Below are positions 1 through 64,000 of a DNA stretch of 64,000 nucleotides, piece after piece. The notes beneath the pieces were generated by a model. The model saw only the letters and a list, made by a program, of their open reading frames with translations, did no database searches and had not been told where the DNA came from. The position numbers and the translations under genes were made by a program. Position 1 is the first letter of the stretch. The number at the start of each line of letters is the position of its first letter. The stretch is from Butyrivibrio sp. AE2015 (GTDB taxonomy: Bacteria; Bacillota; Clostridia; Lachnospirales; Lachnospiraceae): assembly GCF_000420825.1 (NCBI RefSeq), contig NZ_ATVR01000003.1, positions 1-64,000 of the forward strand, given 5' to 3'.

Positions 1-2
1 GG

Positions 3-122
3 CGCATTATTTTATATTTACTGTGTCTTTGCGAATACTCCGAGATCTATCCAAAGGTATGGGCACTTCTGGATTTTATGCCACTCGCAAGAAAGTATAA
101 GAATGTGTTTAAAAGCGTGTAA
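3..122 (+). CDS. C-terminal end of an unidentified protein (partial)
   Basis: The third frame is open from the left edge to a TAA at 120-122, giving 39 residues that are hydrophobic at first and then basic (ending RKYKNVFKSV). The other two plus frames are also open briefly, so assignment rests on the protein-like composition and on the stop lying just before the recD2 promoter region. I do not recognise the family. It may be the end of a membrane protein, but too little is present to say. Confidence 0.4.
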   Translation, partial: RIILYLLCLCEYSEIYPKVWALLDFMPLARKYKNVFKSV

Positions 123-144
123 TTCTTAAGAAATCTTAAGATTT
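123..144. promoter_or_regulatory. Two overlapping perfect palindromes upstream of recD2
   Basis: A 10-base palindrome (TTCTTAAGAA, 123-132) overlaps a 14-base palindrome (AAATCTTAAGATTT, 131-144). They start right after the stop of the upstream partial gene and reach the place where a -35 box for recD2 would be expected. There is no long U-tract, so a protein-binding site is at least as likely as a terminator. The repressor, if any, is unknown. Confidence 0.4.
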
Positions 145-159
145 ATATGCTTTTTATTA

Positions 160-168
160 TGGTATACT
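160..168 (+). promoter_or_regulatory. Extended -10 promoter for recD2, predicting a leaderless start
   Basis: TGG followed by TATACT (163-168) fits an extended -10 element. No good -35 is visible. The predicted transcription start, about seven bases after the -10, falls on or next to the A of the recD2 ATG at 176, and there is no Shine-Dalgarno sequence before that ATG. Confidence 0.5.
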
Positions 169-175
169 ACTTTCT

Positions 176-2434
176 ATGGAAAAAGAAATAGTTAAGGGAT
201 ACATAGATCATTTTATATATAAGAACGAGGAAAACGGCTACGGCGTAGTGAACCTCATTGTAGATGAAGAGGAGGTCACCTGTACCGGAATCTTTAAGGA
301 TGCTGACGTGGGAGATACTCTCGAGATTGAGGGAACTTATGTCAACCATCCGGTATACGGTCAGCAGTTAAAGGTGAGCTCATACAAGATCACGGTGCCT
401 GATGATGCGGTATCAATGCAGAGGTATCTTGGCTCGGGCGCCATAAGGGGAATCGGAGAGGCGCTGGCAGCCCGGATAGTTAAAAAGTTTGGTGCTGATA
501 CCTTCAGGATTATTGAGGATGAGCCTGAGCGATTAGCTGAAATAAAGGGAATAAGTGAAAAGAAAGCCATAGATATCGCCATGCAGATGGCAGAAAAAAG
601 AGAAATGCGCGATGCCATGATCTTTTTGCAGAAATATGGTATCAGCAACAATATGGCAGTTAAGATATTCAATAACTACGGAACCAGAGTTTATGGAATC
701 ATTCAGCAGAATCCGTATCAGCTTGCTGATGACATAAGCGGAATCGGTTTTAAAACTGCTGATGAGATAGCCGCTAAAGTTGGCATTCGTGTGGATTCTG
801 AGTACCGCATCAGAAGCGGCATTCTTTTCACACTTCTTCAGAGTTCACTTGATGGAAACACATATCTGCCTTTGGAGGAGCTTGTTTCCAAGACGGAAGA
901 GTTACTTGTACAGACGCCGGATCAGATGATCGATTCTGACAGCATAAGAACGCAGATTCAGAATCTGATGATGGATAAAAAGCTCATAGCCAAAAACAAT
1001 GACAATATTTTTTCTGCAAATTTTTATTATGAGGAGCAGGGCTCAGCTGTAATGCTTTCTGACCTGAACATTGCAGAGAATGTAACGCCTGCTGATGAAG
1101 AGCGATACAGACAGAGAATCCTTGATATAGAGAAAAGAAAGAACCTTCAGCTGGACGATCTTCAAAGAGAGGCCGTGCTAAAGAGTATTTCTAATGGAAT
1201 TGTTATTATAACAGGTGGTCCCGGTACAGGTAAGACCACTACTATCAATACAATAATTGAGTATTATGCAAGCGAAGGTCTGGATATTCTCCTTGCTGCT
1301 CCTACAGGAAGAGCTGCCAAGAGAATGACAGAAGCAACTGGGTATGAAGCCAGGACGATTCACAGACTTCTGGAAGTATCAGGTCAGGTAGGCGATGACG
1401 ACACCAAGTCAGGTGTGGTCAGATTTGAAAGGAACAGGGACAATCCCCTTGAGGCAGATGCCATCATTATAGACGAGATGTCTATGGTGGATATCCATCT
1501 CTTTTACGCCTTGTTGAAGGCACTTGTGCCAGGCGTGCATCTGATCCTTGTGGGAGACAGTTCACAGCTCCCAAGTGTAGGACCGGGACAGGTTCTTGCT
1601 GACCTTATATCCAGCGGAAGATTTCCTACTATCTATCTTCAAAAGATATTCAGGCAGGCTGAAGAGAGCGATATCGTTATGAACGCCCACAGGATCCACA
1701 ATGGTGAGAAGCCTGTACTTGATAATAAGAGTAAGGATTTCTTTTTTCTGGAAAGAAATGACGCAAACGTAATATACAAGCACATGATCCAGCTTATCAG
1801 AGACAAGCTTCCGGGATATGTGGGAGCGCAGCCCTATGATATTCAGGTTCTGACACCAATGAAAAAGGGCCCCCTTGGTGCGATCCAGCTCAATCTTATC
1901 CTGCAGGAGTATCTCAACCCTCCGGATAAGTCTAAAAAAGAGCATGTCTATGGGGAGCTTACTTTGAGAGAAGGCGACAAGGTCATGCAGATAAAGAACA
2001 ATTACCAGGCTCAGTGGGAGGTTGTTGGAAAGCATAATATTCCGGTGGATTCCGGGCTTGGAGTATTTAACGGTGATATGGGAATTGTCAGGGAAATAAA
2101 CGAATATTCCCAGGATGTGGTGGTGGAATTTGATGAGCACAGGAGAGTCAGATATCCTTTTTCGGAACTGGATGAACTTGAGCTATCCTACGCGATTACT
2201 ATCCATAAGTCTCAGGGAAGTGAGTATCCTGCTGTTATTATGCCCCTTTTAGGGGGACCTAGGATGCTGCTTAACAGGAACCTGCTTTACACTGCAGTGA
2301 CAAGAGCCAGGAATACTGTGTGTATTTTGGGCAGCAGCCAGACAGTCCTCAACATGACAGCCAATGAGCAGCAGCTGAAAAGATATACCGGACTTAAAGA
2401 TAGAATTAGAGAAGTATTTGATGCAGGTAATTGA
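176..2434 (+). CDS. recD2: RecD2-type ATP-dependent DNA helicase
   Basis: A 752-residue superfamily 1B 5'-3' helicase, not part of RecBCD, implicated in repair and replication-fork maintenance in Firmicutes. The N-terminal OB-like region (about 1-75) and helix-hairpin-helix repeats (about 85-200) precede the motor. Walker A is GGPGTGKTT at 347-355 and Walker B is IIDEMSMVD with the DE at 433-434. A UvrD-like motif, AITIHKSQGSEYP, lies near residue 680. The length is normal for the family. The ATG at 176 fits the family N terminus, although no ribosome binding site precedes it. The stop overlaps comF. Confidence 0.95.
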   Translation: MEKEIVKGYIDHFIYKNEENGYGVVNLIVDEEEVTCTGIFKDADVGDTLEIEGTYVNHPVYGQQLKVSSYKITVPDDAVSMQRYLGSGAIRGIGEALAARIVKKFGADTFRIIEDEPERLAEIKGISEKKAIDIAMQMAEKREMRDAMIFLQKYGISNNMAVKIFNNYGTRVYGIIQQNPYQLADDISGIGFKTADEIAAKVGIRVDSEYRIRSGILFTLLQSSLDGNTYLPLEELVSKTEELLVQTPDQMIDSDSIRTQIQNLMMDKKLIAKNNDNIFSANFYYEEQGSAVMLSDLNIAENVTPADEERYRQRILDIEKRKNLQLDDLQREAVLKSISNGIVIITGGPGTGKTTTINTIIEYYASEGLDILLAAPTGRAAKRMTEATGYEARTIHRLLEVSGQVGDDDTKSGVVRFERNRDNPLEADAIIIDEMSMVDIHLFYALLKALVPGVHLILVGDSSQLPSVGPGQVLADLISSGRFPTIYLQKIFRQAEESDIVMNAHRIHNGEKPVLDNKSKDFFFLERNDANVIYKHMIQLIRDKLPGYVGAQPYDIQVLTPMKKGPLGAIQLNLILQEYLNPPDKSKKEHVYGELTLREGDKVMQIKNNYQAQWEVVGKHNIPVDSGLGVFNGDMGIVREINEYSQDVVVEFDEHRRVRYPFSELDELELSYAITIHKSQGSEYPAVIMPLLGGPRMLLNRNLLYTAVTRARNTVCILGSSQTVLNMTANEQQLKRYTGLKDRIREVFDAGN

Positions 2435-3140
2435 AAATGTTCTGAATCTCATTTATCCAAGGCACTGTCCTATCTGTGACAATGTCCTTAGGTATAAAGA
2501 GTCTGAAGACCTCGTCCATGAGGAGTGTAAAAAGAAAATAAGATATATAGGAAGTCATGTCTGCGAGAAATGTGGAAAGCCTTTAAAGTTATCTGATCAA
2601 TCAGAGTATTGCGCAGACTGTATGGGTGTCAAACATAGATTTAATCGGGGATTTTCAGTTTTTAGTTACCGAAGTATCTCCGGTTCGATCTACAGATTTA
2701 AGTATATGGGACGCAGGGAATATGCTGATTTTTATGCAAAAGAGACTGCGAGAAAACTTGGGAAAAAGCTAAATTGGCTTGGTGTTGATGCAATAATACC
2801 TGTTCCTATGCATAAAGATAAGCAGTATTTGAGAGGCTACAATCAGGCAGCGGAATATGCTTCAAAGCTTTCGAAGCTGACAGGCATCCCTATGTATGAC
2901 GATGTGATTGTCAGGACCAGAGCCACCAGACCTATGAAGGAACTGGACCTTCGCGGGCGCCGCAATAATTTGAAAAAGGCTTTTAATATAATAAGAAATG
3001 ATGTAAAATTTAAGTGTATACTCATTATCGATGACATCTATACAACTGGAAGTACCATTGATGAGATCGCCCATGAGTTTCAGATGGCAGGAGTTAAGGA
3101 AATATATTTTCTAACGCTGGCTATCGGGCAAACTACTTAA
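2421..3140 (+). CDS. comF: ComF family phosphoribosyltransferase-like protein
   Basis: About 239 residues. The N-terminal zinc ribbon has CxxC pairs (CPICDN, CEKCGKPL, CADC). The C-terminal type I phosphoribosyltransferase fold carries the PRPP-binding motif IIDDIYTTGSTIDE near residue 200. ComF/ComFC proteins assist internalisation of single-stranded DNA during competence; their exact reaction is unsettled. The start overlaps the recD2 stop by 14 bases, suggesting coupling; a TTG three bases upstream is an alternative. The next gene is a YvyF homologue, the same neighbour as in Bacillus subtilis comF–yvyF. Confidence 0.9.
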   Translation: MQVIENVLNLIYPRHCPICDNVLRYKESEDLVHEECKKKIRYIGSHVCEKCGKPLKLSDQSEYCADCMGVKHRFNRGFSVFSYRSISGSIYRFKYMGRREYADFYAKETARKLGKKLNWLGVDAIIPVPMHKDKQYLRGYNQAAEYASKLSKLTGIPMYDDVIVRTRATRPMKELDLRGRRNNLKKAFNIIRNDVKFKCILIIDDIYTTGSTIDEIAHEFQMAGVKEIYFLTLAIGQTT

Positions 3141-3160
3141 GATAAATGGAGGTCAGATTT

Positions 3161-3568
3161 ATGAACTTACGGAATTGTTCAAGATGCGGAAAAATGTTTA
3201 ACTACATTGGTGGACAGCCAATTTGTGAGCCTTGTAAAAAGGCAATCGAAGAGGATTTTCAGAAGGTTAAGGCATACATACAGGAAAATCCTGCTGCAGA
3301 TCTAAAACAGATTGCTGAAGATAATGAAGTTACCACCAAACAGATTCAGCAGTGGATCCGTGAGGAAAGACTGATGTTCTCTGAGAGTTCACCGCTTAAG
3401 ATGACTTGCGAGAAGTGCGGTGATCGTATTTTAACAGGAAGATTTTGTGCTAAATGTAAGGCAAGCATGGCAAATAACCTTAACGATACATTTGCTAAGC
3501 CTAAGCCAGCTATCCAGCAGCCGGTTAAACAAGATAAGAAAGCTGGAATGCGCTTCCTGGATACATAA
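3161..3568 (+). CDS. yvyF: YvyF-like (TIGR03826 flagellar operon) zinc protein
   Basis: 135 residues with four CxxC pairs arranged as two zinc ribbons: CSRCGKMF with CEPC at the N terminus, and CEKCGDRI with CAKC after the centre. Between them is a helix-turn-helix-like segment (about 45-80, containing TTKQIQQWIREERL). This matches the family found beside comFC and flgM in Bacillus; its role is poorly defined. An upstream ATG at 3146 is in frame, but GGAGG at 3148-3152 is correctly spaced for the ATG at 3161, which I therefore chose. No flgM or flagellar gene follows here. Confidence 0.8.
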   Translation: MNLRNCSRCGKMFNYIGGQPICEPCKKAIEEDFQKVKAYIQENPAADLKQIAEDNEVTTKQIQQWIREERLMFSESSPLKMTCEKCGDRILTGRFCAKCKASMANNLNDTFAKPKPAIQQPVKQDKKAGMRFLDT

Positions 3569-3577
3569 GGAGCAAAA

Positions 3578-3973
3578 ATGTTAAATGAAGACAAAGTCAT
3601 TTTGATGACCAAAATGGCTGCATTTATGGATCGTGAAGGCAAAAAGAACGGAGCAATCAATTCCTATTTCAGGAGTGATTACATTGGCTTTAATATACTT
3701 AAGTCAGTGATCAGCGCAACAGTTGTCTTTGCTATTTTTGTTGGGGCTTATGCTCTTTACGATTTCGAAAATGTATTATCTAATCTTTACAATACAGATA
3801 ATTTATTGGCTATTGGCAGGAGGTATCTTATATACTACCTCCTGCTTGTTGGCGTGTATTCTCTTGTTTCATATATTATTTATTCCTATCGTTATTCCAA
3901 GATGCGTAAGAATATGAGACAGTATTATGGGGATCTTAAAAAGCTAGCTAGAATGTACGAGAAGGAAAAGTGA
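3578..3973 (+). CDS. Small two-helix membrane protein, unknown function
   Basis: 131 residues. A polar N-terminal stretch (1-35, with NGAINSYFRSDYIG) is followed by two predicted membrane helices at about 36-62 and 82-104, then a basic cytoplasmic tail. An AAGGAG precedes the ATG. It ends four bases before the next gene and probably belongs to one transcript running through cdaA, so a role near the c-di-AMP cyclase or the envelope is possible but is only inferred from position. Confidence 0.8.
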   Translation: MLNEDKVILMTKMAAFMDREGKKNGAINSYFRSDYIGFNILKSVISATVVFAIFVGAYALYDFENVLSNLYNTDNLLAIGRRYLIYYLLLVGVYSLVSYIIYSYRYSKMRKNMRQYYGDLKKLARMYEKEK

Positions 3974-3977
3974 TATT

Positions 3978-4919
3978 ATGACATCATTATTGGAATTAAA
4001 GCAGTATATCAAAAGATTTTATATCAAGAACGAAACATATCTTACATATGTCTGGAAGTTCTTACTTTCACTTATTTCAGTTGCAGTTATCAACAATAAG
4101 CTTGGGTATATGAGCTCTCTGAACAATATTGCGATTGTTCTGATGGCATCACTTTTGTGCGCTATTTTACCTGCAAACTTTATCATTGTTATCTCAGCAG
4201 CATTCATTGTGGGACACCTCTTTGCTCTGGCTCCTGAGTGTGCACTGGTTACAGTGATAATCTTTGTTCTTATGTTTTTGCTATATTTTAGATTTTCACC
4301 AAAAGATACTTTGGCAGTTGTACTTACTCCACTGTTCTATTTTATGGGACTTCCTTATGTGATGCCTCTTGCAATGGGACTTTTGGGAACACCTGCTTCA
4401 ATGGTATCAGTTGGATTTGGAGTAGTAGTAGCTTTCCTTATTTCATATTTTTCTTCAAATGCCGCTGCTTTTGGAAGTGATGGCGTTGAGGAAGCAGCCA
4501 ATGAATTCCAGTCAATAGTGTCTGGAATCGTTGGAAACAAGTCCATGATGGTTATGATAGTTGCATTTGCAATTACAATTGTTATCGTATATTTGATCCG
4601 CAGATCTTCTGTTGATAACTCTTGGAAGATTGCTATTTCAGCAGGTGCTATTTCACTTATTATCTGTATCCTTGTTGGTAATCTTATCTTTGATACAGAT
4701 ATTGCTTTGGCAGGAGTGATAATCGGAACTGTTGTATCCGCACTTCTTATGCTTGTAGTTGAGTTCTTCTCATTCAGTCTTGACTATAGCAGAACTGAGA
4801 AAGTGCAGTTTGAGGATGATGAGTATTACTACTATGTAAAGGCAGTACCTAAGGTTACAGTTTCTACACCTGAAAGAAGAGTAAAGAAAATAAACCGCGC
4901 CAGAGAACAGCGCAGATAA
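3978..4919 (+). CDS. Polytopic membrane protein, unknown function
   Basis: 313 residues with about eight to ten hydrophobic segments between residues 20 and 265, then a cytoplasmic tail with the conspicuous motif VQFEDDEYYYYVKAVPKV and a very basic end (RRVKKINRAREQRR). The acidic/tyrosine tail reads like a conserved element of a Lachnospiraceae protein family without an assigned function. It is 16 bases upstream of cdaA, so it is a candidate accessory protein of the membrane-bound cyclase. Confidence 0.85.
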   Translation: MTSLLELKQYIKRFYIKNETYLTYVWKFLLSLISVAVINNKLGYMSSLNNIAIVLMASLLCAILPANFIIVISAAFIVGHLFALAPECALVTVIIFVLMFLLYFRFSPKDTLAVVLTPLFYFMGLPYVMPLAMGLLGTPASMVSVGFGVVVAFLISYFSSNAAAFGSDGVEEAANEFQSIVSGIVGNKSMMVMIVAFAITIVIVYLIRRSSVDNSWKIAISAGAISLIICILVGNLIFDTDIALAGVIIGTVVSALLMLVVEFFSFSLDYSRTEKVQFEDDEYYYYVKAVPKVTVSTPERRVKKINRAREQRR

Positions 4920-4935
4920 TTTATAAAGGAACACC

Positions 4936-5802
4936 ATGGAACAAATAGATTTTTTATTTGATTTCAACAGAACAAGTTTGCACATGCCAACTGTGAGATT
5001 CTCAGATATACTGGAGATTTTTATTATCGCGTTTCTGGTATATCATATTTTGGTGTGGGCAAAAAATACGAGACTATGGTCACTTTTAAAAGGTGTCATA
5101 GTCATTGTTGTGTTCATTTTGGTTGCAGCTCTTTTCAATATGTCCACCATTTTGTGGATTGTTGAAAGAATTTTCAGTATAGCTATTATCGCAATGGTTG
5201 TTATCCTGCAGCCGGAACTTCGTAAGGCTTTGGAAGAGCTGGGCAGGAAAAATTTCTTTTCCAATGTGTTATCACTTGGTGACCCAAAGACACAGGGAAG
5301 ATTTTCAGACAGAACTTTGAATGAAATAGTCAGAGCCTGCGTGGAAATGGCTAAAGTAAGGACGGGTGCTCTGATAGTTATTGAGAATAACCATCCTTTA
5401 ACTGAGTTTGAACGTACAGGAATTGAGGTTGACGGAATAGTAACCAGTCAGCTTCTCATCAATATTTTTGAGCACAACACTCCACTTCATGACGGAGCGG
5501 TTGTAATCAAGGGTGACAGGGTAACAGCTGCCACATGTTATTTGCCACTTTCTGACAACATGGGGATAGGTAAGGAACTTGGAACAAGACATCGTGCCGG
5601 TGTAGGTGTTTCTGAGGCAACAGATTCTCTTACGATCATTGTTTCTGAGGAAACAGGAAAAATCAGTATCGCTTATGAGGGCGAGCTGGAAAGAGCTGTT
5701 GACAGCGACAGATTAAGGGAACGCCTGAGAATACTTCAGGATAAACACACTGAAGAGGCACCAATCAAGCACCTTGCCAGAAAGGCAAAGGCGAAAAAAT
5801 GA
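4936..5802 (+). CDS. cdaA: Diadenylate cyclase CdaA
   Basis: 288 residues. Three N-terminal transmembrane helices (about 25-90) anchor a DAC (DisA_N) domain that makes c-di-AMP from two ATP. The catalytic motifs are intact: DGA at 186-188 and RHR at 218-220. The length is slightly above the usual 270-275. Upstream AAAGGA fits the ATG. The stop overlaps the start of cdaR (ATGA), and glmM follows, giving the conserved Firmicute order cdaA–cdaR–glmM that ties c-di-AMP to cell wall precursor supply. Confidence 0.96.
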   Translation: MEQIDFLFDFNRTSLHMPTVRFSDILEIFIIAFLVYHILVWAKNTRLWSLLKGVIVIVVFILVAALFNMSTILWIVERIFSIAIIAMVVILQPELRKALEELGRKNFFSNVLSLGDPKTQGRFSDRTLNEIVRACVEMAKVRTGALIVIENNHPLTEFERTGIEVDGIVTSQLLINIFEHNTPLHDGAVVIKGDRVTAATCYLPLSDNMGIGKELGTRHRAGVGVSEATDSLTIIVSEETGKISIAYEGELERAVDSDRLRERLRILQDKHTEEAPIKHLARKAKAKK

Positions 5803-7076
5803 AAAAACTCACGTCTAATTGGGGGCTTAAGCTCGCTTCACTAATATTTGCTATAATCGTCTGGTTTTTGGTTACCAACATAAACGACCCTGTAACTTCG
5901 GTCAGATATACTAATATCCCGGTAACTCTTAAGAATACAAACCTTATTACGGATCAGGGTCAGGTTTACACAGTGCTTGATAACACAGATACCATCAGTG
6001 CTGTGACAATTTATGCCCCACGATCTATAATTGATTCACTCAGCCAGAATAATATTGTAGCTACAGCTGATATTCAGGATTTATCAAGCCTTAATACGGT
6101 CAGCATAAATGTCACTACCAACAAATATAGTGACAAGATTGAGAATATATCTACTAGTAATGATGTGGTCAAGCTCAGTGTAGAGCGCAAGGCTTCAAAG
6201 TCTCTTGCAATTACACCTACTACATCGGGAACTCTTTCTGACGGATATGTGATCGGTGACGTTTCAACAGGCCAGAACATGATAAGGATCAACGGACCTG
6301 AGTCAATAGTTCAGACTGTTGAGACAGCAGAGGTTGATGTGGATGTAACCGGATTTACATCAGATATTATCACCAACGCAGATATAATTCTTTATGACGC
6401 TGATGGCAATCAGGTAGATACATCACAGATCTCCATGAATGCCAAAACAGTTAATGTTAATGTGACTATTTACGGAACCAAGTATGTTCCGCTTAAATAC
6501 ACAATAAAGGGTGATCCGGCAAATGGCTATGCTCTGACAGGAAAGATAGATACCAATCCGGATCAGGTACTTATCGCTGGCAAAAACAGCGCAATTGCTT
6601 CTGTAAAAGAAATTGTGATAGATGATGAACAGCTTGATGTTACCGGACTTACGGGAAATCTTGCATGTACCATAAATGTTGAGGATTATCTTCCAAGCGG
6701 CGTAGTACTTGGCGATGAGGATTATAATGGAACTGCAGCAGTTGTAGTTCACATTGAAGCTGTTTCTGAAGAGACCTTCGACGTAGATATAAAGAATGTA
6801 TCTATAGCAGGTGAAGTAGATGGATACAGCGCCGAAGTTGAAGATGGCGAATATGATACGGTTTCATTGACACTAACTGGACTTGTGTCTACGATCAAGG
6901 GTGTATCTGCTTCATCTTTAACAGGAACAGTAGATATTAACAGTTTTATACAAAATAGTGACAATGGGGAGCTTGCAGATGGAACCTACAGCGTTGATGT
7001 TGACTGGAACCTTCCGGATGGTGTAAAAGCCACCAATACTGTGAGCGTATACGTAAAAATAGAAAAGAAAGAATAA
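5799..7076 (+). CDS. cdaR: YbbR-domain regulator of CdaA (CdaR)
   Basis: 425 residues. One N-terminal membrane helix (about 8-25, GLKLASLIFAIIVWFLV) is followed by an extracellular region with about four YbbR repeats. CdaR proteins bind and modulate CdaA. The overlap of four bases with cdaA implies translational coupling. The extracellular part is rich in Thr, Ser, Asp and Val, as usual for this family. The final repeat ends close to the C terminus, with no second membrane segment. Confidence 0.93.
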   Translation: MKKLTSNWGLKLASLIFAIIVWFLVTNINDPVTSVRYTNIPVTLKNTNLITDQGQVYTVLDNTDTISAVTIYAPRSIIDSLSQNNIVATADIQDLSSLNTVSINVTTNKYSDKIENISTSNDVVKLSVERKASKSLAITPTTSGTLSDGYVIGDVSTGQNMIRINGPESIVQTVETAEVDVDVTGFTSDIITNADIILYDADGNQVDTSQISMNAKTVNVNVTIYGTKYVPLKYTIKGDPANGYALTGKIDTNPDQVLIAGKNSAIASVKEIVIDDEQLDVTGLTGNLACTINVEDYLPSGVVLGDEDYNGTAAVVVHIEAVSEETFDVDIKNVSIAGEVDGYSAEVEDGEYDTVSLTLTGLVSTIKGVSASSLTGTVDINSFIQNSDNGELADGTYSVDVDWNLPDGVKATNTVSVYVKIEKKE

Positions 7077-7089
7077 AGAGGTTTTAGAA

Positions 7090-8439
7090 ATGGGAAGATT
7101 ATTTGGAACAGACGGAGTCAGAGGAGTGGCTAACGATGAACTTACTCCACTTTTAGCTATGCAGCTTGGTCAGGCAGGAGCATATGTTTTATCAAAAGAA
7201 GTTAACCACAAACCCACTATCATGGTTGGCTGCGATACCAGATTATCAGGCGATATGCTTGCAAGTGCTCTTATGGCAGGTGCCTGCTCAGTAGGTGCTG
7301 ATGTAGTTAATGTTGGTGTTATCCCAACTCCAGGTGTGGCTTATCTTACAAAGAAATACAGAGTAGATGCTGGAGTTGTAATTTCTGCTTCTCACAATCC
7401 AATGGAATTTAACGGCATCAAGTTTTTTGATGGAAATGGTTATAAACTTCCTGATGCGATGGAAGATGAGATCGAAGCTCTGATCAAAAACAATATGGAA
7501 GGCGTTAAGATGCCTACAGGAGCTGGTATTGGTAAGATCAAGAACCGTACAGATGCCAGAGAAGAATACATCAATCACAATCTCAATGCTGTAGACATCA
7601 ACCTTCAGGGAATGAAAGTTGTTATGGACTGTGCAGAGGGCGCATCATTCTACACATCTGTAGAGGCTATAAGACAGCTTGGTGCAGAAGTAATAGTTAT
7701 CCACAATAATCCTGACGGAACAAATATCAATGCTGGTTGTGGATCTACTCATATGGAAGAGCTTATGGGCAGAGTTGTTACTGAAAAGGCAAACATTGGC
7801 CTTGCTTTTGATGGCGATGCAGACAGATTCCTCGCAGTAGATGAAAACGGAAAGATGGTAGACGGAGATGAGATCATGGCTATCATCGGAAAATACATGA
7901 AAGACAACGGCAAGCTTGCTAAGAATACAATTGTTGCAACTGTCATGAGTAATCTTGGTTTCTTTAAGATGGGCGAAAGAGAAGGAATCCAGATCGATAA
8001 GACAAAAGTCGGTGACAGATATGTTCTTGAGCACATGAAAGAAATTGGAGCAAATCTCGGTGGAGAGCAGTCAGGACATATTATTTTCCTTGATGATAAC
8101 ACTACAGGAGATGGACTTCTTTCAGCTCTTCATTTGTTAGAGGTTATGGTCAATACCAAGAAACCATTATCAGAGCTTGCTAAAGTCATGGAAGTTATGC
8201 CTCAGGCTCTTGTAAATGCGCATGTTCCTACACATAAGAAAGATTCTTATATGGAATATCCAGAGATTGCTGGAGCAATCGCAGATCTTGAGAAACAGTT
8301 TGCCGGAGATGGAAGAGTTCTTATCAGACCATCAGGCACAGAACCACTTGTAAGAGTAATGATAGAAGGCAAAGATCAGAGTAAGATTGAGGAGGAAGCA
8401 AGGAATCTTGCGAAGTTGATCGAGGAGGTTATGCTATAA
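7090..8439 (+). CDS. glmM: Phosphoglucosamine mutase
   Basis: 449 residues, normal length. It interconverts GlcN-6-P and GlcN-1-P on the way to UDP-GlcNAc. The phosphoserine loop is ISASHNPM with Ser101, the metal loop is DGDADR, and the C-terminal phosphate-binding motif is RPSGTEP. It lies 13 bases after cdaR, preceded by AGAGG. CdaA is known to interact with GlmM in other Firmicutes, so the order has functional meaning. Its product feeds both peptidoglycan and the amino-sugar pathways encoded later in the window. Confidence 0.97.
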   Translation: MGRLFGTDGVRGVANDELTPLLAMQLGQAGAYVLSKEVNHKPTIMVGCDTRLSGDMLASALMAGACSVGADVVNVGVIPTPGVAYLTKKYRVDAGVVISASHNPMEFNGIKFFDGNGYKLPDAMEDEIEALIKNNMEGVKMPTGAGIGKIKNRTDAREEYINHNLNAVDINLQGMKVVMDCAEGASFYTSVEAIRQLGAEVIVIHNNPDGTNINAGCGSTHMEELMGRVVTEKANIGLAFDGDADRFLAVDENGKMVDGDEIMAIIGKYMKDNGKLAKNTIVATVMSNLGFFKMGEREGIQIDKTKVGDRYVLEHMKEIGANLGGEQSGHIIFLDDNTTGDGLLSALHLLEVMVNTKKPLSELAKVMEVMPQALVNAHVPTHKKDSYMEYPEIAGAIADLEKQFAGDGRVLIRPSGTEPLVRVMIEGKDQSKIEEEARNLAKLIEEVML

Positions 8440-8440
8440 T

Positions 8441-8704
8441 ATGGTAAGTCAGAAGGTGGTTATTACGAACCCTACTGGATTACATTTGCGACCTGCAGGT
8501 AATCTATGTAAGGTGGCAATGAACTATAAATCGCACATAACTTTTAGCTATGGGGACAATACAGCTAATGCTAAGAGCGTTCTCAGCGTTCTGGGTGCCT
8601 GCATAAAATGTGGGGATGAGCTGACTTTCAAATGTGATGGCCCCGATGAAGAAGAAGCAATGGAAGCTCTTGTTAAGGCTATCGAGACAGGTCTTGGCGA
8701 ATAG
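8441..8704 (+). CDS. ptsH: HPr family phosphocarrier protein
   Basis: 87 residues with the HPr fold. The EI-dependent phosphorylation site is His15 in GLHLRPAG and the HPr-kinase site is Ser46 in AKSVLSVLG. Canonical HPr has GLHARPA, so Leu16 is a small departure. The gene starts one base after the glmM stop, with GGAGG about 12 bases upstream inside glmM. Whether it is the main PTS HPr or a Crh-like regulatory paralogue cannot be told; both phosphorylation residues are present. Confidence 0.9.
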   Translation: MVSQKVVITNPTGLHLRPAGNLCKVAMNYKSHITFSYGDNTANAKSVLSVLGACIKCGDELTFKCDGPDEEEAMEALVKAIETGLGE

Positions 8705-8711
8705 AATATAT

Positions 8712-8730
8712 ATGTGATAAACTATCACAT
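8712..8730. promoter_or_regulatory. Perfect inverted repeat between ptsH and the DUF3048 gene
   Basis: ATGTGATA–AAC–TATCACAT is a perfect 8-base inverted repeat with a 3-base centre. It contains TGTGA and TCACA half-sites like CRP-family operators, but the centre is seven bases rather than six. A weak promoter (TTGGCG, 16 bases, GATAAA) overlaps its left half. It could be an operator or a short RNA hairpin; no U-tract follows, so a terminator is unlikely. Confidence 0.4.
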
Positions 8731-8763
8731 GTTAAAAACATAGAGAGGAAAATAATTATTGTT

Positions 8764-9939
8764 ATGAGAAAAGCAAAAGCAATTATAGCTGCAGGTTTAA
8801 CAGCAGCTATGTTATTTGGATGCGGTTCTGCTGGTGATGAATCAGTTTCAGGACTTAGTGTAGAAAAACTTGATGATGTTCAGAAGACAGAAGAACCTGC
8901 AGCAGAGAGCACTGTTGAAGAGGCTGTAGACGAGGATGTTCCTCCTGCAGAGGGAATGGTAAGAAGTTACTTCACAAATGAGTGGGTTGACGAATCAGTA
9001 AACACAAACAGACCACTTGCTGTAATGTTTCCTATAAACAAAGAGGCTCAGCCACAGTATGGACTTAGCAATGTTGCTGTTTTCTATGAGATCATGGAAG
9101 AAGGCAGCATGAGCCGTCAGATGGGTGTCCTTGAAAACTGGGAAGGCCTTGAGAGAATTGGTAATATTCGAAGCATCCGTGATTATTTCGTATATGCTGC
9201 ACTTGAGTACGATCCTATCATTGTTCACTATGGCGGACCTGAGCTCTATGTTAAGTCTATTTTAACAAGAGATGACGTTGATAACTTAAACGGTGTTGGC
9301 GGTGTAATGGGTTCAGATTATGGTGCATTCTTCAGAGTTCCTGAAGGAAGTACATCAGAACACACTGCATTTACAGATGGCGCTCATGTATCAGAGGCTA
9401 TTGAGAAAGCTAAGTTTGACAAAGAGCACAGAGAAGAATTTGAAGGCGAGTCACACTTTACATTTACAGGCTATTCCAATCCTAATACTTTAGAGGATTA
9501 TGGTGAATCAGCTGTTAAGGCAACTGAGATAGATATGTCAGGATGCTTCCCTGTAACAAAGTCAGCACTTACATATGATGAGTCAAAGGGTGTATATCTT
9601 AAGACTCTTTACGGAAATCCTCAGAAGGATGCCGTGACTGGTGAGCAGCTTGCATTTGCCAATATCATTATTCAGAGAACTTATCATGAAGTTCGTGATG
9701 ATAATGGATACCTTGCATATCAGATGCATGATACAACTCGTGATGGATACTTTATCACAAAGGGTAAAATGATACATGTTACCTGGGAAAAGAATGGTGA
9801 CTACGCACCAACTACTTACTATGATGAAGCTGGAAACGAAGTTGTTTTCAACACAGGTAAGACAATGATATTTGTAGTTCAGGAGAAGGGCGGTTCTTTC
9901 TCTAAGTTCTCAGTTAATGGCGTAACATACGCAGATTGA
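8764..9939 (+). CDS. DUF3048 (YerB-like) lipoprotein
   Basis: 391 residues. A lipoprotein signal with lipobox LFGC (Cys20) is followed by an acidic linker (about 21-60) and a DUF3048 domain resembling Bacillus YerB, whose function is not firmly known. Typical family segments include RPLAVMFPINKEAQPQYGLS and GSMSRQMGV. AGAGAGGA lies about 15 bases before the ATG, a longer than usual spacing. It is bounded upstream by an inverted repeat and downstream by a hairpin terminator, so it may be a separate transcription unit. Confidence 0.9.
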   Translation: MRKAKAIIAAGLTAAMLFGCGSAGDESVSGLSVEKLDDVQKTEEPAAESTVEEAVDEDVPPAEGMVRSYFTNEWVDESVNTNRPLAVMFPINKEAQPQYGLSNVAVFYEIMEEGSMSRQMGVLENWEGLERIGNIRSIRDYFVYAALEYDPIIVHYGGPELYVKSILTRDDVDNLNGVGGVMGSDYGAFFRVPEGSTSEHTAFTDGAHVSEAIEKAKFDKEHREEFEGESHFTFTGYSNPNTLEDYGESAVKATEIDMSGCFPVTKSALTYDESKGVYLKTLYGNPQKDAVTGEQLAFANIIIQRTYHEVRDDNGYLAYQMHDTTRDGYFITKGKMIHVTWEKNGDYAPTTYYDEAGNEVVFNTGKTMIFVVQEKGGSFSKFSVNGVTYAD

Positions 9940-9956
9940 TAGACCTGGCATTATAG

Positions 9957-9990
9957 CGGACGGCAGCAATGCCGTCCGATTTTGGGTTTT
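9957..9990 (+). terminator. Rho-independent terminator after the DUF3048 gene
   Basis: A perfect 9-base stem (CGGACGGCA with TGCCGTCCG, 9957-9965 and 9970-9978) closes a GCAA tetraloop and is followed by a T-rich run broken by GGG. It lies 18 bases after the stop codon. Confidence 0.8.
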
Positions 9991-10007
9991 ACTATGAAAG
10001 GAGTAAC

Positions 10008-10877
10008 ATGGAAAAGATTATCGTTACTGGTTGCAATGGACAGCTTGGCAGAGCAATCAATAAAGAACTTGCAAGTAAATATGAGCTTGTAAATACTGAT
10101 GTTTTTCAGCAGGAAGGTATTACACCTTTAGATATAACAAATGTTGATCAGGTACTTAAACTTGCCAGGGAAGTGAAGCCTGTTGCTATTGTTAACTGTG
10201 CTGCGTATACAGCTGTTGATAAGCAGGAGAGCGACGTGGATCTTTCTTACAAGATCAATGCAATTGGCCCAAGAAACCTTGCAATTGCTGCAACTGAAAC
10301 AGGAGCAAAGCTTGTTCATGTTTCTACAGATTATGTATTTGAAGGCAACGGAACAAAACCATATATTGAGTTTGATAAGCCCAATCCTGTAAGTGTTTAT
10401 GGAAAAACAAAGCTTGCAGGTGAGGAGTTTGTAAAGCAGTTTGCAAAAGATTTCTTTATCTTAAGAACAGCATGGCTTTATGGTGATGGAAAGAATTTTG
10501 TTAAGACAATGCTCGCATTATCTGAAAATCACGACGAAGTAAGCGTAGTTAACGATCAGCTGGGTACTCCAACAAGTACTTATGAGCTTGCAAAGGCTAT
10601 AGGATATCTTCTTCCTACTGAGAATTATGGAATTTTCCACGGAACATGCGAAGGCTCAACAAACTGGGCAGACTTCACTGAAGAAATCTTCAGACTTGCC
10701 GGAAAGAGTACAAAAGTTAACCATGTTACGACTAAAGAATATCAGGAGAAGAACCCGCAGTCTGCTCCAAGACCAGCCTACAGTATTCTTGAAAACTATA
10801 TGCTGAAACTTACATCTGACTTTATGTTTGCAGACTGGCATGATGCCATTGAGAGATATATCCGTGAACTGGGTTGA
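10008..10877 (+). CDS. rfbD: dTDP-4-dehydrorhamnose reductase
   Basis: 289 residues, extended SDR fold. NAD(P) binding is by GCNGQLG near the N terminus and the active site is YGKTK (Tyr-x3-Lys). It catalyses the last step of dTDP-L-rhamnose synthesis. A longer frame starts at 9969 inside the preceding terminator, but GAAAGGAG at 9996-10003 points to the ATG at 10008. No rmlA, rmlB or rmlC is in the window, so those must lie elsewhere if rhamnose is made. Confidence 0.93.
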   Translation: MEKIIVTGCNGQLGRAINKELASKYELVNTDVFQQEGITPLDITNVDQVLKLAREVKPVAIVNCAAYTAVDKQESDVDLSYKINAIGPRNLAIAATETGAKLVHVSTDYVFEGNGTKPYIEFDKPNPVSVYGKTKLAGEEFVKQFAKDFFILRTAWLYGDGKNFVKTMLALSENHDEVSVVNDQLGTPTSTYELAKAIGYLLPTENYGIFHGTCEGSTNWADFTEEIFRLAGKSTKVNHVTTKEYQEKNPQSAPRPAYSILENYMLKLTSDFMFADWHDAIERYIRELG

Positions 10878-10894
10878 TTAGAATAGAGGTTTAA

Positions 10895-11353
10895 ATGCAA
10901 ATATTAAATGATATATTTAGCAACACGATACTCATGGCGTCTTTTTGGGGATGGCTTGTTGCTCAGGTCCTGAAAACCATAATATATGTTATTGTTAACA
11001 AGAACTTTAATCCTGAAAGACTTATGGGAGACGGCGGAATGCCCAGTTCTCATTCAGCTACGGTAATGGCTCTTGTGACATCAACTTTTTATCATTATGG
11101 AGCAGGAACCTTTGAGTTTGCAATTTCAGGAGTTTTAGCCCTGATCGTTATGCATGATGCTATGGGCGTAAGACGTCAGGCAGGAAAACAGGCAGTTGTC
11201 ATCAATAATATGATGGACTGGTTTAAAGAGCTTGATAAAGATATTCCAACAGAGCAGAGGCTTAAAGAGTTTGTTGGACATACTCCGCTTCAGGTTTTGT
11301 TTGGCGCAATTCTTGGAATCATTGTTGGCGCAGTGGTTTCCTCAATAGGATAA
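10895..11353 (+). CDS. DUF212 (divergent PAP2) membrane protein
   Basis: 152 residues, the usual family length, with about four membrane helices. The phosphatase-like motif GGMPSSHSATVMAL is clear, resembling the PAP2/vanadium haloperoxidase core, and HDAMGVRRQAGKQA supplies the second conserved block. GAGGT precedes the ATG. The substrate is unknown; a lipid phosphate is a reasonable guess for this fold but is not shown by the sequence. Confidence 0.9.
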   Translation: MQILNDIFSNTILMASFWGWLVAQVLKTIIYVIVNKNFNPERLMGDGGMPSSHSATVMALVTSTFYHYGAGTFEFAISGVLALIVMHDAMGVRRQAGKQAVVINNMMDWFKELDKDIPTEQRLKEFVGHTPLQVLFGAILGIIVGAVVSSIG

Positions 11354-11377
11354 ATAAAACACAGGAGATAACTGATA

Positions 11378-13189
11378 ATGATAACAGTTATACTTACTTG
11401 GATCTATGTTTTAGTTACCACATATCTTACAGGATTCTTTTTTCTAAATGCTATTACATCACTTGATTGTATGGCTTTTGTGAATTCAAAAGGTGTGTCA
11501 AAAAAGTATAAGATCAGATATCAGGAAAGTTATATAGTAGCCGGAATAGTTGTGGTTACTGTATTTGCTCAGTTTTTGAGTTTGTTTTGCGGCGTTGGTC
11601 TCATGGCTAACGCCTTCTTGGTTTTGTTTGATATTGCTGTAGCCTTTTACTACAGAAACAGATTATTTGAAGAATTCTATCTGATGAGACATGTTCTTTT
11701 AGCAAAAAGAGACTGGTTGTGGTATCTTCTTGTGTTTCTTCTTATGGCTTACGGAACATCTCATGGAATCATGCACTATGACTCTGACCTGTATCATGCG
11801 CAGGCTATCCACTGGATTGAGAGCGCCGGTATAGTAAAGGGCCTTGGTAATCTCCATTTGAGACTTGCTTATAACAGCGCATCCTTTGCCCTTTCTGCTT
11901 TTTATAGCTTTGCGTTTTTGGGCAAACAGTCATTACATACGATGGCCGGTTTTTTTGCATTGCTTTTAGCGTGGCAGTGTCTTGATATAAAGACTATTGT
12001 TAGAAGAAGACAGATAGTTATTTCTGATTTCCCAAGGATTGCAGCTATGTACTACCTGTTTACTATCTTTGATGAGATGGTAGCACCTGCATCTGACTAT
12101 TTTCTCTCAACACTTGTTTTTTACATTATCATCTGCTGCACTGACATGTACGTGAGACATGAAAAGGCCTTTGTGCCATACATCTTGCTTGCAATGGTGG
12201 GAATATATGCAGTTACTGTAAAGCTTTCTGCGGCGCCGATGGTTCTTTTGTCAATTATTCCAATCTATAAATTGTTCCACAGTAGGACAGCGGATAAAAT
12301 CAAAGCCTTCGGTTTTTCGGTGCTTCTTGCTTTGGTGATAACCATGCCTTTCTTTTGGAGAAATATAGTGATCTCAGGATGGCTTCTCTATCCTGTCACA
12401 TTCCTAGATTTCTTTGGCTTTGCATGGGAGATACCCAAGGGAGTTGCGCAGTATGATTCAATGGAGATCAGGACTTTTGGCCGTGGATATAATGATGTGG
12501 AAGCTTTTATGAATGTGCCCTTTTCAGAATGGGTACCAAACTGGTTTGGACAACTTTCACTCTTCTATAAGGCAATGGTGATACTCTCAATAATATCAAT
12601 TGTTATCTATGTATGTTGCGTTATATATTTTGTTTTTGTGGCAGTAGTATATAAAAAGAAACCTGGAAAGCTCATGGGGAACAAAGTATTTGATTTAAGT
12701 CATAGGAGCATGCTTAACTTTGCAGACTTTTTGACTCTTAGCGGAACACTTATCCTTTGTCTTGTTTTTTGGTTCTTTAGTGCGCCTCTTATCAGATATG
12801 GAATCGTATATGTTCTTGCGACTATTTCTATAGTATTTGGAAGAATGATAATAATGAGCCTTCATAGATCTGAGGGAGATGGTCATGGGATAAAAGAGAT
12901 ATCTTATAAAGCGCTTGTGGCACTTCTTGCTATATGGATTGTCTACAAGGGGATAAATATAGTTATTGAGGAAATTCCAAGATTTAATCCAAATTATCTT
13001 CTGGTTCAGCAGGATTATGGAACCTACGATGTTGATTCCTTTAAGCTTGGGGAAACCACGATCTACTATCCCGCAGAAGGGGATCGGGCAGGATATGCGC
13101 CATTTCCGGCTGCAACTCATGATCTTACCGGTGAAGTTGAACTCTTGGGAAATACTATAACTGATGGACTGAAAAGTGTAGGACAATAA
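11378..13189 (+). CDS. Large membrane protein resembling LIC_10190-type proteins
   Basis: 603 residues with about 12 hydrophobic segments. The extracytoplasmic region near 125-165 (YDSDLYHAQAIHWIE and GLGNLHLRLAYNSASF) resembles LIC_10190-type membrane proteins often found in polysaccharide loci. The acidic loop followed by a short conserved helix is typical of GT-C-like enzymes, so a role in glycan or lipid-linked sugar transfer is plausible but unproven. AGGAGA lies before the ATG, and a strong terminator follows the stop. Confidence 0.75.
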   Translation: MITVILTWIYVLVTTYLTGFFFLNAITSLDCMAFVNSKGVSKKYKIRYQESYIVAGIVVVTVFAQFLSLFCGVGLMANAFLVLFDIAVAFYYRNRLFEEFYLMRHVLLAKRDWLWYLLVFLLMAYGTSHGIMHYDSDLYHAQAIHWIESAGIVKGLGNLHLRLAYNSASFALSAFYSFAFLGKQSLHTMAGFFALLLAWQCLDIKTIVRRRQIVISDFPRIAAMYYLFTIFDEMVAPASDYFLSTLVFYIIICCTDMYVRHEKAFVPYILLAMVGIYAVTVKLSAAPMVLLSIIPIYKLFHSRTADKIKAFGFSVLLALVITMPFFWRNIVISGWLLYPVTFLDFFGFAWEIPKGVAQYDSMEIRTFGRGYNDVEAFMNVPFSEWVPNWFGQLSLFYKAMVILSIISIVIYVCCVIYFVFVAVVYKKKPGKLMGNKVFDLSHRSMLNFADFLTLSGTLILCLVFWFFSAPLIRYGIVYVLATISIVFGRMIIMSLHRSEGDGHGIKEISYKALVALLAIWIVYKGINIVIEEIPRFNPNYLLVQQDYGTYDVDSFKLGETTIYYPAEGDRAGYAPFPAATHDLTGEVELLGNTITDGLKSVGQ

Positions 13190-13234
13190 AAAGGCAGACA
13201 GTGGAGAACCGTCCCCACTGTCTGCCTTTATTTT
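13190..13234. terminator. Bidirectional terminator between convergent genes
   Basis: A perfect 15-base stem (13190-13204 with 13215-13229) encloses a 10-base loop. Runs of A on the left and T on the right let it act on both strands. It sits exactly between the + strand membrane protein and the - strand CAP gene, which end toward each other. Confidence 0.9.
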
Positions 13235-13667
13235 AATTAAACTCACAAGCAATATACGTTTGCCCGTTTGAATCGCTGTAGTAAGAAACTCCAACTGAAG
13301 TGAAACAGCTTCGAAGCACATTCTCCTTGTGCTTTGGCGACAAGAGCCATGCAAGCACGACGTTCTCAGCTTTGCGCTGGTTGTCATTTTCTGCGTGAGC
13401 GAGATTTTCGCCCCGGGTGTATCCAACTGTATACCAGGCTGATCCGCAGGGCCTGATATGCGAAAAGCTGCTGGCACATTCTTCTGCCCTTATTGTTGCG
13501 GCAGCTTCAAGGTCTTCACTGTATGTGAGCGTGGGCAATCCTGCAGCTTCTCTTGCTGCATTTATCTGAGATAGAATGTCATCTTTCGAAGAAGCTTTCG
13601 AGTTTATGGGAATTATCCACATTCCCATAAAAACTATGAGCAGTAATCCATATATAATTTTTTTCAT
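13233..13667 (-). CDS. Secreted CAP-domain (SCP/PR1, YkwD-like) protein
   Basis: 144 residues. A signal peptide (about 1-25, ending SKA) precedes a minimal CAP domain with conserved segments FSHIRPCGSAWY, RGENLAHA and SPKHKENVL, and an extra cysteine pair candidate (RPCGS and RSCF). CAP proteins are secreted and of varied, often unknown function in bacteria. GGGGAT on the - strand precedes the ATG. It is downstream of the araC-type gene on the same strand, with a 209-base gap that could hold its own promoter. Confidence 0.9.
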   Translation of the reverse strand: MKKIIYGLLLIVFMGMWIIPINSKASSKDDILSQINAAREAAGLPTLTYSEDLEAAATIRAEECASSFSHIRPCGSAWYTVGYTRGENLAHAENDNQRKAENVVLAWLLSPKHKENVLRSCFTSVGVSYYSDSNGQTYIACEFN

Positions 13668-13746
13668 ATAGTATCCCCGTTTATAAGAACTGAAAAAACA
13701 TCTTTCCTATAATTGGATGATACTTTAATTAATATACGAAAAACCG

Positions 13747-13752
13747 ATTATA
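13747..13752 (-). promoter_or_regulatory. Possible -10 box for the CAP gene
   Basis: TATAAT on the - strand lies about 80 bases upstream of the CAP gene start. The -35 region is poor, so the call rests on the -10 alone. The rest of the gap 13668-13876 is very A+T-rich. Confidence 0.3.
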
Positions 13753-13789
13753 AACTGTATTTAAGAGCTTTTAACAGTTTTTTAAAGTG

Positions 13790-13826
13790 AACGTTTTCGA
13801 GTTTTATAAAATATTAATAAAACGTT
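13790..13826. repeat. Nested inverted repeat between the CAP and AraC genes
   Basis: AACGTTTT (13790-13797) is mirrored by AAAACGTT (13819-13826), and a 10-base palindrome TTTTATAAAA sits between them. It lies 3' of the AraC gene and 5' of the CAP gene. It could be an operator or a weak hairpin; nothing decides between them. Confidence 0.35.
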
Positions 13827-13876
13827 TATCATATTTTTATTTTTGCGATTAAAAATCTATACCACAAGCTCTTTTA

Positions 13877-14737
13877 TCACTTCCACTGGGATCTGTATTC
13901 CATAGGGCTTATCCCCTCTATCTGCTTAAAAATACGAGAAAAGTAGTACAGAGGTGATATACCGCACTGATTTCCGATTTCCTCAACAGAGTCTGAAGAA
14001 AATCGAAGGAGCTGTTTGGCGTGGGTTATCCTGACAGATAAGAGGTAGTTGATGATCGATGTTCCAAATTGCTCTTTGAATCCTCTGGAAAGAGCGTATT
14101 TGTTTATCAGAAACTTATCTGCAAGATTATCCAACGTGATCTTTTCCTGATAGTGACTATCAAGGTATTCCCTGAGCATAAAAAGGGTCTTGGAATTGCT
14201 GTTTTCCGGTACTATATCAGGATTCCAGCTAAAAGACATAATGAAGGTAAGAAGGGATGAAAGACCTTCGTTGATTCTTATGTCCCTGATGTAATCATCA
14301 GAGTAGGCAATTGTCTTTATGCTATCAAAAATTCTTTCAATCTCATCGGGATCATCTGGATGAAAAATGGGCTGGCCACCTCTTTCTACGTACTTTAAAT
14401 AAATAGGGAGAACTACATTTCCATTGAAATGTATCCATTCAAGAGACCACAGATCCTCAGAAGTTCTGTGGGAGTAAGGCTTTTGGCAATCAATAAAGAC
14501 GCAGTCGCCTTTTTTTATCTCGTACTCCCTGCCTTCATAATCCAAATATCCACTTCCTGATCTTATGTAAAAAAATAAAAATGAGGAAAGGTTCTGCCTC
14601 TTGCTGGTATGTTTTTTCTGAGCCTTTAGAGAACCTATCTCCTGGAGGTAAAAAAGGTTACTTTTTGCGAATTCTGAAGGGGTATAAAGGAGCCTGTCAG
14701 AAGATACGTATTCACCTTGAAATAATCTGTTTTTCAT
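13877..14737 (-). CDS. AraC family transcriptional regulator
   Basis: 286 residues. An N-terminal cupin-like sensor (about 15-110, with DYEGREYEIKKGDCVFIDCQ) is joined to a C-terminal pair of helix-turn-helix motifs (about 185-284, ending GISPMEYRSQW). Upstream in-frame ATGs exist at 14779 and 14752, but GGAG nine bases before the ATG at 14737 supports the shorter form. The layout is typical of regulators of sugar use. It is divergent from gmd–fcl, making that operon a natural target, though no binding site can be proved. Confidence 0.9.
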   Translation of the reverse strand: MKNRLFQGEYVSSDRLLYTPSEFAKSNLFYLQEIGSLKAQKKHTSKRQNLSSFLFFYIRSGSGYLDYEGREYEIKKGDCVFIDCQKPYSHRTSEDLWSLEWIHFNGNVVLPIYLKYVERGGQPIFHPDDPDEIERIFDSIKTIAYSDDYIRDIRINEGLSSLLTFIMSFSWNPDIVPENSNSKTLFMLREYLDSHYQEKITLDNLADKFLINKYALSRGFKEQFGTSIINYLLSVRITHAKQLLRFSSDSVEEIGNQCGISPLYYFSRIFKQIEGISPMEYRSQWK

Positions 14738-14768
14738 AATAAAATACTCCATGACAATGATAATTGTT

Positions 14769-14797
14769 AGTATAAACAACTAATCAAGATAATGCAA
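14769..14797 (-). promoter_or_regulatory. Promoter of the AraC-type gene
   Basis: On the - strand, TTGCAT (14797-14792) and TATACT (14774-14769) are separated by 17 bases, placing the start of transcription about 25 bases before the chosen ATG. The -10 overlaps a TTGTT/AACAA inverted repeat that could be an autoregulatory site. Confidence 0.45.
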
Positions 14798-14817
14798 ATA
14801 AAAATCAAGAAAGTGAA

Positions 14818-14846
14818 TTTAAAAGGAGAAAGGCACGCAATATAAT
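14818..14846 (+). promoter_or_regulatory. Promoter of gmd–fcl
   Basis: TTTAAA (14818-14823), 17 bases, then a perfect TATAAT (14841-14846). Transcription would start near 14853, giving a 40-base leader before the gmd ATG. The -35 is weak, which suits an activator-dependent promoter next to an AraC gene. Confidence 0.55.
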
Positions 14847-14892
14847 AGCATAGAAAAATGCAAATAATTGTTTTGAATTGAAAGGAAAACTT

Positions 14893-15984
14893 ATGGCAAA
14901 AAAAGCTTTAATAACAGGTATAACAGGACAGGATGGTTCATATCTTGCAGAGTTTCTTTTGGAAAAAGGATATGACGTTCACGGTATAATCAGAAGATCA
15001 TCTGTAGATTACAGAGAGAGAATTGCTCACCTTGAAGGTCAGCCTCATTTCCACCTTCACTACGGCGATCTTGGCGATTCAATGAGCATTCTTGGTGTTG
15101 TAGGAAAGGTTCGTCCTGATGAGATCTACAACCTTGCTGCACAGTCACACGTTCAGGTTTCTTTTGACTCACCTGAGTTCACTGCAGATGTAGACGCAAC
15201 AGGTGTCCTCAGAGTATTAGAGGCTGTTCGTCAGTGCGGTCTTGCTGATACTTGCCGTATCTACCAGGCTTCAACTTCAGAACTTTACGGAAAGGTTGAG
15301 GAAGTTCCTCAGAATGAAAAGACTCCTTTCCATCCATATAGCCCATATGCTGTAGCTAAGCTCTACGGCTACTGGATCGTAAAAGAGTACAGAGAAGCTT
15401 ACAACATGTTCTGCTGCTCAGGTATTCTTTTCAACCACGAGTCAGAGAGAAGAGGAGAGACTTTCGTAACACGTAAGATCACTCTTGCTGCATCAAGAAT
15501 CGCACAGGGCAAACAGGACAAACTCTATCTTGGAAACCTTTCAAGTCTTCGTGACTGGGGATATGCTAAAGATTATGTAGAGTGTATGTGGCTTATCCTT
15601 CAGAATGACAAGCCTGAAGACTTCGTTATCGCAACAGGTGTTCAGCACTCAGTTAGAGAGTTTGCGCAGCTTGCATTCCACTATGCAGGTATCGAGCTTG
15701 AATTCAAGGGCGAAGGTGCAGATGAGAAGGGTTATGACAAGGCAACAGGTAAGGTTCTCGTAGAGGTTTCACCTGATTTCTACAGACCTACAGACGTTGT
15801 AAACCTTTGGGGCGATCCTACAAAGGCAAAAGAAAAACTTCACTGGAATCCACAGTCAACATCTTTCGAAGACCTTGTAAGAATCATGGTTGAGCATGAT
15901 ATGGCCAAGGTTGCTGTTGAGAGAGCCAATGAGCATGTTGAATTTAACCTTGCAGAGTTCCTTGAAAAAGGTATTGATAAATAA
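14893..15984 (+). CDS. gmd: GDP-mannose 4,6-dehydratase
   Basis: 363 residues. The extended SDR begins with [14 protein letters not shown] for NADP binding; the catalytic region is STSELYGK and YAVAKLYG (Tyr-x3-Lys). It converts GDP-D-mannose to GDP-4-keto-6-deoxy-D-mannose. A TTG 15 bases upstream is in frame, but AAAGGA at 14882-14887 fits the ATG at 14893. fcl follows 20 bases later, so the pair makes GDP-L-fucose for cell-surface glycans. Confidence 0.97.
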
Positions 15985-16004
15985 TTAAAAGAAGGTAAAA
16001 AACA

Positions 16005-16949
16005 ATGATGGATTTTGATGCAAAGATTTATGTGGCCGGCCATAGAGGAATGGTTGGATCAGCTATTGTCAGAGAACTTAACAGACAGGGATATTTTAAT
16101 ATTATCACCAGAACTCACAAAGAACTTGATCTTACAAGACAGGATGCGGTTGAAAAGTTCTTTGCAGAAGAGAAGCCTGAGTATGTTTTCCTTGCAGCTG
16201 CAAAGGTTGGCGGAATCATGGGTAACTCAGAGGCTCTTGCGGATTTCATGTATGAGAACATGATCCTTGAGATGAATGTTATCCACTCAGCATGGAAGAA
16301 CAATTGTAAAAAGGTTGAGTTCCTTGGATCATCATGTATTTATCCAAGAATGGCTCCACAGCCTATGAAAGAGGACTGCCTTCTTACATCAGCTCTTGAG
16401 AAGACCAATGAGGCATATGCTCTTGCAAAGATCTCTGGACTTAAGTACTGCGAGTATCTGAACAAGCAGTACGGAACTGATTATATTTCAGTTATGCCTA
16501 CAAACCTCTACGGACCAAATGACAACTATCATCCGACTCACTCACATGTGCTTCCTGCACTTATTCGCCGTTTCCATGAGGCAAAAGAGCAGAATCTTCC
16601 TTATGTTACATGTTGGGGAGACGGAAGCCCATTAAGAGAGTTCCTTTATGTAGACGATCTTGCAAACCTCTGCGTATTCCTTATGAATAACTACAGTGGT
16701 GATGAGACTGTTAATGCCGGAACGGGAAAAGAGCTGACAATCAAGCAGCTTACTGAGAAAGTAGCCAAGATCATTGGTTACACAGGAGAGATAAGATGGG
16801 ATCCTTCAAAGCCAAACGGCACACCAAGAAAGCTTCTTGATGTATCAAAGGCCAAGAACCTTGGATGGACCTATAAGACAGAGCTTGATGATGGTATCAG
16901 GCTTGCTTACGAGGATTTCCTTAACAATCCTATGCGCGCAGAGAGATAA
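16005..16949 (+). CDS. fcl: GDP-L-fucose synthase
   Basis: 314 residues. NADPH is bound through AGHRGMVGSAIV; the active site includes SSCIYP and YALAKISG (Tyr-x3-Lys), followed by the family block NLYGPNDNYHP. It epimerises and reduces the gmd product to GDP-L-fucose. AGAAGG precedes the ATG, and a second ATG directly before codon 2 is equivalent. A terminator follows, so gmd–fcl is a two-gene operon at the border of the main glycan locus. No obvious fucosyltransferase could be picked out from sequence alone. Confidence 0.96.
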   Translation: MMDFDAKIYVAGHRGMVGSAIVRELNRQGYFNIITRTHKELDLTRQDAVEKFFAEEKPEYVFLAAAKVGGIMGNSEALADFMYENMILEMNVIHSAWKNNCKKVEFLGSSCIYPRMAPQPMKEDCLLTSALEKTNEAYALAKISGLKYCEYLNKQYGTDYISVMPTNLYGPNDNYHPTHSHVLPALIRRFHEAKEQNLPYVTCWGDGSPLREFLYVDDLANLCVFLMNNYSGDETVNAGTGKELTIKQLTEKVAKIIGYTGEIRWDPSKPNGTPRKLLDVSKAKNLGWTYKTELDDGIRLAYEDFLNNPMRAER

Positions 16950-16966
16950 TAAATATTCAGATTTTC

Positions 16967-16993
16967 AAACCCGCCTTATTGGCGGGTTTTTTA
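16967..16993 (+). terminator. Rho-independent terminator of gmd–fcl
   Basis: A 9-base stem AAACCCGCC (16967-16975) pairs with GGCGGGTTT (16981-16989) around a TTATT loop and runs into six Ts. It lies 17 bases after the fcl stop. Confidence 0.9.
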
Positions 16994-17012
16994 GTCCAAT
17001 AAAGGCCACAGG

Positions 17013-17041
17013 TTGAAAGACCATAGCTTTAAGTGTAAAAT
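17013..17041 (+). promoter_or_regulatory. Promoter of the first glycan operon
   Basis: TTGAAA (17013-17018), exactly 17 bases, then TAAAAT (17036-17041). Both hexamers match the sigma-70 consensus at five of six positions. Transcription should start near 17048, about 50 bases before the first glycosyltransferase. It directly follows the gmd–fcl terminator. Confidence 0.7.
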
Positions 17042-17099
17042 ACTGAATAGAATTGCGCTTATTATGCGCTGAGAATTTATTTATAAGGTGGAAGTAAGA

Positions 17100-18032
17100 A
17101 TGGGACTGTTAAGTGTTATAGTACCTTGCTATAACGAAGAGGAGAACATTGTAGATTTCTACAATGAGGTACTGAAGAACGAAGCTTATTTCAAAGGCCA
17201 TGATGTTGACTTTGAATTTATCTATGTTAATGACGGATCAAAAGACAAGACAGTTGAAATGGTAAAAGAACTTGCAGCTAAGGATAAGAGAGTGCACCTT
17301 ATTAACTTTTCAAGAAACTTTGGAAAAGAACCGGCTATGTATGCAGGACTTGAAAAATCAAAGGGCGACTATGTTGCCATCATGGACTGTGATCTTCAGG
17401 ATCCACCGGCTCTTTTGCCACAGATGTACGAGGCTATTGTCAATGAGGGGTATGACAGCGTAGCCACCAGAAGAGTAGACAGAAAGGGCGAGCCGCCTAT
17501 CAGATCATTCTTTGCAAGGATGTTCTACAAACTTATCAACAAGGTTTCAAAAACCGAGATCGTTGACGGAGCAAGAGATTACAGGCTCATGACCAGACAG
17601 TTTGTAGATGCCATCCTTTCTATGAAGGAATATAACAGATTCTCCAAAGGTATCTTTGGATGGGTTGGATTTAAGAATAAGTGGATAGAGTTTGAAAATA
17701 TTGAGCGTATGAAGGGCGAAACAAAATGGTCCTTTTGGAAACTTTTTGTTTATGCACTTGATGGAATTGTGGCATTCTCAACAGTTCCACTTGCATTTGC
17801 ATCACTTATAGGAGTTTTGTTCTGCCTTTTGGCTTTCTTCTTTATCATATTCACTATAATAAGAAAGTCACTCTATGGAGATCCAACAAGTGGATGGCCA
17901 TCACTTGTTTGTATCATTTTGCTAGTAAGCGGTGTTCAGCTTTTCTGTATAGGGATAGTGGGACAGTACCTTTCAAAGACATACCTTGAAGTCAAAAAGC
18001 GTCCGCTTTATATAGTAAAAGAGGAAATTTGA
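17100..18032 (+). CDS. GtrB/DPM1-like GT2 glycosyltransferase with two membrane helices
   Basis: 310 residues. The GT2 domain has VPCYNEEENI, IYVNDGSKD and the metal/nucleotide site MDCDLQDP; two C-terminal membrane helices (about 235-300) follow. Proteins of this layout transfer a sugar from a nucleotide to undecaprenyl phosphate, producing a donor for extracytoplasmic GT-C enzymes. A GTG at 17088 is in frame, but it lies within AAGGTGG (17085-17091), the binding site for the ATG at 17100. The stop overlaps the next start (ATGA). Confidence 0.9.
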   Translation: MGLLSVIVPCYNEEENIVDFYNEVLKNEAYFKGHDVDFEFIYVNDGSKDKTVEMVKELAAKDKRVHLINFSRNFGKEPAMYAGLEKSKGDYVAIMDCDLQDPPALLPQMYEAIVNEGYDSVATRRVDRKGEPPIRSFFARMFYKLINKVSKTEIVDGARDYRLMTRQFVDAILSMKEYNRFSKGIFGWVGFKNKWIEFENIERMKGETKWSFWKLFVYALDGIVAFSTVPLAFASLIGVLFCLLAFFFIIFTIIRKSLYGDPTSGWPSLVCIILLVSGVQLFCIGIVGQYLSKTYLEVKKRPLYIVKEEI

Positions 18033-18781
18033 TGGTCAGTATTGTAGTTCCTGTTTATAACGCAAAAAAATATATAAAAGACTGTATAGACATGGTATGC
18101 GCCCAGACCTATAAGGATTGGGAACTGATACTGGTGGATGATGCGTCAAAAGATGGAAGTGCTGATTATATCGAAGAACTGATTTCTTCCATGGGCAAAA
18201 GAATCCGTCTCATCAGAAAAGAAAAAAATGAAGGCGCAGCAGCAGCAAGAAACACTGGTATCGACGCTTCAGCGGGAAGATACATTGCTTTCCTTGACGC
18301 CGACGATGTCTGGAAACCAGAGAAGCTGGAAAAAGAGATTGCATTCATGGAAGAAACCGGCGCAGCCTTTGCTTTCCATTCATACGAGTTTGGAGATGAG
18401 AATGCAAAGCCTACCGGCAAAGTAGTAAAGGTTCCAAGGGAGCTGACCTTTAGAAAGGCCCTTTCCAGAACAATCATTTTTACAACAACAGTTATGTTTG
18501 ATACAGAAAAAATAGATATGGAGATAATCCATATGCCACAGGTTCCAAGTGAAGATACTGCTACCTGGTGGAGAATATTAAAGAGCGGTATTACCGCTTA
18601 CGGCCTTAATGAGAACCTGGCGATTTACAGAAGGCCTTCCAAATCTCTTTCATCAAATAAGCTTGTTGCAATTGAGAGAATTTGGTTTTTGTACAGAAAT
18701 ATTGCTAATTTATCAGTCTTAGAATCATTATTTTATTTTGGAGGATGGGCGGTCAGAGCTACACTTAGAAGACTCTTCTGA
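18032..18781 (+). CDS. GT2 family glycosyltransferase
   Basis: 249 residues. It is a typical GT-A fold with VPVYNAKKYI at the start, LVDDASKDGS, and the metal-binding FLDADDVW. No membrane segment is seen except a hydrophobic C-terminal stretch that may touch the membrane. It overlaps the previous gene by one base (ATGA), implying coupling. The acceptor and sugar cannot be told from sequence; position next to the initiating transferase suggests an early step in repeat-unit assembly. Confidence 0.88.
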   Translation: MVSIVVPVYNAKKYIKDCIDMVCAQTYKDWELILVDDASKDGSADYIEELISSMGKRIRLIRKEKNEGAAAARNTGIDASAGRYIAFLDADDVWKPEKLEKEIAFMEETGAAFAFHSYEFGDENAKPTGKVVKVPRELTFRKALSRTIIFTTTVMFDTEKIDMEIIHMPQVPSEDTATWWRILKSGITAYGLNENLAIYRRPSKSLSSNKLVAIERIWFLYRNIANLSVLESLFYFGGWAVRATLRRLF

Positions 18782-18798
18782 TCGCAAAAGGGGAATTT

Positions 18799-20205
18799 AT
18801 GAAACATGTGGAATCAGTGAAGAGAATCCTTGTTTTGTTTTTGGGATTTATCGGATTAAGTATGCAGACTGCTGTGTACGCATGGTTTTGGTTTAGCACA
18901 TATTATCCTATAGTTTCTTCTACTCGTATCAGTGTCGACGGATACAATTTAGGTAGTGGATTAAAACTGTATTTTCGTGGACATCTGTTGATCCTGGCAA
19001 TATATTTTGTATTGCTGTTATTCTTCTCAAATACATACGGCGGTCTTAAGATTGGTTATCTTAAGCCAATGGATGTGTTCTTTTCACAGATCTTCGCGCT
19101 GTTTATGGTGAATTTCATCTCATATTTCCAGATTGCCCTTTTGAGAAACTGGCTGGTAAGAGTTGTCCCAATGGTTGAGATATTTGTAATCCAGCTCATT
19201 ATTTCTTTTGCCTGGGCCTATATCACCAATGCCATATATATGGCCATATTCCCGCCAAGAGAGCTTCTTCTTATAAGCGGAGAGTACTCAGTTGATGATA
19301 TTGTGACCAAGTTCAACTCCAGAAAAGATAAGTACCACATCAAAAAGAAAATGAATATTGATGAAGGTATCGACAAAATATATGCAGAGTGCCTGGGTGA
19401 CTACGACGGAGTGATCATATGGGATGTGCCGAGTAAGTTCAGAAACGGTCTTGTAAAGTACTGCTATGGCAATAACATACGCATATATGTAATGCCAAAG
19501 ATAACAGATGTTCTCTTAAAAGGTTCATCACAGCTTCATTTGTTTGATACACCTGTGCTGCTCCTTAGAGAATATGCCATAAAGATTGAGCAGAGAGCTA
19601 TAAAGAGATTTTTTGACATTATCATTTCTCTTGTTCTCATAATACTGACATCGCCAATAATGCTGATCACAGCTATCATCATAAAGGCTTACGATGGTGG
19701 CCCAGTGCTCTATAAGCAGGTTCGCTGCACAGTTAATAGAAAAGAGTTCAGGATCATGAAGTTCAGGAGCATGAAAGTGGATGCAGAAAAAGACGGAGTT
19801 GCCCGCCTTGCTGCCAAGAACGACTCAAGAATAACTCCAATTGGTAAGTTTATCCGCTCCTGCAGAATTGATGAACTTCCTCAGCTCTTTAACATCCTCA
19901 AGGGAGAGATGTCCTTCATCGGACCAAGACCTGAGAGACCTGAGATCATCGAGCAGTATCTTAAGGAGATGCCTGAGTTTGCGTTCAGAATGAAGGTAAA
20001 AGCCGGACTTGCCGGATATGCGCAGGTTTATGGTAAATACAACACCACTCCTTATGATAAATTAAAGCTCGATCTTACTTATATTGAGAACTATTCAGTA
20101 TGGCTTGATATCAAGCTGATGCTGCTTACAGTTAAGATTCTTTTCACCCCGGATTCTACTGAGGGTGTTGAATCAGGACAGACTACTGCACAGAAGAACT
20201 CTTGA
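18799..20205 (+). CDS. Polyprenyl-phosphate sugar-1-phosphate transferase (WbaP-like)
   Basis: 468 residues. Four N-terminal membrane helices (about 10-150), a Rossmann-like CoA-binding domain (about 150-260) and a C-terminal bacterial sugar transferase domain. The catalytic block contains KFRSMKVDAEKDGV, IDELPQLFNILKGEMSF and GPRPERPE. Such enzymes start repeat-unit synthesis by moving a sugar phosphate to undecaprenyl phosphate. A second, short initiator of the PglC type lies at 55183, so the locus probably starts two different glycans. Confidence 0.93.
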   Translation: MKHVESVKRILVLFLGFIGLSMQTAVYAWFWFSTYYPIVSSTRISVDGYNLGSGLKLYFRGHLLILAIYFVLLLFFSNTYGGLKIGYLKPMDVFFSQIFALFMVNFISYFQIALLRNWLVRVVPMVEIFVIQLIISFAWAYITNAIYMAIFPPRELLLISGEYSVDDIVTKFNSRKDKYHIKKKMNIDEGIDKIYAECLGDYDGVIIWDVPSKFRNGLVKYCYGNNIRIYVMPKITDVLLKGSSQLHLFDTPVLLLREYAIKIEQRAIKRFFDIIISLVLIILTSPIMLITAIIIKAYDGGPVLYKQVRCTVNRKEFRIMKFRSMKVDAEKDGVARLAAKNDSRITPIGKFIRSCRIDELPQLFNILKGEMSFIGPRPERPEIIEQYLKEMPEFAFRMKVKAGLAGYAQVYGKYNTTPYDKLKLDLTYIENYSVWLDIKLMLLTVKILFTPDSTEGVESGQTTAQKNS

Positions 20206-20234
20206 CATAAACATGCTTTTACAGAGGTGACAAC

Positions 20235-21320
20235 ATGGGAAGAAGCGATTATAGACATATGGATGAAACTCTTGATCTCAGGAGTTTTTACTTAAGGCTC
20301 ATTAAGAAAATATGGATCATTCCCCTTGCTGCGATTATAGGAGCTATAGTTGCAGGCTGCATATACACGCTTGTTACCGTGACCTTTGGCCCTGAAAAGA
20401 CCTATAGCACTGAGTCAAAGCTCTATATAAAATTTGCTTATGATGAAAATGCAAAGAGCCAGGTTGATTCCTATAACGCTTATACCTGGAGACTTTTGAT
20501 GACTACTGATGACATCCTTGATGAAGTTATGAATAATCTAGGGAAGGCAGGAATTTCAGAAGATGAGATAAGCAGGCAGGATGTGGCAGAGTCTATTGCT
20601 GCCGAGATTCCTTCAGATGTACGACTCCTTCTTGTGACAGTACAAAACAATAATAAAGACCACGCGGACCTTATTACAGATGCCACAGATAAATCCCTTG
20701 AAAGCTATGGCGAAACCAATGACGCCTTCACATCAATTAAGCTCCTTAGTAAGTCAGAGGCTGCTCTTGTAACATATAGCGATAAGACCTTCACGGCAGC
20801 AGCTTTTGGGGCAGTGGCATGTTTGGCTTTGACCATATTTGTGCTTTTGCTTGTAGATGCGCTTGATGATGCGGTCTATGTTCCTGAAGATATAGAGAAA
20901 AGATTTGACGTTCCTGTGCTTGGAGTTGCAGGAAAGAATGAATTTTTTAGAAATGAACTTCAGGCTGCCTTTGAAAAAAATGTGGCAGGCGCTGAAAAGG
21001 TGATATTCATATCAACTGACAGCGTAATGGACCTTTCAGTTTCGGAAAAAGATCTTTTGACTGTTAAAGAGTCACTTGGAAGCAGGTTCAGTGCTCAGAC
21101 TGAGAACATCACAGCCATGGAGACACCTGGTAAGGTTCTTGAAAACTACAGGAAGATCGGAACCTGCGACGGAGTGATCCTTGGAATCCCTGCAGGGAAA
21201 AGATGCGGCACTATGAATGACCACATAGTGGCTCAGCTCCAAAAACATGAGTGCCCTATATTGGGAGTTATCCTTGTCAGAGCAGATGAGAAGTTTTTGA
21301 AAAAATACTACAGACTATAA
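20235..21320 (+). CDS. Wzz-like chain-length protein fused to a degenerate BY-kinase-like domain
   Basis: 361 residues. Membrane helices near 28-48 and 190-212 bracket an extracellular Wzz-type region (about 49-190). The cytoplasmic tail (about 215-361) follows the outline of a bacterial tyrosine kinase: EKRFDVPVLGVA, a beta strand KVIFISTDS, CDGVILGIPAG, and CPILGVILV. The P-loop is absent (VMDLSV where GEGKST would be), Walker A' is missing, and the tail is shorter than usual. It ends KKYYRL, without a tyrosine cluster. It is probably a non-catalytic co-polymerase; no separate Wze-like kinase is in the window. Confidence 0.8.
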   Translation: MGRSDYRHMDETLDLRSFYLRLIKKIWIIPLAAIIGAIVAGCIYTLVTVTFGPEKTYSTESKLYIKFAYDENAKSQVDSYNAYTWRLLMTTDDILDEVMNNLGKAGISEDEISRQDVAESIAAEIPSDVRLLLVTVQNNNKDHADLITDATDKSLESYGETNDAFTSIKLLSKSEAALVTYSDKTFTAAAFGAVACLALTIFVLLLVDALDDAVYVPEDIEKRFDVPVLGVAGKNEFFRNELQAAFEKNVAGAEKVIFISTDSVMDLSVSEKDLLTVKESLGSRFSAQTENITAMETPGKVLENYRKIGTCDGVILGIPAGKRCGTMNDHIVAQLQKHECPILGVILVRADEKFLKKYYRL

Positions 21321-21335
21321 ATAGAGGTAAGATGC

Positions 21336-22145
21336 ATGCCAGAGAGGCTACAAATACTGGTTTCAGCTGTAAATAAAAATATAGACAGCCTTCTTGAGGA
21401 TATGAACATTTCCTCAGATGCTGTGATCGTAAATCAGATAATAGGTGAAAAAGCGCCTGACACTGAGAAAAAAAGAGAGTTTAAAGGCATAGACATCCTG
21501 GTCCTTCAAAGAAATGAGAAGGGTGTTGGTCTTTCCAGAAATACAGCTCTTGAGCATTCTGACCACGAGATCATCCAGTTTGCCGATGATGACATAACCT
21601 ATGATGATGGCTATGTGCAAAAAGTCCTTGATGAATTTGATGCTCATCCTGAGGCAGACGTTCTTCTTTTTAATATAAAGGCTCAGGAAGGCAGGGAAAC
21701 CTACTGGAATGAGGATTTTGCAAGAGTTAACTGGAAAAACTATGGAAGATATCCCTCTTATGCAGTATTTGCCAGGAGAGATAAGATAATAGATAAAAAT
21801 GTGAGATTTTCCCTGCTTTTTGGCGGTGGAGCTCCATACATGAACGGCGAGGACAGCCTTTTTTTACATGACTGCTTAAAGGCTGGGCTTCATCTCTACA
21901 GGACTACAGTGGTTGTGGGACATGAAAGACCAAATGAGTCCACCTGGTTTAAGGGCTACAACGACAAGTTCTTTTTTGACAGAGGAGTCTTATACCATTT
22001 CCTTTACGGGAAAATGGCAAAGATTCTGGGTTTTAGATATTTGTTTAAAAATAGAAATATCATGTGCAATGAAAAGGGTCTTTTTAAGAGTGTAAAGATA
22101 TTGTGGGACGGAGTAGACCACGGCAAAACACTAGAGAAGGTATAA
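21336..22145 (+). CDS. GT2 family glycosyltransferase, divergent N terminus
   Basis: 269 residues. The usual GT2 opening is replaced by ILVSAVNKNIDSLLEDM, but GVGLSRNTALE, the metal site QFADDDITYDDGY, and GEDSLFLHDCLKAG place it in the GT-A superfamily. AGAGGT precedes the ATG. Its stop abuts the start of the EpsG-like polymerase gene with no spacing. Sugar specificity is unknown. Confidence 0.85.
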   Translation: MPERLQILVSAVNKNIDSLLEDMNISSDAVIVNQIIGEKAPDTEKKREFKGIDILVLQRNEKGVGLSRNTALEHSDHEIIQFADDDITYDDGYVQKVLDEFDAHPEADVLLFNIKAQEGRETYWNEDFARVNWKNYGRYPSYAVFARRDKIIDKNVRFSLLFGGGAPYMNGEDSLFLHDCLKAGLHLYRTTVVVGHERPNESTWFKGYNDKFFFDRGVLYHFLYGKMAKILGFRYLFKNRNIMCNEKGLFKSVKILWDGVDHGKTLEKV

Positions 22146-23258
22146 ATGGCGATATATCTGACACTGACAGCAGTAGTTGTCCTTTTGGCACTACTTCTTA
22201 GGCAGACGAAACTTAATATCGGAAGTGGCGTAGTGACAAGGCAGGGAGCAGTAAACGTAATAGTTTTGCTCTTTATCTTTTCTGCGCTGTTTTGGGTTTC
22301 TGCCCTGAGAGTAAACGTTGGCAATGACTATGCCAAGTATGTAGAGTTCATGCATCTGGTTTTCAGCCACGCCTATGTTCCCACAGAGCCCGGATTTAAT
22401 GCACTTACCTATGCAATTTATTACCTGTGCGGTTTTGAAAATTATATTCTGGTTTTTGCTGTTTTTACATTCTTTACAGTTTTATTTTTTATGACTGCCA
22501 TGTGGCAGCAGAGCGAGTGGTTTTCCTTCAGCTTTATGATGTTCATGCTGCTTGGTTACTACTTCCAGTCCATAAGTACAGTCAGATACTATCTGGCCCT
22601 TGGAATGGCCCTGTATTCAGTGAAGTTCGTTCTGAAAAAAGACTGGCCAAGATTTATTTTGATGGTCTTGATCGGAGCACTTTTCCACAAATCCGTGTTG
22701 GTGATCCTGGTCTTATATCCCCTTGCTTCTATCAAGTGGAGAAGGTGGATGTATGGGCTTTTTGGACTTATGTGCATATCCTGCCTCTTTTTGCAGGATC
22801 TTTATCTGAAAATAGTGATATTCTTATATCCCTCTTACAAGGATACGGAATATCTTTCAGGCGGAACAAGCCCTGTTAGCATATTAAGGTGTTTTTTAAT
22901 ACTGGTAATATCCCTGTGGCTGTTTAAAGATGTGGTAAAAACAGACAAGCGCTATATGTTCTATTTCCACTGCAACATCATGGCCCTTGCCCTTTACGTA
23001 TTTGGATCTTTTTTACCTATTATTTCTAGAATAGGATATTACTTGACAGTGACACATATACTGTTTGTACCGGCTCTTTTGCTTCATATCAGGGATGACA
23101 GGAAAAAGAAACTTCTGACGGTTTTGACAGTTCTTTTCTGCATCGGGTATTTTGCCCTTTATATGAGGGGAGCTTCAGCGGATGGAGTCAGGATCCTTCC
23201 CTATAAGACGATCCTTTTCGATGAGATGCCTCTAACATTGTCAGAGAGGGGCTACTAA
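22146..23258 (+). CDS. EpsG-family membrane protein, likely polysaccharide polymerase
   Basis: 370 residues with about ten membrane helices. The block RVNVGNDYAKYVEFM followed by EPGFNALTY is the hallmark of EpsG proteins, which act as Wzy-like polymerases in exopolysaccharide synthesis. ATG follows directly on the stop of the previous gene, and no obvious separate Wzx flippase is found in this block. Together with the Wzz-like protein and the WbaP-like initiator it suggests a Wzy-dependent pathway. Confidence 0.87.
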   Translation: MAIYLTLTAVVVLLALLLRQTKLNIGSGVVTRQGAVNVIVLLFIFSALFWVSALRVNVGNDYAKYVEFMHLVFSHAYVPTEPGFNALTYAIYYLCGFENYILVFAVFTFFTVLFFMTAMWQQSEWFSFSFMMFMLLGYYFQSISTVRYYLALGMALYSVKFVLKKDWPRFILMVLIGALFHKSVLVILVLYPLASIKWRRWMYGLFGLMCISCLFLQDLYLKIVIFLYPSYKDTEYLSGGTSPVSILRCFLILVISLWLFKDVVKTDKRYMFYFHCNIMALALYVFGSFLPIISRIGYYLTVTHILFVPALLLHIRDDRKKKLLTVLTVLFCIGYFALYMRGASADGVRILPYKTILFDEMPLTLSERGY

Positions 23259-23268
23259 GGAGTAACAT

Positions 23269-24213
23269 ATGAAAAAACCTTTTTTTACTATAATTGTAGT
23301 TTCATATAATCCCGGAAAAAGAATAATCGACACCATTGAGAGTATCAAAAAGCAGACCTATGACAGCTACAGGGTCCTTGTCAAAGACGGAATGTCAACT
23401 GATGGCTCTATAGATATGCTAAGGGAAAAGTACAGGTTCTCTGCTGATGGCAAAGATGCAGAAGGAAAAATGACTCTTGTTGAGAGCTGCGACAACGGTA
23501 TCTACCATGCTATGAATATTGCAGTTTCATATCTTGAGGAAAAGATAATTGATGCCAGGGGCAAAGACCTGGATGAACAGACAGATGAAGTGAGGATCTT
23601 AAGGGCAGGAGAAGCTCCTTCCTATATCTATTTCTTGAATTGCGGCGACGAGTTCAGAGATGAAAATGTTTTACAAAACGTACATGATTTTATTGTGAGT
23701 AGGCAGGAAAAAGAGGGAACAACACTTCCTACTATTTTTTATGGAGACATTTTTGACCAGACAACAGGAAACAGGATTCCTTCCAATCCGCATATTGACG
23801 ACTATGCCTGCTACAGAAATGTTCCTTCACATCAGGCCTGCTTTTATGATGAGAGGCTGATGTTTGGCAATCATTTTGACCTTAAATACAAAGTCAGAGC
23901 AGATTATGAGCAGTTTTTGAGATGCTTTTACAGAGAAAAAGCGGTGACTGACTACATGGGTATTACGATAGCAAACTATGAGGGCGGCGGATATTCAGCT
24001 CAGAATAAAAAGATATCTGAAGAAGAGAGAAAAGAAATCATAAAGCACTATCTTACAGGCTCTCAGATCAGAAAATACGACTTCCTCAGAGTTGTGACCC
24101 TGGCAAGATTCAGGACCTTCCTTGATTCCAACAAGGTGACATCTAAGGGCTACAACCTTGTAAAGAATGCCATCTACAATGTAAGAGGTAAAAGAGAGGA
24201 TAAAAAGAATTGA
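23269..24213 (+). CDS. GT2 family glycosyltransferase (WcaE-like group)
   Basis: 314 residues. Starts FFTIIVVSYNPGKR, with KDGMSTDGS and FLNCGDEFRD in place of the classic DxD, an arrangement seen in colanic-acid-type WcaE relatives. An insertion of about 25 residues with a charged helix (near 90-115) separates the two halves. AAGGAG precedes the ATG. The stop overlaps the TTG start of the next gene, so the two are coupled. Confidence 0.87.
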   Translation: MKKPFFTIIVVSYNPGKRIIDTIESIKKQTYDSYRVLVKDGMSTDGSIDMLREKYRFSADGKDAEGKMTLVESCDNGIYHAMNIAVSYLEEKIIDARGKDLDEQTDEVRILRAGEAPSYIYFLNCGDEFRDENVLQNVHDFIVSRQEKEGTTLPTIFYGDIFDQTTGNRIPSNPHIDDYACYRNVPSHQACFYDERLMFGNHFDLKYKVRADYEQFLRCFYREKAVTDYMGITIANYEGGGYSAQNKKISEEERKEIIKHYLTGSQIRKYDFLRVVTLARFRTFLDSNKVTSKGYNLVKNAIYNVRGKREDKKN

Positions 24214-25487
24214 GAGTACTGTGGCTTTGCAACATCATGCTTCCGGTATATGCCAGGGCAAAAGATCTCTCTTTTTCCGTTAGAGAGGGATGGCTGTCAG
24301 GGTGCCTTGAAAGGCTCCAAAAAGCTGATGATAATAAAATAACACTGGCTATTTGCTTTCCAAAAGAGTCTGATATAGTTCAGGATAAAGAGGAAATTGA
24401 AGGCATCACATTTTATGGATTTGATGAGGATCTTACTCACCCTGAAAACTATGATGAGTCTCTTGAAGGAAGATTCCATGACATATTAGAAGATTTCAAA
24501 CCTGATATTGTCCATATATTTGGCACGGAATTTCCACATACACTTGCCATGCTCAAGGTTATGGATGATCCAAAAAAAGCGCTTGTGGGAATCCAGGGGC
24601 TTTGCTGTGAAATAGAAAAAGATTATATGGCGCAGATTCCTGAAAAGGTTCAAAGATCAGCAACTTTCAGGGACAGGCTAAAAAAAGATTCCCTCCTTGA
24701 TCAGGTTGAAAAGTATAAGCTAAGAGCAGACCATGAGAAACAGGCGATTTTGCTGACAGGGAATATCACAGGCAGAACTGCTTTTGACAAAAGCGTTACA
24801 TCGAAGATCAATCCAAATGCCAGATATTTTGCCATGAATGAGACCATGAGGCCTTGTTTTTACGATGGCAAATGGGATGAAAAAAATGTGGAGCCCCACA
24901 GCATCTTTTTATCTCAGGGAGATTATCCCCTTAAGGGCTTTCACTTTGTACTTCAGGCTATGCCAAAGATTTTGGAAAAATATCCGGATGCCCATCTTTA
25001 CGTTGCCGGCAACAACATAATTGGCAAGGGAAAGAGTAAGTACCCATATTTTTTGAGGGCAAGTGCCTACGGCAAATACATTAAATCCCTTATTTCCGCA
25101 GGAAAGCTGAAAAATAAGGTGACTATGGTGGGACTATTATCCGACCTTGAGATGAAAGAAAGATACTTAAAGAGCAGTCTCTTTATCTGTCCGTCAATTC
25201 TGGAAAATTCTCCAAATTCAGTGGGAGAGGCTATGCTTTTGGGAGTTCCTGTTGTAGCATCAATGGCCGGTGGAATCCCAAGCCTTATAGATTCAGGCAA
25301 GGACGGTATCCTTTTTGAGAGAGGAAATGTGGACGAACTTGCAAAGGCTATACTTCAGATGTGGGATGAACCTGTCATTTCTTCTGTTTATGGAGAAAAT
25401 GCAGCCAAAAAGGCAAGGATCACTCATGATCCTGATGCCAATTATAAGAGGCTTCTTGAGATATACGATGAGATCAGCAGTAAATAA
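24210..25487 (+). CDS. GT4 family glycosyltransferase
   Basis: 425 residues, GT-B fold. The N-terminal domain begins RVLWLCNIMLP, and the C-terminal nucleotide-binding domain has the EX7E motif in ENSPNSVGEAM and a following GVPVVASMAGG loop. It uses a TTG start supported by AGAGAGGA nine bases upstream; no better ATG lies near. A nucleotide-sugar donor is expected from the family, the sugar is unknown. Confidence 0.9.
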   Translation: MRVLWLCNIMLPVYARAKDLSFSVREGWLSGCLERLQKADDNKITLAICFPKESDIVQDKEEIEGITFYGFDEDLTHPENYDESLEGRFHDILEDFKPDIVHIFGTEFPHTLAMLKVMDDPKKALVGIQGLCCEIEKDYMAQIPEKVQRSATFRDRLKKDSLLDQVEKYKLRADHEKQAILLTGNITGRTAFDKSVTSKINPNARYFAMNETMRPCFYDGKWDEKNVEPHSIFLSQGDYPLKGFHFVLQAMPKILEKYPDAHLYVAGNNIIGKGKSKYPYFLRASAYGKYIKSLISAGKLKNKVTMVGLLSDLEMKERYLKSSLFICPSILENSPNSVGEAMLLGVPVVASMAGGIPSLIDSGKDGILFERGNVDELAKAILQMWDEPVISSVYGENAAKKARITHDPDANYKRLLEIYDEISSK

Positions 25488-25496
25488 GGGGAAAAC

Positions 25497-26690
25497 ATGG
25501 TAATTACTTTTGTGTCCAACTACATAAATCACCATCAGATCCCGTTTTGCAATGCTATGGAGAAGGTGGCCCAAAAAGGCTCTTTTACCTTTATCCAGAC
25601 AAGTCCCATGGAAGAAGAGCGAATAGAAATGGGATGGGCTGTTGACCCAAAAGCTTATCCTTATGTTGAGCTTTTTTACGAAGACCGGGAAAAGTGTGAA
25701 AAACTAATTTCTGACAGCGACGTTGTGATCTTTGGATGGTCCAACGAACTTATTGAGAATCTTGAAAAAAAGAGACTCTCATCAGGGAAGCTCTCCTTCA
25801 GGCTCAGTGAGAGAATTTACAGGGAAGGCCAGTGGAAGGCAGTAAGTCCCAGAGGCCTTGTAAAAAAGTACCATCAGCACTTTATTTACAGGAATAAGCC
25901 GGTATATCTTTTGTGTGCCGGAGCCTATGTGGCATCGGATTTTGATCTTATTCACTGTTATCCACATAAAAAGCTAAAATGGGGATATTTCCCTGAAATC
26001 AGCAGCATAAATGTGGATAAAGAGCCTTTATCTGGCAGAAAAGTTAAGATCTGCTGGGCGGGACGACTTATCAAATTAAAGCATCCCGAATTTGCTGTAA
26101 AGGTTGCAGGACTACTTAAGGAAAAGGGATATGATTTTTCTCTTGATATAGTGGGGGATGGCAACCAGAAACAATCTCTTGAAAAGCTTGCAGCAGATAT
26201 GGGACTTTCGGATTTTGTGAATTTTGTGGGACAAAAGAGCCCTGCAGAAGTTTTAGATTACATGAAAGCTTCTGATGTATTTCTTTTTACAAGTAACTAT
26301 CTCGAGGGCTGGGGAGCAGTTGTAAACGAGGCCATGGGCTGTGGCTGCGCGGTAGTTGCTTCAAGGGAAGCGGGCGCTGTTCCATTTTTGATAAAGAATG
26401 GCTATAATGGATATTCTTATGTTAATGGAAGTTTTGAAGATTTGTCCGGGAAGGTTCTGAGCCTGTTTGAAAATATGGAAAACATAGAGGAATTTGGTGG
26501 AAAAGCAAGAGAAACTATAGAAAATTTGTGGAATGCCGAGAATGCAGCAAAGGAATTTGTGAGATTTTGCAGTGAATTCCTTGAAGGAAAAGAGCCTATT
26601 CTGGCTGTAGACGGCCCCATAAGCGAAGCTATTAATATAAGACCTGCAGGATTTATTAGGACCATGCAGGAAGATAATCACTTAGAATAA
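25497..26690 (+). CDS. GT4 family glycosyltransferase
   Basis: 397 residues, GT-B fold, with EX7E in EGWGAVVNEAM and the loop GCAVVASREAGAVPFL. The N-terminal half is unlike the classic family and includes a basic patch near 95-125, consistent with membrane association. GGGGA precedes the ATG ten bases after the previous stop. Sugar specificity is unknown. Confidence 0.9.
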   Translation: MVITFVSNYINHHQIPFCNAMEKVAQKGSFTFIQTSPMEEERIEMGWAVDPKAYPYVELFYEDREKCEKLISDSDVVIFGWSNELIENLEKKRLSSGKLSFRLSERIYREGQWKAVSPRGLVKKYHQHFIYRNKPVYLLCAGAYVASDFDLIHCYPHKKLKWGYFPEISSINVDKEPLSGRKVKICWAGRLIKLKHPEFAVKVAGLLKEKGYDFSLDIVGDGNQKQSLEKLAADMGLSDFVNFVGQKSPAEVLDYMKASDVFLFTSNYLEGWGAVVNEAMGCGCAVVASREAGAVPFLIKNGYNGYSYVNGSFEDLSGKVLSLFENMENIEEFGGKARETIENLWNAENAAKEFVRFCSEFLEGKEPILAVDGPISEAINIRPAGFIRTMQEDNHLE

Positions 26691-26700
26691 TGAGGAAATT

Positions 26701-27936
26701 ATGAGATCTATCGACAAGTTTTTTGAAACAGAAATAACTATTTTTGGAGTGACCATCACGCTTTTTGATCTGTTCTTTTTTACGATCATTGCGTGCCTTG
26801 GACTGTACTTCAGACTATCACTTTACGACATTGCGTCAGGTGACTACACTCTTGCCTTTGCGGATTGGATGAGAGAATGCCATGAAGCCGGCGGTTTTGC
26901 ATATCTTGGTATAAAGCCCGGTGTAAGTGATGCAAGTACCTTTGATTACAACTGCATGTTCCAGTATATCATTGTGATCCTTCATTACATTGGCGGCGGA
27001 ATCGACGATATGTACCTGGTAAAAACAGTTTCTGTCATATTTGATTATGTTGCAGCTATTACTATAATGCGCATTGCATATAACGTTACAGCCGGAAGCG
27101 TCAGAAAGTCTCTTATGGCTTTTGCGGCAGTTATGTTCCTTCCCTCAGTTGTCTTAAACAGCGCAGCCTGGGCTCAGAATGATTCTATCTTTACATCATT
27201 CATTCTTTTATCTCTTCTAAATGTTATTAAGGGAAAAGACAACAGAGCATTTATATATCTTGCGTTATCTTATAGCTTCAAGCAGCAGGCCATTTTCTTT
27301 ATGCCATTTATCATAATCATGTGGCTTAAGAACAGAATTAAGATCAGATACATCTTATGGGTTCCTGTAGTTCATGTTGCAGCTATGATCCCATGTGCCA
27401 TCGCCGGAAGAAGCTGGGCTGACCTCCTTGGAATTTATGGAAAACAGGTAACAATGTTTTCAAGACTTTCAATGAACTATCCAAGCATCTACACCATTAT
27501 CGCATCAGACCTTTCAAAGGATGTGAGGAAGATCATCATTTCAGCCGGAACAATGGCCACAGTGATCATAATGGGCATAATAGCTTATTATTCATATAAA
27601 AAGAAATTTGAAGTTACCACGAGATTTATGATAACTCTTGTTATATTTACAGCGGAGGTTTGCTGTTTCTGCCTTCCTGCAATGCACGAGAGATATGGAT
27701 ATCTTCCTGAGATATTAACTGTCGTATATGCACTCTTTAGCTACAAGAGAATGCCAATATGCGCAGCACTTCAGGTTATAACTATGATCACATATTCAAG
27801 ATTTTTATTTGGCTCAACAGTTCTTTCACTGTGGCCACTTACCTGCGCAATGCTTGTGATCATCCTGATCATTGGTTATGACCTTTACCTTCAGATGAAT
27901 GTTCCTGAAAAGAGCACGGAGATTGTAAATGGCTAG
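26701..27936 (+). CDS. Gpi18-like (COG5542) membrane glycosyltransferase
   Basis: 411 residues with about ten membrane helices. The first extracytoplasmic loop has SGDYTLAFADWM and a later helix has NSAAWAQNDSIFTS, both typical of Gpi18-like GT-C mannosyltransferase relatives that use polyprenyl-phosphate sugars outside the membrane. This fits with the GtrB-like enzyme at 17100 as donor maker. TGAGG precedes the ATG. Overlaps the next gene by eight bases. Confidence 0.75.
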   Translation: MRSIDKFFETEITIFGVTITLFDLFFFTIIACLGLYFRLSLYDIASGDYTLAFADWMRECHEAGGFAYLGIKPGVSDASTFDYNCMFQYIIVILHYIGGGIDDMYLVKTVSVIFDYVAAITIMRIAYNVTAGSVRKSLMAFAAVMFLPSVVLNSAAWAQNDSIFTSFILLSLLNVIKGKDNRAFIYLALSYSFKQQAIFFMPFIIIMWLKNRIKIRYILWVPVVHVAAMIPCAIAGRSWADLLGIYGKQVTMFSRLSMNYPSIYTIIASDLSKDVRKIIISAGTMATVIIMGIIAYYSYKKKFEVTTRFMITLVIFTAEVCCFCLPAMHERYGYLPEILTVVYALFSYKRMPICAALQVITMITYSRFLFGSTVLSLWPLTCAMLVIILIIGYDLYLQMNVPEKSTEIVNG

Positions 27937-28936
27937 TTTAAATAAGTCGCTGACTGTAATCATACCTGCATATAATGTGGAAAACCTTCTTGAGAAGTGC
28001 GTGGAATCTGTGGCAATGCAGGATTATCCCAAAGAACTTCTTGAGGTGATCGTTGTAGATGACGGATCTACGGATGGGACGCTTTTAGTTGCAGAGAAAC
28101 TCGCAAAAAAGTATTCAACTGTCAAAGTTATCCCCAAAGAAAACGGCGGATCAAGCAGTGCCAGAAATGTTGGCATTGAAGTTGCTACAGGCGAGTATAT
28201 TGGCTTTGTTGACAGCGATGATTTTGTTGATAAACGTATGTATTCCACTCTGGTGCAGGCTGCGGAGCGAAATGATGCGGATATGGTGCAGATATCAAGG
28301 GATGAGATAGCGGAAGATGGAACTAAACTCCCCGATGTTGTAACACCTCCTGTTTCAGAAGAAATAATAAAGCCTCAAGAGCAGATGAAAAGGCTTCTTA
28401 TGCACGTGGGAGATGCCTCTTTTTGCACTAAGATAACCAGGAAAAAGATCTTTGATCAGGGATTTAGATTTCCTGAAGGCGAACTCAATGAAGATTTTTA
28501 TCTGATGATACATGTTATGAAGTATGTTAATAAGCTTGTTACCCTACCTGAGCAGTATTATCACGTGTTCTACAGACTTGGCAGTAACTCCAGGAAAAAC
28601 AAGGAAGATAAGGACTATTTTCCATCAGTATTTACCGACATTGTGAGAAATGCAGACGTTGCGCTTGAACTGGTAAAAAAGGACTACCCGGAGCTTACAA
28701 AGGTTGCCGAGAGATTTGGCTTTGTTCAGAGGCTTGATTATCTTTTGCACATACCAGTTTCAAAGATGACAAAAGAAAATGCGTTTTATATGGATGTTGT
28801 TAATAATATCAGGGGTAATTTGGGCAAGATGGTGTCTAATCCACTATTGACCAAAAAACAGAAAATATATCTTTGCATTTTGGCGCCTGCCCCAAGATTT
28901 GTTCGAAAGGCACATGCTATGGTAAGAGGGCTATGA
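27929..28936 (+). CDS. GT2 family glycosyltransferase
   Basis: 335 residues. Canonical GT-A motifs: VIIPAYNVENLLEKC, VVDDGSTDGT and metal-binding FVDSDDFVD. The C-terminal 110 residues are helical and basic with no clear membrane segment. Overlaps both neighbours (eight bases upstream, ATGA downstream), so it is translated as part of a tightly coupled block. Confidence 0.9.
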   Translation: MASLNKSLTVIIPAYNVENLLEKCVESVAMQDYPKELLEVIVVDDGSTDGTLLVAEKLAKKYSTVKVIPKENGGSSSARNVGIEVATGEYIGFVDSDDFVDKRMYSTLVQAAERNDADMVQISRDEIAEDGTKLPDVVTPPVSEEIIKPQEQMKRLLMHVGDASFCTKITRKKIFDQGFRFPEGELNEDFYLMIHVMKYVNKLVTLPEQYYHVFYRLGSNSRKNKEDKDYFPSVFTDIVRNADVALELVKKDYPELTKVAERFGFVQRLDYLLHIPVSKMTKENAFYMDVVNNIRGNLGKMVSNPLLTKKQKIYLCILAPAPRFVRKAHAMVRGL

Positions 28937-30498
28937 GTAATATTAAAAGAGCTTCAATCTACATAATAATGTTCATATCTCTTTTAGTCAGTGTCTTCTA
29001 TGGCTTTCAGAAACAGGGCTACCACGAGGATGAGTACTATACCTATTACTCATCCAACAGAAGCCTTGGCCTTTATGAGCCTGACAGACAGTGGCAGGAC
29101 AGACAGACGATCCTTGATGAATTTGTGGTAAAAGATGGAGAGGGCTTTAACTATGGACTTGTGAAGCTCGTTCAGTCCTGGGATGTACATCCGCCTGTTT
29201 ATTACATGATATTTCATACTCTCTGCTCTTTTGTGCCCGGGACATTTACCAAGTGGACAGGAATAATCACTAATTTAATAGCTTTTGTTATTTCATTTCT
29301 TGCATTGTCAGCGCTGATGAACAGACTCGGTGTTCCTTATTATGTAAAGATCATGACTCTTGTATTTTGGGGAATAAATCCGGCTACCATTTCAAGCAAT
29401 ATGCTCATCAGAATGTATGCCTGGCTCACAGCAGCAGTTTTTCTCTGCGCTTACACCCATGTGAGAGTTATGCAGGAATATGACAGATATAAGAACAGGG
29501 TAAAAGACTTTATCGTAAAGCTAATGCTCCCTGTAATGGCCGTTTCCTATGTAGGATTTCTTATCCAGTACTTCTACATTTTCTTCTTTGTGAGTATTGG
29601 ATTTAGCCTTGCGGTATGGATGTTCTTTTACAAAAAGGATGTCTATAACACACTGATCTACGTAGTGTCCTGCGCGGTATCGCTGGGACTTGCTGTGCTT
29701 ACTTATCCCGCCAGCGTCCATCACATGTTTGGAGGCTACAGGGGAAGCGATGCGGCAGGAAGCCTTTTTGATATAAAGAACTCACTTGTAAGACTTTCAT
29801 TTTTCATTGGACTTCTTAATGACTATGTCTTTGCAGGTGGACTTATAATAGCAGCTCTTTTGCTGGTAATGGCCATTATGGCCCTGATGATAAAGAATAA
29901 AAAGCACAAAAAGATAAAGCAGGAAGCAGTTCTTTTGACGATTGGAACCCTTGGGTATTTTGTGCTCACAGCAAAATCAGCTCTTTTGGTTGGAAGTGCT
30001 TCAAACAGATACGAGATGCCGATATATGGTCTTATTATCCTTCTTCTTTTTTGGGATATTTACTATGTATTTGATGCTGCAGAGAGCAAGACCTACCTCT
30101 ATGCCTTTACTGCAGCTATGGCGGCATTTCTTTTAAAGGGCCTTATCTATGATGGGAATGTGCTGTTTCTATATAAAGAAGATGTAGCTAAGATAGAGTA
30201 TGCGAAGGATAACAAAGATTCAGTAGCGGTTGTTATGTATAACCCCGCCACGGCCTATAATGTGTGGCGATTAACCGATGAACTTTTAGAGTATGACAAG
30301 GTGTTCTATATGAATGAAGAAAACCTTGAACCACTAACTGACACAAGTGTCATAGGCGCAGAAAAGATAATTCTTTATGTAGCTGACGAAGACTGTCAGG
30401 AGCAGGCCATAGAGAATCTTACAAATGCCTGTCACAATATAGAAACAAAGACCTACATAAGTGGTGAAGATATGTGGACCACCTATGAACTTAGATAA
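28933..30498 (+). CDS. GT39-like membrane glycosyltransferase
   Basis: 521 residues with about ten to twelve membrane helices. The first loop contains GYHEDEYYTYYSSNRS with the acidic pair expected in GT-C enzymes and then DVHPPVYYMIFH, as in PMT/GT39 relatives. The soluble C-terminal segment (about 425-521) is extracytoplasmic or cytoplasmic depending on helix count. A longer frame from 28873 lies inside the previous gene; the ATGA overlap at 28933 is the natural start. No clear promoter or terminator follows until 30553. Confidence 0.78.
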   Translation: MSNIKRASIYIIMFISLLVSVFYGFQKQGYHEDEYYTYYSSNRSLGLYEPDRQWQDRQTILDEFVVKDGEGFNYGLVKLVQSWDVHPPVYYMIFHTLCSFVPGTFTKWTGIITNLIAFVISFLALSALMNRLGVPYYVKIMTLVFWGINPATISSNMLIRMYAWLTAAVFLCAYTHVRVMQEYDRYKNRVKDFIVKLMLPVMAVSYVGFLIQYFYIFFFVSIGFSLAVWMFFYKKDVYNTLIYVVSCAVSLGLAVLTYPASVHHMFGGYRGSDAAGSLFDIKNSLVRLSFFIGLLNDYVFAGGLIIAALLLVMAIMALMIKNKKHKKIKQEAVLLTIGTLGYFVLTAKSALLVGSASNRYEMPIYGLIILLLFWDIYYVFDAAESKTYLYAFTAAMAAFLLKGLIYDGNVLFLYKEDVAKIEYAKDNKDSVAVVMYNPATAYNVWRLTDELLEYDKVFYMNEENLEPLTDTSVIGAEKIILYVADEDCQEQAIENLTNACHNIETKTYISGEDMWTTYELR

Positions 30499-30552
30499 TT
30501 ATTTATAGAATTACCAATAAAAGGTGAACAGCAAACTATATTGCGTCCGCTA

Positions 30553-30561
30553 TGATATACT
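30553..30561 (+). promoter_or_regulatory. Extended -10 promoter before the nonulosonic acid genes
   Basis: TGA followed by TATACT (30556-30561) forms an extended -10, nearly the same as the one before recD2. The -35 region is weak. A start near 30568 leaves a short leader with AAGTGAGGA and the ATG at 30584. The preceding 85-base gap has no other feature. Confidence 0.5.
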
Positions 30562-30583
30562 GTAATGTAAAGTGAGGATACGT

Positions 30584-31786
30584 ATGAGAGCAGCAGTTAT
30601 TGGCGCCAGCTCGGAGTCAATTTATACAATTGGAAAAGCAAAAGAAATGGGCATTGAAGTGGTTGCCCTTGACGGAGATCCTAGTGCTCCGGGACTTAAG
30701 GCAGCTGATAAGTCCTTTGTCGTAGACATAAGAGATGTGGAAAAAGTCCTGGAAGTACTTGATGAAAACAGGCCGGATGTGATCTTACCGGTGCCCATCG
30801 GAAGGTACCTTACAACTACAGGAGCTGTCAATGATCACTACGGACTTTGCGGTGTTTCAGAGCATGCAGCAAAGCTTTGCACTGATAAATATGAGTTTCA
30901 CAGAATCTTAAGTGAGAGAGGGCTCAGAAATGCGGAGTTGTATCTCATTCCTGCAGGGTGTGAGTACAGCGACCCGGATGAGCTCAATGAGCAGTACCCG
31001 GTGGTGGTTAAGCCCAGATTTGGCTCAGGAAGCAGAGGGGTTCAGATCTACAACACGAAAGAAGACCTGGTAAAGGGCTTTTTACTGGAAATGCCATATG
31101 ATGAGGATTACTGCATTGAAAGCTGTATAGAAGGCCCTGAATATGGAGTTGATGGCGTATTCACTGACGGGATCTTTCATCTGATCCTTCTTAGAGGTAA
31201 AAGAAATACACTTCCTCCTTACAGGGAATGTGTGGGCTACTATTCTGTAATCGAAGATGAGGACAACAAAGCCTTTTTTGAAAAGGTAAAAGACCTTATG
31301 CAGAAGACAGGAGAGGCCCTGGGCTTTAAGAATAACCTTATCCACGCTGATATCATCAAAGACGAAAATGGAAAGCCATTTATCATTGAGACATCAGCAA
31401 GACCATCGGGCCATAATCTTCACAATCTCTTTACCCCAATGGCAAGCGGAGTGGACGAGGTTGTAGAGTTCATAAAGTATGCCCTTCCTGATCTTGGAAG
31501 AAGATATGTTTTTGAACCCAATGTTAAAAAACATATGATCATCAGATATTTTGATTTTGAAAATGTCAGAGTAAATAAAGTGCCGGAGGAGAGGCTCCTT
31601 AAGGAGAAATATCCTCTGAAGGCATGGAATTGCAATATAGAAAAGGGCATGACCCTTGGAAAAGTGACAAATGGGGCTTCAATTATGGGAAGAGGCTTCT
31701 TTGTACTTGAAGGTTCATCAAAAGAGGAACTTGACCGTTTGTGTGATGAGATAAAGAGCGAGTTTGAAGTGGAGGAAATAGGGTGA
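30584..31786 (+). CDS. ATP-grasp ligase in the nonulosonic acid block
   Basis: 400 residues. A pre-ATP-grasp domain (AVIGASSESIYTIGKAKEM) is followed by the ATP-grasp core: VVVKPRFGSGSRGV for nucleotide binding and HADIIKDENGKPFIIE with ETSARPSGH for metal, where the usual third residue Asn is Ser. Family members join a carboxylate, often an amino acid, to an amine using ATP. An in-frame GTG at 30572 lies inside the AAGTGAGGA that serves the ATG at 30584. It overlaps the cytidylyltransferase fusion by four bases, so ligation of an amino acid to a nonulosonic acid or its precursor is a reasonable inference. Confidence 0.85.
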   Translation: MRAAVIGASSESIYTIGKAKEMGIEVVALDGDPSAPGLKAADKSFVVDIRDVEKVLEVLDENRPDVILPVPIGRYLTTTGAVNDHYGLCGVSEHAAKLCTDKYEFHRILSERGLRNAELYLIPAGCEYSDPDELNEQYPVVVKPRFGSGSRGVQIYNTKEDLVKGFLLEMPYDEDYCIESCIEGPEYGVDGVFTDGIFHLILLRGKRNTLPPYRECVGYYSVIEDEDNKAFFEKVKDLMQKTGEALGFKNNLIHADIIKDENGKPFIIETSARPSGHNLHNLFTPMASGVDEVVEFIKYALPDLGRRYVFEPNVKKHMIIRYFDFENVRVNKVPEERLLKEKYPLKAWNCNIEKGMTLGKVTNGASIMGRGFFVLEGSSKEELDRLCDEIKSEFEVEEIG

Positions 31787-33711
31787 CTAGCGTTGCAATT
31801 ATTACAGCCAGGGGCGGAAGCAAAAGAATCCCCGGAAAGAACATAAAGGAATTTTGTGGAAAACCCATAATTGCATATTCAATATCTGCTGCTATTGAAA
31901 GCGGAGCATTTGATGAAGTAATGGTCTCAACTGATGATGAGGCCATAGCTGAAGTTGCCAAAAAGGCAGGAGCAAAGGTTCCATTTATGAGGTCCAATGA
32001 GACTTCAGGCGATTTTGCAACAACAGATGAAGTTATCGCTGAAGTCCTAGGTGCCTATAAAGAAAGAGGCAAGGAGTTTGACAGATTCTGCTGCATTTAC
32101 CCAACAGCTCCTTTTATTACGGCCCAGAGGCTCTCAGAAGCCATGAAGTGCCTTGATACCCACGAATCAGTTACACCTGTTACACAGTTTTCCTATCCTC
32201 CACAGAGAGGCTTTGTTATAGAAAACGAGAGGCTGGTGAGGAAATATCCTGAGTTCGCGACAACCAGATCTCAGGACCTTGAAAAGCTCTATCACGACAG
32301 CGGCCAGTTCTATGCTTGCAGAACAGATGCCTTTTTCAGGGATAACACAACAGACGTTGATGATATGGTCCCTGTTATCTTGAGCGAAGATGAAGTTCAG
32401 GATATAGATACCTTTGAGGACTGGAGAATTGCCGAGGAGAAGTTTAAAGCTCTCAGGGCAAAAAAGGAAAGAGCAGCTAGCGATGAGCATAGGCTCTTTG
32501 ATGACGCCTCATTAAAAACACCTTATTATAGGATTGATGAAAGTGCTCTTGATGCGGATATCAATATGCTGAAAACCGCACTGCAGAGCAGCTGGAACAA
32601 TTACATCTGTTCTTATTCAGTAAAGACTAACTCCCTTCCATGGCTCCTTGCCCACTTTAGGGATAACGGCTTTTTTGCTGAGGTCGTTTCAAAGGAAGAG
32701 TACGAATTATCCAGAATAATAGGCTTTAGAGCCTCTGATATTATCTATAACGGACCTATTAAGGACAAGGATACCTTTAGGGAAGTTCTTTTAAATGGTG
32801 GTCTTGTAAATATGGACTCAAGCTATGAGCCAGAATGGTTAAAAGAGCTGGCAGAGTCCCACCCTGATAAGACTTTTAACGTAGGTGTCAGGGTAAATTA
32901 TGACATAGCAAAGCTTATTCCTGATGAAGTCCTGGCAGATGAAGAGGGAAGCAGGTTTGGCTATTGCTATGAAAACGGAGAGCTTGAAAAGGTAATAAAC
33001 AAGATCAAAGCTCTTTCAAACGTAAGAGTCGCAGGACTCCACCTTCATTCATCAACAAAATCAAGGTCTACTGAGGCTTATAAAGCTCTGGCCAAAGTCG
33101 CTGTCTTTGTGGCAAAAGAGTATGACCTTTCACTTGACTATGTGGATATGGGAGGCGGCTACTACGGCGGAGTAGAAGGAAAGCCTGACTTTAGAGATTA
33201 TGTACCTGAAATAGCAGGAGTTCTTTCAGAGTATTTTGATGTAAATAAGACAAAACTTGTTATGGAACCCGGTGTATCGATGGTTTCATCAAGCTTTAAT
33301 TTTGTGACAAGTGTTATTGATACAAAGGACGTAAGAGAGCACAGATACGTAATAATTGACGGAAGCAGAGTCAATATGAATCCTCAGGTTACCAGAAGAT
33401 GGTATCCACACAGGCTTGAGTATAAGGGAAAAGAGACTGACAGAGCCCTCATCCCATCACAGATGGTCTGCGGTTCTACCTGCATGGAATATGACAGAAT
33501 GTTCCCAGTTGAAAATGCTGGTGAGTTAAAGGCAGGAGACAGAGTAGTGTTTACAAATGCTGGCGGTTATACAGTCTGCCTTACACCACTTTTTATACAC
33601 TATTTTCCTGCGGTATATGTAAAAAAGAGTGATGGTTCTTTTTACGAAGCAAGAAGTCCATGGACTAACGAGGAATTCATGATGAGGAACCATTTCCAGG
33701 AGGGAATCTAA
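31783..33711 (+). CDS. Fusion: CMP-nonulosonate cytidylyltransferase + PLP amino-acid decarboxylase
   Basis: 642 residues in one uninterrupted frame. Residues 1-230 are a PseF/NeuA-like cytidylyltransferase (IITARGGSKRIPGKNIK, VSTDDEAIAEVA, YHDSGQFYACR) that would activate a nonulosonic acid with CTP. Residues about 246-642 are an alanine-racemase-fold decarboxylase of the Orn/DAP/Arg group: PLP lysine Lys281 in SYSVKTN, glycine loop MGGGYYGG, and GSTCMEYD with Cys567. A charged linker joins the halves. GTG start, with GGAGG at 31771. The decarboxylase substrate is unknown; position beside an ATP-grasp ligase suggests it makes or trims an amino-acid substituent. Confidence 0.88.
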   Translation: MTSVAIITARGGSKRIPGKNIKEFCGKPIIAYSISAAIESGAFDEVMVSTDDEAIAEVAKKAGAKVPFMRSNETSGDFATTDEVIAEVLGAYKERGKEFDRFCCIYPTAPFITAQRLSEAMKCLDTHESVTPVTQFSYPPQRGFVIENERLVRKYPEFATTRSQDLEKLYHDSGQFYACRTDAFFRDNTTDVDDMVPVILSEDEVQDIDTFEDWRIAEEKFKALRAKKERAASDEHRLFDDASLKTPYYRIDESALDADINMLKTALQSSWNNYICSYSVKTNSLPWLLAHFRDNGFFAEVVSKEEYELSRIIGFRASDIIYNGPIKDKDTFREVLLNGGLVNMDSSYEPEWLKELAESHPDKTFNVGVRVNYDIAKLIPDEVLADEEGSRFGYCYENGELEKVINKIKALSNVRVAGLHLHSSTKSRSTEAYKALAKVAVFVAKEYDLSLDYVDMGGGYYGGVEGKPDFRDYVPEIAGVLSEYFDVNKTKLVMEPGVSMVSSSFNFVTSVIDTKDVREHRYVIIDGSRVNMNPQVTRRWYPHRLEYKGKETDRALIPSQMVCGSTCMEYDRMFPVENAGELKAGDRVVFTNAGGYTVCLTPLFIHYFPAVYVKKSDGSFYEARSPWTNEEFMMRNHFQEGI

Positions 33712-34785
33712 ATGCCCAGATTTGAATTAAATCAGAGGATAAAGCTTGCTGATCACTACATTGGCAAGGACGACCCTGTGTATATCGTTGCTGAGATGTC
33801 AGCAAACCATAATAATGATTTCAACAGAGCAATTGAGATAATACATGCGGCAAAAGAGGCAGGAGCAGATGCAGTAAAGCTTCAGACCTACACAGCCGAC
33901 ACAATGACAATTGACAGTGACAAGAGCTATTTCCAGATAGATGGCGGAACCCTTTGGGATGGAAAGACACTTTACAAGCTCTATCAGGAAGCCTATACAC
34001 CATGGGAGTGGCAGCCAAGGCTTATGGAAGAAGCCAACAAGCTTGGTATGGACTGTTTTTCAACTCCTTTTGATAAGACTTCCCTTGATTTTGTGGAAGC
34101 GATGAACATGCCTGCCATTAAGATCGCATCCTATGAGATCACGGATATTCCCCTCATAAGGCTCTGCGCAGCCAAAAAGAAGCCTATGATCCTGGCAACA
34201 GGCGTGGCAAGGATGGACGACATCAGACTTGCGATTGAGGCCTGCCTTCAGGAAGGCAATAAGGACATCATTTTACTTAAGTGTGTTTCAGCTTATCCAA
34301 CGCCTTACGAGGACGTTAACCTCAATATGATCCAGGGGCTTTCTGATGAATATGGCTGTATCATGGGCCTTTCTGACCATACAATGGGAGGAACCGTTCC
34401 TACAGCAGCAGTAGCTCTTGGAGCCAGAATGGTTGAGAAACACTTGACACTTAGAAGAGCAGATGGCGGAGCAGACAGCGCTTTTTCAATGGAGCCTGAA
34501 GAGTTCGCCGATATGGTAAAGAGCATCAGAATAGTCGAAAAAGCCCTTGGAAGCAGGGATTATAAACTCACTCCATTCCAGGAAAAGGAAAGAGAAGGAG
34601 CGAGATCTCTTTTCATAGTTGAGGATATCAAAAAGGGAGAGGCACTTACCCCTGAAAACATAAGGTCCATAAGACCTCAGCAGGGAAATGGCCTTCCTCC
34701 TGTAGAGTATGATAATGTAATAGGTAAGATAGCTTCAAAAGATTTGTTTAGAGGTGAACCACTTCACAAAGAAGATTTTTGCTGA
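33712..34785 (+). CDS. Nonulosonic acid synthase, PseI/NeuB family
   Basis: 357 residues. A TIM-barrel NeuB domain (IVAEMSANHNNDFNRA, AGADAVKLQTYTADTM, STPFDKTSLDF) condenses phosphoenolpyruvate with a six-carbon diamino sugar. A C-terminal SAF antifreeze-like domain (about 295-357, RSIRPQQGNGLPP) completes it. The KLQTYTADTMT wording is closer to PseI (pseudaminic) than to sialic acid synthase. The ATG follows directly on the stop of the fusion gene, with GGAGG just upstream. Confidence 0.9.
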   Translation: MPRFELNQRIKLADHYIGKDDPVYIVAEMSANHNNDFNRAIEIIHAAKEAGADAVKLQTYTADTMTIDSDKSYFQIDGGTLWDGKTLYKLYQEAYTPWEWQPRLMEEANKLGMDCFSTPFDKTSLDFVEAMNMPAIKIASYEITDIPLIRLCAAKKKPMILATGVARMDDIRLAIEACLQEGNKDIILLKCVSAYPTPYEDVNLNMIQGLSDEYGCIMGLSDHTMGGTVPTAAVALGARMVEKHLTLRRADGGADSAFSMEPEEFADMVKSIRIVEKALGSRDYKLTPFQEKEREGARSLFIVEDIKKGEALTPENIRSIRPQQGNGLPPVEYDNVIGKIASKDLFRGEPLHKEDFC

Positions 34786-34797
34786 TATGGAGGCATA

Positions 34798-35883
34798 ATG
34801 GGAAGCAAAAAGATCTGGATCAAAACAAATGCAAATGAAACAATCGCCCTTGGCCACATGCGAAGATGCATGACTATTGCAAAAGAGCTTACTGACCTTG
34901 GCGCAGACGTTTTTTTTATTCTGTCTGATGAAGAGAGCCATGATATTTTGACCTCTTTGTCCCAAAAGGATGGAGTAAGCTATGAGGCAAGAGTCCTGAA
35001 TACAATCTTTGCTAATCCCATGGAGGATTTCAAGGTTTTAGAGGATATGCTTGTTTCAGAAAATCCGGATTTCTTTTTAATGGACTCCTATTATCTTGAA
35101 AAAGAGTTTTTTGATAAGTTAAACAAGATAATTAAAAAACATTCGTTATCCACAAAAACCGGATATATAGATGATCTCTACAAGTTTGATTATCCGGTTG
35201 ATATGGTAATAAATTATGATCTTGAGATTCCGGATGGATTTTACAGCGCAAAAAAGCAGCTTCTTGGAGTTAAGTATTCGCCCCTTAGAAGTCAGTTTGC
35301 AAAGAGCGACTACGAAGTAAGGGAGCATGCAAGAAAGGCTTTCCTTTCATCTGGTGGGACCGACCCATATCATGTGATAGGAAATATTCTTGAAGAGATA
35401 TATTCTGAGAACAGCCCATGCAGAAAGGTGCTTGCTTACAACGATTTTGGATGCCTTGTCATTGTGGGAGACCTTTTTGATGAGGATTATAAAAAGCAAT
35501 TAAGAGACTTTGCTGCAGCAAATCCGTCAGTTACCCTGTATGAAGGCGTTTCAGATATGGCTGATATCATGAAGCAGGCAGATCTTGCAATTTCCGCAGG
35601 AGGAACCACGCTTTATGAACTCTGTGCAATCGGCGTTCCGACTGTGGTCTTTAGCATGGCAGACAATCAGATGGAATTTGTAAAGGCCTTTGATAAGGCC
35701 GGAGCAGTAAGGTATGCAGGAGATGCCAGAAGTGACCACAGGCTGGTTCAGAAAATAGCTACCTGGGGCACAGCATCTGTTGATAATAAAGGCTTTAGGA
35801 AAAGAATGAGCGATAAAGCTAGAAATCTTATAGATGGCAAGGGGGCATCAAGAATTGCCCGGGAGATTTTGGAGTTGTTATGA
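34798..35883 (+). CDS. PseG-like UDP-sugar hydrolase
   Basis: 361 residues, GT-B-like fold. IALGHMRRCMTIAKEL near the N terminus contains the family His (His20), and the C-terminal AGGTTLYELCAIGVPTV is characteristic of PseG, which releases UDP from UDP-2,4-diacetamido-2,4,6-trideoxy-altrose. With the synthase and cytidylyltransferase this gives the last three steps to a CMP-pseudaminic-like acid. Overlaps the next gene by four bases (ATGA). TGGAGG precedes the ATG. Confidence 0.87.
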   Translation: MGSKKIWIKTNANETIALGHMRRCMTIAKELTDLGADVFFILSDEESHDILTSLSQKDGVSYEARVLNTIFANPMEDFKVLEDMLVSENPDFFLMDSYYLEKEFFDKLNKIIKKHSLSTKTGYIDDLYKFDYPVDMVINYDLEIPDGFYSAKKQLLGVKYSPLRSQFAKSDYEVREHARKAFLSSGGTDPYHVIGNILEEIYSENSPCRKVLAYNDFGCLVIVGDLFDEDYKKQLRDFAAANPSVTLYEGVSDMADIMKQADLAISAGGTTLYELCAIGVPTVVFSMADNQMEFVKAFDKAGAVRYAGDARSDHRLVQKIATWGTASVDNKGFRKRMSDKARNLIDGKGASRIAREILELL

Positions 35884-36944
35884 AACTTAGTATTATAGTG
35901 CCTGTTTACAATATGGCCGGAGACGGAAAACTGGATTTTTGCTTAAAAAGTCTGGTGAATCAGACAATTTCAGATTATGAGATCATAGCGGTTGATGACT
36001 GCTCTACAGACAATTCCTATGAGATATTGCAGCAGTTCCAAAGAGATTATCCAGGCAGATTCATAGCTGTTCATTCACCTGTTAACCTTCACCAGGGCGG
36101 AGCCAAGAACATTGGCCTTGCCAGGGCAAAGGGAGAGTGGCTTGGCTTTATTGATGCGGATGACTGGATTGTTCCTGATTATTACGAGAGACTTATAAAA
36201 AGAGCCGAGGAAACAGGGGCAGACATGGTTGGATGTGACTACTGTCTCACAGATGAACACAGCTTTAAAGTTGGGAAGATAGTCCACAGCAACAATGATA
36301 CGCAAACAGGCCTTATGGATAAACAGCGCTATAAAAACCTTCTTCTTGAAACCGGAAGCCTTGTAGTAAAGGTTTATAAAAGAAACCTTATAGTTGGAGA
36401 TTATGAGCCGGGAACCAAGGACAAGCTTCAGGTGTTCCCTGAAAATATTTTTTATGAAGACAACGCCGTAAGTAATACCTGGATGCTCAGGTCCAAGCAC
36501 TTTGAGTACATACCAGAGCCAATGTATTTTTACTACCAGCATCAGGCATCAACTGTCCACAGTATTTCTAAAAAGAATCTTGAAGACAGAATGAGCGCCG
36601 GAAGGCAGATAATACAGGAAGCCAGGGATAATGGCTATTTTGAGGACTATAAGCCAGAGATAGAATTTCAGTATACAGTGTTATTTTATGTTAATACATT
36701 ATTCTCAGCTATGCCAAAACAGTCCAGGCTAAAAGGGTGTTACTCTTTTACCAGAGCAATTGCAAAAGAAATGAAGGAAACATTTCCGAATTTTCAAGAT
36801 AATCCATACTATATAGAAAAAATCCACCCTGAGGAGAAAAAGCTTATAGCTTATCAAATGAAATCACAGCTGTTTTTTTATCTATACTACAGACTGCTTT
36901 GGTTCTACAGGAAATTAAGAAGCGGAAAAAAAGAATTGAAATGA
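35880..36944 (+). CDS. GT2 family glycosyltransferase
   Basis: 354 residues. Canonical GT-A motifs: IIVPVYNMAGDGK, AVDDCSTDNS and FIDADDWIVPDYY. The C-terminal third is helical with a hydrophobic, aromatic stretch (LFFYLYYRLLWFYRKL) that may bind the membrane. Coupled by ATGA overlaps at both ends to the PseG-like gene and the GT52-like gene, so it likely builds the same glycan. Confidence 0.89.
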   Translation: MKLSIIVPVYNMAGDGKLDFCLKSLVNQTISDYEIIAVDDCSTDNSYEILQQFQRDYPGRFIAVHSPVNLHQGGAKNIGLARAKGEWLGFIDADDWIVPDYYERLIKRAEETGADMVGCDYCLTDEHSFKVGKIVHSNNDTQTGLMDKQRYKNLLLETGSLVVKVYKRNLIVGDYEPGTKDKLQVFPENIFYEDNAVSNTWMLRSKHFEYIPEPMYFYYQHQASTVHSISKKNLEDRMSAGRQIIQEARDNGYFEDYKPEIEFQYTVLFYVNTLFSAMPKQSRLKGCYSFTRAIAKEMKETFPNFQDNPYYIEKIHPEEKKLIAYQMKSQLFFYLYYRLLWFYRKLRSGKKELK

Positions 36945-38011
36945 AAGACAGAATATATGTATGCCACACCTTTTATCATGTGTATGTGGCTTGTTTAAAG
37001 GAATTTCAGATTGCAGACGGTGGAAAGGCCACTTTGGTGCTATCCAAGATGTCCAATAATTTCGGCAAAATGGTGGAGAGAGCTAAAAAGAGCCCCATAT
37101 TTGACGAAGTTTACGAATACGATGAAAAGCTTGATACTTTTTTTCCTGAGCTTGCGCCTCTTAAGGAAAACTCCGGTAACATCGCAATAAATATGCTTAA
37201 AAGGATAAAGTTCTGCAGAAGGTTTGGCCAGCTCCAGGAGCAGTATGTACCTGTGGACTTTAAGGATTATAAGGAAATCTATGTTTTCTGTGATTCCGAT
37301 CCTATAGGGTATTACCTGAATTATAAAAAGATAAGGTACCATGCCCTTGAGGATGGTCTTGACTGCATAAGATACTATGACACTGCAAGGTACGATAACA
37401 GAGGCCACTTTAAGTTTAAGGCCTTTATGGCATCCCTTGGACTTATCCACATTCAAAATGGCTATGGAAGATTTTGCATCGATATGGAAGTAAATGATAT
37501 ATCCGTGCTTAAATACCCATGCCCTAAGTATGTGGAACTTCCAAGAAAGACCTTAACTGACAGGTTAACTCAACAAGAAAAGAACCTTATGCTGGAGCTT
37601 TTTGTGGATAACCCAAAAGAAATTCAGGAAAAAGTGGAAGGAAAGGGAAAAACTCTCCTTGTTTTATCGGAACCTTTATGTGACCTTGACACGAGGGCTA
37701 AAATATTTAAGGATATTATTCGTGATTATGGAACAATAAATGGTCAAAAAGCAAGCGTTATTATAAAACAACATCCAAGAGATCTGTTGGATTACAAGAA
37801 GGAATTTCCTGATGCTTGCCTTCTTGATGGTTCTTTTCCAATGGAAATGTTAAACTTCATTGAGAACGTTAGATTTGACAGACTTGTCTCTGTATACACA
37901 GTTGTTGATTCCATTCAATTTGTGGATGAGAAGATTTATCTTGGAGATGACTTCATGGACAAATATGAAGCTCCTGAGATACACAGACAGAATGAGGCTA
38001 TAACAGATTAA
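36941..38011 (+). CDS. GT52/polysialyltransferase-like enzyme, candidate nonulosonate transferase
   Basis: 356 residues. The start IYVCHTFYHVYVACLKE matches the opening of GT52 and related sialyl- or polysialyltransferases, and the later IIKQHPRDLLDYKKEF corresponds to their conserved HPR block. Such enzymes use CMP-activated acids. It lies directly downstream of CMP-nonulosonate genes, which supports the assignment. The family call is from pattern memory only. An in-frame upstream ATG at 36899 lies within the previous gene; the ATGA overlap at 36941 is preferred. Confidence 0.7.
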   Translation: MKDRIYVCHTFYHVYVACLKEFQIADGGKATLVLSKMSNNFGKMVERAKKSPIFDEVYEYDEKLDTFFPELAPLKENSGNIAINMLKRIKFCRRFGQLQEQYVPVDFKDYKEIYVFCDSDPIGYYLNYKKIRYHALEDGLDCIRYYDTARYDNRGHFKFKAFMASLGLIHIQNGYGRFCIDMEVNDISVLKYPCPKYVELPRKTLTDRLTQQEKNLMLELFVDNPKEIQEKVEGKGKTLLVLSEPLCDLDTRAKIFKDIIRDYGTINGQKASVIIKQHPRDLLDYKKEFPDACLLDGSFPMEMLNFIENVRFDRLVSVYTVVDSIQFVDEKIYLGDDFMDKYEAPEIHRQNEAITD

Positions 38012-38031
38012 AATCAGAAGGGTTTATTTTT

Positions 38032-39780
38032 ATGCGTAAGATTTACAAAAAGGTTATGAAGCTCCTTGATGCCAGACAAAAGAGGCAGATGGTGGGCATA
38101 GTTATAATGATGCTTATAGGTGGTGTTCTTGAATCCATGGGAATAGCTCTTATAGCTCCTGTTATGCAGGTGGTTGTTGACCCTGAGCAGATCCAGAAGA
38201 GCAAGGCGCTCTCATTTATTTATAACCTGTTTGGTTTCACATCTCCAACACAGCTGGCAGCTCTTATTATGGTAATGCTCATTCTTGTGTTTATAGTTAA
38301 GAACGTTTTCCTTTACTTCATGAATGTTGTGCAGCTCAGATTTGTATATACCAATCAGTTTGCCACATCAAGGCGCATGATGATCAACTTCATGCAAAGA
38401 CCTTATGAGTACTATTTAAATGCTGACACAAGTGTCATTCAGAGAAACATAACCTCTGATGTTAATAACATGTATGGCCTTATCCTCAGCAGCCTTCAGC
38501 TTATCAGTGAGATAATCGTATTCATCTGTCTCGTAGCTATCCTTATCAGCCAGGATGCAGAGATGACAATTACGATCGCAGCACTTCTTGTGGTTGTATT
38601 ACTTGTCATCAAATATTTTATCAAACCTGTTATGACCAAGGCAGGACAGGAGAATCAGGATTACTACAGCGGACTTTATAAGTGGATCGATGAATCTGTT
38701 ACAGGTATAAAAGAGATCAAGATTGCCAATAAAGAAAACTATTTCATTAACGGATATGCAGACTGTGGAGCAGGCTATGTAAATGCTGTTCAGAAGTATA
38801 ACCTTTATAATTCAACACCAAGGCTTTTGATAGAGACTATTGCTATTGCAGGAATGGTTGGATATATGCTTGTTGTTATGGCAAGAGGAACAAGTCTCAC
38901 ACAGCTCCTTCCACAGCTTACAGTCCTTGCAGCTGCTGCAGCAAGACTTCTTCCAAGCGCTAACAGAATTAACAACTACCTGACTTCAATTGCTTATTTT
39001 GAGCCTTTCCTTATGAATGTAAGTGACAATCTTCAGATGGAGATCCATGATGGCTCAATTTCATATAACAGTGACGATTACAGGAAAAAGAAAGAAGTTG
39101 AAAAGCTCCCTGTGCTTAAGAGCATCAACCTCGATAAGATATCCTATAGATACCCTGGAACTGACAAGCTAATTCTTGACAATGCCGACATGGAGATACC
39201 TGTTGGAAAGTCAGTTGGTATCGTTGGAACATCAGGCGCCGGAAAGACAACTATCGTTGATGTTATGCTTGGACTTTTAAAGCCTGTTAGTGGCCACATC
39301 TATGCCGATGGCGTTGACGTAATGGAGCATTATCCACAGTGGCTTAAAAACATTGGATACATTCCTCAGACAATCTTTATGATCGATTCAACTATCAGAA
39401 AAAATGTAGCTTTTGGCTACGCTGATGACGAAATTGATGACAACAAGGTATGGCAGGCTCTTAAAGAGGCATCACTTGACGAATTCGTAAGAAGCCTTCC
39501 TGAGGGTCTCAATACCAAGATAGGAGAGCGAGGAATCAGACTTTCAGGTGGACAGAGACAGAGAATCGGCATTGCCAGAGCTCTTTTTGAGGACCCTGAG
39601 GTACTTGTTCTTGATGAGGCAACATCTGCCCTTGATAATGAAACAGAGGCAGCAATCATGGATTCAATCAACCGCCTCCATGGCAGAAAGACTCTTGTTA
39701 TCATTGCGCATAGGCTTCAGACTATTGAAAAATGTGATATGGTTTACAGCATAAATGACGGAAAGGCCGTGATCAAATGA
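38032..39780 (+). CDS. ABC exporter (transmembrane + ATPase), PglK/MsbA-like flippase
   Basis: 582 residues. Six membrane helices (about 20-330) are followed by an ATPase with Walker A GTSGAGKTT (about 399-407), the Q-loop YIPQTIF, signature LSGGQ (about 504-508), Walker B VLVLDEAT and the switch His in IIAHRLQT. The half-transporter layout would dimerise. With no Wzx-like protein recognised in the window, it is a good candidate for flipping a lipid-linked oligosaccharide. Overlaps the next gene by four bases. Confidence 0.9.
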   Translation: MRKIYKKVMKLLDARQKRQMVGIVIMMLIGGVLESMGIALIAPVMQVVVDPEQIQKSKALSFIYNLFGFTSPTQLAALIMVMLILVFIVKNVFLYFMNVVQLRFVYTNQFATSRRMMINFMQRPYEYYLNADTSVIQRNITSDVNNMYGLILSSLQLISEIIVFICLVAILISQDAEMTITIAALLVVVLLVIKYFIKPVMTKAGQENQDYYSGLYKWIDESVTGIKEIKIANKENYFINGYADCGAGYVNAVQKYNLYNSTPRLLIETIAIAGMVGYMLVVMARGTSLTQLLPQLTVLAAAAARLLPSANRINNYLTSIAYFEPFLMNVSDNLQMEIHDGSISYNSDDYRKKKEVEKLPVLKSINLDKISYRYPGTDKLILDNADMEIPVGKSVGIVGTSGAGKTTIVDVMLGLLKPVSGHIYADGVDVMEHYPQWLKNIGYIPQTIFMIDSTIRKNVAFGYADDEIDDNKVWQALKEASLDEFVRSLPEGLNTKIGERGIRLSGGQRQRIGIARALFEDPEVLVLDEATSALDNETEAAIMDSINRLHGRKTLVIIAHRLQTIEKCDMVYSINDGKAVIK

Positions 39781-40889
39781 CAAAAAGAAATGCCAGCTTT
39801 GAACTGTTGCGAATAATAGCAATGGTTATGATATTGGTTCTGCATTATAACGCTCACTGTGATACACTTCTTCATCTAGGAGAGAATGTTACAGGAGTTC
39901 AGGCATATGCCACTATCTTAGAGGCATTTAGCATCATGGGACTTAATACCTATGTTTTTATAAGTGGTTATTTCATTTCCGGATCAAAGGTCAAAGTTAG
40001 CCGTATCCTTCAGCTTATTTGTCAGGTATACTTTTATACCATACTCATTTCTGTTGCTATGATGATCGCAGGAACATATGTGGTTCATCCGGCTGACAAT
40101 ATTTACAAGGTAGCTCAGTATATTTTCCCAATATCTTCTGAGCACTACTGGTTTGTAACAGCTTATGTAATCATGTATGTTTTGGCACCTGTACTTAATG
40201 CAGGTATACACAACCTTTCAAGAAGGCAGATGAAGGCAGTTATCATAGGACTTTTAATATGGTTCTGTATTATAAAGAGCTTTGTTCCTGTAATGTTTGT
40301 CACAGATCATTATGGCTACGATTTTGGATGGCTTATAGTTATTTATCTTATTGCGGCATATATCAGAAAGTATGACGTCAGAGTCTTTTACAATGCCAGA
40401 AACAGCATGATAGTTTTTTTGGCATCGGCTTTTATGATCGCAGCAATGAGCTTTGCTCTTCATCATATTAACCTGATGACAGGCGGACTTATCTATTATT
40501 CAGAGGTGCCGTTCCATCATAATTTCTTTTTTACTTTGACAGGTTCACTTGGATTATTCTCTTTCTTTAGATATTACAGGGTAAAAGAGAATAAGATTGC
40601 GGATATTATCAGATTTATCGCGCCATTTACATTTGGCGTTTATCTTTTGCATATGCATGTTGAGATGAAAGACAGATGGGTTGAGTGGATAGAGCATCTT
40701 ATTGGTGAAGTTCCAACTTACAGCGTTCCTCTCTATGCCCTTCACATGGCAGCTTCAATCGTGATCATATTTGCGGCAGGTATTTTTGTTGACTGGGTTC
40801 GCAAGATGATATTTGAATACGTTGGCAGAGTCTTGCATGATACTTGGCTCTTTAACAAAATAAGACAGTTGGATCAGGACTTATGTTAA
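39777..40889 (+). CDS. Membrane acyltransferase (acyltransferase 3 family)
   Basis: 370 residues with about ten membrane helices. The N-terminal RNASFELLRIIAMVMILVLHYN carries the family Arg-x10-His pattern. Members O-acetylate or otherwise acylate surface sugars using a membrane-bound mechanism. Coupled to the ABC gene (ATGA) and overlapping the next gene by seven bases. The sugar acceptor is unknown. Confidence 0.88.
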   Translation: MTKRNASFELLRIIAMVMILVLHYNAHCDTLLHLGENVTGVQAYATILEAFSIMGLNTYVFISGYFISGSKVKVSRILQLICQVYFYTILISVAMMIAGTYVVHPADNIYKVAQYIFPISSEHYWFVTAYVIMYVLAPVLNAGIHNLSRRQMKAVIIGLLIWFCIIKSFVPVMFVTDHYGYDFGWLIVIYLIAAYIRKYDVRVFYNARNSMIVFLASAFMIAAMSFALHHINLMTGGLIYYSEVPFHHNFFFTLTGSLGLFSFFRYYRVKENKIADIIRFIAPFTFGVYLLHMHVEMKDRWVEWIEHLIGEVPTYSVPLYALHMAASIVIIFAAGIFVDWVRKMIFEYVGRVLHDTWLFNKIRQLDQDLC

Positions 40890-42628
40890 AAAATATCAGA
40901 AGCTATTTTTATAATTTAAAAAAGTATCAATTACCGCTGGAAAGATATTTCTTTCCGGTGGTTCTGCTATTATACCCTTTAATTGGTGTCAATCAGGGAC
41001 TTGATATATCTGACACCATGTATTCCCTTACCAATTATGAATATATAGAGACTCTAAATCCTATGTGGCTATTTTCCACATATTTAAGTAATGTATTCGG
41101 TGCAGTGATAATGCACTTCCCCGGTGCAGATACAATGCTTGGATTTAGCATATATTGCAGCTTTGTTACCAGTGTGATTGCTTTGGTTTCATACTATTTT
41201 CTAAAGAGCTTTATGCCTGGATGGATGATCTTTATCGGCGAGTTTATCGCAGAGAGTATCTGTTTTAGCCCGAGAGTTATTCTTTATAACTATCTGACAT
41301 ATCTTTTCTTTACTTTGGGGACGGTTTTTCTTTTGCTTGGAATATTTGCCTGGAAAAGGCAAAACCTTTACCTATTTATTGCAGGTGTTTGCCTTGGACT
41401 TAATGTCATGGTCAGGTTCCCCAATATTGTTGAGACTTCACTTATTCTTGTTCTGTGGTTTTATGGATATATAACCAGGGACAAAGTGCAGGAGATACTT
41501 AAAAAGACCGGTGTTTGCATACTCGGATTTCTAGCAGGATTTGCAGTGCCTTTTATATTTACAGTTGTAAAATACGGCGCAGCTTCTTATGTTTCAGGTA
41601 TCATGGGATTGTTTGGCATGACAGAAGGTGCATCTGACTACTCATCAGGTGGAATGATAGGCCTTATTCTTGAAGCTTATAAGACAACGCTTTCTAACAT
41701 GGCAATAATGGTGCCTTGTGTTGCGGCTGGAATCATCATGTTTCTGCTTGTCCCTGAGAAATATGTAATGATAAAAAAGATTCTTTTTATTGGCGGTATT
41801 CTGATTCTGACAAAGTACTATTTTGCGACCGGGGTCTTCACTAGAAATTACTATTACTATGACTCAATGTTCCAGGCAGCCATGATGTTTATCATATCTG
41901 GCATTGTTTTGTCTGTTATAGGCAGCCTTGGGATCTTAAATGGAAGCAGACAGGAGCAGACCCTTGCCTTTACTGCACTTATGCTTATACTTGTAACCCC
42001 TATTGGCAGTAATAATTACACATTCCCAATTCTTAACAACTTATTCATTATCGGGCCAATAGTTCTTTGGCTCTTTAGGAGAATGATGCAAAGAGCAGGT
42101 GAAGCACATTATAACTTTGCCTGGGAAGCAATGTTTACCTTTGTTCTCATAGTTCTTTTTATACAGGGAGCTCTTTTCCATTTGGGATATTCCTTTATGG
42201 ATGGCGCCGACGGAACAAAGCGCGAAAGCCTGGTAAGCATTGAAAAAGCTAAGAATATGGTTACTACGCAGTATAACGCTGATACTTTGGAGGAACTGTC
42301 TGTTGTCCTTAATGAAAATGACCTCCAAAATACCAAGGTTATTCTTTTTGGCGGAATTCCGGGAGTTTCCTATCTTTTTGACATGTATCCTGCAATCGAT
42401 ACAACATGGCCTGATCTCGATAGTTACAGCGTTGATAATTTTGACAAGCAGCTGATGGATTTATCAGTTTCAGCTGAACCTACACCTACGATAATCATAG
42501 GAAAAGACATGGCTGAGTATGCCAACATAGGAATGAAGTATGATATTTTATTGGACTATATTGTAAATCACGATTATAATAAAGTCTTCGAGGGCGATCG
42601 TTTTATTGTATTCGCCGAAAATAGATAA
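40883..42628 (+). CDS. Large membrane protein, GT-C-like, unknown
   Basis: 581 residues with about twelve hydrophobic segments and a soluble C-terminal domain (about 450-581). The first loop has GLDISDTMYSLTNYEYI, an acidic motif placed as in GT-C glycosyltransferases. I do not recognise the family. Located between an acyltransferase and GtrA, it may be the specific transferase of a Gtr-like system. Overlaps its upstream neighbour by seven bases. Confidence 0.75.
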   Translation: MLKNIRSYFYNLKKYQLPLERYFFPVVLLLYPLIGVNQGLDISDTMYSLTNYEYIETLNPMWLFSTYLSNVFGAVIMHFPGADTMLGFSIYCSFVTSVIALVSYYFLKSFMPGWMIFIGEFIAESICFSPRVILYNYLTYLFFTLGTVFLLLGIFAWKRQNLYLFIAGVCLGLNVMVRFPNIVETSLILVLWFYGYITRDKVQEILKKTGVCILGFLAGFAVPFIFTVVKYGAASYVSGIMGLFGMTEGASDYSSGGMIGLILEAYKTTLSNMAIMVPCVAAGIIMFLLVPEKYVMIKKILFIGGILILTKYYFATGVFTRNYYYYDSMFQAAMMFIISGIVLSVIGSLGILNGSRQEQTLAFTALMLILVTPIGSNNYTFPILNNLFIIGPIVLWLFRRMMQRAGEAHYNFAWEAMFTFVLIVLFIQGALFHLGYSFMDGADGTKRESLVSIEKAKNMVTTQYNADTLEELSVVLNENDLQNTKVILFGGIPGVSYLFDMYPAIDTTWPDLDSYSVDNFDKQLMDLSVSAEPTPTIIIGKDMAEYANIGMKYDILLDYIVNHDYNKVFEGDRFIVFAENR

Positions 42629-42641
42629 TAGGAGTAGTGTT

Positions 42642-43097
42642 ATGAATAAACTTTTGGCACAGATAGCTAAGTTTGGTGTTGTAGGTGTTATTGCCTTCAT
42701 CATCGACTATGTTATTTACAGAATATTTAATGTAGTGTTTGAATCTACAGGTTTTAGCAATGTATTTCCACAGTATTACCTGCTCTCAGCACTTCTTGGT
42801 TTTACAGTATCAGTTATAGCCAACTATATCCTCAGTTTTAAGTTTGTATTCGAGAGAAAAGAGGATATGAGCAGGAAGAAAGAGTTTGTTATTTTCCTTG
42901 TTCTTAGTATCATCGGTCTTGGGATCAACGAGATATGTCTTTTCATTGGATTCGATGTGATCTACCTGAACTGGCCATGGCTTCAGAGCTTTATGAGTGC
43001 AGGTTTTGCTAAGGACGTTTTCTTTAAGTTTGGTGCAACAGGCGTAGTTATGGTATATAATTTCATATCAAGAAAGATATTCCTTGAGAAGAAGTAA
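42642..43097 (+). CDS. GtrA family membrane protein
   Basis: 151 residues with four membrane helices. The start KFGVVGVIAFIIDYVIYRI is typical of GtrA, thought to flip a polyprenyl-phosphate sugar, in partnership with a GtrB-type transferase (one lies at 46584). A longer frame begins inside the previous gene, but TAGGAGT just after that gene's stop supports the ATG at 42642. Confidence 0.9.
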   Translation: MNKLLAQIAKFGVVGVIAFIIDYVIYRIFNVVFESTGFSNVFPQYYLLSALLGFTVSVIANYILSFKFVFERKEDMSRKKEFVIFLVLSIIGLGINEICLFIGFDVIYLNWPWLQSFMSAGFAKDVFFKFGATGVVMVYNFISRKIFLEKK

Positions 43098-43123
43098 TTT
43101 GCTTTCGAAGAAAGGCTAGAATC

Positions 43124-44260
43124 ATGAGAATCAATTTTAATGTTCCGCCATTTACAGGAAAAGAGTTTGACTATATTAAAGAGTGTGTAGAAGCTCAGAA
43201 AATTTGCGGAGATGGTAAGTATACAGCTCTTGATAATGAATGGATAGAAAAGAAGACCGGAGTATCTAAGGCGCTTCTTACTACATCCTGTACACATGCA
43301 ACAGAAATGGCTGCTATTCTTGCAGGAATAAAAGAGGGCGATGAAGTTATCATGCCTTCATTTACTTTTGTTTCAACTGCTAATGCATTTGCTCTTAGAG
43401 GAGCCAAGATAGTATTTGTGGACATCAGACCTGATACCATGAATATTGATGAGACCAAGATCGAAGCAGCCATCACAGAAAAAACAAGAGCGATCGTACC
43501 TGTTCATTATGCAGGTGTAGGCTGTGAAATGGATACTATCATGGACATAGCAAAGCGCCATAACCTCCTTGTTATTGAGGATGCAGCCCAGGGCGTAATG
43601 TCTACATACAAGGGTAAGGCACTTGGAGCTATCGGTGACTTTGGTAACTACAGTTTCCATGAAACTAAAAACTATAGCATGGGTGAAGGTGGAGCACTCC
43701 TCTTAAAAGATGAAACCTATGTTGATGATGCGATCATTATCAGAGAAAAAGGTACTAATCGTACACTTTACAAACTTGGTAAGGTTGATAAATACAGCTG
43801 GATCGAGCTTGGATCTTCATATCTTCCAAGTGATATGAACGCAGCATATCTCTATGCTCAGCTTCAGCTTGCAGATGAGATAAATAATAACAGATTAAGA
43901 TCATGGAACAGGTATTATGATGCTTTCAGAGATATGGCTGAAAAGGGACTTATCGAGCTTCCTTATGTGCCTTCTGAGTGTGTTCACAATGCTCACATGT
44001 TCTATATCAAGTGTAAGGACTTTGAAGAGAGACAGGGCCTTATCGATTACCTTAAATCCAATGATATTCTACCTGCTTCTCACTATATTCCGCTCCACTC
44101 TTCCAAGGCAGGACTCCGCTTCAGTGAGTTCAGGGGAGAGGATAAATACACTACCAAAGAGAGCGAGAGACTCCTTCGTCTTCCTATGTATTACAATCTT
44201 AAGGATGAAGACCTTGACGAAGTTGTTATGAGGGTAAAGGAGTACTATAGATTTACTTAA
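43124..44260 (+). CDS. wecE: dTDP-4-amino-4,6-dideoxygalactose transaminase
   Basis: 378 residues. Very close in motif order to E. coli WecE: PPFTGKEFDYI, CGDGKYT, SCTHATEMAA, PSFTFVSTANAFALRGA and FHETKNYSMGEGG, where Lys in HETKN holds PLP. It aminates dTDP-4-keto-6-deoxyglucose. That precursor needs RmlA/RmlB, not in the window, though rmlD at 10008 implies they exist. The leader contains a small CTTTC–GAAAG hairpin; AAAGG precedes the ATG. Confidence 0.92.
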   Translation: MRINFNVPPFTGKEFDYIKECVEAQKICGDGKYTALDNEWIEKKTGVSKALLTTSCTHATEMAAILAGIKEGDEVIMPSFTFVSTANAFALRGAKIVFVDIRPDTMNIDETKIEAAITEKTRAIVPVHYAGVGCEMDTIMDIAKRHNLLVIEDAAQGVMSTYKGKALGAIGDFGNYSFHETKNYSMGEGGALLLKDETYVDDAIIIREKGTNRTLYKLGKVDKYSWIELGSSYLPSDMNAAYLYAQLQLADEINNNRLRSWNRYYDAFRDMAEKGLIELPYVPSECVHNAHMFYIKCKDFEERQGLIDYLKSNDILPASHYIPLHSSKAGLRFSEFRGEDKYTTKESERLLRLPMYYNLKDEDLDEVVMRVKEYYRFT

Positions 44261-44275
44261 ATTTGGAGTCAGACT

Positions 44276-46039
44276 ATGGGGAATACATCAAAAAGCTTAA
44301 ATATAAAAGGGAGTGCAGCAGCTGCTTTCCTTGTTATGCTCTTTAATGCTATTGGTGGCGACTACTTTTTTGACTTAAACGATGATGTCCTTATGAAGGA
44401 TATACTCTCCGGCGCTTATACAGGTGTGCCGGAGGGACACAATATACAGATGCTGTATCCGATAAGCGCCTTTATTTCTGTACTTTACAGAGTATCAGGC
44501 GCTCTTGACTGGTACGGCATCTTTTTATGTTTGCTCCAGGCTCTTTGCGTATTTATCATTACTTACAAAGTGCTTGAATTTGCAGAAGATTATAAGCTTT
44601 GGCTATTGTCTCTTGTTTCAATCATATTTATGATGCTGGGGGTAGTAGGGGCACACTTCTTGTTTGTTCAGTATACTTTCACTTGCGGCTTTTTATCGGC
44701 AACAGCTGTTATCTTAATTTTCTCTCACAGGGAAAAAGACAAAAATCTGTATTTGGCAGCTGTACTCATAGCAGTAGCATATTTACTTCGCTCGGAGATG
44801 CTTCTTTTGACACTTCCTGTTGTAATGGTGGGAATGCTGATAAAATGGGCACTTACAAGAAAAGAGTTCTTAAATTACTTGAAACTCCTTGTTTCTATCA
44901 TACTTATAATTGTCGTAAGTCAGGGCATCCACAAAATAGCCTATTCATCTGCTGACTGGAAGGATTTTACAGATCTTTTCAACGCCAGGACTGAGCTCTA
45001 TGATTTTCAGTATATTCCTGATTACGCTGAGAATAAGGAGTTCTATGATAGCATTGGTCTTTCCGAGAGCGAGCAGCAGTTACTTGTAAACTACAATTTT
45101 GGACTTGATGATGAGATAAATGCAGATACTCTTTGGGCTGTTGCTGAGTATGCAGATAAGCTTAAGACTGATGAGATCCCGCTCCCTGCGCAGCTTCGTC
45201 AGGCAGCAGGCAAGTATTTATACAGACTAAGGCAGATTTCTTTTCAAAAGAGCTTTGAATATCCAATGACAGATTTTCCGTGGAATATTGCAGCGTTCAT
45301 TTTGTACCTTGGAGTCCTGTTAATGTATCTTTTCCCTAAAAATACGAGGGAAAATAAAACCGCGCTTTTGGCAGTTGCTTTGATGGCTCTTTTATTTGCG
45401 TGCAGGACAACACTTTGGCTTTATATAATCGTACGAGGAAGAGACCCTATAAGGATCACACACCCGCTTTATCTTATGGAGATTGTAGTTCTTTTGGAAA
45501 TGCTGTATTTAAGGGCGCCAAAGAGCCTTAAGATAGCCATGGTAACACTAACTGTGCTTGCGCTTGTTTCCTTTGCGTCAATTCCTAATCAGATATTTGT
45601 TTTAAAATCTGAGATGGCTTCCAGAGAAAAAATGCGTCAGCATTATGATGCGCTCTATGACTATTTTGCAGACAACAAGGATAACTTTTATTTTATAGAT
45701 GTTTACACAAGTGTTTCCTGTGGCGAAGATATGGTGGAAGGAGAGACATTCTTTTCAGAAAAAATGTTTAAGAATGTGGATAACTCCTATGCCAATCATG
45801 ATCTTATGGGAGGCTGGGCTTCAAAGAGCCCACTTACAGCCAAAAAATTCAGAGCCTTTGGCTTTGATTCCATGCAGGATGCGATACTTCTTGATAATGT
45901 ATACATAGTTCAGAATAAGTCTGAGGATATAAAATGGCTATCTGACTATTACATTGAGAAAGGCTATGATATTCAGATCATAAATGTGGACACAGTTGCT
46001 GACGCTTTTGGAGTCTACAAGGTCAGACTGGCTGAATAA
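44276..46039 (+). CDS. Large membrane protein, GT-C-like, unknown
   Basis: 587 residues with about ten hydrophobic segments and a C-terminal soluble domain (about 450-587). The first loop has DLNDDVLMKDILSG and then PEGHNIQMLYP, an acidic pair in GT-C position. I recall no named family. The neighbours WecE and a GNAT make an acylated 4-amino sugar, so this could transfer that sugar from a lipid carrier. GGAGT precedes the ATG. Its stop touches the frame of the GNAT gene. Confidence 0.75.
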   Translation: MGNTSKSLNIKGSAAAAFLVMLFNAIGGDYFFDLNDDVLMKDILSGAYTGVPEGHNIQMLYPISAFISVLYRVSGALDWYGIFLCLLQALCVFIITYKVLEFAEDYKLWLLSLVSIIFMMLGVVGAHFLFVQYTFTCGFLSATAVILIFSHREKDKNLYLAAVLIAVAYLLRSEMLLLTLPVVMVGMLIKWALTRKEFLNYLKLLVSIILIIVVSQGIHKIAYSSADWKDFTDLFNARTELYDFQYIPDYAENKEFYDSIGLSESEQQLLVNYNFGLDDEINADTLWAVAEYADKLKTDEIPLPAQLRQAAGKYLYRLRQISFQKSFEYPMTDFPWNIAAFILYLGVLLMYLFPKNTRENKTALLAVALMALLFACRTTLWLYIIVRGRDPIRITHPLYLMEIVVLLEMLYLRAPKSLKIAMVTLTVLALVSFASIPNQIFVLKSEMASREKMRQHYDALYDYFADNKDNFYFIDVYTSVSCGEDMVEGETFFSEKMFKNVDNSYANHDLMGGWASKSPLTAKKFRAFGFDSMQDAILLDNVYIVQNKSEDIKWLSDYYIEKGYDIQIINVDTVADAFGVYKVRLAE

Positions 46040-46071
46040 TGTATCAAAAATGTTTTTATTGGAGAAAAGAG

Positions 46072-46587
46072 ATGTTGATTGCCGGGGAAAAGGTGACTCT
46101 GCGCCTTATGACAAGAGAAGATACTGACCTTATCGTTAAGTGGCGAAACAACCCCAGAGTCAGGGACAATTTTGTTTACCGTGAGACATTTACTAATGAG
46201 ATCCACGAGAACTGGATAAAGACAAAGGTTGAGACAGGAGAAGTTGTTCAGCTTATAATATGTGAGAAGAACAATAATGCCCGTCCTGTTGGAAGTGTCT
46301 ACTTTAGGGATATTGATAATGAGGCACACAGCGCGGAGTATGGTATATTTATTGGAGAGGATGATGCCATTGGAAAGGGCTATGGCAATGAGACTGCTGT
46401 CCTGGCGACCAGATATGCAAGGCAGGAGCTGGGACTTACAAAGCTTATCCTCAGAGTATTTACCTACAATGAGGCAGCGATTAAGAGCTACGAGCATGCG
46501 GGCTTTGTTAAGGTAAAAGATCTCCCACTGGTTGAATGCAGTGATGGGGAGAAAAGTGATATGATACTTATGGAGCAAAAAATATGA
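46072..46587 (+). CDS. GNAT N-acetyltransferase, WecD/PseH-like
   Basis: 171 residues. The GNAT fold is visible: RLMTREDTDLIVKWRNNP at the start, the acetyl-CoA loop DDAIGKGYGNETA (Q/RxxGxG/A-like), and YNEAAIKSYEHAGF near the end. Relatives acetylate amino-sugar nucleotides. With wecE two genes upstream, acetylation of a dTDP-4-amino sugar is likely; a PseH-like role in the nonulosonic acid path is an alternative. A start at 46039 is in frame, but GGAGAA before the ATG at 46072 favours the shorter form. Overlaps the next gene. Confidence 0.85.
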   Translation: MLIAGEKVTLRLMTREDTDLIVKWRNNPRVRDNFVYRETFTNEIHENWIKTKVETGEVVQLIICEKNNNARPVGSVYFRDIDNEAHSAEYGIFIGEDDAIGKGYGNETAVLATRYARQELGLTKLILRVFTYNEAAIKSYEHAGFVKVKDLPLVECSDGEKSDMILMEQKI

Positions 46588-47528
46588 AAAAGAAAACAGT
46601 AAGTTTTGTGATTCCGTGTTACAGATCAGAGCTGACTCTGGAATCCGTTATAAATGAAATAGATGAGACTATGGCAGGGATGGATTATGACTATGAGATC
46701 ATCCTTGTTAATGATGGTTCTCCTGACAATACCTGGGGCAAGATCCAGGAAATAGCAGCTAAAAGAGCTGATGGGAAGGTCCTGGGCATTAATTTTGCCA
46801 AGAATTTCGGGCAACATGCAGCCCTTATGGCGGGCCTTAATAATACCAAGGGCGACTATGTTATCTGTCTCGACGACGACGGGCAGACTCCTGCTAATGA
46901 GGTCGGAAAGCTTCTTGCGGCTCTTGAGGGAGATGCAGATGCAGTTTATGCAAGATATGGCCACAAGCAGCACAATCTTTTCAGAAATTTTGGAACTGCC
47001 ATGAACGAATGGATGGCAAGCGTGATGCTTGGTAAGCCAAGAGATCTTTTTGTATCAAGCTACTTTGGTGTGAGAAGATTTGTGGTTGAAGAGATGGTAA
47101 AATACGAAAGCTCTTACCCTTATGTAATTGGTCTTGTACTAAGAAGCACCAAGAATATAGTAAACGTAGATGTTAATCACAGAAAAAGAGAAGTTGGAAC
47201 AAGTGGATATACTTTTGCAAAGCTTCTTGGATTGTGGATAAACGGCTTTACTGCATTCAGCATAAAGCCTCTTAGAATAGCAACTCTTTCAGGCAGCATA
47301 TTTGCATGCCTGGGATTTATGTACGGAATATACACGATAATAAAGAAATTTGTAAATCCTAACGTGCCGGTGGGATTTTCAGCTATGATGAGCGCAATCA
47401 TATTCATAGGCGGAATGGTTATGCTCATGCTTGGAATGGTTGGAGAGTATTTGGGAAGAGTATATATATCTCAGAATAAAAATCCACAGTATGTCATAAG
47501 AGAAACAACTTCCCAAAAAGAGGAATAA
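46584..47528 (+). CDS. GtrB-like GT2 glycosyltransferase with two membrane helices
   Basis: 314 residues. GT2 motifs VIPCYRSELTL, LVNDGSPDNT and the metal site LDDDGQTP are followed by two C-terminal membrane helices (about 230-300). It should charge undecaprenyl phosphate with a sugar. It overlaps the GNAT gene (ATGA), so the acetylated 4-amino sugar may be its substrate, and GtrA at 42642 the matching flippase. Confidence 0.9.
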   Translation: MKKKTVSFVIPCYRSELTLESVINEIDETMAGMDYDYEIILVNDGSPDNTWGKIQEIAAKRADGKVLGINFAKNFGQHAALMAGLNNTKGDYVICLDDDGQTPANEVGKLLAALEGDADAVYARYGHKQHNLFRNFGTAMNEWMASVMLGKPRDLFVSSYFGVRRFVVEEMVKYESSYPYVIGLVLRSTKNIVNVDVNHRKREVGTSGYTFAKLLGLWINGFTAFSIKPLRIATLSGSIFACLGFMYGIYTIIKKFVNPNVPVGFSAMMSAIIFIGGMVMLMLGMVGEYLGRVYISQNKNPQYVIRETTSQKEE

Positions 47529-47553
47529 ACAGATCAGTTTTGGGGGCGTTTAA

Positions 47554-49230
47554 GTGTATTTGGACAAAAGAATGGGGAACAAAAACATAAATAAGATTAA
47601 TTACAGAGCCTGGCTTATGTCAGGCTTATTTGGCATATTGACAGGATTTTTTCTTGTGATAGGTTATCAGCTTGAAACTCTTGATAAGGTGGATATTTCT
47701 GACAAGAATGCGATGCTTACCATGGTCTGTCTTATGATGGTTATTGCAATAGACACCAGATATGTATGGCGAAACTACGAACAGGCCCACAGCGGTCAAA
47801 AACTCTTTGGCCTCTTTCCTCTTAAGAGTGCATCACCACTTGATACTTCAGATAAAAAGATATTTCTTTCAAAGGAACATTTATTCACATGGGGAATCTT
47901 AGCAGCCCTCGGATCGGTGGTTTTACTGGCTGAATTTCCCGGATTTTTTGTCTATGATGCTCAGGAAGAATTAAATGAAGTTCTTACCAGGACTTTTACT
48001 ACACACCATCCGCTCCTTCACGTTCTGCTACTTGGTGGTACAATTGCACTTTTTCACAAAATCACCGGTTCCTGGAACCTTGGCATATGTGCATATATCT
48101 TTTTGCAGATGCTTGTTATTACCTGCATCTTGGCTTATGTCATCGCCTATATGCAAAAAAGAGGCATCGGGAAAAGAAGCATCATTTTGTGGACTATCTA
48201 TTATGGCGCTTTTCCAACGATTGTGATGTATACCCTCTGTTCAAGCAAGGACGGACTCTTTTCGGCCATGCTCCTTCTTTTGACAGCCTTTTTAGTGCAG
48301 CTTTTGGACAATACAGAGGCGTTTTTGAAAAATAGAAATAAATGCGCCGCCTTTATAGCGGCGGCTGTTCTGATGCCATGTTTTAGGCATAATGGTTTCT
48401 ATGCTTATCTGGTATTTGTGCCGTTTTTGTTGTTTTGTTTTAGAAAAAAGCTTTCAAAGGCCATTATTATCATAACAGTAACGCCTGTTATCCTGTATCT
48501 TGTAGTAAATACGGTGCTTTCAGTCACACTTACAACAAGCACACCACATCATCAGGAAATGCTTACAGTTCCGATCATGCAGATGGCAAGGGTTTATACC
48601 TATGACAAGGAGAGTCTTTCAAAAGAAGATATTGAGATACTTGAATCCTTCGTTCCTGAAGAGAACCTGTGTAAATACACACCAAGAGTCTCTGACCTTG
48701 TAAAGGTAGGCTTTAACAATGAGCTTTACGAGCAAAACAATGCAGCGTTCTGGAAACTGTACTTCAAACTTTTTAAGACACATCCTATGACCTATGTGAA
48801 TGCCTGGTTTCTGACTTCCTACGGATATTGGTATCCACCGGCCAACATAAATGTCTATAAAGGTACCACAGTTTTTACATTTACCTATGATGAAAGCTCC
48901 TACTTTGGCTACGAAGTAGAACTTCCCGGAGAACGACACAGCCTAATTCCGATGATCGACAAGTTCTACAGGTACATATCAATCGGTTCCTTCCATACAG
49001 ACCACAAAGTCCCCGCACTGCTGTTTTCACCGGGACTGTTGATAATTATTTATTTGTACGTAATCGCTTACAGACTTTATAAAAAAGATTACAAGAATAT
49101 ACTGCCTTTCCTGCCTATACTGATGGTTTGGCTTACTGTGATCCTTGGCCCCACATATCTGGTGCGTTATGTGGTAATACTGTGGTTTGCTTTGCCTTTG
49201 CTGCTTGACACAGGAAGTACGCAGATTTGA
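47554..49230 (+). CDS. Large membrane protein (DUF6020-like), unknown
   Basis: 558 residues with about twelve hydrophobic segments. The loop AEFPGFFVYDAQEELNEV followed by THHPLLHVLLLGG is reminiscent of DUF6020-type membrane proteins and of GT-C enzymes. GTG at 47554, seven bases after GGGGG, is chosen; an ATG at 47572 is the alternative. Its place next to a GtrB-like gene suggests extracytoplasmic sugar transfer. Confidence 0.72.
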   Translation: MYLDKRMGNKNINKINYRAWLMSGLFGILTGFFLVIGYQLETLDKVDISDKNAMLTMVCLMMVIAIDTRYVWRNYEQAHSGQKLFGLFPLKSASPLDTSDKKIFLSKEHLFTWGILAALGSVVLLAEFPGFFVYDAQEELNEVLTRTFTTHHPLLHVLLLGGTIALFHKITGSWNLGICAYIFLQMLVITCILAYVIAYMQKRGIGKRSIILWTIYYGAFPTIVMYTLCSSKDGLFSAMLLLLTAFLVQLLDNTEAFLKNRNKCAAFIAAAVLMPCFRHNGFYAYLVFVPFLLFCFRKKLSKAIIIITVTPVILYLVVNTVLSVTLTTSTPHHQEMLTVPIMQMARVYTYDKESLSKEDIEILESFVPEENLCKYTPRVSDLVKVGFNNELYEQNNAAFWKLYFKLFKTHPMTYVNAWFLTSYGYWYPPANINVYKGTTVFTFTYDESSYFGYEVELPGERHSLIPMIDKFYRYISIGSFHTDHKVPALLFSPGLLIIIYLYVIAYRLYKKDYKNILPFLPILMVWLTVILGPTYLVRYVVILWFALPLLLDTGSTQI

Positions 49231-49261
49231 TAAGCCAGGGCCTATATGTTATTATTAAATG

Positions 49262-49283
49262 ATGGTGTTTTGTGCCATTTTTT
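49262..49283 (+). terminator. Possible weak terminator
   Basis: ATGGTG pairs with TGCCAT (two G-T wobbles) around TTTTG, followed by six Ts. It lies in the 73-base gap before the O-antigen-ligase-like gene. Stem stability is low, so readthrough is likely; no promoter is visible after it. Confidence 0.35.
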
Positions 49284-49303
49284 GAGAAAAGGCTTGATTA
49301 TAT

Positions 49304-51928
49304 ATGAGAAAAGTTATAGATAAAAAAACAGCATGCAGAGTGGTAGTACTCTTATTGGCTCTTTTAGCCGTGCTTAGCATATTCCCGTTTAGAATTTGGA
49401 CAAAAGTCGACAGCTTCTCTGCAGGAGGAGAGATTGTTGATCAGTCCGGGATGATCAACATTGAATCCAGACTGTCCCAGAAATTTGTTACCCAGTATGA
49501 ACGACTGAGCTCAATTGATGTTTATGTGACTTCAATGAATAAAGGCAGATATTTGGGTGTGACTTTAATGGACAAGTACTACGGGGAACTGTTTTATGCC
49601 TATGTAGATACTTCCAAATATCAGCTTCCTGGTTATGTGACAATTCCTATCGAGTATGATGTTGAAGTAGGAGAAGAGTATTACTTATCTCTCACAGGAT
49701 GCAGGTCAAACTTTAATCTGGCCTTTGAGACAGTGCCTGATACATCTGCATATGTAGGCAGCTTGTATTTTAATGGACAGGAGATTCCTGCCCGTCATTT
49801 AGCTGCTACCTACAATTACAGACTTCCGATTTCAAAGTCACTTTCAGTAGAACTTATAGCAGGAATCGCAGGTTTGGCGATTATACTGTATGTTTTGACA
49901 GGTTTATATTTCAGAAAAAAACCTGAAAAGAATTCGCTTGTTACAGTAAGACAGGCACTAAAGACAGTGGCCAATCCGCTTATTGTGCTGGTATTTGGCG
50001 CACTTATGATAATGGTATTTCCTTTAAGACTCTTTGATATGAGAGCTGTGGATATCATTTTTTATGAGATAGGTCTTCTGATCAGCGCGGGAATTGCTTT
50101 TTATGCTGTTAATCACAAAAGCATTAAGCAAAGTGTTGGTGTATCATTCTGGGATGAAATAGATCCTAAGAGCAAAGTGGTCTATATACTTATGATGTTT
50201 TCAATGGCAATGGCCATCTGGTATGCCTGCGATTATATGAATGATCTCTATGATATTTACCACACTTTATCAGAGAGAAGGATGCTCATATGGCTCCTTG
50301 TTATGATCATTCTTACACTCAGCTTCAAAGAGCTCATTAATATATGTAATATTGTATGGCTCGTCGGATCAGTTATATATGGAGTTCATTACTATCAGGT
50401 CAACGCACTTGCGGATACTGAAAAAGAATATGATCTTCACAATATGATCCTTAAATATGGAATTATTATTGTGATCCTTGGAGGCATACTTGTACTTAAC
50501 TTACTAAGGCTCATAGCAGGATATATTAAAAAGAAAATTTCCGGTGGAGACAAAAATGGGGCCAAAGGTTTCAGACTTTCTCCATATGGAATTCTTGTGT
50601 TGGTATTTCTTGCTTCAATCGTCATTATGCGAAATACCAGATGGTGGGGAGTAGCACTGGCAGTAACTTTTACCTGCCTGTACATAAGATTGTCAGTCTG
50701 GAAAAACAGGAAAGACTTTATAAAAATCGTATCTGGCGGACTTATGATGAACTTTGCGATTTCACTTGTATTTAGCCTGTTGCATCGCTATTTTGCGGGT
50801 TTTGTAAGTGGTCGCTTTGGATTCCTTTTCCACACAGTCACAGTAACTGCTGAATATTTCACTTTCCTGGGAGCTGTGGCAGCAGTTCTTTTGACAGCGA
50901 AAATAGTAGCACTTCCTGATGGAATAGGTATTAAGCAGGTGATAAAATCTGCCTGGAAAGAAATAGTGCTCTTTGGATGGATAGCGTCTTATGCTGTATT
51001 TACAGTATCAAGAACAGCTTATCTTGCTATGGGAGTGTGTATTTTACTGGTGCTTGTAGTAACAGCAATCAGATATAAGGGTGAGTTTTTCAGGATGCTT
51101 CTGGTCATGATAGTGTCAGTTATTGTATGCTTCCCTGCTGCTTTTACGCTTCAGAGAATTGTACCTGCTATGGTTGCAAGACCTGTGGTATATGCAATTG
51201 ACGACACTGATCAGTTTATTAGAGGCGGAGCGGCCTGGAACAGTCCGAACTTCATGTGCGTTGAGAGATTTGCCAATCTTTTTGCGGGTAAGATTCTTGG
51301 AATTTCGGTTGGCGACTATAGTTATCCTATAGACATTAACAACTTTGATCCTGAAACCGGTGATCCATATTTTGATTTTTATGGCAACGAATATGAGGGC
51401 AGTGATGAGCAGCAGCAAAAGTATGGCTTTGTAACTGACTATGACAGAGACGGGCTTTTGGCCAGTGCTGCTATGACCAGGGCTGAACTTGCAATACTGA
51501 TGCTCACAGAGGAAGTCAATGAGTATGTTGATTCCTCTAACATAATTGATGTACTTTCAAACGGCCGTATCACTATATTCAAGTCCTATCTAAAAGAGCT
51601 GAATCTTAAGGGACATGACGAAATGGGAGCTGAGCTTCCAAATGGAGAAATAGCTGTACATGCTCACAACACCTATATACAGGTTGCTTATGACCATGGC
51701 ATTATTGTAGGCATACTGTTTATTTTGTTTGTGATCTGCGGTATTATTACCGGAGTTTCATATTACAAAAAAGAGAAGAAAGAACCTTTGGCCCTTATGC
51801 CATTTGCAGTTTTACTCGGATTTGCAGTTGCAGGTATTAGTGAATGGGTATTTATGTTCAGCAATCCTATGACACTTGCTCTGATGCTTTCAATTGCGCC
51901 ACTACTATTTGAAAAAAAGGCAAAATAA
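49304..51928 (+). CDS. O-antigen ligase/polymerase-like membrane protein with extracellular N-terminal domain
   Basis: 874 residues, long for the family. After one membrane helix (about 10-28) comes an extracytoplasmic, beta-rich domain (about 30-180), then about twelve helices. The C-terminal part has SRTAYLAMGVCI and, after a long outer loop, HAHNTYIQVAYDHG (about 785-800), the signature region of WaaL/Wzy-type proteins. It may polymerise or attach the glycan built by the surrounding genes. It ends one base before the PglF-like ATG. Confidence 0.8.
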   Translation: MRKVIDKKTACRVVVLLLALLAVLSIFPFRIWTKVDSFSAGGEIVDQSGMINIESRLSQKFVTQYERLSSIDVYVTSMNKGRYLGVTLMDKYYGELFYAYVDTSKYQLPGYVTIPIEYDVEVGEEYYLSLTGCRSNFNLAFETVPDTSAYVGSLYFNGQEIPARHLAATYNYRLPISKSLSVELIAGIAGLAIILYVLTGLYFRKKPEKNSLVTVRQALKTVANPLIVLVFGALMIMVFPLRLFDMRAVDIIFYEIGLLISAGIAFYAVNHKSIKQSVGVSFWDEIDPKSKVVYILMMFSMAMAIWYACDYMNDLYDIYHTLSERRMLIWLLVMIILTLSFKELINICNIVWLVGSVIYGVHYYQVNALADTEKEYDLHNMILKYGIIIVILGGILVLNLLRLIAGYIKKKISGGDKNGAKGFRLSPYGILVLVFLASIVIMRNTRWWGVALAVTFTCLYIRLSVWKNRKDFIKIVSGGLMMNFAISLVFSLLHRYFAGFVSGRFGFLFHTVTVTAEYFTFLGAVAAVLLTAKIVALPDGIGIKQVIKSAWKEIVLFGWIASYAVFTVSRTAYLAMGVCILLVLVVTAIRYKGEFFRMLLVMIVSVIVCFPAAFTLQRIVPAMVARPVVYAIDDTDQFIRGGAAWNSPNFMCVERFANLFAGKILGISVGDYSYPIDINNFDPETGDPYFDFYGNEYEGSDEQQQKYGFVTDYDRDGLLASAAMTRAELAILMLTEEVNEYVDSSNIIDVLSNGRITIFKSYLKELNLKGHDEMGAELPNGEIAVHAHNTYIQVAYDHGIIVGILFILFVICGIITGVSYYKKEKKEPLALMPFAVLLGFAVAGISEWVFMFSNPMTLALMLSIAPLLFEKKAK

Positions 51929-51929
51929 A

Positions 51930-53867
51930 ATGAGTAAAGAAAAAGAACCATTTAACTATCAAAAACTTTATAGACGAACAGGTCTGATAATATACGATAT
52001 CATAAGCATTATAGCGGCCAGTTATATTGCAATTCTTATCAGATATGAGTTTAGGATCGGAACGATTCCAGATCATTTCCTTGATCCTGTAACAACGTTC
52101 CTTCCACTTAATATCCTGATAACTCTGGTAATGTTCTATTTCTTTAAGCTGTATGATAGCTTGTGGGCTTATGCAGGAGAAAGAGAAATGCAGAACCTGG
52201 TCATGGCCTGTGTCCTTTCAGGTGTGATCAATGCTATAGGACTTCAGTTCTTTAAGTCAACGAATCAGCCGGTTCCACAGAGTTATTACTTTTTGTACAC
52301 GTTCCTGCTTATAACACTTATCTTCTCAAGCAGGTTCTCATACAGATTTTTGAGGAGCCAGAAGCACAGGGCAGAGAACAAGCACAACTCCAAGTCAGTT
52401 ATGATAATTGGTGCAGGAGAGGCTGCCAACATCATTATCAAAGAGATCATTACAAGTAACTATTCCACAATGTCCATCAAGTGCATCATCGATGATGACA
52501 CTGCGAAGTGGGGTAAATATATTCAGGGAATCAGAGTAGTTGGCGGAAGAGACAGGATCGTTGAATGCGCAGATCTCTATGACATCGACGAGATCATCGT
52601 TGCAATGCCTTCAATCTCAAGACAGGAACTCAGGAAAATCCTTGATATCTGTAAGAACACTGACTGTAAGCTTCGTTCACTTCCTGGAATGTACCAGCTT
52701 GTTAATGGCGAAGTAAATGTATCAAGACTTCGTGACGTAGAGGTAGAGGACCTTCTTGGTAGAGATCCTATCGCAGTTGACCTTGATTCTATCGCGGGCT
52801 ATGTTAGTGGCAAGACTGTCATGGTCACAGGTGGTGGCGGATCCATCGGATCTGAGCTTTGTAGACAGATAGCACAGCATTCACCCAAGAGACTTATTAT
52901 TGTTGATATTTATGAGAATAATGCCTACGACATTCAGCAGGAGCTTAAGACCAAGTGCCCGGATCTGGATCTTGTAGTTCTCATTGCATCAGTTAGAAAT
53001 ACATTAAGGATTAATACTATATTTGAGCAGTACAAGCCGGATATTGTATATCATGCAGCTGCTCACAAGCATGTTCCGCTTATGGAGGACAGCCCTGGAG
53101 AAGCTATTAAGAACAATGTATTTGGTACCTGGAAAACAGCCATGGCAGCAGCCATGAACGGCACCAAAAAGTTCGTTCTCATTTCGACAGACAAGGCTGT
53201 TAACCCGACAAATGTCATGGGAGCCAGCAAAAGAATCTGTGAGATGATAGTTCAGACCTTTAACAAGCACTATGACACAGAGTTTGTTGCAGTAAGATTT
53301 GGTAATGTACTTGGTTCAAACGGTTCAGTTATCCCGCTGTTCAAAAAACAGATTTTGGCAGGAGGCCCTGTTACAGTAACAGACCCTAACATTATCAGAT
53401 ACTTTATGACAATATCTGAAGCTGTTTCACTTGTCCTTCAGGCAGGAGCTTTCGCAAAGGGCGGTGAGATATTTGTTCTTGATATGGGAGAACCTGTGAG
53501 GATCCTTGATCTTGCAGAGAATCTGATCAAACTTTCCGGTTATAAGGTTGGAGAAGATATCAAGATTGAATTTACAGGACTTCGTCCGGGAGAAAAACTC
53601 TACGAAGAGATGCTTATGGACGAGGAAGGGCTTCAGGATACAGCTAATAAGATGATCCACATTGGAAAGCCAATCGAACTTGATGAAATGAAGTTCTTTT
53701 CAGAGCTTGAAAGGCTCCACAAAGCCGCAAGAGCAGAGTCTCCGGATATTAAGCTGCTTGTTCGTGAGATTGTTACAACATATCATCCGACAGATAATGA
53801 AGATGACAAGACCGCAGAGCACATGGAAGCTTTGAAGAAAGCAGCAGAAAAGATCAATGAAGAGTAA
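51930..53867 (+). CDS. PglF/FlaA1-family membrane nucleotide-sugar 4,6-dehydratase
   Basis: 645 residues. Four N-terminal helices (about 15-130), a first Rossmann region (MIIGAGEAANIIIKE) and the catalytic SDR domain with VTGGGGSIGSELCRQ and STDKAVNPTNVMGASKR, where Met takes the usual Tyr place, as in retaining C6 dehydratases of the PglF/CapD group. Likely makes UDP-4-keto-6-deoxy-GlcNAc from UDP-GlcNAc. The start at 51894 lies inside the previous gene; the ATG at 51930 fits the family N terminus. The aminotransferase and PglC-like genes follow. Confidence 0.92.
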   Translation: MSKEKEPFNYQKLYRRTGLIIYDIISIIAASYIAILIRYEFRIGTIPDHFLDPVTTFLPLNILITLVMFYFFKLYDSLWAYAGEREMQNLVMACVLSGVINAIGLQFFKSTNQPVPQSYYFLYTFLLITLIFSSRFSYRFLRSQKHRAENKHNSKSVMIIGAGEAANIIIKEIITSNYSTMSIKCIIDDDTAKWGKYIQGIRVVGGRDRIVECADLYDIDEIIVAMPSISRQELRKILDICKNTDCKLRSLPGMYQLVNGEVNVSRLRDVEVEDLLGRDPIAVDLDSIAGYVSGKTVMVTGGGGSIGSELCRQIAQHSPKRLIIVDIYENNAYDIQQELKTKCPDLDLVVLIASVRNTLRINTIFEQYKPDIVYHAAAHKHVPLMEDSPGEAIKNNVFGTWKTAMAAAMNGTKKFVLISTDKAVNPTNVMGASKRICEMIVQTFNKHYDTEFVAVRFGNVLGSNGSVIPLFKKQILAGGPVTVTDPNIIRYFMTISEAVSLVLQAGAFAKGGEIFVLDMGEPVRILDLAENLIKLSGYKVGEDIKIEFTGLRPGEKLYEEMLMDEEGLQDTANKMIHIGKPIELDEMKFFSELERLHKAARAESPDIKLLVREIVTTYHPTDNEDDKTAEHMEALKKAAEKINEE

Positions 53868-53882
53868 AGCATTTGCTGAGGT
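53868..53882 (+). repeat. 15-base motif after a stop codon, copy 1
   Basis: AGCATTTGCTGAGGT lies directly after the PglF-like stop and provides the GAGGT ribosome binding site for the aminotransferase. It matches the copies at 55163 and 60273 at 13 of 15 and 11 of 15 positions. Confidence 0.55.
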
Positions 53883-53890
53883 TAGATATC

Positions 53891-55162
53891 ATGGAAATAA
53901 AAAGATTTGAGAAAAAAATATATCTTTCATCTCCTACAATGCATGGAGATGAGCTTAAGTACATGCAGGAAGCTTATGAAACCAACTGGATGTCAACTGT
54001 TGGAGCCAATATCAATGAGACTGAGAGACTTGTATCAGAAAAGATCGGCTGCAAGGACGCTGTAGCTCTTTCCTGCGGAACAGCAGCTCTTCATCTTGCA
54101 ATTAAGCTTGCAGGAGAAAGACTTTATGGACAGCCAAAGGTTGGACATGGAAGCCTCGAGGGCAGAAAAGTATTTTGTTCAGATATGACATTTGACGCAA
54201 CAGTAAATCCTGTTGCTTACGAAGGTGGCGAGGCAGTATATATCGATACTGAAAGAGATACCTGGAACATGGATCCGGTGGCTCTTAAGAAAGCTTTTGA
54301 GATTTATCCTGAAGTAAAACTTGTAGTAATTGCGCACCTTTATGGCACTCCGGGCAAAGTAGATGAGATCAGAAAGATCTGCGATGCTCATGGTGCTCTT
54401 ATAGTTGAGGATGCCGCAGAGTCTTTTGGTGCAACATATAAGGGACAGCAGACAGGACTTTTTGGCGATTACAGTGTTATCTCTTTTAACGGGAACAAGA
54501 TAATCACAGGATCAGCAGGCGGAATGTTCCTGACAAATAATGTAGATGATGCCCACAAGGTTCGTAAGTGGTCAACTCAGTCTAGAGAAGACGCAGCGTG
54601 GTATCAGCATGAGGAGCTTGGATTTAACTACCGCATGAGCAATGTAATTGCAGGCGTAGTAAGAGGCCAGATGCCATACCTTGAAGAGCACATCGCGCAA
54701 AAGAAAGCCATCTACGAGAGATACAAAGAGGGTTTCAAGGATCTTCCTGTTACAATGAATCCATTTGACGCCGAGAACAGTGAGCCTAATTTCTGGCTCT
54801 CATGTATTCTTATCAATGAAGATGCAATGTGCAAGCAGGTTCGAGGAGAAAAAGATGTTCTCTATGTTTCAGAACCTGGAAAGAGCTGCCCTACAGAAAT
54901 TCTTGAAGCAATCGCAGCTATTAATGCTGAAGGCCGCCCTATCTGGAAGCCAATGCATATGCAGCCTATCTACCGCATGAATGGCTTTGTGACTGCAACA
55001 GGAAACGGGCGAGCAAGAAGTAATGCCTACATCAAGGAGACAGGCTTTGAGGATGTTGGAAGCGACATCTTTGACAGAGGACTTTGCCTTCCAAGCGACA
55101 ACAAGATGACCCCTGAGCAGCAGGATGTGATCATCGAAGTTGTTAAGAGATGTTTTGAGTAG
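53891..55162 (+). CDS. PglE-like UDP-4-keto sugar aminotransferase
   Basis: 423 residues, DegT/DnrJ/EryC1 family. Motifs include LSSPTMHGDELKYM, SCGTAALHLA, VEDAAESFGATYKG and FNGNKIITGSAGG, where the Lys of NGNK binds PLP. An insertion near 315-360 with IWKPMHMQPIY is typical of PglE-type enzymes. It should aminate the PglF-like product at C4. The ATG at 53891 is eight bases after GAGGT; an upstream in-frame start at 53873 has no binding site. Confidence 0.92.
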   Translation: MEIKRFEKKIYLSSPTMHGDELKYMQEAYETNWMSTVGANINETERLVSEKIGCKDAVALSCGTAALHLAIKLAGERLYGQPKVGHGSLEGRKVFCSDMTFDATVNPVAYEGGEAVYIDTERDTWNMDPVALKKAFEIYPEVKLVVIAHLYGTPGKVDEIRKICDAHGALIVEDAAESFGATYKGQQTGLFGDYSVISFNGNKIITGSAGGMFLTNNVDDAHKVRKWSTQSREDAAWYQHEELGFNYRMSNVIAGVVRGQMPYLEEHIAQKKAIYERYKEGFKDLPVTMNPFDAENSEPNFWLSCILINEDAMCKQVRGEKDVLYVSEPGKSCPTEILEAIAAINAEGRPIWKPMHMQPIYRMNGFVTATGNGRARSNAYIKETGFEDVGSDIFDRGLCLPSDNKMTPEQQDVIIEVVKRCFE

Positions 55163-55177
55163 AGCACTTGCCGAGGT
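55163..55177 (+). repeat. 15-base motif after a stop codon, copy 2
   Basis: AGCACTTGCCGAGGT begins right after the aminotransferase stop and supplies GAGGT for the PglC-like gene. See copies at 53868 and 60273. Confidence 0.55.
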
Positions 55178-55182
55178 ATTTT

Positions 55183-55797
55183 ATGTACAAAAATTGTATA
55201 AAAAGATTACTTGATATCCTGCTTTCTCTTCTGATACTGGTGCTTTTTTGCTGGTTATACCTTATTTTGGCAGTACTTGTAAGGGTTAACCTTGGAAGCC
55301 CGGTACTTTTTAAACAGGCCCGCCCTGGCAAGGATGAAAAGATTTTCAATATGTATAAGTTCAGGACCATGACAGACAAAAAAGATTCAGAGGGTAACCT
55401 TCTTCCTGATGAGCAGAGAATCACCAAGTTTGGAACCTTCCTTAGGAAAACAAGCCTGGATGAGCTTCCTGAGTTCTTTAATATCTTAAAGGGAGATATG
55501 AGTTTTATAGGCCCAAGACCACTGCTGGTTAAGTATCTGCCTTACTATAACGAGAGAGAAAGACTCAGACACAGTGTAAGACCGGGACTTACAGGTTATG
55601 CACAGGCTCATGGCAGAAACGCGATATCTTGGGAAAAGAAATTTGAATACGATATCTACTATGTGGAGCATCTTTCATTTGCCACAGATATCAAGGTTAT
55701 CATTGATACAGTGAAAACAGTTCTGTCTCATGACGGAGTAGTTCTTAATGCGCTTCCTGATTTTGATGATTACAGAAAGCAGCAGATAAAAGAGTGA
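55183..55797 (+). CDS. PglC-like phosphoglycosyl transferase
   Basis: 204 residues, the short monotopic form. One N-terminal re-entrant or membrane helix (about 8-32), then KFRTMTDKKDSEGN, SLDELPEFFNILKGDMSF and GPRPLLVKYLPYY, the catalytic Asp-Glu being in LDELPE. It would transfer a bacillosamine-type sugar phosphate to undecaprenyl phosphate. An in-frame TTG at 55168 lies within the repeat motif, and GAGGT favours the ATG at 55183. The stop overlaps the next gene. Confidence 0.94.
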   Translation: MYKNCIKRLLDILLSLLILVLFCWLYLILAVLVRVNLGSPVLFKQARPGKDEKIFNMYKFRTMTDKKDSEGNLLPDEQRITKFGTFLRKTSLDELPEFFNILKGDMSFIGPRPLLVKYLPYYNERERLRHSVRPGLTGYAQAHGRNAISWEKKFEYDIYYVEHLSFATDIKVIIDTVKTVLSHDGVVLNALPDFDDYRKQQIKE

Positions 55798-56753
55798 GTC
55801 AAAACATGGATATGACACCGACCTATAAACTTAATAGTGCTGAGTTTCCTTCTCTGTATGTCAAAAGAGAAGACATGATCCCTTATTCTTTTGGTGGAAA
55901 TAAGGCGAGGAAGGCCATTGACTTTTTTCAGGATATAGATAAGGGCGACTATGACTATGTAGTAACTTATGGAAGCAGTCATTCGAACCACTGCAGAGTT
56001 GTGGCAAATATGGCCGCAGAGCGAGGTAAGAAGTGTGTTATCATCGGACCTTCCGAGGTCAGTGATGTGACTTACAACAGCCGAATGATGGAGCTGTTTG
56101 GTGCAGAGATAATAACAGTTCCGGTTGATAAGGTCAGCGGGACAATTGATGACAAACTCGATGAATTAAAGGCTGCAGGCCATAAGCCATATTTTATTAT
56201 GGGCGGAGGCCACGGCAATATCGGCACCTACGCTTATGTAAAATGTTATCAGGAAATAAAAGAGTTTGAGCGTGCAAATGGTATTTCTTTTGACTATATC
56301 TTCTTTGCTTCGGGCACAGGCACCACACATGCAGGCCTTGTATGCGGACAGCTCAAAAATGAGGACGACAAAAAGATCATAGGCATTAGTATAGCCAGAA
56401 AAAATCCTCGTGGAAGAGACGTTGTAATTGACAGTATTAGGGAATTTCTTAAAGAAGAACCAGGTACATACCTTGGAAAAGAAATTACTGAACAGGATAT
56501 TCAGGATAAGACCATTTTCCTGGATGATTATACAGGTGACGGATACGGCGAAGGAAATGCTGAGATCCAGAATGTGATTCAAAAATCACTTGTTATGTAT
56601 GGAATGCCGCTTGATAGCACATATACAGGCAAAGCATTCCTTGGAATGGAAAAATACATCAGGCATTATGATATAGCAGATAAAAATATCCTGTTTATAC
56701 ATACAGGCGGAACACCGTTGTTTTTTGATGATCTTGATAAAATACGGAGGTAG
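55794..56753 (+). CDS. Fold-type II PLP enzyme (D-cysteine desulfhydrase/ACC deaminase-like)
   Basis: 319 residues. VKREDMIPYSFGGNKARK contains the PLP lysine (Lys37) in the family GGNKxRK motif, and YGSSHSNHCRVVA matches the conserved SNH block. Relatives deaminate D-cysteine or ACC, or make unusual amino acids. Starts with GTG four bases before the PglC stop; an ATG at 55806 is possible. It sits next to the bacillosamine-type genes and beside an ATP-grasp gene, so supplying an amino acid for sugar decoration is inferred. Confidence 0.85.
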   Translation: MSQNMDMTPTYKLNSAEFPSLYVKREDMIPYSFGGNKARKAIDFFQDIDKGDYDYVVTYGSSHSNHCRVVANMAAERGKKCVIIGPSEVSDVTYNSRMMELFGAEIITVPVDKVSGTIDDKLDELKAAGHKPYFIMGGGHGNIGTYAYVKCYQEIKEFERANGISFDYIFFASGTGTTHAGLVCGQLKNEDDKKIIGISIARKNPRGRDVVIDSIREFLKEEPGTYLGKEITEQDIQDKTIFLDDYTGDGYGEGNAEIQNVIQKSLVMYGMPLDSTYTGKAFLGMEKYIRHYDIADKNILFIHTGGTPLFFDDLDKIRR

Positions 56754-56756
56754 AGC

Positions 56757-57746
56757 ATGAGTACCAATATTCTTGTTTTAAGTGCAGGCACCAGAAATAA
56801 GGTAGTACAGGCTTTCAAAAAGGAGCTTGCTAACAATGGTAAGGTCTTTGCAACAGACTGTTCAAACCTTGGCCCTGCTATATATGAAGCAGATGAAGCA
56901 ATCCTTGTTCCAAGAATCAAGGATCCCTTCTATATTGATGAGATTCTTGGAATCTGCAAAAGAAATAACATAGATGGGGTGTTTAGTCTTATAGATCCTG
57001 AGCTTTCTCTTATAGCAGAAAACGCAGACAGATTTACTGAAGCAGGCATTACACCTATTGTATCTTCATATGAGCTTTGCGAGACGAGCCTTGATAAATA
57101 TCGCATGTACGAGATGCTTGTTAAGCTGGGGATCCCTACAGCAAAATGTTATCTTTCAATAGAGGATTTTGAGACAGCGAAGGCAGCTGGCGAAGTAGAC
57201 TTCCCTGTTTTTGTAAAGCCCAGAAACGGTAGCGCTTCAATAAATATCAATGCTGTAGAATCCAAAGAGATGCTTGTAGCTCTTTTCCACGACTTTGATG
57301 ATCTTATTATTCAGGAGTACATGAGGGGCCAGGAGTACGGTGCTGATGTATACATTGACCTTATTTCCGGCAAGTGCACAGATATTTTCCTCAAGGAAAA
57401 GATCAAGATGAGAGCCGGCGAGACAGATAAATCCGTTTCAGTTAAAGATGAGAGACTCTTTAAGCAGATAGTTTCTTTTGTTGAGACTGTTGGCTACAGA
57501 GGAATGATTGACATCGACCTTTTCTATGACAATGCAACAGATGTCTGGTATCTGTCAGAAGTAAATCCTCGTTTTGGCGGTGGATACCCACATGCCTATG
57601 CATGCGGAGTCAACTTCCCAAGATGCATCATCAACAACTTAAAGGGTAAAGAAAATCCCGTTAACATCGGTGATTACCAGGAAGGCGTGTACATGATGAA
57701 GTACAACGAGCTCTGCATCCTTCCTGAGGACAAATTAGCAAAATAA
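56757..57746 (+). CDS. ATP-grasp ligase in the bacillosamine-type block
   Basis: 329 residues. An N-terminal Rossmann-like domain (ILVLSAGTRNKVVQAF) is followed by the ATP-grasp core: FPVFVKPRNGSASINI, QEYMRGQEYGADVY and the metal motif SEVNPRFGGGYPHAY, where Glu and Asn are intact. It resembles CarB-like ATP-grasp proteins of polysaccharide loci. GGAGG precedes the ATG, and the gene starts three bases after the PLP gene. Likely joins an amino or carboxylic acid to the 4-amino sugar made upstream; substrate unknown. Confidence 0.87.
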   Translation: MSTNILVLSAGTRNKVVQAFKKELANNGKVFATDCSNLGPAIYEADEAILVPRIKDPFYIDEILGICKRNNIDGVFSLIDPELSLIAENADRFTEAGITPIVSSYELCETSLDKYRMYEMLVKLGIPTAKCYLSIEDFETAKAAGEVDFPVFVKPRNGSASININAVESKEMLVALFHDFDDLIIQEYMRGQEYGADVYIDLISGKCTDIFLKEKIKMRAGETDKSVSVKDERLFKQIVSFVETVGYRGMIDIDLFYDNATDVWYLSEVNPRFGGGYPHAYACGVNFPRCIINNLKGKENPVNIGDYQEGVYMMKYNELCILPEDKLAK

Positions 57747-57763
57747 ATCATAAAGGTGACATT

Positions 57764-58855
57764 ATGCCAAAGGCGTTAATACTAGCAAACTCATCAAGTG
57801 GGCTCTATGATTTCAGAAATGAACTTCTTCTGGGACTTATGGATGAAGGATATGAAATAGTTATCAGCCTGCCTGATGATCTTAAGGTAAAAGAGCTGAC
57901 TGCAGAAGGCTGCAGAGTAGTTCATACTGACATCAACAGACGCGGAGTCAATCCTGTACAGGACTTGGCTCTTTTTGGCGCTTATAGAAAGCTTTTAAAA
58001 AGTGAGCGCCCGGATGTGGTTTTGACCTATACAATAAAGCCCAATATTTACGGCGGATTTGCCTGCAGACTTGCAAGAATCCCATATTTTTCGACTATAA
58101 CAGGTCTTGGAAGCACATTTGAGCGCGGAGGAATTTTGCTCAAAATGATAATCGCCATGTACAAGACTTCCTTAAAGGGGTGCAAATGCCTCTTTTTCCA
58201 GAATCAGAACAACAGGCAGATATTTGAAGACTGTGGCATACATGCCAAAAAGCATGTGACTGTAAATGGCTCAGGCGTTAATCTTGATAAACATAAATTT
58301 GAAGAATACCCCGGCCACAGCGATGACGTTACAAGATTTCTTTATATTGGAAGGATCATGAAGGAAAAGGGCTCGGAAGAGTATTTGTATGCAGCGAAAA
58401 AAATCCATGAGAAATATGGAGATAAAGTTTCTTTTTCTGCCATCGGTTACTTTGAGGACGAATTTGAAGACCAGGTAAAAGAAGCTGAGAAAAAAGGAAT
58501 CCTTAAGATGATACCATATCAAAAGGATATTCATCCTTATATTAAAGAAGCGGACGCAGTAGTTCACCCTTCTTACCATGAGGGCATGTCAAATGTTCTG
58601 ATGGAAGCAGCAGCCACAGGAAGACCGGTTATTGCTTCAGATATAAATGGATGCAAGGAAATCGTTGATAAAGACAGATCAGGAATTTTGGTTGAACCCA
58701 GAAACAGAGAGGCTCTTTTTGATGCAATCGATAGATTTATGCAGCTTGATGCCGATTCCAGGAAAGAAATGGGGCGCTTAGGCCGCAGCTGGGTTGAAAA
58801 TAATTTTGACAGGAAAAAGATAATAAAAGCGTACATAGATGAGATTACTGCTTAA
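57764..58855 (+). CDS. PglA-like GT4 glycosyltransferase
   Basis: 363 residues, GT-B fold. ILANSSSGLYDFRNELL and LTYTIKPNIYGGFACRL are features of the PglA/CapM type group that adds HexNAc to a bacillosamine-type lipid. The donor site has EX7E in EGMSNVLMEAA. AAGGTGAC precedes the ATG. It closes the bacillosamine-type block, and a promoter for the next unit follows the stop. Confidence 0.9.
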   Translation: MPKALILANSSSGLYDFRNELLLGLMDEGYEIVISLPDDLKVKELTAEGCRVVHTDINRRGVNPVQDLALFGAYRKLLKSERPDVVLTYTIKPNIYGGFACRLARIPYFSTITGLGSTFERGGILLKMIIAMYKTSLKGCKCLFFQNQNNRQIFEDCGIHAKKHVTVNGSGVNLDKHKFEEYPGHSDDVTRFLYIGRIMKEKGSEEYLYAAKKIHEKYGDKVSFSAIGYFEDEFEDQVKEAEKKGILKMIPYQKDIHPYIKEADAVVHPSYHEGMSNVLMEAAATGRPVIASDINGCKEIVDKDRSGILVEPRNREALFDAIDRFMQLDADSRKEMGRLGRSWVENNFDRKKIIKAYIDEITA

Positions 58856-58866
58856 TGAGGGGCGTT

Positions 58867-58894
58867 TTGCCATATTTGACAGCCGTAGTATAAT
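58867..58894 (+). promoter_or_regulatory. Promoter of the UDP-GalNAcA genes
   Basis: TTGCCA (58867-58872), 16 bases, then a perfect TATAAT (58889-58894). Transcription should start near 58901, leaving about 56 bases before the dehydrogenase ATG. GGAGGA lies correctly before that ATG. It lies in a 101-base gap just after the GT4 stop. Confidence 0.65.
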
Positions 58895-58956
58895 ACCTAT
58901 GTATGTTATTGATATTAAATTTAAATTGAAATATTTTTTAGTGTGGAGGATACACC

Positions 58957-60273
58957 ATGAGCTTATATGAGAAGCTCCTTTCTGGAGAGGAAAAGTTATC
59001 ACTTGTAGGACTTGGATATGTAGGAATGCCTATAGCAGTGGCCTACGCCAAAAAAATCAAGGTTGTAGGATACGATTTCAACGCTGCTAAGGTTGATCTT
59101 TATAAAAAGGGAATTGACCCAACAAGAGAAGTTGGAGACGCAGCTATTAAAGAGACTTCTGTAGAATTTACAGCAGATCCTGAGAAACTTAAGGAATGTA
59201 AATTCCACGTTGTTGCAGTTCCAACACCTGTTAACGACGATCATACACCTGATCTTTCACCTGTAGAGGGAGCTAGCCGTACACTTGGTAAGTACCTCAC
59301 AAAGGGTTCTATCGTAGTTTATGAGTCAACTGTATATCCGGGAGTAACAGAGGATATCTGTGTTCCTATTCTTGAAAAAGAGTCTGGACTTAAGTGCGGA
59401 GTAGACTTTAAGGTTGGCTATTCACCTGAGCGTATCAACCCTGGTGACAAGGTTCACAGACTTGATACTATTACAAAGATTGTTTCAGGTATGGATGAAG
59501 AGACTCTTGAGGAGATTGCAAACGTATACAGCCTCGTTGCACTTGCAGGCGTATATAAGGCTCAGTCAATCAAGGTTGCTGAGGCTGCAAAGGTTATCGA
59601 GAACTCACAGCGTGATATCAACATCGCTTTCATGAACGAGCTTTCAATGATCTTCCACAAGATGGATATCGATACAAAGAGCGTACTTGAAGCAGCAGGC
59701 ACAAAGTGGAACTTCCTTAACTTCAGACCGGGTCTTGTAGGTGGTCACTGTATAGGTGTTGACCCTTACTACCTAACATACAAGGCTGAGGAACTTGGTT
59801 ACCACTCACAGATCATCCTTTCAGGAAGACGTATCAACGATGATATGGGTAAGTATATCGCAGAGTCAGCTGTGAAGAGACTTATCGCTAACGATATCGC
59901 TGTTAAGAATGCAAAGGTTGCAATCCTTGGCTTCACATTCAAGGAGAACTGCCCTGATACAAGAAATACAAAGGTAATCGACATATACAACGAGCTTTTA
60001 GAGTATGGCATCACACCTGTAGTTGTTGACCCAGAAGCTGATTCAGATGAAGCTAAGAGACTTTACGGCATTGAATTCGATACTCTTGATGCGGTAAAAG
60101 ACATGGATGCTGTTATCGTAGCTGTAGCTCACAAGGAGTTTGAGAACTACAAACCAGCAGACATTGTTAAGTTCTTTAATCCTGCCCATGCCACAAAGGT
60201 ATTTATGGACCTCAAGGGCATTTATGACATGAACGACTACAAGGCACCTGAGTTTGATTATTGGAGGCTGTAA
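58957..60273 (+). CDS. UDP-N-acetylhexosamine 6-dehydrogenase (TviB-like)
   Basis: 438 residues. The NAD site is LVGLGYVGMPIAVAYA, the catalytic Cys is in GGHCIGVDPYYL, and the C-terminal domain has FKENCPDTRNTKV. The family oxidises UDP-GlcNAc to UDP-GlcNAcA (TviB/WbpO type). With the following TviC-like epimerase this gives UDP-GalNAcA. It has its own promoter and a strong GGAGGA. The stop is followed at once by the third copy of the 15-base motif and two hairpins. Confidence 0.93.
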   Translation: MSLYEKLLSGEEKLSLVGLGYVGMPIAVAYAKKIKVVGYDFNAAKVDLYKKGIDPTREVGDAAIKETSVEFTADPEKLKECKFHVVAVPTPVNDDHTPDLSPVEGASRTLGKYLTKGSIVVYESTVYPGVTEDICVPILEKESGLKCGVDFKVGYSPERINPGDKVHRLDTITKIVSGMDEETLEEIANVYSLVALAGVYKAQSIKVAEAAKVIENSQRDINIAFMNELSMIFHKMDIDTKSVLEAAGTKWNFLNFRPGLVGGHCIGVDPYYLTYKAEELGYHSQIILSGRRINDDMGKYIAESAVKRLIANDIAVKNAKVAILGFTFKENCPDTRNTKVIDIYNELLEYGITPVVVDPEADSDEAKRLYGIEFDTLDAVKDMDAVIVAVAHKEFENYKPADIVKFFNPAHATKVFMDLKGIYDMNDYKAPEFDYWRL

Positions 60274-60304
60274 GCACTTAGCGAGGTTGTTTCGAGCTTA
60301 GTGC
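60273..60304 (+). repeat. 15-base motif copy 3 within a hairpin
   Basis: AGCACTTAGCGAGGT (60273-60287) overlaps the stop by one base. Its GCACTTAGC (60274-60282) pairs with GCTTAGTGC (60296-60304), one mismatch in nine. Here the motif is 115 bases before the next ATG, so it is not acting as a ribosome binding site. Confidence 0.55.
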
Positions 60305-60310
60305 GCGCGT

Positions 60311-60339
60311 GTTCCGGCGAGCGAACGCGAGAGCGGAAC
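60311..60339 (+). repeat. GC-rich hairpin with GAGCGAA/GCGA loop, copy A
   Basis: GTTCCG (60311-60316) pairs with CGGAAC (60334-60339). The loop contains GAGCGAA (60319-60325), one base, and GCGA (60327-60330). The same loop core lies in the hairpin at 61504 with an unrelated stem. The region is much more G+C-rich than its neighbours. No U-tract follows directly, so it does not look like a standard terminator. Confidence 0.55.
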
Positions 60340-60402
60340 TTCCTTATTTTTACAGGACGGTTTTGAAATACTAGATTTATTTAGATATATAAGGAGTTGT
60401 AC

Positions 60403-61377
60403 ATGAGTTATAAAGAGTTGAAATTCCCGGAGAATTCAGTGTTCCTCGTTACTGGTGGAGCTGGTTTCATCGGATCAAATATTTGTGAAGCACTTTTAAA
60501 TATGGGTTATACAGTTAGATGTATGGATAACCTTTCAACTGGACATATTGAGAATATCCAGCCTTTTATGGGAAATCCTAAGTTTACGTTCATCGAGAAG
60601 GATATAAGAGACCTTGATGCATGTATGGAAGCTACAAAGGGCGTTGATTATGTTCTCAATGAGGCTGCCTGGGGATCAGTTCCCAGAAGTATTGAGATGC
60701 CTCTTTTGTATGAGGAGATCAATATCAGAGGAACACTTAACATGATGGAAGCTTCAAGACAGAACGGAGTTAAGAAGTTCGTCTATGCTTCAAGCTCATC
60801 AGTTTACGGTGATTCTACAACACTTCCTAAGAAGGAAGGGCAGGAAGGAAACGTTCTTTCTCCTTATGCTCTTACAAAGAAGACAGATGAAGAGTACGGT
60901 AAGCTTTACAAAAAGCTTTATGGCCTTGATACATATGGCCTCCGCTATTTCAACGTATTTGGAAGAAGACAGGATCCTAACGGCGCTTATGCAGCTGTTA
61001 TTCCTAAGTTCCTTCGTCAGCTCATGAATGGTGAGACACCAACTATCAACGGCGACGGCAAACAGTCCCGTGATTTCACATATGTAGATAACGTTATTGA
61101 AGGAAATTTACGTGCTTGTCTTGCTTCTTCAGAGGCAGCAGGCGAAGCTTACAATATCGGTGCAGGCGGAAGAGAGTTCCTTATTGATGTTTATCATCAT
61201 CTTACAGAAGCACTTGGCATGGATGTAGAGCCAATATTTGGACCTCCACGCGCAGGCGATATCAGAGATTCCAATGCTGATATTTCAAAGGCAAGAAAGA
61301 ACCTTGGATACGATCCTTCCTATGATTTCCAGGCAGGAATCAAGCTCGCTATCGACTGGTATAAAGAAAACCTATAA
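60403..61377 (+). CDS. UDP-GlcNAc/GlcNAcA C4-epimerase (TviC/WbpP-like)
   Basis: 324 residues, extended SDR. LVTGGAGFIGSNICEALL binds NAD; SSSSVYGD and YALTKKTDEE give the Ser and Tyr-x3-Lys catalytic set; FGRRQDPNGAYAAVIP is a WbpP/TviC-type block. It likely epimerises UDP-GlcNAcA to UDP-GalNAcA. AAGGAG at 60391-60396 supports the ATG at 60403 over an in-frame TTG two codons upstream. Hairpin-rich spacers lie on both sides of the gene. Confidence 0.93.
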   Translation: MSYKELKFPENSVFLVTGGAGFIGSNICEALLNMGYTVRCMDNLSTGHIENIQPFMGNPKFTFIEKDIRDLDACMEATKGVDYVLNEAAWGSVPRSIEMPLLYEEINIRGTLNMMEASRQNGVKKFVYASSSSVYGDSTTLPKKEGQEGNVLSPYALTKKTDEEYGKLYKKLYGLDTYGLRYFNVFGRRQDPNGAYAAVIPKFLRQLMNGETPTINGDGKQSRDFTYVDNVIEGNLRACLASSEAAGEAYNIGAGGREFLIDVYHHLTEALGMDVEPIFGPPRAGDIRDSNADISKARKNLGYDPSYDFQAGIKLAIDWYKENL

Positions 61378-61387
61378 GATATAGGGA

Positions 61388-61438
61388 TTCAAAGTCATGA
61401 GAATTTCATGCTTGCATGATAATTCACATGACCTTGAA
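61388..61438 (+). repeat. Long near-perfect inverted repeat
   Basis: The left arm from 61388 and the right arm to 61438 pair over about 23 bases with few interruptions (TTCAA.GTCATG.GAATT.CATGC against its complement), with a tiny centre at 61412-61413. It starts ten bases after the epimerase stop and has no U-tract. Confidence 0.65.
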
Positions 61439-61462
61439 GACCGAACGAAGATGAGGAAAAAA

Positions 61463-61485
61463 GATATGCGAAGAATGAGCATATC
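61463..61485 (+). repeat. Hairpin GATATGC/GCATATC
   Basis: A perfect 7-base stem (61463-61469 with 61479-61485) around a 9-base loop, in the same spacer as two other hairpins. Confidence 0.5.
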
Positions 61486-61503
61486 GATTTCCGAATATTC
61501 GTA

Positions 61504-61531
61504 GCATGACGAGAGCGAAGCGAAGTCATGC
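61504..61531 (+). repeat. Hairpin with GAGCGAA/GCGA loop, copy B
   Basis: GCATGAC (61504-61510) pairs perfectly with GTCATGC (61525-61531). The loop has GAGCGAA (61513-61519) directly followed by GCGA (61520-61523), as in copy A at 60311. The stem sequence repeats the GTCATG/CATGAC seen at 61394-61399 and 61427-61432, so alternative pairings are possible. Confidence 0.6.
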
Positions 61532-61556
61532 GTATATCTTACACACGAGGATAACC

Positions 61557-62300
61557 ATGAAGATAACAATCCGAATTGACGATATTGCTCCGGAAATTGA
61601 TTGGAGAAACTTTAATAGATTCAAGGCTATCCTGGATCAACATGGGATCAAGCCACTTATTGGAGTCATTCCAGATAATAAGGACAGTAAGTTAAAGATA
61701 TCAGATGCTCCCAAAGGTTTTTGGGAATACATAAAAAAGCTTCAGGATGAAGGCTGGATTGTTTCCATGCACGGATGCAATCATTTATATACCACTGTTA
61801 ATGGCGGATTATTTCCTCTTAACAAAAAGTCTGAGTTTGCCGGTTATGACTATGAAACTCAGCTTGATAAAATACAAAATGGTAAAGAAATATTGGAAAG
61901 CCATGGAATAAAGACAGACATTTTCATGGCTCCTTCACATTCCTATGATCGCGTTACTTTAAAAGCACTGAAGGCCAGTGGCTTTACTACTATAACAGAT
62001 GGCTTTGGGGATAGACCATATAAAAGGTGTGGACTTATTTTTTATCCAATATCTCTTCAGAAATCAAAAAGTGTTGCGTCAACTAAAGATGGCATTACAA
62101 CTTTTGTCTATCACCCCAATACTATGGATGAAAAAGATTTCGAAAGATTTGAAAAGCTTTTTGATAAGGCCCAGGTTGTTTCCTATTCCGAATATTCAAA
62201 GTATAATGTAAGAAGTCGGAGTTTTATTGGAAATATATATGAATATGCACTGGCAAAAGGCAAATATTTAGCCGTTCGTATCAAAAGTTCTATGATGTAA
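61557..62300 (+). CDS. DUF2334 polysaccharide-deacetylase-like protein
   Basis: 247 residues, no signal peptide. TIRIDDIAPEIDW supplies the double Asp and VSMHGCNHLYT the His pair expected for metal binding in the NodB-like fold; APSHSYD and FVYHPNTMD give later blocks. It may deacetylate a sugar nucleotide or lipid-linked amino sugar in the cytoplasm, for example one with GalNAcA, but no substrate can be read from sequence. A longer frame starts inside the hairpin at 61504; CGAGGA five bases before the ATG at 61557 fixes the start. Confidence 0.85.
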   Translation: MKITIRIDDIAPEIDWRNFNRFKAILDQHGIKPLIGVIPDNKDSKLKISDAPKGFWEYIKKLQDEGWIVSMHGCNHLYTTVNGGLFPLNKKSEFAGYDYETQLDKIQNGKEILESHGIKTDIFMAPSHSYDRVTLKALKASGFTTITDGFGDRPYKRCGLIFYPISLQKSKSVASTKDGITTFVYHPNTMDEKDFERFEKLFDKAQVVSYSEYSKYNVRSRSFIGNIYEYALAKGKYLAVRIKSSMM

Positions 62301-62342
62301 AGTGCAGGTGCATTTGAACTTATAGTATCAGGGAGAAATGAT

Positions 62343-63788
62343 ATGGAAGAAGGATATGGACAGATAAGGGTGCTTCATGTTCTTGGGGGACTTGGAGTAG
62401 GCGGCGCAGAATGCCGTATTATTGATTTGTATCGAAACATGGATAGAGACAAGATTCAGTTTGATTTTCTTGTACACTATTCTCCAGAAAAAACAGGTAA
62501 AAAGAGTCCGACTTCAGATGAACTCATGGCAGTTCGCGAGCCGGACTATTTTGATTCTAGTGTAAAAAAGCTGGGAGGCAGAATTTTCTGTCTTCCTAAA
62601 TTTGTTGGAACAAACCTTGTAGAGTATAAAAAGGCTATAAAGCAGTTTTTTAAAGAACATCCCAATGAATGGAAAGTTGTGCAGGGACATATGACAAGCA
62701 CTGCAGCAATCTACCTTCCAATAGCTAAAAAGGCCGGAGTTCCTATTTGTATAGCTCATGCAAGAAGTGCCGGAGTTGACCAGGGTGTAAAAGGTCTTGC
62801 CACAAGAGTACTAAGGAAACCTCTCCATAAAGAAGGGATAGCGGACTATAGCTTTGCATGCTCCAGAGAAGCGGGTGTTTCTGTATTCGGACAGGATATG
62901 GTTGATGCCGGCAATGTTCGTGTAATACCAAATGCCATTGATATTAAGCGTTTTGCGTATAATGAACAGGTAAGAGAAAATATAAGAGATGAACTGAACG
63001 TTTCCAATGCCCTTGTAATAGGCCATGTAGGAAGCTTTAGATATGCCAAGAACCACGAGTTCTTGTTGGAGGTTTTTGCGCAGCTCTGCAGATTCCTCGA
63101 CAATGATGAAAATAACCAGTACAGCATGCTCCATGGTATGAGAATAAGACTCCTTATGCTTGGAAAAGGCCCTCTTATGGATGAAATGAAGAATAGGGCT
63201 GAGAAGCTCCACATCTATGACAGATGCATATTTGCAGGGAACAAGAGCAATGCCAGTGAGTACTATCAGGCAATGGACTATTTCTGTTTCCCATCCAGAT
63301 ATGAGGGACTTCCCGGAAGTGTTATTGAGGCCCAGGCAGCAGGTCTTCAGTGCCTTGTGTCTGACGCAGTAACACCTGAAGTTAACGTTACTGAACTTGT
63401 TTCCATGATGAGCATAAATTCAGAAGCCAAAGACTGGGCAAGGAAAATCCTCGATGACTTGCTTCTTAGAGAGAATTATCAGAGCGACCCTCTTATGGAG
63501 GAAATCAAACTCAACCAGACTCTTACAGCAATAGCTGGAGAGCGCAGAGAGAGCGTATTTGAGTCCGATGATATGCCTGATCTTGATGCTCTTGATAAGG
63601 GCACTGGCTTTGAAAAGCTCAATGCTCCATCTGAGAAAAAGACAAAGCGCAATAATATAAATGAGTTTTCAATCGGAGACAGAGACAAATCTTCAGATTA
63701 TATTTTGAGTAAGCTTCGTCATGCGGGATTCGATGTGAAGAATCAGGCCAAGATGATGACTTACTTTTACGAGAGAGGACATTTTTAA
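62343..63788 (+). CDS. GT4 family glycosyltransferase with charged C-terminal extension
   Basis: 481 residues. GT-B fold: VLHVLGGLGVGGAECRI at the start, IGHVGSFRYAKNHEF between domains, and EX7E in EGLPGSVIEAQ. After the catalytic core (about 1-390) comes an unusual polar tail of about 90 residues with ESDDMPDLDALDKG and a final helix. GGGAGA precedes the ATG. The stop overlaps the ATG of the next gene (TAATG). Confidence 0.9.
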   Translation: MEEGYGQIRVLHVLGGLGVGGAECRIIDLYRNMDRDKIQFDFLVHYSPEKTGKKSPTSDELMAVREPDYFDSSVKKLGGRIFCLPKFVGTNLVEYKKAIKQFFKEHPNEWKVVQGHMTSTAAIYLPIAKKAGVPICIAHARSAGVDQGVKGLATRVLRKPLHKEGIADYSFACSREAGVSVFGQDMVDAGNVRVIPNAIDIKRFAYNEQVRENIRDELNVSNALVIGHVGSFRYAKNHEFLLEVFAQLCRFLDNDENNQYSMLHGMRIRLLMLGKGPLMDEMKNRAEKLHIYDRCIFAGNKSNASEYYQAMDYFCFPSRYEGLPGSVIEAQAAGLQCLVSDAVTPEVNVTELVSMMSINSEAKDWARKILDDLLLRENYQSDPLMEEIKLNQTLTAIAGERRESVFESDDMPDLDALDKGTGFEKLNAPSEKKTKRNNINEFSIGDRDKSSDYILSKLRHAGFDVKNQAKMMTYFYERGHF

Positions 63789-64000
63789 TGCAGGATAAAA
63801 CCAAAAAGAACCTCTTACTTATGGTTCCAATGCTCCATCAGGGCGGATTTGAGAGAGTGTGCGTCACAACTGCCAGACTTATGCAGGACTTTTATAACGT
63901 TCACATTCTTATATTCAGTTCAAAAGACATTAACTTTGACATTACAGGTCTTGATGTGATCGACATTGATGTTCCCGCCAAAAAAGGCAAGATCAATAAA
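63788..64000 (+). CDS. Glycosyltransferase, N-terminal part only (GT4-like)
   Basis: The frame opens at the ATG overlapping the previous stop and runs off the right end after 71 codons. The protein begins MQDKTKKNLLLMVPMLHQGG and then FERVCVTTARLM, the usual start of a GT-B glycosyltransferase (strand, glycine-rich turn, helix). The catalytic half is outside the window, so the family call is provisional. Confidence 0.7.
   Translation, partial: MQDKTKKNLLLMVPMLHQGGFERVCVTTARLMQDFYNVHILIFSSKDINFDITGLDVIDIDVPAKKGKINK

Follow-up and report, generated by a model that had tools for sequence, protein, structure and literature searches.

In the CMP-pseudaminic acid pathway (PseB, PseC, PseH, PseG, PseI and PseF), PseH is an acetyl-CoA-dependent acetyltransferase. 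The acyl groups of nonulosonic acids govern their charge, their antigenicity, and how lectins and phages recognise them. In the BtrJ/BtrK system of butirosin biosynthesis, an ATP-grasp enzyme ligates Glu by its side chain and a fold-type-III enzyme decarboxylates the tethered residue. We analysed a stretch of 64,000 nucleotides from Butyrivibrio sp. AE2015 (the window), in which an ATP-grasp gene is followed by a PseF-decarboxylase fusion and then by PseI and PseG:

30584–31786, + strand: ATP-grasp ligase (ATPG); PF13535, 52.3 bits, cut-off 27
31783–32454, + strand: PseF half of the fusion, CMP-pseudaminic acid cytidylyltransferase domain (residues 1–224); TIGR03584
32455–33711, + strand: decarboxylase half of the fusion (DC), fold-type-III PLP decarboxylase; PF02784/PF00278
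33712–34785, + strand: PseI, pseudaminic acid synthase; TIGR03586, 467.4 bits, cut-off 340.25
34798–35883, + strand: PseG-like UDP-sugar hydrolase; TIGR03590, 153.0 bits, cut-off 153.55
35880–36944, + strand: glycosyltransferase family 2, in the same gene string; PF00535, 119.4 bits
36944–38011, + strand: GT52/polysialyltransferase-like protein; PF07922, 55.9 bits, and PF07388, 24.3 bits

The locus shares PseF, PseI and a PseG-like protein with the CMP-pseudaminic acid pathway, and PseC is encoded elsewhere on the contig (469.2 bits, above the cut-off of 423.5), whereas an ATP-grasp gene is present in place of a PseH-like gene and PseF is fused to a decarboxylase. The best PseB match (297.2 bits) is below its cut-off of 407.75; because the ORF that follows it is presumably CapF/WbjC-like, this match is probably CapE/FnlA, the product of which would also feed PseC. 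The start of ATPG was placed at the ATG at 30584, which matches the start of the aligned relatives; the mechanical ORF begins with the GTG at 30572. The family 2 glycosyltransferase has a labelled relative in 22 of 23 fused loci of named genomes (the exception is L105), and the GT52/polysialyltransferase-like protein is a candidate pseudaminic acid transferase. Between 30572 and 38011 there is no + strand ORF of at least 60 aa beyond the named genes and no acyl carrier protein candidate, so that the carrier would be a nucleotide sugar.

An earlier note on this DNA had read one frame as PseF joined to a complete PLP decarboxylase, and the profile searches bear this out on both sides. The fusion ORF (31783–33711, 642 aa) matched TIGR03584 at residues 4–222 (281.6 bits, above the cut-off of 205.7) and the Pfam profiles Orn_Arg_deC_N and Orn_DAP_Arg_deC within residues 265–594; its PseF domain is the sole PF02348 match in the genome at E 0.001. 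The ORF coordinates confirmed the reported four-base overlap with the ATP-grasp ORF (30584–31786). When the fusion was sought in other genomes, a full-length match was found in 20 of 79 same-genus genomes, the window's own included, and the fused architecture in 23 of the 80 loci kept for named genomes, which indicates that it is due neither to chance nor to the sequencing error that the note had considered. Butyrivibrio proteoclasticus P18 and B. hungatei DSM 14810 are among the carriers of the fusion. An ATPG relative was labelled in every fused locus (23/23 named, 20/20 same-genus). An ATP-grasp gene lay within 7 kb of the DC relative in 77 of the 80 named loci (75 strong), where the labels came from overlapping seed sets and ATPG was told apart from a second type, ATPG2, by identities. 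Near DC-like genes of the genus that are less closely related, e.g. in L088 (26%), no ATP-grasp gene was labelled, and none of 11 viral contig stretches that matched a pattern encoded a DC relative.

DC scored 94.7 bits against PF02784 (cut-off 23.4) and 32.7 bits against PF00278 (cut-off 23), and the AlphaFold model of this part has a mean pLDDT of 91.2. Residues K281, H420, H422, E495, C567, D571, and Y596 were invariant in all 36 aligned DCs; Lys281 and Cys567 (K45 and C331 in DC numbering) are the expected PLP lysine and catalytic cysteine, as the note had pointed out. DC has both the barrel and the C-terminal sheet domain, which, together with these two residues, mark it by sequence as a fold-type-III PLP decarboxylase. 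Its nearest relative by sequence was FslC (7kh2), an N-citrylornithine decarboxylase (3.1e-36, 28% identity), followed by DapDC (7e-22) and BtrK (1e-21). FslC occupied ranks 1–4 in a Foldseek search with the DC model; in VIA-align, it scored nearly the same as H. pylori DapDC among the matches listed (Z 39.1 and 39.3). DC fell below the cut-offs of both the FslC profile NF041039 (154.8 bits against 500) and the LysA profile TIGR01048 (133.3 bits against 297.9), and a better LysA candidate is present elsewhere in the genome (C7:7074–8285, 273.8 bits, itself under that cut-off). The description as Orn/DAP-type was thus right as to the fold, although the protein scores below the LysA cut-off. All 36 aligned DCs lack both the Arg after the EPG motif and an acidic residue immediately following the catalytic Cys. 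In DapDC and ODC, we take these two positions to hold the distal end of the substrate, which makes free DAP, Orn or Lys unlikely substrates of DC. DC is, as far as its sequence tells, not LysA, and its nearest characterised relative acts on a conjugated amino acid. In the phylogenetic tree, the outgroup branches were saturated and the root was unusable.

Among 78 same-genus PseF loci, an ATP-grasp gene was present within 6.5 kb in 40, a PseH-like GNAT in 25, both in none and neither in 13; these are raw counts that ignore shared ancestry, some of the loci had also served as seeds for the profiles, and G075, one of the 40, is uncertain, as the ATP-grasp there is related to ATPG2 and adjoins a PglC-like fragment. 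The 78 loci leave out weaker PseF-like matches (~40% identity or less), and four of the 79 genomes fall outside them, two without a match (G034, G051) and two with weak matches only (G040, G068). Like the genes, domains, catalytic residues, fusion and conservation, this exclusion between ATP-grasp and PseH-like genes is a property of the sequences; it places ATP-grasp at the PseH step, and ATP-grasp most likely replaces PseH. DC in these loci was always accompanied by ATP-grasp (21/21). In two species (L204, L207), PseF is fused to a GNAT acetyltransferase, i.e., the same architecture with another acylating enzyme.

No GNAT lies within 6.5 kb of the window's fusion, and the locus has no PseH-like acetyltransferase. 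The genome's best PseH match is the GNAT at 46039–46584 (81.9 bits at 46099–46572, against a cut-off of 93.1 that none of the 79 genus genomes reached, even those with a GNAT adjoining PseI). This protein could acetylate, which is a point against the replacement of PseH; its gene is close to WecE, and in L084 a 67% relative occurs in addition to a GNAT adjoining PseI. In the 59 loci compared, which represent the three main classes (G018, G053, G063, G064, G075, G077 and unclassified loci were left out), identities between acylation classes were 32–34% for PseG, 48–60% for PseI and 59% for PseF, and within each class 54–65% for PseG and 81–86% for PseI and PseF. The low value of PseG between classes is expected if the acyl substituent is present at the PseG step, but PseG is also more variable within classes, and its divergence is thus weak evidence.

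We propose that ATPG occupies the step of PseH and would couple an acidic amino acid, most likely Glu or Asp, through its side-chain carboxylate to the PseC product UDP-4-amino-4,6-dideoxy-L-AltNAc at the 4-amino group. The fused DC would then strip the attached residue of its free alpha-carboxyl to give a 4-aminobutanoyl amide (from Glu) or a 3-aminopropanoyl amide (from Asp), and PseG, PseI, and the PseF domain would lead to a CMP-pseudaminic acid carrying a cationic omega-aminoacyl group on C7-N, destined for a surface glycan. The activities, the amino acid, its side-chain attachment and ligation before decarboxylation are what we infer, and we give the scheme as a whole an even chance. The earlier reading, with a ligase and a linked decarboxylase in a nonulosonic acid pathway before CMP activation, is supported by the comparison of sequences and loci. 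Its suggestion that the decarboxylase prepares an amine is less supported, since sequence and Foldseek comparisons both put DC closest to a decarboxylase of a conjugated amino acid, although VIA-align ties this relative with a DapDC.

The ATPG model bears on the order of the two reactions. In VIA-align it matched 3vot best, an L-amino acid ligase (Z 34.3, rmsd 3.6, 377 aligned), and then 4dim (Z 32.8); further L-amino acid ligases among the rows were 4wd3 (Z 31.8) and 3wnz (Z 31.6). This likeness to ligases of the BacD and BL00235 type is one of fold only; PurK (9zoi) scored nearly as high (Z 30.8), so that the substrate cannot be read from the fold. L-amino acid ligases use free amino acids as substrates and activate their alpha-carboxyl group. 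If ATPG did the same, the attached residue could not be alpha-decarboxylated and DC would have to act first, making free GABA or beta-alanine from Glu or Asp, the sole carboxylate of which ATP-grasp would join to the UDP-sugar amine. The 18 same-genus loci with PseI and ATP-grasp but no DC speak for this order, as they indicate that ligation alone can be a complete step. It is nevertheless rather unlikely, given that the closest decarboxylase relative works on a conjugate and that Glu/Asp alpha-decarboxylases of other folds are common, which would make a fold-type-III enzyme unusual for this task.

The window also contains a parallel module:

51894–55797, + strand: CapD/PglF-like dehydratase, DegT/PglE-like aminotransferase and PglC-like phosphoglycosyl transferase (presumed so from its translation); PF02719, PF01041
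55794–57746, + strand: PALP-type PLP enzyme and ATPG2 with a PylC-like N domain; PF00291, PF21360, PF02655

Of 77 PglC-like matches, 68 had an ATPG2-type gene within 3.5 kb, and none had PglD/NeuD (matches with E up to 1e-25) within 8 kb. Relatives of the DC and ATP-grasp pair adjoin PglF/PglE/PglC-like genes in several phyla, where 11 named loci labelled both Pse and Bac were counted as Pse, the second label being taken as a WecE/PseC-DegT2 resemblance. Genome-wide, some PglD/NeuD match was present in 30 of 30 genomes of this second context and exceeded the cut-off in 10 of 30, at whatever distance from the pair. Hexapep was detected in two of 73 unlabelled + strand ORFs of 90–330 aa within five genes of DC at these loci, among the matches listed (25 of 79 families). 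It is conceivable, at somewhat less than an even chance, that ATP-grasp and an FslC-like DC form a widespread cassette replacing N-acetyltransferases (PseH, and PglD in bacillosamine-type sugars) and making omega-aminoacyl (GABA/beta-alanyl) 4-amino sugars on a nucleotide-sugar carrier. If true, sugar amines could be capped by one more general route, and gut and rumen bacteria of several phyla would have a source of cationic surface sugars.

ATP-grasp might also aminoacylate the sugar while DC acts elsewhere or is a racemase/epimerase supplying a D-amino acid. Alanine racemase has the same N-terminal barrel fold, and ATPG2 in the window neighbours a different PLP enzyme; DC, however, has the C-terminal sheet domain of decarboxylases as well as the catalytic Cys, and the best 50 VIA-align rows contain no racemase, which makes this improbable. 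It is still harder to believe that DC makes a diamine such as cadaverine or putrescine for ATP-grasp to couple to the nonulosonic acid carboxylate: Orn, Lys and Arg decarboxylases are among its fold relatives, but all 36 DCs lack the acidic residue that would serve a distal amine, relatives of the pair also occur at bacillosamine-type loci, the sugar of which has no carboxylate, and the absence of PseH would be left unexplained. The reading of DC as a plain LysA, which the note had allowed for, here joined to PseF by accident, is already contradicted and has hardly any probability left, since the TIGR01048 match of DC is far under the cut-off, the genome has the better candidate, and ATP-grasp genes accompany DC relatives in nearly all named loci.

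On the preferred scheme, some rumen Butyrivibrio appear to swap PseH-type acetylation for attachment of an amino acid and removal of its carboxyl, which, if true, would yield an unusual, positively charged cell-surface sugar. A defined new class of sugars would then be predicted from the loci for common rumen and gut bacteria, and a decarboxylase family resembling DAP and ornithine decarboxylases would gain a concrete role. In the literature found, mainly in non-subscription journals, there was no description of the ATP-grasp and PseF-decarboxylase module, no report of an aminobutanoyl pseudaminic acid, and no ATP-grasp in work on bacillosamine, phosphoglycosyl transferases or aminoacyl sugars. 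According to the available part of a Clostridium survey, N-acylation genes were located via the acetyltransferase domain (PMC13317340); such an approach would miss ATP-grasp loci, or their product would be mistaken for Pse5Ac7Ac.

Amino acids on flagellar glycans offer the nearest parallels to the proposed sugar. In C. difficile, CDR20291_0245 shares the PF13535 ATP-grasp domain with ATPG and is encoded near type-B flagellin glycan genes, in a region suggested for an amino-acid-containing glycan, whereas the available part of that report mentions neither nonulosonic acid genes nor a decarboxylase (PMC5207246). The C. botulinum flagellin sugar Leg5GluNMe7Ac, in the available part of its description, carries an N-methyl-glutam-4-yl group on a nonulosonic acid amine, as we read it through a side-chain linkage; it differs in that the group is on C5-N of legionaminic acid, N-methylated and not decarboxylated (PMC5207245). 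BtrJ/BtrK pair an ATP-grasp enzyme with a fold-type-III decarboxylase as in the scheme proposed here, except that the carrier there is an acyl carrier protein, which none of the genes at 30572–38011 encodes. FslC (7kh2) belongs to a different pathway but is the closest decarboxylase of known function, and FslC and DC both have Cys-Met at the catalytic Cys.

The host genome of the window comprises 73 contigs (3,711,555 bases), and the genes in question form a compact string:

30584-31786: ATP-grasp ligase gene (ATPG), its final 4 bases shared with the next gene
31783-33711: PseF-decarboxylase fusion gene, GTG start, 642 codons
from the base directly after the fusion gene: PseI gene
from 13 bases past the last base of PseI: PseG gene

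Profile searches assigned the N-terminal part of the 642-aa fusion as PseF (TIGR03584, 281.6 bits against a cut-off of 205.7) and the rest as both domains of a fold-type-III PLP decarboxylase (DC). PF02348 has a single match in the genome at E 0.001. ORF coordinates and domain profiles uphold the earlier note's observation of a PseF-decarboxylase frame overlapping the ATP-grasp gene by 4 bases. Its assignment of Lys281 and Cys567 was also correct: these residues, with His420, His422, Glu495, Asp571, Tyr596 and three glycines, were invariant in 36/36 aligned decarboxylases (two rows with a stop were left out). Its interpretation, an amino-acid- or amine-decorated nonulosonic acid, is improved here by placing the genes at a specific pathway step, N-acylation.

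Regions around 78 PseF hits from 75 same-genus genomes, plus the window, were fetched and their ORFs scored with profiles seeded partly from these same loci; four of the 79 genomes are absent from the set, two having no PseF match and two weak matches only. Within 6.5 kb of PseF, an ATP-grasp gene was present in 40 of 78 loci and a PseH-like GNAT acetyltransferase gene in 25, both in none and neither in 13. Fisher's exact p for this exclusion (3e-11) overstates the evidence because the loci share ancestry. Ten of the 13 also had no PseI nearby, at least two of these (L202, L210) lying at contig ends, and the other three include the G021 locus, whose GNAT is ~7 kb off. By Pfam, PseF carries a fused GNAT domain in two same-genus species (G063 and G064; L204:8030-9304, L207:7948-9144), so that, across loci, PseF has fusion partners of both kinds, acetyltransferase and decarboxylase. 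The exclusion and the fusions thus indicate that the N-acylation slot is filled by either an acetyltransferase or an ATP-grasp ligase. This pattern is our chief reason for proposing that the ATP-grasp ligase takes over from PseH and would acylate the 4-amino group, the later C7 nitrogen of pseudaminic acid.

A decarboxylase accompanied the ligase in 21 of the 40 ATP-grasp loci (20 fused, 1 separate). The 19 others (L069, L072, L173, L175 and so on) are predicted to make undecarboxylated aminoacyl pseudaminic acids; PseI was present in 18 and missing in that of G075, which is a doubtful member because its ligase belongs with the window's second ATP-grasp (ATPG2; a 67% relative) and adjoins a PglC-like fragment. 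Nine ligases aligned from decarboxylase-free loci were 22-25% identical to ATPG, and those of G053 and G075 are ATPG2-like. Two loci in which neither GNAT nor ATP-grasp was seen encode long PseG-like proteins (L070:7524-9662, minus strand, 713 aa; L071:6137-8242, minus strand, 702 aa). Pfam at E 0.001 recognised nothing in the second half of either protein; this half could be a further acylating domain.

In VIA-align the ATPG model (mean pLDDT 93.3) was closest to L-amino acid ligases (3vot, Z 34.3, rmsd 3.6, 377 aligned; also 4wd3, Z 31.8, and 3wnz, Z 31.6), and 4dim, annotated as phosphoribosylglycinamide synthetase and ranked first by Foldseek, gave Z 32.8. The modelled fold suggests an amino-acid substrate without fixing it, because PurK (9zoi) follows at Z 30.8. 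For the DC model (pLDDT 91.2), FslC, an N-citrylornithine decarboxylase, took Foldseek ranks 1-4 and led the sequence search (3.1e-36, then DapDC 7e-22 and BtrK 1e-21); in VIA-align it was level with H. pylori DapDC (Z 39.1 and 39.3). For FslC, SbnH and BtrK, the substrate is an amino acid that has previously been coupled to something else. In enzymes using free DAP, ornithine or lysine, the distal end of the substrate is bound through an Arg after the EPG motif or an acidic residue after the catalytic Cys. Both positions were altered in 36/36 DCs, with no Arg after the motif and no acidic residue directly after Cys; the genome's LysA candidate has Glu there. In sequence alignments FslC and BtrK keep the Arg, and its loss is therefore a feature of the DC group.

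Decarboxylases of this fold remove the carboxyl from the carbon bearing a free amino group. Attachment through the alpha-carboxyl would leave nothing to remove, so that either a side-chain carboxylate is used or decarboxylation comes beforehand. We propose that ATPG would attach an amino acid to the sugar 4-amino group via its side-chain carboxylate, and that DC would then convert the attached Glu to 4-aminobutanoyl or Asp to 3-aminopropanoyl. Since no ORF in this gene string fits an acyl carrier protein, the UDP-sugar itself would carry the residue. We infer Glu or Asp as the residue, the attachment point and the order of steps. Decarboxylation before ligation would equally satisfy the carboxyl argument and is less preferred; ligation first is preferred by analogy, mainly because DC is kin to FslC and BtrK. 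The precedent for amino-acid decoration invoked by the earlier note holds: a report on C. botulinum flagellin describes a 5-(N-methyl-glutam-4-yl)amino group on a nonulosonic acid amine (PMC5207245), and we read glutam-4-yl as a side-chain linkage, although the numbering is not explicit. Among 59 loci, mean identity between acylation classes was lowest for PseG (32-34%; PseI 48-60%, PseF 59%). This divergence is only consistent with a substituent present at the PseG step and not a strong argument, because PseG is also lowest within classes (54-65% against 81-86% for PseI and PseF).

It may be objected that a GNAT at 46039-46587 could serve as PseH, being the genome's best PseH match (81.9 bits, cut-off 93.1). 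However, it lies 14 kb away, near another gene:

43124-44260: WecE-type aminotransferase gene, over its cut-off

Moreover, locus L084 has a 67% relative of this GNAT plus a separate GNAT adjoining PseI. For these reasons we infer that it serves the WecE product, the two probably forming a dTDP-Fuc4NAc branch in the same locus. With 0 of 79 same-genus genomes reaching the cut-off for PseH, the GNATs of the genus are called PseH-like, not certified PseH. PseC was over its cut-off on the window's own contig (469.2 bits), and the best PseB match in the genome (297.2 bits) was under its cut-off of 407.75. Farther along this contig, ~73 kb past the end of the window, L050:17193-19603 holds a PseB-like dehydratase followed by a CapF-resembling ORF, which we take to be a CapE/CapF pair and which may provide the substrate of PseC.

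The search for the same fusion elsewhere, proposed in the earlier note, found full-length matches in 20 of 79 same-genus genomes including the window's own, which rules out a sequencing error as its source. In one further genome, G018, PseF and the decarboxylase are separate, neighbouring ORFs. Among loci from named genomes (the best 80 of 150 relatives), 23 were fused and 57 unfused by our own scoring; the nearest named relatives of DC are in Butyrivibrio sp. Su6 (98%) and B. proteoclasticus P18 (94%).

By context, 50 of these 80 loci are pseudaminic acid loci, 28 lie beside CapD/PglF-, DegT/PglE- or PglC-like genes and two (L145, L154) match neither context. The second context occurs in taxa including Lysinibacillus, Selenomonas, Clostridium, Fibrobacter, Phocaeicola and a Riflebacteria genome. 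An ATP-grasp gene within 7 kb of the DC relative was strong in 75 of the 80, weak in two (L145, L158) and not found in L120, L133 and L152, the last stopping at a contig end; a GNAT was that close in one locus (L156, 6 kb off). In the decarboxylase tree, one change separates the pseudaminic and bacillosamine-type contexts in 100% of 200 bootstrap trees. In L139, next to the bacillosamine-type group in the tree, the decarboxylase and an ATPG2-type ligase adjoin pseudaminic acid genes. These data are evidence for a general ligase-decarboxylase pair, beyond pseudaminic acid. At L066:8460-9641 in a more distant genome (G143), genes for a decarboxylase of 33-36% identity and an ATPG2-like protein adjoin PseI/NeuB-like (37%) and PseF-like (35%) genes; here the chemistry may be the same but directed at a different nonulosonic acid. 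The window has a second module:

51894-57746: genes for CapD, DegT2, a PglC-like protein, a PALP-type PLP enzyme and ATPG2, in a row

The PLP protein of this row is the PALP enzyme, unlike in other phyla, which carry the decarboxylase at that place. An ATPG2-type gene lay within 3.5 kb of 68 of the 77 PglC-like hits in the genus (those of at least 229 bits plus one fragment), and none of the 77 had a PglD/NeuD match within 8 kb at E up to 1e-25, a threshold that weaker acetyltransferases would escape. From these counts, replacement by an ATP-grasp ligase seems to extend to PglD, in the window's case with no decarboxylase of the DC type.

Profile searches placed glycosyltransferases and a GT52/polysialyltransferase-like protein around the module, and we take the downstream ORF at 38032-39780, from its translation, to be an ABC exporter; with these neighbours, the product likely goes to a surface polysaccharide. 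Butyrivibrio is also among the genera listed with flagellar O-glycosylation in another source (PMC13317340).

FslC, the nearest relative of DC by sequence and Foldseek, differs in retaining the Arg after the EPG motif. The BtrJ/BtrK logic is ligation followed by decarboxylation on a carrier; the same order is proposed here, except that none of the ORFs in the gene string fits an acyl carrier protein. The ATP-grasp/DC arrangement is a variant of the known pseudaminic acid pathway, and is itself new.
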